Shown: piece by piece, positions 1-64,000 of the stretch
How the letters are laid out: every line of letters starts with the position of its first letter
How positions within the stretch are numbered: the stretch's first letter is position 1
Source: Euryodendron excelsum
Lineage: Eukaryota; Streptophyta; Magnoliopsida; Ericales; Pentaphylacaceae
Assembly: GCA_033060915.1 (NCBI GenBank)
Contig: CM065394.1
Span: 16,953,501 to 17,017,500, forward strand
DNA length: 64,000 bases
Direction: 5' to 3'
Made by a program: the position numbers and the translations under genes
The notes under the pieces: model-generated
Told to the model about the DNA's origin: nothing
Databases searched by the model: none
What the model saw: the letters and a program-made list of their open reading frames with translations, nothing else

Positions 1-10628: not shown

Positions 10629-12115
10629 TGTTGGCCCAAAAGGTAACCTAAGAGAGGGAAGTGAATTGAGTTTTACAAAAGTTAAAGCAATTAAGATTAA
10701 TTATAATTAATCTAATCAATAGAATAGTAATTCAAGATGTATGCAATGCAATGTAAGTAATAATGAAATGAAAACAGAGCACAAGAAAAGCACACCAAGA
10801 ACTACCGAGATTCAGCCATAACTAATGATCTACGTCCTCACCCCAAGATTCCCTTGAAGTTTCTTTCCACTATGCTATTTCCAATTATAAAGTAGATGCT
10901 GATTTCAAAGTGCTCAGCTTACTTTGACACAAGAACTTCTTCTCAAGTTTTTTCAGCTACCAAGTGGTTTTGTCCAAGAACCACTTTAACTTACAAGTAT
11001 TTTTCTTTTACAAGAGAATACTCCAACTCTCACTTACAAGTATATGAAAAATATACAAATGAAATACAAACTCTCTATGAAGAGTAGATGGGAATTAAAT
11101 AGCTCACTAATTGCCAACTTAAAGACAAAGAGAATTTTTAGATTTTTCAGCTCAATTAATCAGTGAATATTGTATATCTTGTCCATAAATGCATTTGGAG
11201 ACTTATATATAAAGCTCTGAATTGATTTTGCCTGTTACAGGTTGTTGGAGCTTCATTAAATGCGAGCCCAGTTCAATATAACGTTTAAAAATATAGTCAT
11301 TAGTCCCCAAGTGTCGACACTTGATTTTCATGCATCGACACATCAAGTCTGCATTCTTCAGATTTTGTCCACTATCTCTATGTGTCGACACATTAAACTC
11401 ATGTGTCAACACATTACCCAAAAAATGTCCTTCATGCTTTCCTTGACCAATTTAGCCTCAGATAATCTAGAGATGTTCAGGGGATCTTCTCTTTGAGGTA
11501 TGATATTTTTCAAAAACACTTAAGATCTTTAAGGAGTCTTCTCTTTGGGGTATGATGATAATTTAAAGTCTTCAATCCATTGTGACAATATAAGAATATC
11601 TTCAATTCAATTTGGTTTCTTATAAATCTTTTCTTAGATTCTTCAAGGAGTCTTTGCACACATGATAAATTTTTCATTTGAATCACCTTCAATCTCTTTG
11701 AGTTCAAGTCACCTTCATTGAGTCTTTAGAAGCTTGAGAAAGTCTACTTTTTAAGCTCTCTCAATACATATAAACTTTCTTGAATCTTCACAGCCTTGAA
11801 GAAGTCCTCGTTTAAAATCTTTATAGAGACTTTGCAATCAAGATGAATTCTCTTTTTGAGCACCTTCAATCTCTTCGAATGCAAATAATTTGTTTAAAGT
11901 TTAAATGGGTGCAATTGCTCTATTTTGGTGCATGGCTCAACTTTTGGTGCATTGCTTGAACTTGTAAATGTTGTGCATCCGTTTCGATATGAATTAGACT
12001 TTAAGTCAAGTTTTAAGTCTAAATTATAATATTTATTAATCTGCATACTAATTAAATGTATTAGTAAACTAACACAATACTTAGTTATCATCAAAATCAA
12101 GGCATAAGGTCAACA
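10629..12115 (-). mobile_element. 5' LTR of the minus-strand copia element
   Basis: 1487 bp, bounded TGTTGG...GGTCAACA (plus-strand view) and abutting the PBS. A minus-strand TATA-like TATATATAAG is at 11203-11212. About 100-200 bp upstream of it lies a cluster of GTCGAC-centred palindromes (11309-11322 AAGTGTCGACACTT; 11380-11393 and 11401-11414 ATGTGTCRACACAT; a diverged one near 11331). A related LTR is found at 43725-44980. Confidence 0.85.
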
Positions 12116-12868
12116 ATTTTGTCCCTCCGACTTTGCTTGAGATTTCAATGTCATTTTTAATTTTTATTTCTTTTATTTAAGCCTTCTCACTTTTAAAAAT
12201 AAGCCAATGCAGTCCAACATCTTGAAATAGATGAGAAAAATTAAAAACTAATTACAATATGACATTTTCAACTATAAATCAGTTTCATTTTACTTGCTAA
12301 ATAAAAAGTCAATACAGTTTTATCCCTAAACTACAATAATGTAAGTTTGTGCTGCAATTGTTAACAAAAGAAATAAATACACACTTATACGATTTGTTAT
12401 CTAACACCCTATGTATGTTTTTTTGTCTTTAACAAAAAAAAAATATATAATTTTTAAAATATCCTTGATATTGGCAAGACCAACAATTGGTGGTCAGTAA
12501 AAGTAAGATTTTATAGATGATTTTGGTCATTTTATTAGACATTTTGAGAGTGTTTATAACATTTCATAGTCTTAAAAAATATTTTTTTTCCATTTGCTTT
12601 AGAGATTAGCATTGAATTTTGATTAAAAAAAGCCCCAAAGTTTGAATTTTATGAGGGTAAAAATGTAACTATTTTTGATTTAATAGGGTAAAGTGATATT
12701 AAAGTATAGTTTAGAGGGCTAAAATATAATTAATACTTAATTTTTTTACTTATTTATATAATATTAGACTGCATGGACTTACTTTTAAAAGTTGAAGAGA
12801 TTAAATAAAAGATATTAAAGCTGAGAGATGACATTGAAATTTGAGACAAAGTTAGAGAGACAATAATT
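12116..12868. mobile_element. Non-autonomous DNA element with about 105-bp inverted repeats
   Basis: The left 12116-12222 and the reverse complement of 12765-12868 align over about 105 bp. Shared phrases include TTTCAATGTCAT and CTTTTATTTAA. The interior is AT-rich and non-coding. It directly abuts the copia LTR, which apparently inserted at its edge, so the left target duplication is hidden. MULE-type is likely from TIR length but not proven. Confidence 0.75.
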
Positions 12869-13368
12869 ATTTACACTAAAATAATATTGATACTCGGATG
12901 TGTAATGAGATAGCATAAGAAATGGCTTCCTTAACTCGGGAGCCCTCTCTCAGCCGGTTATTTTGGGTTTATTTTTCTTCCCCTTGTTTGCATATATATT
13001 TTTTGTTTTTAAGTGCTGGTTTATTTGATTGGTTTGTATTTGCAAATGGATTTGCTTTCTATTTGTTTCATATTCCCTTTTCTCCCTTTTTTTTAGCTGC
13101 ATCTCTTGAACAAAAAAAAAACTCTGAAAAAATATCCACTGTATTTCATTTGACTTTTGCGAATAGTGCATTGTTAATGAATTGTAAAAATTGTCCATGT
13201 GATCATGCCACATAGCATTTTTCTTTTAAAAATATGATAGCTAATGAGAATAACTAGCTAAAATAAAAAGTAGTGTTTGAAGTTATTTCTTAAAAGTTGC
13301 CATTCAAAATAAAAATTATATTTGTTTATAATATTTCGGCTTTCCAAAGTAAAGAGTAATGTTGGAGA
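12869..13368. other. AT-rich spacer, no gene seen
   Basis: Short reading frames (for example 12922-13215) have no recognisable domain and low-complexity composition. Nothing supports a gene. Confidence 0.6.
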
Positions 13369-13718
13369 TAGGGGTGACCACACGACCGATGGTCCGCCCA
13401 ATCCCGCTTATCATTTATAGGACTTGAGATTTTTTTTAGCCCGATTAATTTAATAAAATGGCTTGAGAATTGTCTTATATATAATACTATATTTTTATAT
13501 TTTAAAATTATTTAAGATTAGTTATGATATTAGATTTTATATTACTTACATTATTTTTGAATAAAAATTATTTACTAAAAATATTTTTAGATTAAATATG
13601 TGAGTTTGAGAACCATAAATTTTATTTTAAGCAGACTTAAAATTTAATTTTAAACCTAATTAAAAATTATTTTAGTGTAGGCTCGCCCCACTTCACCCAA
13701 CCCAATGTTCAACCCCTA
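13369..13718. mobile_element. hAT-type MITE with 8-bp TSD
   Basis: 350 bp with terminal inverted repeats TAGGGGTGACC and (complement) TAGGGGTTGAA. Flanking 8-bp direct repeats are GTTGGAGA (13361-13368) and GTTGTAGA (13719-13726), one mismatch. The interior is AT-rich and non-coding. The 8-bp TSD and RGGGGTG-type ends fit hAT-derived MITEs. Confidence 0.8.
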
Positions 13719-14521
13719 GTTGTAGATGCTCTTATTCCACAAAATGTTAAACTAGGGCTTGGTTGATCTTAGCCCAATCCTACTAATACCTGTGGGCTCG
13801 TAAGTTACAGTTGCATGTTTTACTCTTCGAGTCTTTGGGTCTCTCTCTGGGGCTGATAACAGTCTTGTATATGGTGTCAGCTGTACCTTATTTTTGACTT
13901 TCCATGCTAGGTTCTTGTCAATCTATAGCTATGTTCATTTACAATTATCTAGATGGAATCGAGTTGATTCATATATGAGGTCAGTAACTAAGTTGGTGAG
14001 CTTGAAGCCTCGTTCTATGTTCCAATGCATTTTGTGTGCAGGGATGGTCTCAATAATGTTTATATGAATACGCGATATTAGTCAAAATTGATTTGTTGCT
14101 AGTTTGTGATGGTTTACATATTGCTTGTTGGTGTTGCTGGGCGAAGGAAGAAGTTTTATGGTCACAGAGAGTTATTTTGGTTGGCGTACTGATCACCAAA
14201 AAAACAAAAAAAGAAGTGAGTTGTTTGGGTTGCGGTATTAGTATGTATTGCCGGTTCCTATTATTTGAGAATTGAGACTATGGCGGAATCCATGGAAGTC
14301 AAAAATTTCACTTGCTCTTGTAAAAAATAAAAAGTAAAAAGTTAACCTGCTCTTTCTACAGACAATTGGTAGACAAATTCTGATAGCTAAATTGATTGGC
14401 ACCAATTGTACTGTTTTGGGCACAAGCTGTGAGGGTAGCTTTTGGGTGCTGGGAAGAAAAGTCACATTATTTCGCTGCCTCTATCTTGTGATGGTAACGA
14501 GTTTGATAAGCGGTATTCAGT
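13719..14521. other. Spacer between two DNA elements, no gene identified
   Basis: Mixed-composition DNA with only short reading frames. No domain, TIR or tandem repeat was recognised. Confidence 0.5.
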
Positions 14522-14689
14522 GGGTAATTTTTTTGAGAAAGGGAAAATTTTTTCTTATTTCTCAGTAATCCAGATTTAGTATCTTTTTAAATGGCGTTTT
14601 TATTAAAAATGCCTTTCCAAAAAACATTTTTTCATTGTAATTTCCCCTCCAACCTAGCAAAAAATTAGAAATACAAATACAAGCATATA

Positions 14690-14825
14690 AACGCTTTTTA
14701 AAAAGGCATTACTTTAGGCAAAAAAACACCTTTCGTAAAAGTATTATTCTATTTGAATAAACACCTTTCGTAAAAGCGTTTTTTCTTGTGAATAAATGCC
14801 TTTACGAAAGGCGTTTTTTTTGTGC
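14690..14825. repeat. Left array of about 41-bp palindromic units in the MULE-type element
   Basis: Units follow the frame AATAAAYRCC, then a dyad core, then GYRTTTTTT. The clearest has arms GCCTTT and AAAGGC around ACG. Neighbouring units contain CCTTTCGTAAAAG. The matching array at 17400-17505 has the same frame and orientation but another core. Confidence 0.75.
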
Positions 14826-14831
14826 CCTAAG

Positions 14832-16091
14832 TATATAACGCGGTCTATCTCTCTGGTGTCTCTCTCTCAGCTTTAAGGCCAACTCGAGACTCTCGCGTGC
14901 GTCTCTCTCTCTCGCTCAACTCTCGGGTCTCTCTCTCGCATCTCTCTTACAGGTATATATATACATATATATACAGTTTATTTGTTTCTTATTGTCTTCA
15001 GGCATGTATATCTTCCATATACATATTGTTTTCTATTTTATTTGTTTTCTATTGTTGTGAATGACTTGCCCAAGTATTTGTTTACCATTTGTTTTCTATT
15101 GTTGTTTAAATTAAATTTGAAAACAAAAAAAATGTTTAGGTTCTTAAAAAATTTTCAAATTTTGAATTATGTTCATTTCTTTTGTTTTTGGCTGAAGTAT
15201 GATTTTCTGTTAAAATAAAGTTAAAAAGGAAAAGAAAATAGAAAAAAAGTTAAAGAAAATAAAATTAAAAAATATTAGTTTTCTTTTAAAATAAAATTAA
15301 AATGTTTACTGTTTTTAGTTAGTTGTTAGGGAAATCATAATAAAATAAATAGATATGTCCAAAAAAATTACTTTTTATTTGGTTGCTCATAAAAAATGAG
15401 TATTTATAAGTAATTTATTTCTTTTTAGTTTTTTTTGTAAATTCAAGATCCAAACATATCTTAATTTTGTAACATTATGAATCCTTTAAAAGTAGAATAG
15501 TTAAATAAATAAATTTAAAGTCAAGTCTTCATTTTGACTATAAATAATGGATGTAAAGGTACTATTTGAAATATAAATCTTGTAAAAGAAAATAGTAGAA
15601 GGCTTTTAAAGTCTTAGGCTTTATATAAACTATAAAAAAACAAAAAGGTTTCGCCTATTTAAATATAAAAAAATTCACCTTAAATGGAAGATTTGTAAAA
15701 CTTTAAAAAAGTTTGAATACGCTGTTAAACATGGATGCTTTTTATTATTTTGTAAAGTATTTGATAAAGATTCTTCATTTTGTGTAGTAACCATAATCTT
15801 CCACTTTCGGTAAACAGTAAAAGAAAAAATGCTAATGGGTTTTAGGACAATTGTTTATGTGTGTAGATTACATAAATGAAAAAAAAAATAGTTCATGATT
15901 AAAGATCTTCACAACAAATTGAAGATATTTTTTTTTTAGCAAGTAATGCGTTCATGTAAAAAATATTAAATAGTAACCCTTGAATTTGTAAAAACAAAAT
16001 TATCATAGTTATATATTATTTTGACATTGTTTATGTGCTTGTACCTAGATGAGCTGGAATTAAGAATTGTTATTTAAGTACTGTGTTGTAG
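14832..16091 (+). promoter_or_regulatory. TATA box, CT-rich 5' leader and intron of the MULE-type element
   Basis: TATATAA lies at 14832-14838. A leader rich in CTCTCTC and CTCGAG-like phrases runs to 14952. A GT donor follows (CTTACAG then GTATATA at 14953), with an AG acceptor at 16090-16091 (TGTTGTAG). The predicted intron is 14953-16091, and the next exon has its ATG at 16126. Splice sites are read by eye only. Confidence 0.55.
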
Positions 16092-16125
16092 GTTCAACAA
16101 AGGTCATTTTGAAATTATCGGAAGC

Positions 16126-16980
16126 ATGACGACAACGGTAAATTTTTTTTTTTGTGGGGGGGGGGGGGGGGGGGGGGGGGGGGAGAAGATAGTACGAGAT
16201 CATAAAGAAGGTATAACTTATGATAGAAAGAGCAATGCATGTTATGATGTAGAACTGGGAACCTCACTTGGTGGGTTGCGGGATATGATCATTCTTATGA
16301 TGGATGAGTATAGACAACATGTAAATATAAAGTTTGTATATAGATACCCTTTGAGACGAAATGGAGAAGTATTGATATATAAGAAGTTGTCGGTGAAGGA
16401 CGACAAGACATTGCAAACTGTCTTTCAAATTTCCTGACTTGTATTGTGTTGAGATGTAAGTTGTGAAGGAGGAGAGCACAATGACCACCAGTATCGGTCG
16501 TTAAGCTGTTAATTAGGAAGATGTCCAGTCCTACGATGAAATCTTGAGGGGGGGGTGATGTGTCGGCCTTGGGAACATTTACTGAAATGCTTACAATTAG
16601 GCAGAGTAGTCAAATCGTCTTCCCAGATGATGTGTTAGGGCAACAAATGTCTAATCTTTTCACCTTATACAAGGATTACTCACAGCGTTAGAGTAATGTT
16701 AAACAATTACATGACTTTCAAAGTCCACCCATATATCACTCACAATATGCTTCGGGGCAAGAGGGGTGCATAGAGGCGAGAGGTTCTAGTGCAAGTATAG
16801 ATCTTGTAGAACGACTTGTGGGCCTTGATGACATTGGTAGACGGGTAGTTGAAGATGAAGATGAAGGTGAAGATGTAGATGTTGTTCAATCCGATAAAGA
16901 AGAGGAAGATATTGATGTTTTATTGAGAAATGATGATACGAGTGACACGAGTGACGTGCGAGAGTTGACGGCACGTTAAT
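16126..16980 (+). pseudogene. MULE transposase N-terminal remnant
   Basis: The open frame 16126-16437 starts MTTTVNFFF and runs through a poly-Gly stretch encoded by 28 consecutive G. It continues with KIVRDHKEGITYDRKSNACY, LRDMIILMMDEYRQHVNIKF and VYRYPLRRNGEVLIYKKLSV. The YRYPL plus basic/acidic pattern resembles the N-terminal domain that precedes the transposase core in plant MURA-like proteins. After a stop, 16610-16980 encodes a Glu/Asp-rich stretch (VEDEDEGEDVDVVQSDKEEE) typical of the acidic linker in those proteins. No DDE or SWIM domain follows. The family call is by pattern and is moderate; a captured host fragment is the main alternative. Confidence 0.5.
16156..16183 (+). repeat. 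Run of 28 G
   Basis: A homopolymer G tract inside the N-terminal remnant. It can be read as Gly codons and could form G-quadruplex structures. The exact length is prone to sequencing error. Confidence 0.85.
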
Positions 16981-17365
16981 CGGTGTCCCGGTTTGGAAGT
17001 TATGCAAAATTTTAGAATTTCAATACTTAGGTTTTCGAAGTTATGCCAACTCGGACGTTAGGGTACCAAAACGGGGAGGAAGGGTCTGGGGAGTGCGAAA
17101 CTTGACGACAGACACCGGTGTGACATGAGTGACGTGTGAGAGTTGACAGCACATCAATTGGTATCCCAGTTTGAAAGTTATGCAAAGTTTTAGAATTTTA
17201 ATACTTAGTTTTTCAGAGTTGTGCCAACTTGGGCGTTGGGGTACCGAAACGGGGAGGAAGGGTTCGGGGAATGCGAAACTTGATGGGAGAAACTGGTGTG
17301 ACACGAGTAACGTGTGAGAGTTGGCGGCATGTCAATCGGTATCCTGATTTGGAAGTTATGCAAGT
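16940..17365. repeat. 178-bp tandem repeat, about 2.4 copies
   Basis: GTGACGTGCGAGAG-type anchors start at 16951, 17129 and 17307, a period of 178 bp. The units carry a conserved GGGGAGGAAGGGT phrase. The repeat lies after the acidic-coding segment and before the right palindromic array. Confidence 0.88.
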
Positions 17366-17399
17366 TTTAGTTCAATAGGTTAAGATAAAAGTTTTGTTG

Positions 17400-17505
17400 A
17401 TATATGCGCCATTTGAAATGGCGTTTTTTCCCACGAATATATGCTATTTCAAATAACATTTTTTCAAGGAAATAAACACCATTTGAAATGGCAGTTTTAG
17501 GTGCA
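17400..17505. repeat. Right array of palindromic units in the MULE-type element
   Basis: Three units have cores GCCATTTGAAATGGC (perfect 15-nt dyad), CTATTTCAAATA and CCATTTGAAATGG. They are set in the same AATAAAYRCC ... GTTTTTT frame and the same orientation as the left array. Confidence 0.75.
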
Positions 17506-17690
17506 TTCTTATCATATTTTGCCTTCGTATTTATTAGGGTAGGGGTAGAAATTAAACGTAAAAAAGGTTTTTGGAAAGACATTTTTAATAAAAACGCTAT
17601 TTCAAAAAGCACTAAATCTCGGTTGCTGAATAAAACAGCACCCAAGTTGAAAAATAAGATTATTTTTTCCCTTTGTCAGGGAAATTTGCC

Positions 17691-19132
17691 GTATGCAGTC
17701 CATAGGTGGCTCAACAAAGAGAAAAATCAAAGACTTAAAGAAGTTGGCATGCTTCTAGGGTGAGGCATATTAAATTCGTTATGGTAAGTTTTAGTCGTAT
17801 GACATCTTATTTTATGTTTATTTTTGGATAAGTACTTTGTTGGTTAGTTTTTAATATGTTTTAAAAGTTTTATAAATTAGTAATATTTTGGTAATATCTA
17901 ATTTTTTTAGACATTAGCAATTGGGTTGTAGAATGGGTCAAGTTATATTATTGGCCTTCATTTTTGATGTTTCAGTTGGATTAAATGGGTTTTAGAAGTC
18001 GAAAGTATTGCTTCCAAAAGTCTAGTTTCCTATTAAGGAGTCCACATCGCATTTGGTGTAGGAGATCCCTAAGGGTCATAGATATCACTTTTATTTTTCT
18101 AATTCAAGGAGATGAATTTGGCTAAGTTTTTAGAACTGTTAAAAATACAATGGGAACTGTATGATGCAAGCCTAAGATTAACTGCTAGGAAGGTGATATG
18201 GGCACGATACGACACAGACACATTGACACAATAATATTAAAAAAATGCATAAAACAACAGTAGGGAACACTACAACAATTATATAATTAATTTTATTAGT
18301 TCTTGCTTATATAATTTTACTTCCACATAACATAAAAGACAACGAAAACTAAGACTAAGTTAAATTAAAAACCATCAATTCCTCAAGTTAAATATCTACA
18401 CATCATTCAACATAAATTCGTATAAGGACTTTGTATTTGTACTTGTTATCATTTATATTGAATAATGTATTTGTTTAACATTTATGTGTGCAATACGTCA
18501 TTGAAAATAAATATCGAAACAAGTAGCAGCTTGTGTGGCTCAATCAATAAACTAATAAATTAAGCACAAAAAGAGAAAGAGACCATGTCCGAGCAAACTC
18601 CAATAGAGAGATCCATTGCTGGTCCCATGAGAGATGGGAGTAGAGAGGAGAGTAGATAACGCAAAAGCAACTGTAGCCAGCTATACAGAGGGGAAAAGAG
18701 AAAAGAAAAAGGAAGGAACCTCAAGCTGAACAAGAGACGAGCGCTGAACGAGGGACGAGCAAAGAGAGAAGACTGATTGCTGGTGCCACTTCCTGCGGGC
18801 GGGTCATAGGCTAAAGGTATGGTCAGATTCCCTTTTTTCCTCCCTCTTCTGCTTTTTCGCCTGACTTTGCTACTTCTTTTTTCTTTACTTTTTTCGTTGG
18901 TTGCTAATCATAGATCCGCCAAATGCAAACTCTCAGGTTTACTCTTCTTTTGTGTGTCTCGGAAGCCCAGATCGTCAAACACGAATATAAAGGAGGAGCA
19001 ACGGATCTGGACCAACCTCTGGTTTCATCTCTCTTCTTCTTCTTCCCTCTACCAGCTGTGTCTCAGAGTTGTCCTGAAAGTGGACACATGTCTGGAGTGT
19101 GTCCAACAATTGTCTGGCTAAAAAAGTTAAAA
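17691..19132. other. Spacer between two MULEs, no gene identified
   Basis: A reading frame at 18819-19121 starts with a hydrophobic Leu/Phe run but comes from a CT-rich stretch and matches nothing known to me. Purine-rich text at 18640-18780 also has no recognisable product. Confidence 0.5.
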
Positions 19133-19720
19133 GGGTTAAATTCACTTTTCACGCTTACAATATACCTCCTGTCCCACTTTACCCCCTGTACTTTTAATTT
19201 AGGTAATCAACACCTTACAGTTTGAGTCATGCTTCAATGTGGCCCTCCTGGTAGATGCCGTCTATTTTCTTAACAGCAATGATGCACGTGCACTGTATAT
19301 GTCATTCAATGAGGGTCATTACGGGTAACTCACCCTGTCTCCCGCCCAAAGCAAGTTTGGGTAAGTCACCCCCATATGCTATTCAACAGGTCCTCAATGT
19401 CTACATAAGGAAAAATGTAACGAAGACATAAACGTTGAAGATAAGAAGGAAGAAAGAAAAAGGAAAAGCAAGAAGGAAGATAGGAAGAATGGAGGGAAGG
19501 CTTTGCATCTGTGGGAGACCAAGTCAGATGAGAACTTCATGGACATCTACGAACCCTGGATGAAGATTTGCAAGATGTGAAAAATATAGAGTAAGCCTAC
19601 AATGTATTTGTATAAATATCTAAATGAAGAAAAAAAATTTATATCTTTAATTTATTAATGTATATGGGTTATTTTACAGCAGCAAGGAGGGTGTGAGTTC
19701 TTTGTTTGGTATGACCCTCC

Positions 19721-19945
19721 ATGTGTCAACATCATTTTAAAAGCAAATGCCATACTAAAGTTACATTTCCATGTTCATAATTCATTAACCAATTCACATA
19801 AAATAAGCAAAATGAGGCTCATGTGTCAACATCATTTTGAAAGCAAATGCCATACAAAAGTTACATTTCTATGTTCATAATTCATCAACCATTTCATATA
19901 AAGTAAGCAAAATGGGGCCTATGTGTCAACATCATCTTGAAATTC
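19721..19945. repeat. 100-bp tandem repeat in the MULE, about 2.2 copies
   Basis: ATGTGTCAACATCAT anchors lie at exactly 19721, 19821 and 19921. The repeat is in the sub-terminal region beyond the transposase C-terminus. Confidence 0.9.
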
Positions 19946-19949
19946 TAAT

Positions 19950-22903
19950 TTTTGAATTCTTTCTTCCTAGAAGTAGCTGCTACTTGCAAGGAAAATATTG
20001 GAACTACTTTTTTCCCTCTCCAAGTAAATGAACCTGGTGTAGGTCTTGAACTTGTTGCTGGTTGTGATACTGATAGAGTTGGGTGTCCTGAACTTGTTAC
20101 TGCACTTGGCCTTGGGGGTCTTGAACTTGTTGCTGCCCTGAGCCTTGGGGCTCCTAAACTTGTTGGCCTTACTACTGTTGAATTTGCTTCCCTTAAAGCT
20201 GCTGCAGTTGCATTTTCTTCCCTTCTACTAGCTTGCCCTCTGGTTTTGTTCTTCCATCTTGGGGGGTGTTTCTTTTGATACTTCAGATTGGTTGTATTCT
20301 TGCAACTTCTAGAATTATGGCCCTAACTTCCACATTTACCACACGTGACTAAAGTGTTCTGCCTCCTAAACTTGTTAGGGTTGGGAGGTTCATTTTCATC
20401 TCTCCTTCTAGCTTTCTTAGGCTTCTCTGATTGTTTATGGAAGATAGGTGGCAGTGGTGGCTGAAATCCAGTTGTAAACCACATTGAAGGACCATTAATG
20501 GGAAGGATGATGTGCTCATAAATCTTTAGGTTTGTAGATGTCTAGTAGCACTCACTTACATAATCCTCTGGCATCTCACCTTTGAAAAATATTGCAGCCA
20601 CACCATGAGCACATGGAATGCCTTTCAAATCCCACTTTCTACAGGAGTAAGAATGATCATCCAAGTCAACTGCCCACTGCTCCCCATCTGAACAATGAAC
20701 TTCAAACTTAGGACCTCTAGACCATATTGGATTACAACCCCCAGATTCTAACTTCAACATCTCTAACTTCTTTAAAACTTTAGGATATATTTTGTCTTTA
20801 TGCTTTCTCATTAAGTCCCTCCTAATTGAATCCTTCTCATCAACAAAAGCCTAATTCTCTCAAACATTGTTATGATAGGTTTATCCCTTGCTTCCATAAT
20901 TAAAGAATTAAAAGACTCACACATATTGTTATGTAGAATATCACACTTAGAAAAAGTGCTAAAGTGTGACCTAGACCAAAATCTTGGTGGTTTGTCATCA
21001 AACCAGTTGAAGGCTTTTGCATCCAAGTTTTTCAGTTCAGTCATCACCTTCTCAAATCTTTGGACTGTTGATGCCTTAACAGCCTTCCACAATTTATCTT
21101 TTAATATCTGACCCTTATGCTCTTTCAAAAAGTTTGTGTATAAATGTTTTACACATTGTCTGTGCTCAACATTTGGTACCAGTTGTTAAAGTGATGGAAT
21201 GAGACCCTGCCATCAAACCAATAATAACAAATTGCTTACAAAATGTGCATCAACAGTATTACAAAACAAATTTAAAATTACATAAAACCATAAAAAATAA
21301 ATTACCTTTTGTTTGTCAGTTATGAAAGTCCATCCACGTTGATTTTGCATATCAAGGTCCTCTATTAATAATTGTATGAACCACAACCATGTTTTCTTAG
21401 TTTCACCCTCCACTACTGCATAAGCTATCGAAAAACTTTGGTTATTGGCATCAACGCCAACTGCTGCCAAAATTTGGCCATTGTTTGTACCTTTTAAGTG
21501 ACAACCATCTAGACCAACCAATGGTCTACAACCTGCTTTGAAACCCCTTTTGCAACCCCCAAGACACATGTATAACCTCTCAAAGATAGGTTACTAGGGG
21601 TCTTCAAAAGAAATTAACTTCATGATGACAGTTGTGTCAGGATTTGTCCTCCTTATTTCCTCACAGCAATCCCATAGCTTACTATATTGTTCCCTATTTG
21701 TCCCCATTATGTTCTCCATTGCTTTCCTTTTGGCCCTATAAAGTTGAGTCCTTGATGTCCCTACAACATAATCCTTTCTAATTGCCTCTTTGAAAGCTTG
21801 AATTGGCCACTGTGGGTTGGATCTGATGCTATCAACATATTTGTTTGCAAGCCACCTTGAGTTAACATGCTTATTTTGAAAACTTTTGCCACAGTTATAT
21901 TCATCTTTAAAGGTCTTCACTTGCAAAGTGCTTTCATTTTGCATCGTAGAAGCAAAGATCACCCAATTACAACCTTCCCTGCACACAACCCTTATCCTTG
22001 TTCGCTCATTCTTCACAAATGTTATGTATTTCCCATTCTTTATTGTATACTCTCTGATTGCAGCTCTGAATTCAATGGTTGAACTAAACAAAATTCCAAT
22101 TTTAAACTCCACCTTACCCATGTCTGTATAAGCATTAAATTGTGGATATCTTGGAGCTCTTTCTTCTTCATCAGAGGAGGTATAAATGTTGTGAAGCTCA
22201 TCACTTGATGCCACAACAGATTCAAGGAGGGCATCATCATCATCTACATCCACATCATTAGCATATTCATTATTTTGGTTATCATTGCCACCTGTTGTAA
22301 GTCCAACCCATTCAGCATCCCTGTCTATATTAACTTCAAATATATGATCATCATCATCATCGTCTGTTCCATAGTCACTATTAGAGAAATGATCATGATA
22401 AGAAGAATCATTAGTAGAACCATGTTCTTCAATATCAGTAGAATCATCTTGTTCTCCTATTTTTTCAATAACCACTTTAGGTTGACTACAATTAGGGATA
22501 TCAGAAGACCCCATTTGACTTTGCAAAAAATTTATAACATTGACATTTTCCAATTACACTTCAATAACATTGTTGGGAGGCATGTGCTCAAGCATTGTAA
22601 TAAGATCAGCATCAGTTGCAAGCAAGTGCAAACCATCCTCTAATTCCCTTCATGGAATTCTGTAGTAATAATTTACGAACCCCTAAAGTCTAATCTTTTT
22701 TACATACTCATTAAAGTCCATCAAACATAACTTATCAGGGTTACAATTGTTTACATAATCAATTTTCCCCTCATATAAACCTTACTTGGCATGTAAATAA
22801 ACTCACCACCATGGTAGATCTCAATACAAAAGTAATCATCTCCTACAATCCCAAGATGGTGGATCTCATAAGCATATACATTATGACCACATGTAGGGAC
22901 CAT
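19950..22903 (-). pseudogene. MURA-like MULE transposase gene (broken), one intron
   Basis: The transposase would cut and join the element at its TIRs. The likely ATG is at 22901-22903 (MVPTCGHNVYAYEIHHLGIV). After an acidic linker come the MuDR-type domain (FKIGILFSSTIEFRAAIREY, CNWVIFAS) and the MULE core. In the core, the first Asp is in GLDGCHLKG near 21500, the second in FITDKQK near 21310, and the Glu in VEHRQCVKHLYTNF near 21145. Next come a SWIM finger (YSCRKWDLKGIPCAHGVAAI) and a CCHC knuckle (CGKCGS, stop, GHNSRSCK). A GT-AG intron of 99 bp, phase 0, fits 21207-21305. In-frame stops and at least one frameshift near 22775 disable it. Confidence 0.92.
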
Positions 22904-23367
22904 TATCAAAGAAAAGCATCACAAACAAAACAACAAAACAATAGAAAACAAACAGAACAATAGAGAATCTCCATACCATTCGAGTTCCTCTTGCTACCAT
23001 GATCTGGGTCCTTGTTCATCTCCAATGTTTTGTCTAAAATTTGCAGTCTCATTATCTCTATAGTAGTTGGAATCAATGCAATATTAGGGCGTAGTTCTTG
23101 TCTAATTCGAGCGATTTGTGAGACTGTGAGGGCAGACGAGGGGGTTGGGCTTGGGTAAGAAATGGGGTGAAATTACCCCTTTAGGCCTGATTATATCTCA
23201 CGTGCAGTGCACGTACGTCATTGCCATCAAGAAAATAGACGGCATCTACCAGAAGGGCCACATTGAAGCATGACCCAAACTGTAAGGTGTTGATTGCCTA
23301 AATTAAAAGTACAAGGGGCAAAGTGGGACAAGAGGTATATTGTAAGGGTGAAAAGTGAATTTAACCC

Positions 23368-24579
23368 AAGTTAAAATAAAATGACACGGATGAGTGTGTG
23401 TCCAATGTGTGTCTGTGTCCCACACTTGTCAGGCACATGTACTTTACTCCCAGCAACATGTCGGTGCTTCATAGATTAGCTGTGAAATCTAAGACAATCT
23501 AGTTTTGATATCTAGACCTTATTCTTTTTATAATTTTCCATGGGTTTAAGCTTTATAACCTCAAAAGCAGATCAGTTAAATCCATTGGTTTAAGCTTTAT
23601 AACATCAGAACCAGGTCAATTTAATCCGGTTTCCAACCCCTAAACATCTTCAATTCTAAAACCTTGCCTTCTGATTATCAAAATCCTACCTACTTGTTAT
23701 AACCCTAAACTGGGAGATATCCTATCAACATTCCAACCACTAAAAGCCAGCTATACTCAGCCACAAAAGCCTCCTTTGACCTTTGTCCTACATGAAATTG
23801 GAGTTCACTATTTTTAGAAGTGTCTTCGTATTCAAACTACATTAGGTAGCTCGATAATTTGCTTGTTATGACTTGGTTATGAAATGGTATAGAGCCACAA
23901 GTTAATTTCAATATCATGCTAATTATGCCTTTATATATGAAATGAGGTTTACATTCTATAAAACATGGAGCTATTATTATTTATTACACCAGTGCTAACC
24001 CAGTATTTTTTGACAGGATGAAGCATATATAGTAGTTGATTGTTATAAGGTAAATTACATTTATCACCTCACCCTCCAAAGTTACTCCAAAATTTCAAGA
24101 ATGTCATTACATTAGATAAAAATTAGGCATGTGAATATCACATGACCTAATAACCAATTTATTCACCATTTTTCGATAATTTGTGCAACACTTCCTTCTT
24201 TCCATGGTTCACTCAAATTTCACTTTGGTCCTTAAAATCTTACTTCCAAGTTTGGATTTCTTTCTTTAAAAATATTCGATACCCTATTTGCATTACAAAA
24301 GCCGTCATCACCATGACCTCCATTTTCATTAAACAATGAAGTTATTGCCATCACTTCCGCCACCACCTCAATCACTGAAACTAATCACTCATCTATATTA
24401 TATATATTTTTTAAAACAAAATTTATCACCATAGCTTCTCTGAAAAAAATTCACTGATGCTATTACCTTCATTTACTCTCTCTCTATAAAATAAAACCTC
24501 ACTTTGCATTTCCTATTAACAAAATTGATTGTTATTATCATCTCTAATTGCTTGATTTATGTAATTGTATGGAAATTAT
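23368..24579. other. Spacer, no gene identified
   Basis: AT-rich DNA with GTGTGTCC-rich text near 23395-23450. That text resembles the left flank of the MULE (19080-19110), so it is the interrupted host sequence. Only short frames are present. Confidence 0.5.
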
Positions 24580-25191
24580 TATAATACCCCAAACCCAATA
24601 AAAGGAGGATAAGACAAACCTTTGGCAAGCATAACCCACTCCCAAGAAAGGTTACCCATGTATCCAAACACCCGCAATGAGCCCAAACCTCTGTAAATAG
24701 AGGCTTGTCCCTCGCTTTCTCTCTTCCCTCTTCTTTCCGTATCATAGTTATAAAAATCGAATCGAACCGGCCAATTGAACTGGTTTAACTGAGAATTGGA
24801 CTATGAACCGATGCAGTTAATTAATTTATTGAAAATGTATATGAACCGAATTGAATAAAACGAACCGGTTAATATTTTAAAAAATTAATGAACTAGTCGG
24901 ATTAGTGAACAGGCTGATTTTTAAAAAAAGTCAAAATATAAAAAATTTCACTAGATTTAAAACTATTTTTTTTTAAAAAATATGTCTTTTATGGTCTTTT
25001 GATGAAATATAGAATAAAAAAGTAAAAACTTTAAACGAAATACCAATAAGCAATAGTTTAAAAATATTAAATTGAAAAAAAGAAGAAGTTATTTTGAATG
25101 TTTTTATAATTATTTGTTTTTATATTTTTTTTAATATTTATCATTTATACTTATGTTAAGTTATTGTATAAAAAAGAGTATTTTTTAATCA

Positions 25192-25231
<40 letters not shown>

Positions 25232-28000
25232 ATTATTATTATTTTATTATATAATCAATTAAACCGATTAAATTACAATTAAACTAATAAACCGTTAAAC
25301 CGATAACTGAACTGGTTCAACCACCAATTCGGTTATGATATGCTCCATATTTTTCGTAATCTTTCTAGTTTCTACACTACTTGCGAGCGAAACGCCCTCC
25401 CACAGCACCATGGTTGCATCACCATCTCCACCATCAACCATCAGCACAACCTCCGGCCACCCTTTAGTTGCCGAAAACCATTCCGGCCGGCCACAATCTC
25501 GAGAAATACCTACAAATCGCACACAAAGCTCAAGATTTTCCTAGTTTATTCAAGAAGAAGGTTTTGGAGGTTTGTTTGGGGAAGATTTAGAAGCTTTTAA
25601 TCAGTAAGAATCTCTCTTAGAAGCTATAGCTTATAGGTTTCCGAATTTGCATGCAGAGAGCATATCTCTTGGCTTATCCTACTTTAGCTGCTTTGTTTCA
25701 GTTTCATGCCGCAATTTGGGTCTAAGGTCTTTACATGTGGGTAAATCACTGATTTGATGGTTGGTTTGAAGTTTGGGTAAAAACTAGGGTTTTACATGTA
25801 AGGTGCAACTGGGCTTTTGGTGCTAGGGAATTTATATATTGGAATTGACTTGGTGAATGATTTATTGGGTATGTGCAAGTCTTGAAAATGAGTTTTGAGG
25901 AATTTTATAAATAGTTTTCGGGTTGTGTTGTTTAATTGGATGATTTGTTGGAAAATGGAATTTTTGGATTCTTTTGTGTGTGAATGGATGTATGTATATA
26001 TATGTCTTGTTGGGTGCGAAAGAATGGGGTGATTTGTGTTGAGTGTAGGTTACGAGTTGTGAAGTTTGTATTAGTTTTCGATGTTTAAAGAATGCATGTA
26101 TTGATGAATTGTGTTGATGATTCATGAGGTTTTCATACTTTTTAAATGGTATTGTGGAGTTTTAAAGTTCGTTTGGGTTTGAATTTGGGTGTATGTGTCC
26201 TGTTGTACTAGTAATGTTCAACTTTCAGCTGATGGTGAGCCTTTTCCAGGTCATTTGCTCAAGCGGCGGAATGATCACTCGAGCCTGACCATTCCATTTG
26301 TTGCCATTCAAGGTTGCTCAACAATCCCTTGAGTGAAGCCCATTCGAGTGTGTCTTGCATGACAGATGCTTGAGCGAGGTCCACTCAAGCAAATTCTTGG
26401 TTGCTTGAGCGACTTTTGGCATTTTTTGCCTTGTTTTTTGGGATGGGAGGTTTTTAAGAGGAACTTTTTTGACCATTTTTTCCCTTGAATTTCATGCTTA
26501 GTCTCCACCATTTGGGTCTTACAAACTTCTTGGGTCTGAGCGAATTGAGAGTTTTGGCATTTGTTGCCTTGCTGTCGGGGAGGTTCTTAAGATGAACTCT
26601 TATCTGGGTTTCGACCCTTTTTCCCTTGCATTTCATACTGGGTGAAGTTCGGAGGAGGCGTATCTGGCCCCACTTGAAAGTTAATTCGTATTAGTCGCAA
26701 CTTGCTCATTTTGTATCAATCTTTGGAGGTGAGTACACTATGCCATGATGACTAAAACCCTTCAATAAAATTTTGGAATTTGGTTTCTGGATTTGTGATT
26801 TTGGTTTATACAAATGGTTGAATTTTTTACCAGTTTGTGAGAAGGTTTCTTGTTCATTATAGAAGTTGCTTTTAAACTTGCTGGGGTCATAAACAATTTA
26901 CATGTAAATGAATGCACAGATAATGATGTTTTGAAATGACTTTGTGTCATTATGATTCAAGAGTTTTAATTATCAATGTTTATATAAAGCTTACACCTGA
27001 TGATAGTCTTGGGGCCACGAGGGTCTACATGTTTAGGGCTATGGGAGCCGATATGTAAAAAGGGCTTTGGGAGTCCATAGGTTAATGGGCCACTAATGGC
27101 CAATATGCCACGATGTTATGAGCCTGATTTGGCTAGATATGTTCGTAGGTCACAGTGCCGTGAGCATCTAGCTCGTGAGTTTGGCACGACTCCGTGGCTG
27201 TGTTGGTATTGAGTGGGATGCAACTATGTGATTGACAAATATAAGAAATGATTGAGATGTGATACATTTTATTGAAATGGATACTTGATTTGTGATGAAT
27301 ATTTGAGACATGGCATATGTTTGGACATGATTAAACCCATTGTAGCTGATACACTGTGAAAAGTCTTGAAACTGATCATTCTGAAAAATAAACAATAAGA
27401 CAAATGTTCCTTTACGTTTTCAAACTTGTTTATGGATCTTAGTAATGACCCCAAATAAAGTCTCAAGTTTTATTGTCCAGGTATGTATATACACTCATTG
27501 GGCTCGAGCTCATTCCTCTTTTATTATCTTTTTATACTTCCAGGTTTTGTAACGTGGTTTCCCTTGACATAGAAGATGGAGATTGTAGTCTAGAGGTGGA
27601 AGATCTCCATAGTATTTCATCCTTGGTAATTTGGTTATAACCATACCCTGTGGATATGGTTAGGAAAATTTTCATAAGAACCTTGTTATGTTTTGATGTG
27701 TGCAATGAGATAATTTTGGTAAGTATGATTGCGTTATAGTTATTTGTGGGTTAAGGTTGAGTCTCCTGTGATGTATTTCAAATTTTTAGGAGTTGGTAAC
27801 AACCTTGATTACAGTGGATTTCCTAGAACATGGTCTGACTTGATCGATTTGGTGATTGATGAATGGAGGGATTTCATCATATGGAATTAGGTTGTGTGCA
27901 TACATGGATTTTGTACGATGATTCTGTGAGCAGGTGCGTAGTTGTGCTTGAGGTTTGCCCACATGATGGGATTCGACTTGTCGGGATTTGGGTTGTCACA
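24580..28000 (+). mobile_element. Solo LTR of a chromovirus (Tekay/Del-like) gypsy element
   Basis: Starts TATAATACCCC (usual TGTAAYACCCC with a G-to-A change) and ends GGGTTGTCACA. It is flanked by the 5-bp duplication ATTAT at 24575-24579 and 28001-28005. A TATA-like TGTAAATA is near 24690. No coding region is present. The terminal motifs and text such as CACTCATTGGGCTCGAGCTC near 27500 fit Tekay/Del-type LTRs from memory. The MITE-like insert at 24744-25337 lies inside. A cluster of GCTTGAGCGA, CACTCGAGC and CACTCAAGC phrases is at 26256-26414. Confidence 0.8.
24744..25337. mobile_element. MITE-like AT-rich insert with AACCGG/CCGGTT-rich ends
   Basis: The left end reads CGAACCGGCCAATTGAACTGG. 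The complement of the right end reads CGAATTGGTGGTTGAACCAGT, an imperfect inverted repeat. The middle is very AT-rich and non-coding. No clear target duplication was found. Confidence 0.5.
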
Positions 28001-28194
28001 ATTATTGATGGAGGTTGATATTAAAGTTTCACCGAAAGTTTTGGGCTACGATTGGCACAATTGAAATTTCAAGGACCAAACTGAAATTCTGGTAACTCCC
28101 CTGGTGAATCGCGCGTTGGAGTGCGGATTTATGAATTCATGGTGAATTCGGGCCAAATTCGGGAACTATTTTTGTTCAGTTTGCGAATTGCATA

Positions 28195-28325
28195 GGAATT
28201 ATACTTTAAGCCACTTATGATCTTGCAAGATGATTCAGCATCACGGATAGAGGTTTGAACCTGGGCAGGGCAAGTGGCAAGAGGGTCAATTAAACCACTG
28301 AACTATAGGTGTATATGTGGAATGT
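28195..28325 (-). mobile_element. tRNA-derived SINE-like sequence
   Basis: On the minus strand an A-box-like TAGTTCAGTGG is followed about 45 bp later by a B-box GGTTCAAACCT. This is the spacing and order of an internal Pol III promoter of plant tRNA-derived SINEs. No tRNA cloverleaf is evident and the tail end is not clear. Confidence 0.45.
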
Positions 28326-28823
28326 CTCTCTCTTTTGTTTTATTTTATTCAGTTTTTCTGTGTTTTTTGGATGCAATTAGTCATACATAGAACTGAAGCA
28401 TAAGATTGAAACTCCCTAAATACATATATAAAAATGTTACATATTTATAAATTTACTTCAAAATATTTATAAGTACATATCTATCTATAGACGCTCTGGA
28501 GGCGCTCTCATTCTCAATTCTTTTGATGAAGGACTCGTTTGCGCTCCCGCAGCATGAATTGGTGACTTAGGTCACAATCATGTGCCTAAATTTTGTTTTA
28601 TTTAAGAATAATTATTGACAAAGTGGCAGCATTGAAATTATGGTGTGACTTAAAGTTTACATTATTACAATTTAAGATGAGGGACCACAATTAAATTTTG
28701 GTATAGCTTGGAGAGTGATAAATATAATTTACCTATTGATATTTTGTTAGAGAGATGATTAGTGATGTATTTGCCAAGGTTTTAGAAAAGGGCAATCTTT
28801 CATGGTATGAAAAAACTGGACAT

Positions 28824-29150
28824 GAGATATGTTTGTGCTGTCTGTAGGATAGGGAAAAAAATCTAGTGGTCAGGTAGTACTGAATATTCGGTGGTAATCC
28901 GTATTAAATGGTGACATGTGGTGTGTGAATACACCAGCAACCTGAGTTTGTGGAGTAGTGGAGAGATTTTTAAGGAAAAATATTACTCGGCAAAATTTAA
29001 TAGAATGTTATTTTAAAAATCTCTCCATTACTTCACAAACTTAGGTTGTTGATGTATACGCACACAACGTGTCACTATTTGATAGGGATTATCACTGAGT
29101 ACTCAGTACTACTTGATTACTGAACTATTTCCTGTAGCATAGACACCAAC
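28824..29150. mobile_element. Fold-back MITE with about 130-bp inverted repeats
   Basis: The two arms align along almost the whole element and leave only about 40 bp of loop around 28975-29020. Arm phrases include GTAGTACTGA and GGAGAGATTTTTAA. Direct 9-bp repeats ACTGGACAT lie at 28815-28823 and 29151-29159, consistent with a MULE-type target duplication. A few bases at the left end do not pair. Confidence 0.8.
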
Positions 29151-29159
29151 ACTGGACAT

Positions 29160-30728
29160 ATATGTGACATGACATATACATGCTGACACAATGAATCTAG
29201 AAATTTAGGGCACATGGACACTGCAAGGGCGTGGATGTTTTAAGAAACTCTATACCTAAATTAGTTATCTAACTATTTATATTTGCAATTGCAAAACATG
29301 GAGGATGGAGCTCCAGACATAATGCACACTAGCTTTCGTAGTACAACTTTTTTCTAATCTTTATTATTCCGTCTTCTCTTATATTAAGTGTCCATTGTGT
29401 TGCTCATATGAATATATATATAATGTAAGTGGCATTTTCCAAGAAGGTTGCATTTGCCAAACACCTTCATTTTAGGTTTACTGGGCAATCCAATCAAAGA
29501 GAGGACAGAGAAGATGCATGTTAGACCTTGCATGTTAGAGATATCGTTGGATTCTAATATGAAATTTCGGGCATGCGATGCTCCAATAGGTTTTATTTTT
29601 CCAATGGATTAGGACATGCATTTGAAGGCATGCATGATCAACCTTAAAATAAATGACTACACAGCCAGTCCAACAAAACTGGATCAATACAAGCCAACTG
29701 GCTAGGCAGCATAGGCTGCTAAAACGTTGTATTAAAGGGAAATCCTTTGCAAGACTCAAATTCTCCCATGCTGGTGTGACGCAATGGGACTGCCAGTTTG
29801 GTTACATACAGAGATGGATTTGGGATCACAGTCACCACAATTTTGGCAATTTAGCTAACACGTGACAGATTGGTATAGCATAAGATGATTGCTTATTATA
29901 TTGTGTACTTTTGTTTTTGTGGAATTTAAGACACATTTGGGGTGTAAGTTGCATTCCAAGAATGTGGACATTTTTTCAATAGGATATTTGTGGTATAGGT
30001 CAAGTTGGGGAATGTCCGAGAATTCAGCATTTGACACTTGTTTGTGCTCGTGTTTGAGGGTAAGTGCTTAGAGATTACAAAGGTTAGAGGGGATGACACT
30101 GTCTATGGAAAGTGCTTACTAGGGCTGCAAATTTGAGTGAGCTAACCCGAGGCCTGGTTTGTCCAATGGTGACGAGCTATACACTGGGGGTTGGCCTGTA
30201 ACTTGTCCATGCCCCTTGAGAGAAACCTGGATGGATGTGGGACTGGCCGCCAGGTCTCCAATGCCATTGCTTAGATAACCATAGACTTTTTGATTGGTGT
30301 AACCAGTAAACAACTGAATGAAGATTGGCTTACTGATCAGAGTAATGGAAAAATTTTCTCCATTGGCAACTCGAAATGGTTTATAACAATTTTCCCAATG
30401 AGAAGATGGAAGGATGGCTGGATTTGTGATGGATGAAGCAGCTCTAGTATAAAAAAGGCAATTCTGGAATGGGTTTGTCATATTTACTGGAAGAACATGA
30501 GCTACTATTTGTATAAAGTAGAATATTATGGTGAGTCTTGTGAAATATCTGTTACCAGCCTACCTTTTCTTAACCCGTATAAGGCTTTTACCAAACCTTC
30601 TTCATTCCCTATCCCTAAAGTCATCCGTTAGGTTTTCTCTACTCCAAAACCCACCAGTGTCAAAGAATATATCCAAGCCTCTTGTTTAGATCAGTATTTA
30701 ATTCCAGCCTCTGAAGCAAAAATAAGTG
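29160..30728. other. Unassigned region
   Basis: Several frames of 60-120 codons occur on both strands, for example the minus strand at 30119-30481. They overlap each other and none has a recognisable domain. No terminal repeats were found. Confidence 0.45.
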
Positions 30729-30848
30729 GTCACACTTACTCTTCCTGACGATTTTTCTCGACAATGGTTGATGCAAGGATTCACTCATCTGCATTTTGGT
30801 GCTATCCGTATTGCACAAATCTCAAACCAGTTTAATCTACAGAGCTGA
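30729..30848 (+). pseudogene. Viral movement-protein-like fragment (endogenous pararetrovirus-type), broken
   Basis: A 40-codon open stretch includes TLTLPDDFSRQW and QGFTHLHFGAIRIA, then ends at TGA. The aromatic/His core resembles the movement-protein domain of plant pararetroviruses and of related sequences scattered in plant genomes. It is a short isolated fragment without a recognisable capsid, protease or RT gene nearby. The frame breaks on both sides. It could instead be a host-derived homologue of that domain. The family call is from memory of the motif only. Confidence 0.4.
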
Positions 30849-31921
30849 GGTCTAGTCAAGGTTAACCATTACGTTCAAAATAAACCTCAAGGCACCAACT
30901 CTGCTCATTTAGATCCTAACTGAAAAGTGAATTCAATTTTTTCTAAGCATAGGATTTCTGATGTGAAGGATCCACGCATGGTGGCAGTCACAGAGCATAA
31001 TTTCCAAATGCTAAAAGTTGGAGAAGCTGATGGGTTGAAAGTTAGACGTAGGAAAACAAAAAACAAAGGTTTAAGTTTTCATGGCTCTAATATTTTATAC
31101 TAGCTAAAGTAGTAGTCGCTTTCTTGTTCTTATCATTGTCATAACATATTATAAAGTTGAGTAAATTGTGTGACAAAGCTATGAATGTGAAATCAAAGAA
31201 CTTGAAGGATGAACAGAATGATAAAATTAATTTTTGCTTTGTCCCTCCTTGCAGGTGACTGGAATTGGTGCAGCTAGTGGAGATGAAGATGTTGGGAGCG
31301 CCCATCAATCAGTGTGGTTGAATTCTTCTACTCTCTTTGCTTCTTTTTTTGGTTATATTAGAGTCAAATGATGCAGGCTTTGGCCATCATGTTTAGTTCT
31401 TTTGCTTTTGGCATTGAGAACTGATAAGGTTTTATTTTATTTATTTATTTATCAAAGCAATGAATCCAAAGGACATTAGAAGATGAAATAAGTTTCCTGT
31501 ATAGATGGTTGTGTGTGTCTTTATTTATGCTGGATACTGGCAATTTTATTTATCTCTGGTTGCTGTGGAATGAGGAGATCTGGATCTTACCACTAGGTGG
31601 AGATGAACGATCTATGTTGCAATATATTGAATGTTATTGTCTTCTTTCTCCTCCATCAAATAGAGGCTTAGTTTATTCTAACATTGGTCATCATGGGATG
31701 ATCTCTTGTATTTTAGGGTTGCAGTTAGATATGTTTGTTGAATTATGTAACAAAGGATGCTTTGGAATCTACATCTTGGCACTCTACTGGGTGCCTTGGA
31801 ACGGGCATCGTCTGCCTTTTAGCATCTAATAACGTGTGGTGTCCTTAATTCTGAGTGCTTGCAAAACTAGAGGTTCATTTAAAAAGCTGAGCAAACTAGT
31901 TATCCTCAAGTATGTGTCTAT

Positions 31922-31960
<39 letters not shown>

Positions 31961-32165
31961 GATGTTGTTTCTGCAGAATGCTTAACATACTCTGCATCTA
32001 CAGAGCTATATGGATGTGCGAGAGGATATAAGCGAATAAATCTCACTTCCATGTTATGAGAGGCAGTTCGTTTGAATATTTGCATCTTCATAACACATTC
32101 AATATGAGATGGTAAGGGAGTTGAAAAAGAGTCGGGCTATCTGAAGCAAACGCGAAGTGGTGATA
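30849..32165. other. Unassigned region with possible exon scraps and a TA repeat
   Basis: 30954-31100 reads openly on the plus strand (DVKDPRMVAVTEHNFQMLKV). A pyrimidine tract plus AG precedes GTGACTGGAATTGG near 31257. These could be decayed gene or element exons, but no family is recognised. 31509-31829 is open for 106 codons without a known domain. A TA dinucleotide run is at about 31935-31960. Confidence 0.35.
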
Positions 32166-32330
32166 TGCTGATTACTCTCTTCCCTAAATCTTCCTGTCAA
32201 GCAATCAAAACTTGGAAAAACGTTAAAAGTTAGAAGAAAAATAGCATGTGCTGATTACTCTCCTCTAAATCTTCCTGTCAAGCAAACAAAACTTGGAAAA
32301 AGGTTAAACTTATAAGAAAAATAGCAGATG
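32166..32330. repeat. 83-bp tandem duplication
   Basis: TGCTGATTACTCTC-type starts lie at 32166 and 32249, and the two units are near-identical through AGAAAAATAGCA. Confidence 0.88.
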
Positions 32331-32516
32331 GGTTTTACAGATGATGCTAGTGAAAATACAATAAATCTTTAAACTAGGATCTTAGTCCAAAACTTTTGCC
32401 TGTTTATGGTTTCAAGGGGGTTATTATGTACTTTGCCGCGGGCTCCCTTCAGTCCAATAGGTGGGCGAAGTAGACAGAAGGAATCGCTCCCACATCATGC
32501 ACCTGGCTATAAACTC

Positions 32517-32744
32517 AGTGTCTAACTTGTCTTCTCAGTGAATGTAGTGACTCTTTATCTCCATACCTTTCGGAACATACTACGCACAACCAAATGCATG
32601 AGATGGCAGCTCAAACCGTTCCTCGGCCTTAGTGTCTAACTTGTCTTCTAAGTGAATGTAGTGACTCTTTATCTCCATACCTTTCGGAACATACTACGCA
32701 CAACCAAATGCATGAGATGGCAACTCAAACCGTTCCTCGGCCCT
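32517..32744. repeat. 114-bp tandem duplication, nearly identical copies
   Basis: AGTGTCTAACTTGTCTTCT starts at 32517 and 32631. The two units differ at only a few positions by eye, which suggests a recent duplication. Confidence 0.92.
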
Positions 32745-32791
32745 CGTTATTGGACCGAAAGGAGCTCTTTAGCTCCAACATATATTACATG

Positions 32792-32824
<33 letters not shown>
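32792..32824. repeat. CT microsatellite
   Basis: Uninterrupted CT dinucleotides. Confidence 0.95.
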
Positions 32825-32828
<4 letters not shown>

Positions 32829-32998
32829 TGAGGAGAAGATAATGAGATAGACTTGTGGCCATGGCCCCTCCCCCTACTTTGCTTAAAAACTACTTTGTCC
32901 TCCCGCAAAAGACGGTTTTATGTACTATATAAAGTTCCTTGGACAGAGGAAATTGATTTAAGGGAATCTTTTCTTTTATTTCTTTTTGGGTGTAATAG

Positions 32999-33089
32999 GA
33001 TTTGCCACGAGGCCTGGAAGAATTGATTGAGAATAACAAGACGATTGGCCAATTGAATCATCTTAGACATCATGCCCTGGAAAGCGAAG
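32999..33089 (+). CDS. Single predicted internal exon of an unidentified host gene
   Basis: A 91-nt segment lies between a good acceptor (pyrimidine-rich tract then GTGTAATAG) and a consensus donor (GAAG then GTGAGTAAG). It is open in phase 0 for 30 codons. The peptide reads DLPRGLEELIENNKTIGQLN followed by HLRHHALESE. It looks like a charged, probably helical segment. No family is recognised. The partner exons were not found in this transposon-rich surrounding. It may be a captured exon inside an element or a relic of a host gene. The exon call rests on splice-site quality and reading frame only. Confidence 0.4.
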
Positions 33090-34504
33090 GTGAGTAAGAA
33101 AGTTTTTCGATACCATGAGAGTTTGAAAAATGCTATTCTTTTAAAATTTTTGTACAAAATTTTAAATCAGAATGATGTGGTAGTGGCAATTTTGTAATTA
33201 AAATGCATCTTGGTGGGTTCTTTGTTTTAAAGTGATAGGCCAACAACTCAGCCACATAATTCTGTATATAAATTTTGTATAAATTTTCTGGATGTATAAT
33301 ATTACCCTGAGAGTTTTCACGGTACTGGTACTTGTACTTGTACAATTTCAATCCTTGAATCGAAAAGTAGAAATCCAACCATTGGATGAGAATTTTTTAA
33401 AAAATCAGTGAAAAACAGTTACTACAAATGTAATTGTAATTGTCATACATGTGAGCCTCAGTAATAACTACAATATGATTACATTGTGATAATTGTTATT
33501 ACATTGAGCAATAATTATAAAGATTAATTACAAAAAATTTCCGCAATTATTGTCGTTTTTCACTTGATCCCTTATCTAAAAAATACTACGATTACGCCCG
33601 GCATGTATTAGAAATCTCACTTAAATTAACACCGTTAACGGTTAAATTACTTCTCACCCTTTGAACTTGGGTTATCTCTCTCTCTCTCTCTCTCTCTCTA
33701 CAGTGTAACTCATAGATTAAGTGGTAAGTGTCCTCGAGGTAGCTACCCCTTTGCCATGATTTAGATTTTGGATCTTAGTCTTGGATAAGTAAACCACCCT
33801 GGATTTTGAAAGTCCTCTTCAATCTTGGGGTGCAGTCACGTGTGGACAAGAACCATGATTGTTTCCTTCAGCTGATCAGGAAGCATGAGCTTTACATCAT
33901 CTCCGTGTTTCTTTATGCTTTGGTCCCATCATATCTTTCTTTAAAGAATTTGCAAAAATACAGTAATTCTCGATGTCAATACACAAGTCTGTTTCTTACC
34001 ACCCAAAAATATTCTCGATAGCAAACTTCCGAAAAGATAATGGACCAACCGGGCGGTTGTGTGCACACATCGGTTGCTTTTGTTTTAGATTTTTTCTGGG
34101 ATCTACTAATATGTCTAGTTCTACTCTTAGGAAGTGGGTGAAACCATAATTTTGTTTTGGGTACCAAAACTTAAAATATAAATTTTTACTTATGATCTAA
34201 TTATTTTATTTTAAATTCTCTTTATAAATATTTGGAAGTTGAAGCATGAAAAATATATTAAGGGGCAAGGCTAAAGTTTTATAAGAAAAACTCATTCAAC
34301 TTGTATTCAATATCAACAAAATAGAAAAAAAAAAAAGAAAAAAGAAAAAAGACAAGATAATTATTTTTTAGACAAAAAATAAGTAGGACTGGAACTGCAT
34401 TATACAAAAATTTTGATATTTGATTCGGTTGTGAGTTCAAGGAGGGGGCGTGCTAGTAAGCCATGGTGCATCACATGTAGAGTAGTTCCGCCCCTCCCAA
34501 CGAG
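33090..34504. other. Unassigned AT-rich spacer
   Basis: A CT run sits near 33669-33699. Text near 33705-33800 vaguely resembles a SINE head. No supported gene. Confidence 0.45.
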
Positions 34505-34751
34505 TAATATTAGATACAACGGTAGTACTACGCTATATTGCTGATGTGGTACAATGGATCAATAAATTAGAGCCACATAATTATGTAAATTCTAATAATC
34601 AAAAGTGTTGAGTTTAAAATTTAAATTTTTTTACAAAAAAACAAGATGATATCTTATGATTAGAATTTAAAACACTCGTATAACTATATATTATTGGTCC
34701 GTTATACCACATCAGCATGATGATGTGATATTACCATTATAACTAATATTT
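34505..34751. mobile_element. Fold-back MITE (about 247 bp)
   Basis: The left arm starts TAATATTAGATACAACGGTA and the complement of the right arm starts AATATTAGTTATAATGGTAA. Both continue to TGCTGATGTGGTA and ATTCTAAT, so the arms pair over about 110 bp. Target duplication is unclear (possibly TA). Confidence 0.72.
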
Positions 34752-34907
34752 TCTCCCTGCTCTTATGGGCTTTTTGTTATGTGCCGAAGGTCCTATTTCG
34801 AGGTTGTACAAAAGATATATATATATATATATATATGATACAAAATCAATAATTACCTCTAACTATTAATAACTACTCTATTTGTAAAAAAGTTACCATA
34901 CTAACTA

Positions 34908-35918
34908 TGTTAGGATTTTTAGTATTGGCTAATTCCGTTGACAAAGATATTTTACTTATAACATTAGTTCAAGTTGTATTTGGGTCAAAAAGTTTAAGAT
35001 TTAAGTTCAAGCTGTCAGAGTACAAGCTGTCCAAGCTACAGTACAAGCATTTAAGGCACGCAGAGCTGAAACTTTGAAAGGTCATATCTTTTTACTCAGG
35101 TGTCCGTTCAAGCTTCATAATATGGATTCTATGTAACTTTTCGATAGCAATCTAAATAAGCAAAGATATCGACTCAAGCGAAGTCCATTCGAGCGGTAAT
35201 AAGTCCACTCGAGCGGTACGTGAAAATTCTGCAGATGCAAAAATCCAAAGAGCACCGCTTGAAGACTGCTAGATATCTGCTCGAGTGGTACGGCGAAATT
35301 TTGTTTGAATTAAAATACTCTCTTATCAAAGTAAGTTAATTTTTGAGGACTCTTTAGCCAGATCTTTTCGACCAATCAGGAGATAGTTCTAGCCTATTTT
35401 CCTGATGATTTTGGGAAGCATATAAGAGCAGCAAGAGAGAAACTTAGGGTGAGACTCTTGATATTTTCTCTCAGGCCTGATATTCAGAATTGATCAAGAG
35501 AGCAAAAAGGGTGAAAAGTTGAGATTTTGAGATCACAAGAATGAGTATTTTCACTAGTTGATTTTGCAACTTGAAGATCAACTAGGAGACGGTCTTTAGA
35601 GGATTTTAAAGGTGAAGAACATCGAGGGGATTCGGTGTTAAAGCTGAAGCACGGGAGCAAAAACTCGAGGAGTCGAGCACGCAGTCTTAAGCCGAGGTTC
35701 GTGCGGATTCGAACAGTAATTGTGGAGTTCAATTACTAGGGCTGTAAGTTGTGTGTGTGTAAACTGTTCAATTTAGTGCTTGGTTTGCTGGACGTAGGTT
35801 TTTCCCAGTTTGGGTTTCCACTCTAAATTCCTGTGTCTTTTACTTTATTGCTCTACATTACATACATTCATCACATAGGTAAAGACTTAGGTTAAAATTC
35901 AAGTAATACAGAATTTCA
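34908..35918 (+). mobile_element. 5' LTR of the gag-only copia element
   Basis: 1011 bp. TATAAG at 35421-35426 is TATA-like. Upstream, 35170-35290 holds CTCGAG-centred phrases such as TCCACTCGAGCGGTA, TTCGAGCGGT, CACCGCTTGAAG and TGCTCGAGTGGTA. Confidence 0.88.
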
Positions 35919-35934
35919 ATTGGTATCCAAGCAG
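35919..35934 (+). other. PBS of the gag-only copia element
   Basis: ATTGGTATCCAAGCAG directly follows the LTR. It is a slightly changed form of the Met-tRNA PBS (TGGTATCAGAGC). Confidence 0.8.
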
Positions 35935-35975
35935 GTTACTCTAAATTTCTTTGAGTGATCCTGACTTCCGTTTAC

Positions 35976-37118
35976 ATGGGTTTGCCTAAGTAAGGATTGT
36001 CCATAGTTAGACCACCTCTGTTAGATGGTTCAAATTATCCATATTGAAAGGCTCGCATGAGGGCATTCATCAAATCTATTGATGAAAGAGCTTGGTTGGC
36101 TGTGTTACACAGTTATAGAGCACCCACTACAACGGTTGCAAATGTGACTGCACCTAAGACATATGAATAATGGGATGCTATTGATTATGCTAATTCAAAT
36201 TGGAATAGTAAGGCCCTAAATGCTATCTATAGTGCCCTCACACTTGAGGAATTTAGGAGAGTCTCTAATTGTGAGACTGCAAAGACTGCTTGGGACACTT
36301 TGAAAATTACTTATAAAGGTACCCCTGGAGTGAAGCTCTTTAAACTCCAAAGACTGACCACGACTTTTGAAACACTTAGAATGGAAGAGTCTGAAACTTT
36401 TGATGAATTCTATGCCAAACTAAGTGATGTGGTTAACGCTAGCTTTAATCTGGGAGAGAGAATCCCGGAAAGTAAAATAGTCAGGAAGATGTTGAGGTCA
36501 CTGCCTGAGAGATTTCAGGCTAAAGTGACAGCCATTGAAGAGAGCAAGGAAGTCGACTTAATACAAGTAGAAGAACTTGTTGGCTCTCTGCAGACCTTTG
36601 AATTGAATACTTGTCCACCTAAGAGAAACAAAGGTATTGCACTCAAGCTGGCTCAAGATATAAAAGGAGAACAAGATGATAATGAGCTTGAATTTGACCT
36701 TGAGGAGATGGCCTCAATGGTCAAGAAATTTAAAAAATTTCCCAAGTTTAATAAGAAGAATAATGATGGGGACAAACTTAGATTAGGACAAAAAAGTGAT
36801 AAAAAGTTTGGCAAAATGCCATCAACCCAAGGCATCCAATGTTATGAGTGTTATGGGTTTGTTCACATAGCACATGAATGTCCTAATAAAAATAAAAAGA
36901 AAAGAAATGTTGTTCTTGCTGCAAGAGAAGAGGTGAGTGAATCTTCAGACTCTGACGAGTCTGAAGATGAAGAAAAAGAAGGTAACTACATTGCATTTAC
37001 TGTATCTCTGACTAATCGTGTAGAAACCCTGAATTCTAATGGTGACTATAAAAGTGAGAAATCGAATAACTCTCATGATGACTCATTGAGTGAGTTCAGT
37101 AGAAAAGAAAAAGTCTAA
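35976..37118 (+). pseudogene. Copia gag, in one frame with three early stops
   Basis: Gag is the particle and RNA-binding protein. The ATG at 35976 is in frame with the long open part 36300-37118. Three in-frame stops (TAA 35991, TGA 36045, TAA 36168) sit in the N-terminal part. The TGA is where copia gags have Trp, and the second TAA precedes Trp. Domains are an N-terminal gag region (RPPLLDGSNYPY), the UBN2-type helix region (ETAKTAWDTLKITYKGT through MLRSLPERFQAKVTAIEES) and an intact CCHC knuckle CYECYGFVHIAHEC near 36840-36885. A Glu/Asp/Ser-rich tail follows. There are no frameshifts in about 1.1 kb. Confidence 0.9.
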
Positions 37119-38998
37119 AATCTGCTCACTTTGAATTGCAGATGCTCAAAAGATATGTGATAACCGAATGGGAATTGGCTATGAGAAGGGTAAAAAGCAA
37201 TGTAGTCAAACCGGTTTAGACGGTTCAAGCTAAGGCTTCCGCACTCAAGCCACAAGGTAACTTACAACCTGAAGGTCAAGCACGAAATAGGTATGCTACT
37301 CACCAGAATTGTAATCTTGTACATGTTAAACTGAGACAAAATTGGCTATTAGGTATACAAGAGTTCGTACCGATTTATCACCATTGTGGGATTCGAGGTC
37401 ATATTCGGCCTCAATGCCATAAGCTCTATGGTCTACCAATTGACTACGTAAGGACTAGAGTTAATGGGTTTCACCAACCTAGGTATGAGTATAATTTCTC
37501 AAGTAATAGTTTTAATGTACTCTCCCAGCCCATGTGGGTTCAACTACCAAGGCAATTCAAACAGAGATTGGTGTTGAACCAAAACGCTACGGTACTACCT
37601 AGGAGAGCACCAAATCAGACCAAACCACAAATAAAGAAAATATGGAGAAGAAGGTCTAACTATAAGTGTCAAAGTATTCACACGGAACTCAAAGCCCAAT
37701 AGCTAAACATGTGATTCTATGCTTCCTAGAGTTTTTTTTTGTAGTGTGTTTTTTTTTTTTGTTATGAATCTTCTTTTATATACAAAACTCCAAAAAGATT
37801 TTCGGTTTGGTTTAAAAGATAAAATTATTTTGCTTTGATGATACACTTGAGTAGGTGTTATGTGGTTAAACATGACTTATATTGATTACACAAGAAAATT
37901 GTACACTGGGTCATATATGATTCTTGTGTATACCAGTTTAAGTGATACTTTTGATATGTTTGAGTACAAATTTTTGCACATATCAGCCGAATTTAACTGG
38001 TTGTTTGTCCGCATGAGTGATCAAATAATTCTATGTGCCTTTCTTATGGTTAATGTAAATCATTTTCTAATTTGAACATATGCAGTATGACTAAATATGT
38101 GTTGGTCCCCTCTATTAAAGGAAAAAATAAAAAAATTATGAGAAGCTTGTGCATGATGGAAAGGGCTGCCTATGAATATGTGTGAAAGTCGCGATCTGAC
38201 AGGTTTTAATGGTGCAAGTTGTGTCAAGTTGATAGAAAGGACTACTATGTTCAAATAGCGTGAAAACTGCCACGTAATTGCTAGAAAAGTAGTAAGCTTC
38301 AAAAGTAGTCATATACTGAGGGGGAGCATAGCTCAAAGTCAACCTAATTAGAGGTTGCAACATATGTGCTCTCTATATTATGCATTACTTTATCTTACAA
38401 ACGTGGTGCAGCTATATAGATCACTAATTGGATTTGAATGATAGGTTGATTAAGGTTTGATATTCATAACAACACCACTACACATTCAGGAAATTTGTCA
38501 TCTTTTGACCAACTACTATGGTTCATATTACCTGTGTGTATATTGCGTCTATGATCAAGATGAGCTAGGTCTATGTCACACATAACCATCTCTTGATATC
38601 GGACAAGTGTTGATTTCATACTTGGTTATTTTGTGTTTATTATTAGTTTGTCAATTCGTGACAAAAAAGGGGAGATGAGATTAGATATGTTGACTTATGT
38701 TACTTGTGTTAACTTAAGGGGTTGATTTGAGGGGCAGAAAGTGATATTGCTTGTGGATATAATTACTATGTTATTTATATATTTTTCATCACATGGTTTG
38801 ATAGTTTATGAATGTCTATATATATATTTTCACCACTTGCTTTTCACATGGTTTGATTGTTTATGGATGTGCAGCTACAGCTTCAACAATTTTGCATTCT
38901 TCCCGTTATTTTTCGTTAATTTAAGTTCTTGGAATGGGAGTTGTAATGAGGTTGTTTTGGTGTTTAAGTTTTGTTACGGAATTGCCAAAGAGGGAGAT
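37119..38998 (+). other. Post-gag region with second knuckle remnant and purine tracts
   Basis: Near 37367-37432 the translation HHCGIRGHIRPQCHKLYG matches a second copia zinc knuckle, with its first Cys changed to Tyr. After that no pol domain is seen. Purine tracts GAGGGGGAGCA (about 38318) and AAAAAAGGGGAGATGAG (about 38663) resemble extra PPTs, as seen in long 3' regions of SIRE-type elements. The true PPT is at 38987-38998. Confidence 0.6.
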
Positions 38999-39982
38999 TG
39001 TTAGTATTTTTAGTATTGGCTAATTCCGTTGACAAAGACACTTTGCTTGTTACCTTGGTTCAAGTTGTATTTGGGTCAAAAAGTCTAAGATTCAAGTTCA
39101 AGCTGTCAGAGTATAAGTTGTCCAAGTTGCAGTACAAGCATTTAAAGCACGCAGAGCTGAAACTTTGGAACGTCATATCTCTTTGCTCAGGTGTCCATTC
39201 ATGGTCCATGATATATGGATTCCATATAACTTTTCAAGAGCAATTTGAATATACAAAGACCTTGGCTCAAGCGAAGTCCACTCGAGCGGTATGTGAAAAT
39301 TTTGCAGATGCAAAAATCTAAAGAGCACCGCTCAAAGACTATTAGATATCCGCTTGAGTAGTACGGCAAAATTTTGTTCGAATTAAAATACTCTCTCATC
39401 AAAGTATGTTAATTTTTGAGGACTCTTTAGCCAGTTTTTTTCGACCAATCAAGAGATAGTTCCAGACTATTTTCCTGATGATTTTGGGAAGCATATGAGA
39501 GCAGCAAGAGAGAGACTTAGGGTAAGACTTTTGATATTTTCTCTTAGGCCTGATATTTAGAATTGATCAAGAGAGCGAAAAGGGTGAAAAGTTAAGGTTT
39601 TGAGATCACAAGAATGAGTAGTTGATTTTGCAACTTGAAGAATGACTAGGAGACGGTCTTTAGAAGATTCTAAAGATGAAGAACATTGAAGGGATTCAAT
39701 CTTAAAGTTGAAGCACAGGAGTAGAAACTCGAGGAGTCGAGCACACAGTCTCAAGTCGAGGTTCGTGCGAATTTGAACAATAATTGCAAAGTTCAATTAC
39801 TAGGGCTGTAAGTTGTGTGTGTGTAAACTGTTCAATTTAGTACTTGACTTGCTGGACGTGGTTTTTTTCCGGTTTGGGTTTCCATGATAAATTCCTGTGT
39901 CTTTTACTTTATCGCTCTGCATTGCATACATTCATCACATAGGTAAAGACTTAGGTTAAAATTCAAGTAATACGGAATTTCA
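38999..39982 (+). mobile_element. 3' LTR of the gag-only copia element
   Basis: 984 bp and collinear with the 5' LTR. It lacks one of the repeated CGAGCGGTA phrases present there (about 35190-35220), and its TATA-like TATAAG reads TATGAG. Confidence 0.88.
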
Positions 39983-40744
39983 AACTACTTATCACATTGT
40001 GAGAAACCACATCATACTTCTACAATGCCAAGTGCCTTTGAATTAACTTCCATTGACCTCCTCCTGATGCTCTTTTGAAGTGCCATTAATCATATCTTGA
40101 TCCTCCCTTGAGATGCCACTTGTATTTCTAGAAAATCTTTGAAATAGGTTTATTATTTAAATATTTTTTGTATAGGTAAGTTTATATAAATTCATGTTCA
40201 TTCCCTTTCAAATGAACCATTTTTTGTAGATAAAGAGTTATATTCATTCACTTTCTGAGGAATTTGCTTCAATGTGTTGATTCAGGCCATCTATTCAAGA
40301 TTTGCATCCATTCACTTTCAAAAGGGTCAATATGTCTATTCGAGTGGCCTTTCATTATGTCCATTGAATAAAAAATCGATCATATCTTTAACATATCAAT
40401 TGAAATGATTTTTTTTTTATTTTATTTTATGGAATTGAAATGATTTTGAGACCTCAGTATCTGTTTTATACATATAATTGATGATATTTTATAGTTTCTC
40501 ACTATTTTTTGGGATGTAATCAAGCTGATATTAAAGTCTCTCTAAAATATTTATTCATATTTTTTGGGTTTTGATTAAGCCTGTGATTTGTAGGTTAAAC
40601 ATATTATCCAATTTAAATATATATTTAAATATACTTAAGAGATATAAAAGTATTTAGTATCTGTCCAACACAAATTCTAATAAAAATTTATAATCAAAAT
40701 ACAATAAAAATAATTACTATAAAATAAATTACACAAAATTCGCT
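39983..40744. other. AT-rich spacer, no gene seen
   Basis: No domain, terminal repeat or tandem array recognised. Confidence 0.55.
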
Positions 40745-41150
40745 ACTGTCCGGTGATCGCTCCAAAGATATGAAATGTATTACCTCAAGCAAATGGTGGG
40801 TGAAGTAGTTTAAATCTAATAAGTTGGAGTCGAATTCTACAAGGATCAAGCTAAATATAAACTATAGCACTAATAGAACACTAGGCTTCCTAGAATAAAT
40901 TTACAAACAACAAAATGCATCTTAATGAAAGTAAAATCGAAAATGTGTTTGATAAAGAGATTTAGTTTGTTAAACTATTTCAAAACAATTGAAACTAAGT
41001 TTAAACGTAAAGAGAATAGTCTTAGATCCAATTGATCCAATCACCCAAGTTCATCAAGCGTTCAATCGAGAAGTTTACAACTCAAACTAAAGATCTTATC
41101 TATCCCTTGGCTTTCGCTTCAAGCCCTCTCGGCTCAAGAAAAATCTGATA
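40745..41150. mobile_element. Possible gypsy (Athila-like) LTR fragment
   Basis: The text GGAGTCGAATTCTACAAGGATCAAGC and the CCTTGGCTTTCGCTTCAAGCC stretch near 41106-41126 resemble phrases common in Athila-type LTRs, from memory. It abuts the giant LTR at about 41150, and strand and ends are unclear. Confidence 0.35.
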
Positions 41151-43724
41151 CTCTCTATGTTAGAACTCATCCTCCTAAAAAGACAAGTGCGACTGGAATT
41201 TAATTTTAAAATTGATTTTGAATAAAGGCTTTTTGACAAAATTTGAAGTTGTCACCTAACATAATTAAAGATGTGCTAGGTCACCTAAAACTAAGTGCAA
41301 TGTGGAGACTAAACTTAAGTTTTTTGAAAATCTTTTGGAAGTGCCTTATAAGAAAGGTTTTAGAATTTCAAGGTTTTAAGCAACCATTGTAAAACTTTTT
41401 AAAGCACTTTTGAAAATGTGACTCTGAATTGGCCTTTGAAACAGAAATTTATGGTCCGAGGGTTGGTTACGTGTCTGGAAGATATCCTAAGATCATTATC
41501 TTACTCCACCCTTTCACTAACTACATGTCTATTCACCTTTAATTTACTTACTAAATCACCGGTTACTCAATATCCATTTGATATCCACTTTGAAGTTTTG
41601 GAAATGTGGTTTGGTCACCACTTTTGGAATGTATGATGCATGATCTATGAAAGACTTTTGAAAGAGTTGAGAATGTTTGAAACTTCTTTTTGAAAGAAGG
41701 AATATTTTGAAAAAGGACATTTAACTTTGAAATAAGGGTTTATGATCGCACCTATGAAGGTTGTCTACGTAGTTCGTGCAAAACTACGAGTTTGAAAGAT
41801 TTGGCAAGTGTTTGGGCTCTATCCACACATTTTTGACTGGGATTGACTCTAGTACCATTCTGTCACGACCCAAGATCTACATGGTACAATATTGTCCGCT
41901 TTGGACCTTGACTTGCACGGCTTTAAAATGTGTTATACCAAGGAGATACAAGTGGCTACATATATATCACTTTTTCTCTCCTTTTCCAAGTGATGTGAGA
42001 TAGCAACACATAATCTTGGAGCCAGCCTGCCACTACTGTAGCTTGCTAGGAACTCGTCCCCACCTACGTGTAGCCGCTTGAGTCTCATAGTATGATTGAA
42101 ATATTTTTAAAAAGTGTCAATTTGAAGGACATGGTGACTGCACCTAGGTTTCTCTAAGTTGCCTACATATCTCATTAGGTGAGAATCAGGTCAGTCGTAA
42201 TTCATGCAAAAGCATGGTTTGAAATGGACTCAAACGAGTCTTGTAAGGTTTTTGAGACTTGAACTTAAAAGAGTTTTGAATTGGAATTGGATTTGAGAAA
42301 GTTTTGGAGTATTTTTTAAATAGAACTTGAGAGTTTTTTTTGGAATGTTTCTAAAAACCAATTTAAGAGAGTTTTGAAATCAACTTAAGAAAGTTTTGAA
42401 ATTTTGATTTGAAAATTTTGGAAATAGAATTTGGATTTGAAGAAGGGTAAAAGCTCTCGTGATTTTGTCTTTGAAAAGTTTTTAAAAATCTTCATAAAAT
42501 GTATGTTGAATATTTCATCAGCTTTAAGAGATTAGCTATTAAGGTTATGATTTTCAAAAGTATTTTTAGAAAAGGGCTAGAAACTTCCTTTAGGATTTTG
42601 AAAACTTTTAGGGTAATGGAACTCTAGTTTGATATTTCACTTTTCTTAAGTAACCTCAACCATGGAAGACTAAGGTTACCTTAAGAATGTGATTCTTAAA
42701 AATCATTTTTGAAAAAGATTTTTTGAAAACATTTAATGTATAAAACCTTAATATGAACCTTGAAGGTTGAAGGTTTCATTTAATGTATCACTTTTCCTTA
42801 AAAACCCTAACCATGAGAGGGTTAGGATTACCTTAGGGTTTGAGTTTTTGGAACATTTTGGAAAGTAATTTTTTTTTTTAAAATGCTAGGTGTCTAGCTA
42901 TTTTTGATAAGAAAAGTCCAAGACACCCTTTGAAAACATTTGAGAGGTTTATAAAAGCATTTGAAAAACACTTTATAACCATTTGATTTTTTGAAAAAAA
43001 TATAAAAAGTGGGATATTTTAGAAACAAGGTTTGAAAGATGATTCGAAATTGAATAATGGTTTGAACAGGATTTGGAATTAGAACACTTAGGCAAGGCTT
43101 GACCTAGGTTAACTAACTAGAGTTAAGTTAACTTAGGATTGAATTGACCTAGGGTTAACTAACAAAACCTAGTGGTTTTGGAAGGTGATTATGAACTAGA
43201 GTTTTGGACCTAGTGGTTTTGGAAGTTTTGGAAATGCCATTTTATGCATGAAGCTTTGAAAGGTATTTTGAAAATCATGATTTCATCTAAAAACCTTATA
43301 TTTTATGTGGAAAACTTCTAAAAAAGGCTTTTTTTTTTTAAATAGTAAAAGAAGAATTTTTATTAAATAAAAACAGAGTTACATCAAAGGATAGATTTAA
43401 GCCTCAAGCGATAACAAGACCTTGCTGCAAAAACCACGCCAAGATCAACACATCATAAGAGACAATGCTGGTGAGATACCAGTAGTACAATCAACAAGAG
43501 AATACACACTCCCTCTACATTATAGCTTCAAAATGCCAAGAAAGACACATCCTATGCCTCCTAGATACAATAGCCACCTAGATTACCCTGTGATCCTTCT
43601 CACCCCTTTTAGAGAGTATATAACATCATTTACTATGAAAAAAAGACTTGGCTACCTACTTTCAACCATAGTACTGCCTGAATATTTGCATTCTCTACTA
43701 CATCCATCCATTTGAGATCAACAT

Positions 43725-44980
43725 TGTTAATGATGGCCCGAAATAATAACCCGAGCGAGGGGGGGGGGGGATGAATTGGGTTTTTCAAAAATTAAGGCAA
43801 TAAAACCAATATGTAAAATATAAGAATGAATGGAATGGTAAATCAAGGTAGGATATGAATGCAAGCCAGTCAATGTAATACAACAAGCACGATAATATAG
43901 TGCAGAAAATAAAACAGAGTAAGGAAGACATAGAGATTTTACAGAGATTTAGTGTTTCTTTGCTTACGTCCTCTTCCTTAATTTCTTCAAGGGGATCCTC
44001 CACTATGTAAAAGTCCACTTTACACAGTTTGCTGTTTCTCTAAGTGCCAGCTCACTTTTTACAAGAGTTTACACTAAACTCTCAAACCCTAAGTGATTTT
44101 ATCCAAGATTTACTCAAATTTACAAGTGTTTTTGCCCAAGAGTACTCAAACTTGTAGGTTACAACCCAACCCAATAATAAAGGAGTTTAATACAATGAGT
44201 ACTCTCACAAAGAGTAAATGTGCAAGTTGCAGCTCAATCAATAACCTCACAACAAAGGAATGAGAAGAATATATCAGTGAAGTGTAGAATATCTCTTTAA
44301 ATATGATGTATGGCCTTTATGATCTTGTATATTCTTATATAAATGCTTTATAGACCTTGTAAATATGGTCTTGTATCATATCTAGTCGTTAGAGAGTGGA
44401 TGAAGTGCATTCAATTCGAATTGAGCTCTGCAGAACGTTCAAAAAAATTACTGTTACTGCCCAAATTTCTTTCAGGCGTCGACTCTTATATTAGGTGTCG
44501 ACACTTGCTGCTTCAGTTCTCTTCTCCTTGCCGTTCATGCGTTGACTCTCATATTGGGTGTCGACGCTTGCTGTTTCAATGCTCTTACCCGACTTCTCTG
44601 GAACCACAGGTGTTAGCACCTCTGAAACTGGGTGTTAACACTTGTTATTTCAGTTCTCTTACCCGACTTCTCTGGAACCACATGTGTCGACTCTCGTATA
44701 AGGGTGACTTGCTGCTTCAATACTCTTCTTCAAGGTTAGAAGTCTAGAAGGGTTTAGTTCCTTTAAAGGGTGTCAACACATGCCCTGCTTCTTTAACCTT
44801 CATTATGACTTAAACAATTGGTTTCAAAATCGTTAATAGTTTCTTCAATTTATCCAATAAGTCCTTCAAGATATCAAGTCTTCAAAACTCATTCTTTAAA
44901 TAAATTTGGACAAGTAGAACACCTTTAATCTCTTCGAGATGAAGTTGATTCAATAAATTCTTTGTAAGGCTTCTCTAACA
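43725..44980 (-). mobile_element. Copia-type LTR inside the LINE
   Basis: The plus-strand left end TGTTAATGATGGCCCGAAAT and the following GAATTGGGTTTTTCAAAAATTAAGGCAAT resemble the LTR start at 10629. CACCTTTAATCTCTTCGA near 44920 matches 11859-11877 closely. A minus-strand TATATAAG is near 44335. At 44475-44786 there are eight or more GTCGAC/GTTAAC-centred palindromic phrases, such as AGGTGTCGACACTT and AGGTGTTAGCACCT. The right boundary is approximate and no TSD was established. Confidence 0.65.
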
Positions 44981-44989
44981 ATCTTCAAG

Positions 44990-45140
44990 TTTTTCAATCC
45001 ATTATGGTATGCATCCAAATTTTCCAAGCAAACTTACAAGTAAGAAGCAAGTGATTAGTATCTTCATCACCATTCTAGCACATGGTACACAAGATAGTAC
45101 TACCTTGGGGAAGGCAATTTCTATTGGCAAGCATTACCTT
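44990..45140 (-). pseudogene. LINE zf-RVT domain remnant
   Basis: On the minus strand the translation gives LCTMC, a stop, then EDTNHLLLTCKFAWKIW. This is the C-X2-C ... H-X4-C zinc-binding pattern at the C-terminus of plant LINE RT proteins. The copia-type LTR lies just beyond it. Confidence 0.75.
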
Positions 45141-45893
45141 TGACTTAATCCTCTCTTAAAATGCAATCCAACAATATGAAATAGTTTTAAAGGGGATTTC
45201 ACTTGCTAAACCTTTGAGAGTACCAGAACATCTTATCTGCTCAAGCTCCTTGCTTGCATGCAAAAATATTTAATTGTGAAAATACCATCCTTCTCCAACT
45301 TTGATATTATTGAACCCAACCTTCAGCAGTCAAGGGTGTAAGGCTCAATCATATTTTTTGAACTTGCATAGGTCCTCTTCTTCCCACGCAAATAAATTTA
45401 TTCTGTGTAAAGTACCATAAACCCATATCATCCTTCATATCTGCAATGCATACAGATTTCTACTTTGCCAAATTAAATAGTCTAGGGAAAGCATCTTTCA
45501 AGGACTTTTCTCCAAGCCATGCCTCTTTCCAGAACTGAATATGATTACCATTCCCCACCCTTATTTTGAAATGTTTTAAGAGAATTTCTTTGAATATTCC
45601 CTGTTCAAATCCAATCTTTAATATGTCCAATCAAATGCCTGATCCAATCTTATTCTAAACTTCACTAAGTAACTAGGCCCCTACATTATAATTGTATTTA
45701 AGATATACTACTTTCCTCCACAAGGCACCTTTCTCCCTTGCAAACCTTTACCACCACTTAGCTAATAATGCCTTATTCATCACTGTAACAGGGATCACCC
45801 TAAGATCACCCTTGCTTTTACATCTAGTTATTTTGTTCCAGCACGTACAATGGACTTTCTTTTTGCCTTCTTGATCTCCCCCTAATAATTTCT

Positions 45894-46345
45894 TTAGATC
45901 TTCTCAATTCTTTTACAAATCTCTTTTTGAGCACTAAACATGGATAGATAATATAAAGGAAGATTTGACAAAGTTGATTTTAATAAAGGGAGTCTTCCAC
46001 CTATGGATAAATAATTTTTCTTCCAAGATGCCAATCTCCCTTTTAGTTTGTCCAACACACCCTCCCATGTTTTAACATACCTTGGATTAACACCTACTGT
46101 CACTCCCAGAAAATTCATGGGTAATTTCTGAACTTTACACCTGAAAACCTGGGATATCTCCATAAGGAAAACATCATCCACCCCTATACCACAAATTGCA
46201 CTTTTTTAAAAATTTATTCTTAACTCTGACATCAGTTCAAAACATCTAAGGATCCTTTTTACATTCCTTAATTCACTCTTGTCAGCTTCACAGAAAAATA
46301 TTGTGTCATCAACAAATTAAAGGTGTGATATAACGGGTCCACTCC
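45894..46345 (-). pseudogene. LINE reverse transcriptase, C-terminal part
   Basis: The translation contains ISHL, a stop, FVDDTIFFCEADKSEL (the F-x-DD catalytic box of non-LTR RTs), then LPMNFLGVTVGVNPR and KLKGRLASWKKNYLSIGGRL. KSTLSNLPLYYLSMF follows. These are the typical plant L1-type motifs after the catalytic box. The stop next to the box, the missing palm and fingers, and the split 3' part make it inactive. Confidence 0.88.
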
Positions 46346-48161
46346 TTTTTTCCTATCAAAGAAGGCTTTGAAAATTGTCATTTCATGTAAGAAAGTTATA
46401 ATTTCATGTAAAACTTTTTTCAAAAAATCAAATTAAGAGAGTTGTAGGTTTTGAAAAACCATTTTATTAAAAATCACTCAAGTGAACCTAGGGTTCATAT
46501 GGTTGATTTTGAAAACCATTTAAGAGAAGGTTTCATTGGGACTATTCTAAGTACTAATTCAAGAGAGCAAAACTTTAAAAACCTCCTTAGAGAGGGTTGT
46601 TTAGAAAACCATTTTCATGCAAAAAGTCAAGAGAGTAAACTTTTGAAAAGGTTTTTTAGAGAGTGGTTTTGAAAATCTCTTTTGGAGAGGGTTGTTTTGA
46701 AAACCATTTTATGCAAACCTAAGAGAGTAAACGTTTGAGTCCCACTCTGGAGAACATTGCTTTGAAAATCACTTTGACAAGATTCTTATGGTTAATTTTT
46801 GAAAACCACGCTAGAGAGATTTGCCTTGGAACTATTTTAATCATAAACTCAAGAGAGAAAAACTTTGAAAACCTCTTTTAGAGAGGATTGTTTTGAAAGC
46901 CATTTTATTTAAAATTCAATCGAGCAAAATGAAATGATGCGACTTAGATGGTTTGGTGGTTTTGAAGACATTCTAAGGTATGGAAACCTATGGTTTAGGG
47001 CTTGAACACTAAGAAACTCTAATTTGGAGAGCTATTTTGGAAAACATTTTGACATAAACTTTGAAAAACATTTGGAGACAGTATCAATGGAGGTTTGAAA
47101 AGAGTTTTTAGACACAAAAATAAAGCCATTATATTCAAGATACGAACATCACCACAAGTATAATGCAAAGGTTATGAATCATACAGGGTTAGGTTTCACC
47201 AAATTACAAGGTGCTCCAAGGCCATACTATATTAAATTAGGCTCATAAGAGATCCTTGGACACTGTGATTCTCACAAGTTTTCATCTAAGCATGACCATG
47301 AAGCTCTCTTGTTTCAAGCACACAAGAAGATGGGGTAGAATATGGGGGCTAAAATAGAAACATAGCTCAAATGAGCTAGAAGGGAGAAGAGAGAATGGGG
47401 GTATACATAAACTTAAAGTAGAGTTTACCTTGGTTTTCAATCCACTATAGCTTGAACCTTGGATTTTCAATTGGTGGATTGGTCTTTAAGGATTCTTGAG
47501 TTTTGGAGATTTAGAAAGATTTTCGAGATCTCTGTTTTGATTTCTGCAGAGTTTCCTTACATTTTTTGTCTTTGAAATACCAGGGGGGGGGGTGTTGGGG
47601 GGGTTAACATTTATAGGCAACCTGGATTGGTCTAGGCACATGAAGTATGTGCGGCTGGCCAAAATTAAGGCCATGTGTCTGTACTCAACCCCTGGTTAAT
47701 TATCATGTGTCATTCTTGTACCACCCTATCTTGGGCTGCAAGGCAAGTTTTGTCTTGATCTAATCACAATCTGGATGCATGTAGCATACACTTTGCTACC
47801 GAGAAATTTTATGCTGACTTTATCTCGATATTTGTGTCATTCGAGAATGATTTGGGAAAATTGGGCATGTTCATAACGTTCTCCTATAGTTTCTCTTGAA
47901 CTTGGGATGATTCCGGATGATAGAGATATCGCCTCAAAAAGCGAGCTTAAAAACAAGCTTCCGAGAGCTTCTATGAGACACTCCGTTAGTTTCCCAAGGT
48001 GGTAATTTTCGCACCACACAATCGTTGTTTTCAGGTAGCGATCATCTCGATTGAACCGTACCGATGAAAAGTTCTTCGAAAAGAATTCTTAGAATTTTCT
48101 AATTTATGCATTTATCAAGTCGTTTGACGATGCGTTTTAACCAGAAAATTGGGATGTGACA

Positions 48162-48232
48162 CATGAGATGGGAGGAGAAAACATGATTGTGGGCTTTATT
48201 TGATTCTTTCTCCAGTGCATGTTAGAGGAAAA

Positions 48233-48315
<83 letters not shown>

Positions 48316-49118
48316 GCTCGGTGGCCAAAGGTGATCCTTGGTTGCATTGCATGTTTTATACAGACAAATTATATGTATATGTGTTAGGGATAACCCGTGC
48401 CTACGAGGAAATTTTGTTTCACCTGCAAGACTTAAAGACTTAGCTCATGTAGTACGGAGTTAGGAAACTCATCTAAGTGGAAGTTTTATTTTGGGTAATG
48501 AACAATGACAATTCAAGGTGGTTATTTATAATTTCAATGAGCCACATTGAGAAACCTTTCTAAAGCTAATATGCAAAAAGAAAAGAATTTTTTAAACATT
48601 TGAGGGTACAACTGCCCCGTTTAGACCTATGTGGCTCTTAGGTAGATCAAAATTTAATGTAATAAACTTAGGATAAAAATTCCAAAATATTTGAATGAAA
48701 AAGACAACTAATTAAAATGAATCAAGCTGAAAAAACTTGCAACTAGTTAATTGAGTGCATTCAAAGTTAAAAAGTAAAGAATGAGATAGTCAAACCTCGC
48801 AACTTCTTATGAACTGCATCTCAAAAGGATGTGCTCGATTGCCCGGTAAAAAATTGAAAAAAAAAATGTTTTGTAAGACATTTCTTCAAAGGTAACAAAA
48901 AATAATAAAAACAAGAAAACTTGATTTCAATTAAGGATTCCAACTGAAGTACCGTAAATCAATTGACCTAAACATAAGCTAAACCTGTTTAATAAATTAA
49001 ATTTCAAAGTTTCTTTCAATAGTATTTGCCACTAAATAGGTATCAAAATAATAAACCAAACTTACCAAGTTCAAATAAGTAACTTCAGCAAACAGATAAT
49101 GCAATGGTTCATACTCGT
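48162..49118. other. Spacer with GA microsatellite (48238-48311)
   Basis: An uninterrupted GA run of about 74 bp. The rest is AT-rich and without a recognised feature. Confidence 0.6.
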
Positions 49119-49896
49119 CTAAGGTAATATGCACGGATCCATCGAGGGATGACCACTATCCATGTGACCATGAATCGACATCCGTTTCTCGTCCGCTATC
49201 CTTGACATCCAATATGGCTGCGGGAGTGATGAACCTACTTGCACAATGTTAGTGGCCTTGACATTTTTGAGGTGATCTAAACCAAAGATATTAGATGGAT
49301 TCATTAGAGAACAAAAACAGAAATTAATAGTCTCCTCCAAAATGCAGAAAATAAAACCAAGCATTAACCAAGAAAGGAAAAAAAATAAGATTGATAGTTT
49401 AGTTAACGAAGGGTATCAACAACTATACGGTATCACCTGGGTGTTTCTTATATTGAACCAAAAGGAGAGAAGATATTGGAGGTGTTTGGATGCCCTACTT
49501 ATAAGTCATAAGCCACAAGCCACAAGCCACAAGCTATAAGTTATTTTCAATAAGTTACCTTTAAAAATAGCTTTTTTTGAAAAATGTAATTAGACATAAG
49601 CTGTTTTTTTAAACCACTCACCCAAACAGATTTCAAAAAAACCATAAGCATAAGCTATATGCTACTAAATAAGCTACGTCCAAACACCCCTATTATAGTT
49701 AGGCCTTAACAACAAAGTTATCAAATAGAAAACAAAAGGAATTCTGTTAAATTAACCAAAATGAAACAGAACTACGAATTGGGGCCATAAAATAAAAAAA
49801 AAATGAAATGAAGACAAACCTTTTATCGCCGTCAATGACATTGACTTGCAAGATGAGAACAACCAGAGCAGCCCCCAAGATTCCTCTGCGGTTCAT
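49119..49896 (-). CDS. Doubtful two-exon secreted-peptide-like gene
   Basis: On the minus strand an ATG at 49894-49896 opens a peptide with signal-peptide features (MNRRGILGAALVVLILQVNV), running to a possible GT donor near 49817. A second open segment at 49119-49276 follows an acceptor-like TTTAG. It encodes SLPQPYWMSRIADEKRMSIH, then GHMDSGHPSMDP, and ends in a stop. The ...DP tail is faintly like small sulfated-peptide precursors. The splice phases of these two segments do not match directly, so an exon is missing or the model is wrong. A MITE lies in the would-be intron. Confidence 0.2.
49479..49690. mobile_element. Short MITE with GGTGTTTGGA ends
   Basis: The left end is AGGTGTTTGGATGCCC and the complement of the right end is GGGGTGTTTGGACGTAGC. 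Inside are repeated ATAAGCCACAAGCC and ATAAGCTAT phrases. About 212 bp and non-coding. hAT-type is likely; the target duplication is not clean. Confidence 0.6.
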
Positions 49897-50234
49897 CCCA
49901 CTGTCATCAGATTCTTTGCCCTGTTTTTGGTCTCTCTACATCCCCAGCTTATTCTCATTCTTCGGCACAACACCAAGGGGTGTGAACTTTGAACCCATTT
50001 GAGACTGAGGTGTCTTGTAGAAAAAATCAAACAGGGGTTGGACAAGAATGGGGGCAATAGGCTGAACCACATATTCAACATTTCAAAGAAAAGCACAAAG
50101 AAAGAGACAAAAAACCAAAACCTTGGGTCCTAATACACATGCTTATTTGGAGAAATAAGCAGAGATTGGAGTGGGGAAGATAAGAGAGAGAGAGAGTGAG
50201 AGTGGGAGTTTATTATTTGAATGGGAACTAAATA
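49897..50234. other. Spacer with GA run, interrupted by the solo LTR
   Basis: No gene established. AGAGAGAGAGTGAGAG lies just before the LTR insertion. Confidence 0.5.
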
Positions 50235-52680
50235 TGTGATATCCCGAACGTCTATTTATTTATATTAATGAGAATTTCTAGTGTATGCAATGTTTAATGT
50301 TAATTATTTCTTCTTGTGGGTCAAAAATGGCCAATGAGAGCTTATATTGTAACTTAAGCCTATGGGTGAGACACATGGGATTATTCCCATGTGTATCATC
50401 TTATATACACTTATGTGCACACAAATCATACATTTCAACCTGTTGAGAGGGAAGAGAGGGAAAAGAGGAGAAGAGGAGAAGAGAAAGAGGAGGAAGAAGC
50501 TTGAAGGAAGTGTTTAAAGCCAATGGAAGACTTAACCAAGCTTGAGGAAAGGTAAGGTCCCATTTCCTTCTCCAATTGTATATGTATATGTATTTATCTT
50601 TATGGGTTGTATTGTTGGGTTGTTGTGGGTGACTCTTTGGAGGCCCAAATTGGCTAAGTATAGAGTGTTGTAAGCCCCATTAAAATATTTGAGAGTTTGG
50701 GATTGAAATCCCCAACTTATGCAAGTTAGGGCTTGGGTTCCTAAAACCCTAGATCCCTTCGATTTACTTATTTAAAGTGTTTTATTTTGAGTTATTATAG
50801 TTTTCTTGGGTCAATCTTTGGACCTTAGAAGCATTAGAAGAGTTTTTGAGAGTTTTGATGGAGTTTGGTTTTGGTTTGAGTGAGGTTTGGGGATTTTTTC
50901 AGGTTGAAATCTAGGTTTTTAGCTCTGGAGTTGACTCCTTAGTCTTCGAAACTGACTCTTTTATCCAAAGAGCTCCCAGATTCATTTCTTCAGCTTTGGA
51001 GTTGACTCCTTAGTCTCCAGAGCCGACCCTTTTGTCCAGAGAACTCTCAGATTCATTTCTTTAGCTCTGGAGTCGACTCCTTTACCTCAGGAGTCGACCC
51101 TTTTGTCCAATCCCCGGTTTCACATTTCAACTCAGACACTGTTTTGTAAAACGGGCATAACTTGCTTTAAAAAACTTGGATTGATGCACAGTTTAAAGCA
51201 TTGGATAGTAGATTCATAGACTTTATATCCATATAAATTTTGTACTCTAATTCTTTATAGATTGAGAGATATTGAATTTTGAAGTTGACCCAAAATTCTA
51301 TCAATAACATTCTTCTTCCAAAATTTTAGTCCCTTTTCTATGGGACATAACTTTTTCATCCAAAATGTGTTTTTGGCCCATGACCTATCAAATGAAAGCC
51401 TTTTAAGCCTATTTTCAAATGGAATTAACTTGGAGTGTGAAATCTTACTTGTGAAGTGGTTGAGATGCAATGAAGGAGTTGACGTCTAGGCTTTCATGTT
51501 CAAACCTCAATCTCATGTTCTCGTTTTACGTTGTTGCTTTGCCTTGGAGTCTTATATTGATATTTCCATACTTCTACGTGCATTTTGTGTAGAAACATCT
51601 TGTCTACCACCCATCTATTGGAGAGAGGTGAGTAACGATATGCCATGAATAAAAGTCTATTAATTTTCAAATGTTTTAAATTCACCTCCATATCATGCAA
51701 TGCTTTCCACGCATTTTCAATGCATCAATACTATGTTCAATTACAAATGTCATATTTCAAATGCATGCAAGTTATATTATGTTATGAATGAAAACCATGA
51801 ACTATAATGTTTAAATGAAAGAGATGCTAAGTTTCCAATGTATGGTGCCAACTCGGGTCTTCTTGTGAGAAGACCTTAATCTAGCCCGATAGTCCTACGA
51901 TAGGGGACGGGAAATAAACTATCTATGTTGGGAGATGTCCTAGCCTAAAGAGCCTTAGCGTGACCTACATGGTTACTATGGAGCCTAACTCATATGTCGA
52001 GTTGTAGCACACTTATGTTTTGAACTGAGAACTATGATATGTTCACATGTTTTACGACAAGATATGAAATGTTATATCAAGAATAATGTTATGTTGCATC
52101 TCTTCTTATGATACTATGTTTTGAAATGTTGAAACGTTTCAAATGATGTTTACGTTACCTATGAGTTCCAAGTCCACGCTTTAAACATTCAAGAGCTTAA
52201 TTGCTTATGCATAAATGATTATCTATCCTTGTACGTTAGATATAATTGCTAGTCCATGATATTTTCTTGCTCATGCATTATTGTTATTCGCTCAGCATTA
52301 GCTTATGTTTTCTCAAATAATTTTCAGGTAGCCAATCTGGGTGGCCCTAGAGAGAGGCCATACGTGGATTTTGGGCTACGGCCCATGGGCCTATGTTTTG
52401 TATTATGCTTGAGGGTTGGACCCAATGTTTTGTAATGATATAATGCTATAACTTCGGTGGACCTTGATTAGGTCCTTATGTATATTATGTTTTGTATTAG
52501 GCACAGCTCTATCATGTATGACGCGGATTATATTTCAGGTTATAAAAAGTTTCTATTCCGTAAATTTTAAATGAGTATGCATGGGTGATCAACCAGTTTA
52601 TGTAATGCGGCCTCGGGTAGCCTTGCTACTGGCCGGTCATGTACCCCACATCCACATAGATCGGGTTTTGGGGCGTGACG
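50235..52680 (+). mobile_element. Solo LTR, chromovirus-like gypsy, TSD AAATA
   Basis: 2446 bp, from TGTGATATCCCGAACG to GGGGCGTGACG, flanked by perfect AAATA (50230-50234 and 52681-52685). TGTRAYRYCCC/GGGGCGTGACA ends fit Tekay-type chromoviruses. TTATATACAC near 50401 is TATA-like. No coding region. Confidence 0.85.
50915..51115. repeat. 71-bp tandem repeat with GTCGAC-centred palindromes, 3 units
   Basis: GGAGTYGACTCC starts at 50927, 50998 and 51069. The last is the perfect palindrome GGAGTCGACTCC. Paired reversed phrases (CTCCAGAGCCGACCC, AGGAGTCGACCC) lie in between. Confidence 0.85.
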
Positions 52681-52944
52681 AAATACATGCTCGCTTCTGC
52701 GATTTTGCCAGTTTAAACATGTAATAAGAGCCCTTCAGAACCATACATAGCCCTTCAGAACCATCTCTGTGTATGGTTGAGATTTTCATTGGCTTTCTTG
52801 GAGAGCTTAGGGAGAGAAAATGGAGAGAAGGCGAGAGAGGTAAGAGGTAGAAGTGTGATTTCAAAATTCTAGAGGAGATGGTGGCTGCATTGGCAGTTTT
52901 GCCATGGAGGAGAAAAAAGAAGGCAAGGGGAAAGGGGGGGGGGG

Positions 52945-52995
<51 letters not shown>

Positions 52996-53689
52996 AATTT
53001 CAAATGTTGAACAATATAAGCAAATGTAGTAGAAAGTAAAGCCAAGCACCAGATCCATAGGAGTAAATGATGCAACCGTTGGATAAAAGTAAAGACATCA
53101 GAAAGCATTTAATGCTCTCTTTGTTGCAGTTGTAAAAAACACACGTAAGAGGAAGAGATATGCTGTAAATTAATCCAAACTGTTGAATTTAAAACCAAAC
53201 TCAATACCAACTGTTGGAGTGTTTTATTGATTTCTATGAAAAGCAATGACATTTTTAGGTGGGATTTTGAAGCCGAAAAGATTAGCTCTAAAGTAACCTG
53301 GGCCATTGAATTAAACCAAAACTCAATGTCATTCGTTAGATTTACTTGTGTCTTGAGGACATTTTGAAAAAACCTAGCTAAAATGTGAGGTAGATATTAT
53401 ATTATATTATTATACATAATATAAAATAATATATTTAAGTTAAAGTAAAGGGTATTTTGATCATTACATGCCTTGCTCACAAACATCTTGTCCTAGGACT
53501 ATTTATATCAGCTCCCCCCTAGGACTAAATAGTCCCACAAATGTGGGATAAGTAATTTGATTGGGACTATTAGTACAACCATTATTTTTGCAACCAAACA
53601 TGGGACTATATGGGACTATTAGTCTAGTATGGCCTAGTCTGACTTAATCTTGTGAATTGCTTCCAAAGATGTTCAAACATTGAGCCCCC
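52681..53689. other. Spacer with G/GA run and GGGACTA-rich MITE-like patch
   Basis: A G run plus GA repeat is at about 52938-52992. A small duplication of AGCCCTTCAGAACCAT occurs near 52729-52766. At 53505-53640, TAGGACTAAATAGTCCC, TGGGACTATATGGGACTATT and similar dyads suggest a small palindromic MITE. No gene seen. Confidence 0.5.
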
Positions 53690-54295
53690 GTAAGAGAACG
53701 GATGTCGCGATTGAAATATAAATTCGGTAAGTGATTACACTTCAAAAGTATAATCTCAATCCCCTAATTAGTGGATTGTTAGCTCTAGTTTAGGTATTAG
53801 ATTAGTATTTTATCTTTAAATTGTCCCAAACATGCCTTTTTGATCTAATTGTAGGGAGTGGAGCTTAATTGTAGAAGAAAAAAGCCAAAAAGTGCATTAC
53901 TGAGCGATCGCCTAACTGATCAAGCGCTAACTTTAGATAGTTGATTTCACTAAGTGAATCAAGAGCGTTAACTGAGCGATCGGCTGAGCGATCGGTTGCG
54001 AGTGCTCGGTCGGGAGCGCTCGGTCTCTTGGGCTAGCATTAGCTGAGTGCTCCGTTAGTGCTCGCTTGACGAACCTTTATTTTTGTCCTACGTGTAAATG
54101 ACTGTTTTAGGCGTTTTTAGATCAATCTCTCATTTTTGTACTTAGATAGCTTAGATTTTTTTTTTTTGTATTTAAGAGTAGTGTAGAGATAGAAACTTTA
54201 TTTTCTTGGTACTCACCGGATTTCATACTTTAATCGTGACACTTGTTCTCTTGTGAGGGCTCAATTTCCGAATATTTTTAGAAGGTATTCAAGTT
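53690..54295 (+). mobile_element. Athila-like LTR, 3' part of a 5' LTR
   Basis: The segment ends directly before the PBS at 54297. It contains repeated GAGCGATCG, GAGCGCTC and GAGTGCTC phrases at 53903-54067, upstream of a TATTTAAG-type box near 54170. The left end was not defined. After the PBS no gag is recognisable. Confidence 0.6.
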
Positions 54296-54296
54296 T

Positions 54297-54315
54297 TGGC
54301 ACCGATGCCAGTGGG
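54297..54315 (+). other. Athila-type primer-binding site (decayed)
   Basis: TGGCACCGATGCCAGTGGG closely resembles the TGGCGCCGTTGCCGGGG motif that follows Athila/Calypso 5' LTRs, with CG-to-CA type changes. Confidence 0.7.
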
Positions 54316-54524
54316 TTGGAAAGCACTTGGTGAATTAGATCTCCATCATATCTATTACAAAAGAGTAATCTTCAGTTAAGGCCATTGGTAACTTTGTTCC
54401 ACTCTTTTATGTGCATAGTATGTTAGATTTTGATTTTTTTCTTTTGCACTTTATTTTAGGATTGTTTATTTGATTATGTAGTAGAATTTTCAATTGCTTA
54501 GTGATCAATCGGTGTTAGCAATTG

Positions 54525-54586
54525 GTGGATAGGCTTTTGTACTTAATTGTTTATTGGTGGTATTATTATTGCAAAAGCCTATCCAC
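54525..54586. repeat. 15-bp perfect inverted repeat at an element junction
   Basis: Arms GTGGATAGGCTTTTG and CAAAAGCCTATCCAC surround a 32-nt loop. It sits where Athila-like sequence gives way to giant-LTR sequence. Confidence 0.85.
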
Positions 54587-54589
54587 AGA

Positions 54590-57500
54590 CAGTCCGGCAT
54601 ACTTAATATGCCATTTGAACCAATTCTGGACCAATTCTGTTGACCCCTTGTAAAAATGACCATTTTACCTCTAGGCGCTTGATCACCCTCGTTGATCACA
54701 CTGGCTCTAGGTATTAAACCAAAAAAACCCCTGCGGAACTCCTATGAGTGTCCCCAATCTCCAAATGCCGTTCTAGCCAACTCCGAGTCGATCCTGGTGA
54801 ACCCTAGTTAAAATGACCGTTTTACCTCTGGTGGGTCGGTCATCCCTTCAACCATGCCAGCCCTGGGTATCAAACCGGTAAGCACATGGGACACTTCTAA
54901 TAGTGTTCTCAAGCTTTAAATACCATTCTAGTCAGCTTTGGACCAATTTAGGTGTTTTCTGGTTCAAATGACCGTTTTGCCCATGGTAGGTCGGTTATCC
55001 TTTTCAATTATACCGGTTCTAGGTATCAAACTGGCAACTCCCGAGACACTCCCGAGTGTCTCTATCTCTTTTCTAGCTAGGCATCGCAGCCCAATAGCTT
55101 TTCAAATCAAACCGGAGCCACTTGTAGTGGAGCAAGGCCAAAAAATGGCTAGGAGCCACTAAGAGTGGCGCAGAAAATCTTTGCCTTATAGCCTAAGGTC
55201 GAACCAAATCCACAGAGATCACTTCTATACTAAGGTGTGGCCCCAGGCTAAAAATTGGCAAGTCAATATTTGGCTAGGAGTGGCGCCATCTTCTTTAATT
55301 TTTGCCTATAATTATAGTGTACCCCCAAAGTATTCTAGGTTTGAAAAATTGCAAATAAACTCTGCCTCTCTCAAGACAGCCCCCAAAAACCTCCCAAAAC
55401 CCTAGTTCCTTCAAGGTCTTTAGCCTTCTTAGCTTGTACACTCTAAATCCTAGCCTCCAAGCACCATTGAAGGCCAACTTCAGCCCTTTCAAAGCTCTTG
55501 AAGGCCTCCCAAGTTCAAGTCAAGCCTCCAATGAAGCTCCAAAAAAGTTTTGGAGACAAGGTAGGGTACCTACTTATATATTATAATCCCCCACTCGTTC
55601 TCTTCTCCCTCCTAGTCTATTTGGACTATTCTCTATCTTAATCTACATCTTTTACCTCATCTTCTTGCATGCTTGAAACAAGAAGACCTTAGGTCCATGC
55701 CTAGGGAAAGCCTTGGGGAGGTCACCAGTTGGGGACCTTCCTATAGTTTACCTTATGATGGTGTGGTCTTGAGCCTTCTTGGTTTGGTGGTGAGACCCTA
55801 AGCCCTGTATGTTCACGACCCTTTGCATTATTACAATTGTCATGTTCATGCATTTGTTACAATTGCTTCACTTTCAAACTCACAATCTTAGGGTAATTCT
55901 AACCTTTTTATGGTAAGGGTTTCCCTAAGAAAGTGACATATTCAAAGTGGCTACCAAGGTCCATATTAGGGTTTGAAGCCTTAACTTACTTTCAAAATCA
56001 TAACCCTAAAGTGATTATAACCTTTTCCTGGTTACGGTTGCTTTAAAAAAGTGGAATATTCAAAGAGGCCTCTAAGGGTCATATTGGGTATCAAGCCCTA
56101 AAACACCTCTTTCAAAACCAAGTTGTTTTTAAAAAACTCTCGAAATTTCCCATTCAAAGTGTTGCTCTAAAGGTTGTCATTTTGAAGCCAATGATCAAAA
56201 CTCTAGAAGTTCATGCCCTAAGAAACCTAGTTTTGTCCCATAACCTTCATTCATCATACTTCAAATTGCATCAAAATGGTTTTCAAAGTCCTTATTGCAT
56301 TATGCTTTTCAAAAAAAGTGCATAACTCTCTTGAGTTGTCTTTCAAAAAGTGTCACATAAAGTCATAAAATCTGTCACATTAAATCGTAAGATTTTCAAA
56401 TCCAATCTTACCATTTTCAATTTCAAATCAAATCAAATCAAATCTTTCCATTTTGAAAACTAAATCAAATCCTTCCATTTTGGAAAAAAAAAAAAAAATC
56501 AAATCTTTCCTTTTGGAAGCAAAATCAAATCTCTCCTTTTTGGAAACAAAATCAGATCTTTCATTTTTCACATAAAATCATAGATTTTCAAAGTTCTCAT
56601 TTCAAGTGCATGCACCTAGCTTCCTCCCCAAATCATCTCCAAACCCTAGGTTGCCTAAAGCCTAAGTTATCCAACCTTAGGTCAATCCAAGCTTAGGTTA
56701 ACCCATCCCTAGCTGGTTAGCCAAACCCTAGTTAGTCAACCCTAGGTCAACCGAGCCCTAGCTGGTCTACCCTAGGTTAACCTAATCCCAGGTCAACCTA
56801 ACCCTAGGTTACCTTAACCCTATTTTGCCCAACCAAGGTTAGGTGGCTTCAAGGCTCCAACTCTAAACCTTTTTTCAAAATATTCCTCTACTTCACTCAA
56901 AAATGTTTTCAAAATCTCTCTCAAACTTGTCTCAATCTAAAAATGGGTAGACACTTACCATTTTTCAAAAACTACTTTAAAAAATAATTTCAAAAAACTC
57001 ACAACCCTAAGGTGATCCTCACCCTTTCATGGTTAGGGTTTTCTAGGGAAAGTGATATATCAAATGAAACCTATAAGATTCATGGTAGGGTTTCTAACCC
57101 TAAATGTTTTGCAAAATCTCCTTCTAGCAACTGTTTTCAAACATCACATTCTTGAAACAACCCTAGGCCTTCTATTGGCTAGGGTTGTCCAAGTAAAATG
57201 AGATATGCAAACAAGAGTTTTATAACCCTAAAGTCCAAAACCCTATGGGAAGTGTCTAGCCTTTTTTCTAAAAATGTTTTTAAAAAATCATAGCCTTGAA
57301 GGAGTTTAGTTCCCATATAGCTAACCTCTCAAAGGCAATGAAACATCAATATACCTTTCTTAAGGTGTCCAAAAACTATTTCAAGATAAGTTCACAAGAG
57401 CTTTTGCAAGTCCAAATTCCACCTCCAAAAACTCTTAAGTTCTATTTCAGAAACACTCTAACATCCAATTTCAAATCAAAACTCTCTTGAGTTCTTCCCA

Positions 57501-58303
57501 AATTTCAAGTCAAAAAAGCTATTAAGTTCTCTTTTTAAAACAAGACCCCAATGAGTCTTCAAAATTTTCCAAAGTCTCTAATGTGCCTACTTTCATTCGG
57601 ACCCTGAGTTCGAACTACGATTGACCTGATTCTCACCAAATGAGATATATAAGCAACCTTCATAGGTGCGGTCACAGCTTTTATTTATAAATAAAATCCA
57701 TTTTTCAAACTTCTATTTCTAATCTCTTTTCTAAAAACTCCCAAACTCTTTTCAAAACTTGCATCATGTGTCATTTATCCCAAAAGTGATGACAAACCGT
57801 TCTTCAAAACTTTTTCAAGTGGATATAAGTGGACATTTAGGAATCGGAGATTCAAGTGAGTGAATATAGGTTGAATAAACATGTAGGTATCGCAAGGGCG
57901 GGGTGGGGTAATGATCTTAGGATATCTTTTCTACACGTAATTAACCCCGGACCATAGGTCTCTATTTCAAAGACCCAAACTAGAGTCATATTTCAAAAGG
58001 GCTTAAAACATTTTCAAAGGTTTCCAAACAACCATATTTTTCAAAACACTTCGTAAAAGGACATTTTCAAATTGTTTTAAAAAACCTAAATTTGATCTTC
58101 AAATTATACTTAGTTTTAGGTGACCTAGTATGCCCTTAACTATGTTTGGTGGTAACTCCAAACCTTTTTTTAAAAAAGCACTTAATCAAATCAATTTCAA
58201 GTTCAAATCCCGTCACACTCATCCTCTTAGGAGGGTGAGTTCTAACAGAGAGAGTATTGTCCGAGTCAAGACTTAGACTCGGAGCAAAAACTGGGGTGCG
58301 ATA
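54590..58303 (+). mobile_element. 5' giant LTR (left-truncated) of the short-interior element
   Basis: It carries diverged repeat units with dyads (54889-54910 and 55043-55062). SGAGCCACT dyads lie at 55113-55165, followed by TATAATTATA near 55307, a telo-box near 55395, the GCATGCTTGAAACAAG block near 55665 and a CCTAGG/GTCAACC-rich stretch 56640-56830. The TACGTAG-type block is near 57612-57675 and the AAGGGCGGGGTGGGGT block near 57890. It ends GGGGTGCGATA (usual GCGACA with a C-to-T change). Compared with the solo LTR at 1125, its first part is missing. Confidence 0.75.
54650..55070. repeat. Diverged repeat units with hairpins in the 5' giant LTR
   Basis: Three units share AAATGACCRTTTTRCC, GGTATYAAACC and a dyad. 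The dyad arms are GGGACACT/AGTGTTCTC near 54888-54910 and GAGACACT/AGTGTCTC around CCCG at 55043-55062. They align with the 157-bp units at 1960-2660, but the hairpin arms differ in sequence. Confidence 0.75.
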
Positions 58304-58305
58304 GC

Positions 58306-59112
58306 ATGGCAGCACCTCCTTGTTGGTCTGTTAGAGAGTATATTCGAGCTAATGAGATTAGAGCTTAAGAACTATTTTGCTGGTCTCTTAGAGATTGTAT
58401 TCGCACTAATGGCCAAATGGAGTCTTTTACACTAACTCCTAATTTGGGGTGGCGTAACCAATTTAACCTTGTTAGAGGACTTGAGAGCACTTTTTCACAT
58501 CATTATCTAGCCTTACCTCAACCCTAGCAAGAGCCCTTTGACCATTATCATGAATCACCACAACTCTATTCTTACCATGAGCATAAGCATATTGTATACC
58601 CATCTCCAACTAATGAGTCTCTTGGAGATGATCCCTAATTAGCATCTCTAGAACAGACAAAAAGCATGTTAGCCAATGTAAATGGTCAAATGACCTTATT
58701 ATTCGAAGCTTTGAATGTCCAAGAGACAACCACCTACCAAGAGAGCTTTAGTAAAACCAATCCTAATCCTAACCCTAACTAAGAGCAAGTCCATCCCATC
58801 CCTAGCCTTAGGAAAAAGGACATTATAGAGCAAACCATCTTTCCCCAACATTTGAAGTCTAAGGAAGAAAATCCTAAGGTAAGTGACGAAGTTATTGAAG
58901 ATAATGATAGGGATGATGAACTCGAGAGGGCAGAGATCATGATCAGGGCTTCCAAGCAAAAAGAGAGTGAGAGGGAAGATAGTGAGAGAAATAAGGAGCT
59001 GATGAAGGTTGTGAGCGAGAATCCTCTAGAGAAAACCATTACCTTTAGTGAGGATGTTCTTCTTTTCGATGTTAGGGATTCACATAAGAAGGAGGATATT
59101 AATGGTATATAG
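58306..59112 (+). pseudogene. Sole internal reading frame of the giant-LTR element, function unknown
   Basis: An ATG three bases after the 5' LTR begins MAAPPCWSVREYIRANEIRA. One frame runs without any frameshift to 59112, broken by four internal stops. After a fifth stop it stays open through the PPT into the 3' LTR (to 59370). All five stops are one C-to-T step from CAA or CAG. The open C-terminal part (58852-59112) is highly charged and coiled-coil-like (DDELERAEIMIRASKQKESE). The N-terminal half has WRNQFNLVRGLESTF. No zinc knuckle, protease, RT or integrase motif is seen and no family is recognised. It may be a relic of an Ogre-type ORF1, or of an unrelated gag replacement. Confidence 0.6.
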
Positions 59113-59247
59113 GGCATTCATAACAATTCTATGGGCCTTGAGACCCATATTTTTACACTTCTAGCACCTAGTCCTCATATCCTGAAGCCTTTAGAGATTC
59201 ATGTCCTACTATTAGAACTGAATATACTTCATCTTGTCAAACAACTA

Positions 59248-59265
59248 GAGGAAGGGGAAGATAAA
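59248..59265 (+). other. Polypurine tract directly before the 3' giant LTR
   Basis: GAGGAAGGGGAAGATAAA abuts TGTAAGCACCCC at 59266. This is where plus-strand priming would occur and identifies 59266 as an LTR start. Confidence 0.85.
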
Positions 59266-59452
59266 TGTAAGCACCCCATTTTTGCCTATTCAGCAACCTC
59301 CGGCCCAACCGGATCCAGCTTTCAAACACCACAGCACATACGGGCCCAAGATGGCTCTTTCAAACTCTAATCCAATCAGCTGGTCACTTCTCCGGTTCAC
59401 AAGGCCTAATTGAAATTGAAAAAACCATATTACCCCTAGGTATTCCAGGTAG

Positions 59453-59830
59453 CTTTCCGAGATCGGGCGGTCTCGGGAACTAACGCCATCCAGCCAGCTT
59501 TCTGAGACCGGGTGGTCTTGGGAACCAATGCCATCCAGGTAGCTTCCTGAAATCAGGTGATCTCGGGGACTAACACCTTATCAAATTCCAGACGGTTCAC
59601 TTCTGGTGCTTGCTAGCCCGCCAATGTAGAATGTCGGCCATTTGGTAGTTCTTTGAGACCAGGTATTCTCGGGGACCAACACCACCCTCACAGGTAGCTT
59701 TCTAAGACCAGGTGTTCTCAGAAACCAACACCACCCTGCAGGTAGCTCTCTGAGACCGGGCGGTCTCAGAGACCAACATCGCACAAGTAGCTTTTTGTGA
59801 TCGGGTGGTCTCGGGAACCAAGACCTAGGT
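59453..59830. repeat. Array of GAGACC-type hairpins, about 7 units
   Basis: The best unit (59751-59768) has arms TGAGACC and GGTCTCA around GGGC. Other units near 59456, 59500, 59550, 59655, 59700 and 59790 vary in arms and spacing (about 50 bp, one longer gap). Linkers read GGTAGCTTYCTGA and CCAACACCA. Confidence 0.85.
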
Positions 59831-60284
59831 CAACATCGGTGCTTGCTAGCCCGACTCGATTAAAAATGACCCAACCTGCCCCTTGGGCCTCTAGACACAT
59901 CTTGAGAAAGTTCAAAATGCCTCAAGATGGTAAGCCTACCTTTCTAAAGTGTTTCTAAACAGTCGTGCGTACTCGACACGCCAGCCCATCCAATTTCGGT
60001 CCCATTTCGGGCAATTTTGGCCAAAATGACTATTTTGCCCAAAGACGCCCCATCACATCACAAATCCCATCAGATAGTGAAAAACTTTTCAAGGACCATC
60101 CTCGAACAACCCTACATGCTTAACATGCCATCCCAACCCATTTTGACCTTTTTCAACCAATCTCAATCGAAATGACCATTTAACCCCTAGCAACCCAAAC
60201 GCGCCTCAAAACTACACTATCCTTGGGTATTAAATAGCGGGTCTTACCATGCATTATAGTTTAACCCAAGGTAAACCTCACGAC

Positions 60285-60740
60285 TCTAAACACTTTCGAC
60301 TCAGCAAAAGTCCCCTAGAGTGACTTGCAAACGCTCCGCTAGAGTTGTCTTTTCTCTCGATTCCCTGGTTATAATGCACCGTCAAACGACTTGAGAAATG
60401 CCTAACCAGGGAATTCTCGAAAGCTCGTCCACAGGTCTTTTTATCGGTATGGCTTGATCGGATGGATTGCTTCCTAAAGCCCCTCATCGCATGGCTTGAA
60501 AACTACCATTTTCAGTAGCCCCTAGAGCGTCTCATTGAAGGCTCCGCTAAGGTTGAGTTTTTCTCCAATTCCCTTATTATAACGCACTGTCAAACAACTT
60601 GAGAAATGCGTAAATTAGAGAATTTTTGAAAGTATTTCTAGAGCACTTTCCATCGGTATGGTCCGATCAGAGAGATTGCTTCCTGAAGGTCCCGATCACA
60701 TAGCCCACAAACGGCTACTTTTGGACACATGCGAAGCGTA
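60285..60740. repeat. 208-bp tandem repeat, about 2.2 copies
   Basis: GTCAAACGACTTGAGAAATGC starts at 60381 and its copy at 60589. The units include GCTCCGCTA, ATCGGTATGG and GATTGCTTCCT phrases. The minus-strand LTR has one matching unit at about 47940-48145. Confidence 0.88.
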
Positions 60741-61049
60741 TCACAGACGCTCCGCAAAAATGTGTTTTTGGGCAAGCATTCCGAGATGATATTTCACTTT
60801 TTCGAACACCTTTCAGGCTTCCTGAAAATTCAAAGTTCATGAGAAACACTAGGAGAATACCGTGAACATAATTGATTTTGTTGAATCCTTCTCGGTTTGC
60901 ACAATTATCGAGGCAAAGTTTAAACAAACATTCTTGGCGGTGGAGCGTACGCTATATGCGCCTAGATTTTGGTCAGATTGCTCAAACTTCTCTTAGCCCT
61001 TAAGATTTGCCTAGTACAATGAGTGCCATGTGGCATTTTGTCAATGGAA

Positions 61050-61142
61050 TAGTATTGGCGCATGTAGCACATGTGCTAGGGCAAAATTTTCCCAGACGCA
61101 TGTACTACATGCGCCAGTCATCTCCAACTTTGCCTATAAATA
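61050..61142 (+). promoter_or_regulatory. LTR core promoter: GCGCATGTA dyads and TATA box
   Basis: Near-palindromes TGGCGCATGTA...ACATGTGC (about 61057-61077) and GACGCATGTACTACATGCGCC (about 61096-61115) precede TATAAATA at 61135-61142. This is the same layout as at 3018-3140 with a different inner arm sequence. Confidence 0.65.
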
Positions 61143-62584
61143 CATGCCCCCCCCCTTTGCATATGTCAGAATCAAAATTGATAGTGAATCTCTGCTAAAA
61201 CTTCTCTAGAATCTTGAATTGCTATATACAACCCACATTTCAAGCACTTAGGCTAGATTCCATCTCCTCCTAATCAATACACTACACCTATATAGCCAAC
61301 AATGCCATAGAAGACCTCATTCCAGCCCTTTCAAGCCTCTTCAAGTCTATTCAAGCTCAAGTCAAGGCATCCATGGAGATTTGAAAGTGTTTGAGGGCAA
61401 AAGGTAGTATTCTCTTTACATTTTTGCAATCCTCACTCCTCTCTTCTCCCTCCTAGCCTACTTAGGCTATTCTCTATTTTAATCGCCATCTTCTATCCCC
61501 CTTTCTTGCATGCTTGAAACAAGAAAACTCTTAGTTCATGCCTAAAGGAAAGTTTGTGAGAGCTACCATGTAGGGAACTTCTCACAAACCTACTTTAAAA
61601 TGGCATGGCCTTAGAGCTCCTTACTATGTGGTGAAGCCTCTAGCCTTGTATGATTTCATGACCTCTTTGCATATAGTTATCTTGTTCATGTTTTGCATGC
61701 TTGGCTTTATTTTCATGTTCACAATCTCTTTCCAAAGCCCTCACTATCTCTTTTCTATATCATTCACAAAGCTCCATATTCAAATGATTCCCTAAAAATG
61801 ATTCTACAATTGATTCCTTGAAACTTAGATCAAACCCTCAATTTCTACATCTTAGAAAATCCTCTTTAAGTGCCTTGACTTTGTTTTGCAACCCTACATC
61901 TCATTACTTTTCAAAATTGCACTAAAATGGCTCTCAAACCCTCTTATTCTTCATTGATTTTTAAGGGTTTCACTCTCTTAAACTTTGTGATTGAAATGGT
62001 CCCTTGGAACCCTCTCTTGAGTGGTCTCCTCATTATCTTGACCATATGAACCCTAGTTGGCTCTATTCTCTTCAAAAATGGCTTTCAAAACGTTTCTCTT
62101 CAAAAAAGGGTTCTCAAGTGGCACTTTCTTTAATTTGCATAAAAATGACTTCCCTAAAACATTACTTTCACCTTGATTTTTAGAAGTTTTGCTCTCTTGA
62201 ATATTGTGCTTGGAATGGTCCCATGGAGTCCTCTTTGGAATGATTTTCTTCAAATTAACTATATGAACCCTTATTCTTTGGAGTGATCTTCAACCTCTTA
62301 AAAGCGATTTTTCAAAACCTCCTTTCCAAAACCAATTTATAAAGGATCACTCTCTTTAATTTTCAAGTCGCCAAAATTATCTATTCAATGTTAATTTTGA
62401 CAAGTTTTGCTCTCTTGAGTTTGTGGGTGAAATAGTTCTAAGGTAATCCTGTCTTGAGTGGTTTCTAAATATCAACCATAGGACCCCAACAGTCACTTCA
62501 GTGGATTTCATGAAAATGGTTTTCAAAACATACTTTCAAATTTCATGCATAAAACTATATTTCCTAAACCATTAGGTCAAAAAC

Positions 62585-62950
62585 CTAGTTCAAAACCACC
62601 TTTTAAAACCACCCTTCAACCCTAGGTTAACCTAACCTTAGTTAGTTAACCCTAGGTCACCTTAACCTAAGGTTAACCTAACCCATGTTAGTTAACCCTA
62701 GGTCATCTCAACCTTAGTTAACCTTAGGTTAACCTTACCCAAGTTAGTTAACCCTAGATCACCTTAACCCTAGGTCAACCTAACCCAAGTTAGTTAACCC
62801 TAGGTCAATCCAACCCTAGTCCAACCTAACCCTAGTTCTCCAACCTTAGGTTAACTTAACCCAAGTTAGTCAACACTAGGTTAATCCAACCCTAGCCTAA
62901 CCTAACCCAAGTTAGTTAAACTTAGGTCAACCCAACCTAGGTTAGTAAGC
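62585..62950. repeat. Degenerate GTTAACCCTAGGTCAACCTAAC array
   Basis: GTTAGTTAACCCTAGGTC-type units recur at about 62641, 62683, 62742, 62789, 62864 and 62911, at spacings of about 42-75 bp. Shorter equivalents are at 56640-56830 and, in complement, 43085-43165. Confidence 0.8.
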
Positions 62951-64000
62951 TTCAAGGTTCCAATTCAAGGAACCTTTTTCAAATAATCTTTGAACTCAAA
63001 AACTATCTTCACAACTTACTTTCTAAAAGCATCCTACTCTCTTGAGATTTCAAAAATCAAACCCAAAATTGTTTCAAATATCCCCACACTCTATCTTTAA
63101 AAATGTCTCTAAGAAGTTCTCTTGAACTTGTCCCAATGGCTAGACACTCAACCTTTTTTAAAACCTATCTTCAAAATGTTTTCAAGAACTCACAATCTGG
63201 AAGTGTCCTTAACCCTTTATAGTTAAGGATTCTAAGGGAAGGTGATACATTAAATATAACATCCAAGATTGTCCATATTAGGGTTCTAAAACCCTAAGTG
63301 CTTTTCAAGAGTCCTTTTCAAAAATGATTTTCAAACATCATATTCTTGAAGCAACCCTAATCCTTCCATGGTTAGGATTGGTCAAGTGTAAGTGAGATAT
63401 TCAAGAAGGGTTCTATAACCCTTAAGTTTTAAAGAACCAAAGGGAAATCTCTAGCCCCTCTCTTTCAAACATGTCTTCAAAACTCATTACCCTAAAGGAG
63501 CTTAGTTCTTCAATGATTAACCTCTCAAAGGTAAATGAAACATCAAACATGCCTTTTAATAAGGTATTCAAAAACTACTTTCAAAAGCTTTCGAAGACAA
63601 GTTTATTAAAGCACTTTCAATCCTAACCCTACCTCCAAGGTTTTCAAAACAAGATTTCAAAACATTTTCAATACTCTCTTGAGTCATTACAATGCTTATT
63701 CAAAACTCTCTTGAGTCAATTTCAAAAACATTCAAAGTCGTCTTCAAATCCAATTTCAACAACACTCCAAACACCCCAAGTCCTATTTCAAAGGCATTTT
63801 TGTGGACTCTCAAATTCTCTCTTTTTTCAAAAACCTCAAAGTGTCCACAAACCTTTGCAAAGACCTCAATGTGTCTTCAAAACTTTCCAATGGCCTTAAT
63901 GTGCCTCTTTTCTATCGGGCCCTTGCCCAAACTACGAATGACCTAATTCTCGTCAAATGAGATACGTAGGCAACCTAAAATGGTGCGGTTATAACTCTTA

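Follow-up and report, generated by a model that had tools for sequence, protein, structure and literature searches.

Among described retrotransposons, the Ogre/Tat/Athila (OTA) elements are reported to have LTRs of up to ~5 kb, tandem arrays in their non-coding parts and a heterogeneous set of extra ORFs, most of which lack known domains (PMC6317226), and to carry sense ORFs between pol and the 3' LTR (PMC7264820). LARDs are described as encoding no protein (PMC7215508), while a Medicago survey uses the name by length, a usage in which an ORF would not exclude it, and includes the family Mtr77, with an LTR of 2191 of 4668 bp and an internal domain of ~200 bp (PMC2533021). TR-GAG is named as a single-ORF non-autonomous LTR element (PMC10552921).

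Here, we compare these groups with a locus at positions 54590-64000 of the window (the whole 64,000-nucleotide stretch of DNA analysed). The locus can be set beside OTA elements with an extra ORF between pol and the 3' LTR (eORF-3'F, aORF-3S), which are alike in having large LTRs, arrays and a domain-less ORF near the 3' LTR. Very large LTRs with tandem arrays, a trait not exclusive to OTA elements, are present in the family studied here (a 5335-bp LTR, with arrays of 81- and 157-bp units inside it, in copy A). However, the locus showed no gag-pol, RT or aRH, and no pol was found between its two LTRs (L1 and L2), so its lineage is not assignable, and the ORF matched none of the OTA-typical Pfam families (plant mobile domain, Transposase_28, ATHILA ORF-1) at E up to 1. 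The likeness to LARDs lies in a large LTR element without recognisable gag-pol; the difference is a coding frame conserved in 21 proteins, though broken in this copy. Mtr77 and other Medicago TRIM/LARD families in which the interior is tiny or an ORF is long have the LTR-dominated layout in common with the locus, but smaller LTRs than the present family, whose 962-bp interior is a figure of the locus and not necessarily a native length. TR-GAG and the locus are both of a single-ORF type, but TR-GAG has a gag domain in its only ORF, and neither the frame nor any of its 21 relatives matched a gag or pol family by hmmscan.

The LTRs and their junctions

A preliminary description had read the locus as one element, ~90% LTR, in which two giant LTRs flank a short interior with a clear PPT. 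The landmarks behind that reading stand: LTR-like sequence ends at 58303, a second LTR starts at 59266, and 962 bp lie between them (Table 1). The second LTR, L2, begins with TGTAAGCACCCC, and its start, TGTAAGCACCCCATTTTTG, is the same as that of the solo LTR A. Its end, projected from the alignment with L1, falls at 64620. The polypurine tract is equally clear. Its purine run, AGAGGAAGGGGAAGA, at 59247-59261, is the only run of at least 12 purines in the interior, the tract at 59247-59265 lies directly before the 3' LTR, and the same region doubles as the coding end of the frame (LEEGEDK). By eye, boxes similar to the TATA-like box of L2 occur at 3133 in A and 55307 in L1. As a separate observation, 8 of the 21 proteins of the family gave weak, unexplained tblastn matches (E 0.022 to 0.79) between their middle part and 59957-60094 in L2.

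Table 1. Coordinates of the LTR copies and of the features of the locus
Feature	Position	Strand	Remark
Target-site duplication AGAAC, left copy of A	1120..1124	+	
A, complete solo LTR, 5335 bp	1125..6459	+	TG...CA ends; inserted in Copia pol gene
Target-site duplication AGAAC, right copy of A	6460..6464	+	
B, third LTR copy, interrupted by inserts, U3 like L2	41104..48162	-	Outer limits approximate, by eye
L1, 5'-truncated LTR of the same broad family, U3 resembling that of A	54590..58303	+	3' terminus complete (GGGGTGCGATA)
Junction where PBS expected	58304..58330	+	Aligns with ORF-internal codons of the protein family (APPCWSV vs TPPCRSI)
Coding frame of 320 codons, decayed (5 stops, no frameshift)	58306..59265	+	Homologous to P0001 residues 57-315 and P0002/P0003 types
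Polypurine tract, 15-nt purine run + TAAA	59247..59265	+	Adjoins 3' LTR start; purine run part 59247-59261
L2, 3' LTR of the element owning the interior	59266..64000	+	Cut by window end; projected length ~5.36 kb
TATA-like box in L2 U3	61135..61142	+	By eye

Copy A gives the family its reference. Its ends (TGTAAGC...GCGACA) and its 5-bp target-site duplication are those of a complete LTR, and the Copia pol frame into which it inserted is open across the site once A is removed (an empty site). L1 and L2 each have one end missing in the window; the family of L2 and A has LTRs of ~5.3 kb. L1 is without roughly the first 850-1000 bp of the LTR, aligns with A up to the last base, and is a mosaic, with a U3 like that of A and an LTR end that is 67.9% identical to A and 71.9% to B. 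After 58303 we recognised no PBS by eye, in agreement with the preliminary description, which had found none convincing. A TGG does occur at 58307, within a coding stretch that aligns to ORF-internal codons; this alignment of 58304..58330 would speak against a PBS there.

Are L1 and L2 sisters, as the two LTRs of one element must once have been? Their identity is ~65-78% in alignable blocks. In 832 three-way columns with B, the pairs share 110 (L1-L2), 105 (L1-B) and 106 (L2-B) sites, and 4, 4 and 5 gaps, respectively. The tree of the three copies is a star, without sister signal for L1 and L2, and the earlier claim that they are the pair of one element thus finds no backing in the three-copy comparison. 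Their U3 types differ as well, with scores of 101 for L1-A (shuffle maximum 32) and 90 for L2-B (shuffle maximum 27), and of only 32 for L1-L2 (shuffle maximum 29), where the slight excess shows that some homology remains. Only the short block b3 (141 columns) favours the pair, L1-L2 being the closest there at 78.0%. Given the mosaic nature of L1, a true pair could have been blurred by conversion.

The interior frame and its protein family

The interior was described earlier as holding a single frame without recognisable gag or pol. A Pfam search with the frame gave no family at E up to 10, which bears out the second part. As to the first, the frame is far more open than chance would give, but it is not open: stops stand at 58366, 58525, 58636, 58780 and 59110. 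Read to 59277, the remaining forward frames contain 22 and 48 stops, and only 1 of 3000 first-order Markov sequences had 5 stops or fewer in the best of six frames. Along its length the frame matches an Actinidia rufa protein (E 3e-45). It aligns with P0001 from residue 57 on, 56 N-terminal residues being missing relative to that protein, and has no MFG, the start of 5 of the 21 family proteins.

The remaining parts of the ORF were sought by tblastn. Among hits of E < 1, none of the 21 proteins had a convincing match elsewhere in the window to the missing N-terminal codons. The C-terminal part of the longer members had no match in L2, and elsewhere only ones of E 0.13 (P0019, at 13051) and E 0.30 (P0003, at 25406). 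An Rfam search of 53000-64000 returned one match, below the gathering score (E 0.62).

How long has the frame been decaying? Scaled from 18 non-triplet indels in the 788 columns of blocks R and b2, ~11.0 frameshifts would be expected if interior decay were as long as the L1-L2 divergence, and 0 are observed; adding b3 (1 more event, 141 columns) brings the expectation to ~10. This argument is weakened if indels build up more quickly in LTRs than in coding sequence, as they may. The stops do not separate the ages, 5 being present where 0.19 changes per site would give 6.3.

The family found comprises 21 proteins: 13 gene models of A. rufa, with 8 different numbered tags and five "00" tags in their names, and 8 unnamed ENA entries. 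None of the 21 has a credible Pfam match. The string "PNLGWxNQ" of the frame presumably echoes Athila gag; a gag reading was rejected, as hmmscan found no gag. The AlphaFold model of P0003 has a mean pLDDT of 45.1; two helices, at 100-150 and 330-361, are the only parts modelled with fair confidence (block means ~68-82). The one match of P0001 among solved structures (E 0.51) was taken as chance. In a search for relatives of P0003, 6 stretches in viral contigs and 19 in prokaryote genomes fit the search pattern, none of them confirmed, and plasmids gave no match. LTR words were absent from the viral contigs, and an exact LTR 18-mer in one Limnohabitans contig among the prokaryote genomes was taken as chance. 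In the titles and abstract openings covered, which include few subscription journals, no description of the family was recognised.

How the locus may have arisen

We think it reasonably likely that two related copies of large-LTR retrotransposons are joined here in a chimera. One copy, D, would keep its 3' end, that is, part of the ORF, the polypurine tract and the ~5.3 kb 3' LTR (L2). L1 would be the LTR of another member, its 3' terminus abutting codons inside the ORF of D, most simply through a nested, same-orientation insertion of L1's element into that ORF; the 5' part of L1 and all of D upstream would later have been lost or lie outside the window. The alignment of L1 to the last base of the LTR fits an insertion, whereas a deletion would stop there only by chance. 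The star tree, the differing U3 types, the lost N-terminus of the frame and its lack of frameshifts also speak for the chimera, and the solo LTR A confirms the ends, size and target-site duplication of the family. Counting against the chimera is the single-element look of the locus, with an LTR end and an LTR start of one broad family in the same orientation 962 bp apart. It is this look that suggests one very old non-autonomous element, its LTRs diverged by ~30% and its 962 bp with a single frame native. LTR end, frame, PPT and LTR start are indeed in the correct order and orientation, b3 pairs L1 with L2, and LTR-dominated short-interior families such as Mtr77 (internal domain ~200 bp) are known (PMC2533021). 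Yet the 832 columns hold no sister signal, the U3 types differ, the PBS would have to sit inside ORF codons and the frame has no frameshift, all of which makes such an element improbable. Slightly less credit goes to L1 being the element's own 5' LTR, with a deletion that took the PBS, the leader and the ORF start: the absence of the 56 N-terminal residues relative to P0001 and of a recognised PBS agrees with it, but the deletion would have to end at the LTR's last base, and again L1 and L2 show no sister signal.

A further question, compatible with the chimera, is what the intact family was. The native family may be a giant-LTR, non-autonomous, LARD-like group with a protein, the ~375-aa ORF being its sole ORF and only its 5' part disturbed here. 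The 21 homologous proteins, with 13 A. rufa gene models under varied name tags, the lack of any gag or pol match and the long ORFs in half of 11 Medicago TRIM/LARD families (PMC2533021) all point that way; on the other side, no complete element was seen and the protein records are silent on upstream content. We consider this doubtful, its probability being that of the chimera multiplied by that of a sole ORF. More speculative by a little is a non-autonomous family, present in Actinidia and its relatives, whose two ~5.3 kb LTRs would have hardly anything between them but a single gene of ~375 codons. The protein of this gene would be mostly disordered, coiled-coil, unrelated to gag or pol, and kept by selection as an aid in recruiting a partner's machinery. 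Between an additional sense ORF of a gag-pol element and the only ORF of a non-autonomous group, we lean modestly to the former. The ORF, lying beside the 3' LTR, would most likely encode an additional protein, for the most part disordered but with a coiled-coil-like helix. In the chimera that we favour, the family would replicate in the usual way of LTR retrotransposons, with transcription from the U3 TATA box, a tRNA-primed minus strand, a plus strand primed at the polypurine tract, and integration with a 5-bp duplication.

What, then, remains of the proposed short-interior non-autonomous family? A conserved frame does adjoin a PPT and a 3' LTR whose family has LTRs of ~5 kb, and this frame has relatives elsewhere (the 21 proteins), but one element at 54590-64000 with a native 962-bp interior is unsupported, in view of the absent sister signal, the 5' junction inside the ORF and the lack of frameshifts. 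The figures of ~90% LTR and a 962-bp interior are true of the locus only, because the LTRs show no sister signal and the 5' junction aligns with ORF-internal codons. The pieces are real, but their assembly into one element is probably not, and the tiny interior is more likely to be a scar than the design of an element.

As the locus shows, the end of one LTR and the start of another can together look like an element with a short interior if both come from one broad family, and no short-interior family should be named until its LTRs have been tested as sisters. In addition, one clear PPT/LTR junction links unnamed "hypothetical proteins" of Actinidia rufa, a relative of kiwifruit, to a retrotransposon with large LTRs, and so makes the mobility and role of this protein family testable.

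The coding frame between the LTRs and its protein relatives

The 962 bp (58304-59265) between the upstream, 5'-truncated LTR (L1) and the downstream 3' LTR (L2) carry a decayed forward coding frame, with 5 stops in 320 codons from the ATG at 58306, against 22 and 48 stops in the other two forward frames (to 59277) and 19, 17 and 30 in the reverse frames of 58303-59265. Five or fewer stops in the best frame occurred in 1 of 3000 first-order Markov sequences. Searched with X at stops (E up to 1; 816 word-sharing candidates out of 5.8 billion proteins), the frame had P0001 of Actinidia rufa as its sole match (E 3.1e-45, 38% identity, 99% of the query). LRDYIRAN-type repeated units are common to the frame, P0001 and P0002, and GQMTLLFEALNVQ of the frame corresponds to SQLTLLMQTLVVQ of P0003.

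P0001 as query recovered 15 proteins, itself included, and the alignment A2 recovered 20. Combined, these are 21 proteins (P0001-P0021), of which 13 bear the name A. rufa and 8 are unnamed ENA entries. Five of the A. rufa names have a '00' tag, and eight different numbered tags occur among the rest; taking the numbers as chromosomes and '00' as unplaced scaffolds, the genes look dispersed. None of the 21 has a credible Pfam match (in 20 proteins, seven unrelated families each matched a single member, with a best E of 0.014; for P0016 the best E is 0.23). This agrees with the preliminary description of a single frame without recognisable gag or pol; that frame is broken by stops and has relatives. 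The predicted model of P0003 (20 sequences) has a mean pLDDT of 45.1, with fair confidence only in helices 100-150 and 330-361.

An MFG start is present in 5 family proteins and absent from the window frame, and several gene models begin further inside the ORF. P0016 is one gene model with the ORF sequence in two tandem copies. The first ~60 residues of P0005 resemble what we take to be an aldehyde dehydrogenase start (absent from its Pfam matches at E up to 1), as would be the case for an ORF located within or next to such a gene. In the U3 of L2, 59957-60094 gives weak tblastn matches to the middle part of 8 of the 21 proteins (E 0.022 to 0.79), either by chance or as a captured piece.

Large-LTR copies and other elements in the window

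The window (GC 36%) contains Copia, MuDR-like and large-LTR sequence (see table). Exact copies of TGTAAGCACCCC lie on the + strand at 1125 and 59266, and two further places carry it with two mismatches. Copy A sits as a solo LTR in a Copia pol gene, since AGAAC lies on both flanks and joining these leaves the minus-strand Copia frame open across the site. A fixes the ends, length and TSD of the family; its U3 holds tandem arrays of 81-bp and 157-bp units.

Features of the window
Feature	Position	Strand	Remarks
Copy A, complete LTR, 5335 bp	1125-6459	+	ends GGGCGCGACA
MuDR transposase DNA-binding domain ORF (PF03108)	21597-22553	-	Pfam match
Copia gag ORF (PF14223)	36171-37115		between ~1 kb direct repeats of 34908-39983
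Copy B, third LTR copy, interrupted	~48160-41104 (outer limits 41104-48162)	-	limits by eye
L1	54590-58303	+	LTR sequence
L2	59266 to beyond window	+	LTR sequence, projected length ~5355 bp

The direct repeats around the Copia gag ORF are 87% alike, on either side of ~3.1 kb, and are possibly those of a gag-only, TR-GAG-like element. Copy B is interrupted around 43340-46340 by a ~3-kb insert with the appearance, by eye only, of a decayed LINE. A perfect 15-base inverted repeat (GTGGATAGGCTTTTG / CAAAAGCCTATCCAC, by eye) at 54525-54586, just 5' of where L1 homology starts, may mark the terminus of a different mobile element by which L1 was truncated.

The two junctions and the relationship of L1 and L2

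On the right, the frame passes into a purine run (59247-59261) and then L2, a normal PPT/3' LTR junction, as the preliminary description had it; longer family members extend 70-75 residues beyond the position matching EEGEG, and no trace of this extension was found in L2. On the left, the DNA directly 3' of L1 is ORF-internal, because 58312-59259 aligns with P0001 from residue 57 and 58303-58548 with P0021 from residue 53. A TGG at 58307 falls within the 0-5 bp from the LTR in which Neumann et al. (PMC6317226) searched for PBSs, but it is part of the coding stretch and a candidate only.

Pairwise identities in the alignable LTR blocks R, b2 and b3 are 65.6%, 69.6% and 78.0% for L1-L2, 61.6%, 73.9% and 59.6% for L1-B, and 68.2%, 66.5% and 56.6% for L2-B. 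Thus L1 is nearest to B in b2 and L2 in R, with L1-L2 the nearest pair only in the short b3. A sister signal for L1-L2 is absent both from 832 three-way columns of tighter blocks (L1=L2 versus B at 110 sites, L1=B at 105, L2=B at 106) and from their shared gaps (L1+L2 4, L1+B 4, L2+B 5). U3 local alignment scores, each followed in brackets by the highest score from 100 shuffles, are 101 (32) for L1-A, 90 (27) for L2-B, 32 (29) for L1-L2, 31 (29) for L2-A, 23 (28) for L1-B and 23 (31) for A-B. The U3 of L1 is therefore mainly A-type and that of L2 B-type, with a trace of similarity between L1 and L2. The LTR end of L1 is 71.9% identical to B and 67.9% to A (that of L2 lies beyond the window); L1 is thus a mosaic, its U3 being A-type yet its end nearer to B.

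Across the 788 columns of R and b2, L1 and L2 are set apart by 21 indels, and 18 of these have lengths not divisible by three. Had the interior decayed for as long as the LTRs diverged, ~11.0 frameshifts would be expected (~10 with b3, which adds one event in 141 columns); none is observed. Stops do not separate the ages (6.3 expected at 0.19 changes per site, 5 observed), and wider blocks give an L1-L2 K2P of 0.44, ~0.22 per lineage. The missing frameshifts speak against an interior as old as the L1-L2 divergence, as support rather than proof, since LTR and coding sequence may not accumulate indels at equal rates.

Interpretation of the locus

The right half of the locus is the 3' end of a large-LTR retrotransposon. 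The preliminary description, a 962-bp interior enclosed by two multi-kb LTRs, is borne out as to LTR sequence on both sides, but not as to a matched pair, given the missing L1-L2 sister signal and the ORF-internal left junction. Most likely, L1 belongs to another family member that inserted into the ORF, and sequence upstream of the insertion would have been lost later; on that reading, 962 bp should not be taken as the native interior length.

Surveys in the literature describe OTA elements whose LTRs reach ~5 kb and which contain tandem arrays and extra ORFs of heterogeneous kinds (PMC6317226), additional sense ORFs between pol and the 3' LTR (PMC7264820), and TRIM/LARD families in which tiny interiors or long ORFs occur (PMC2533021); LARDs proper are said to encode no protein (PMC7215508). 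With large LTRs, extra ORFs and tiny interiors already described, this context would make the locus an ordinary one.
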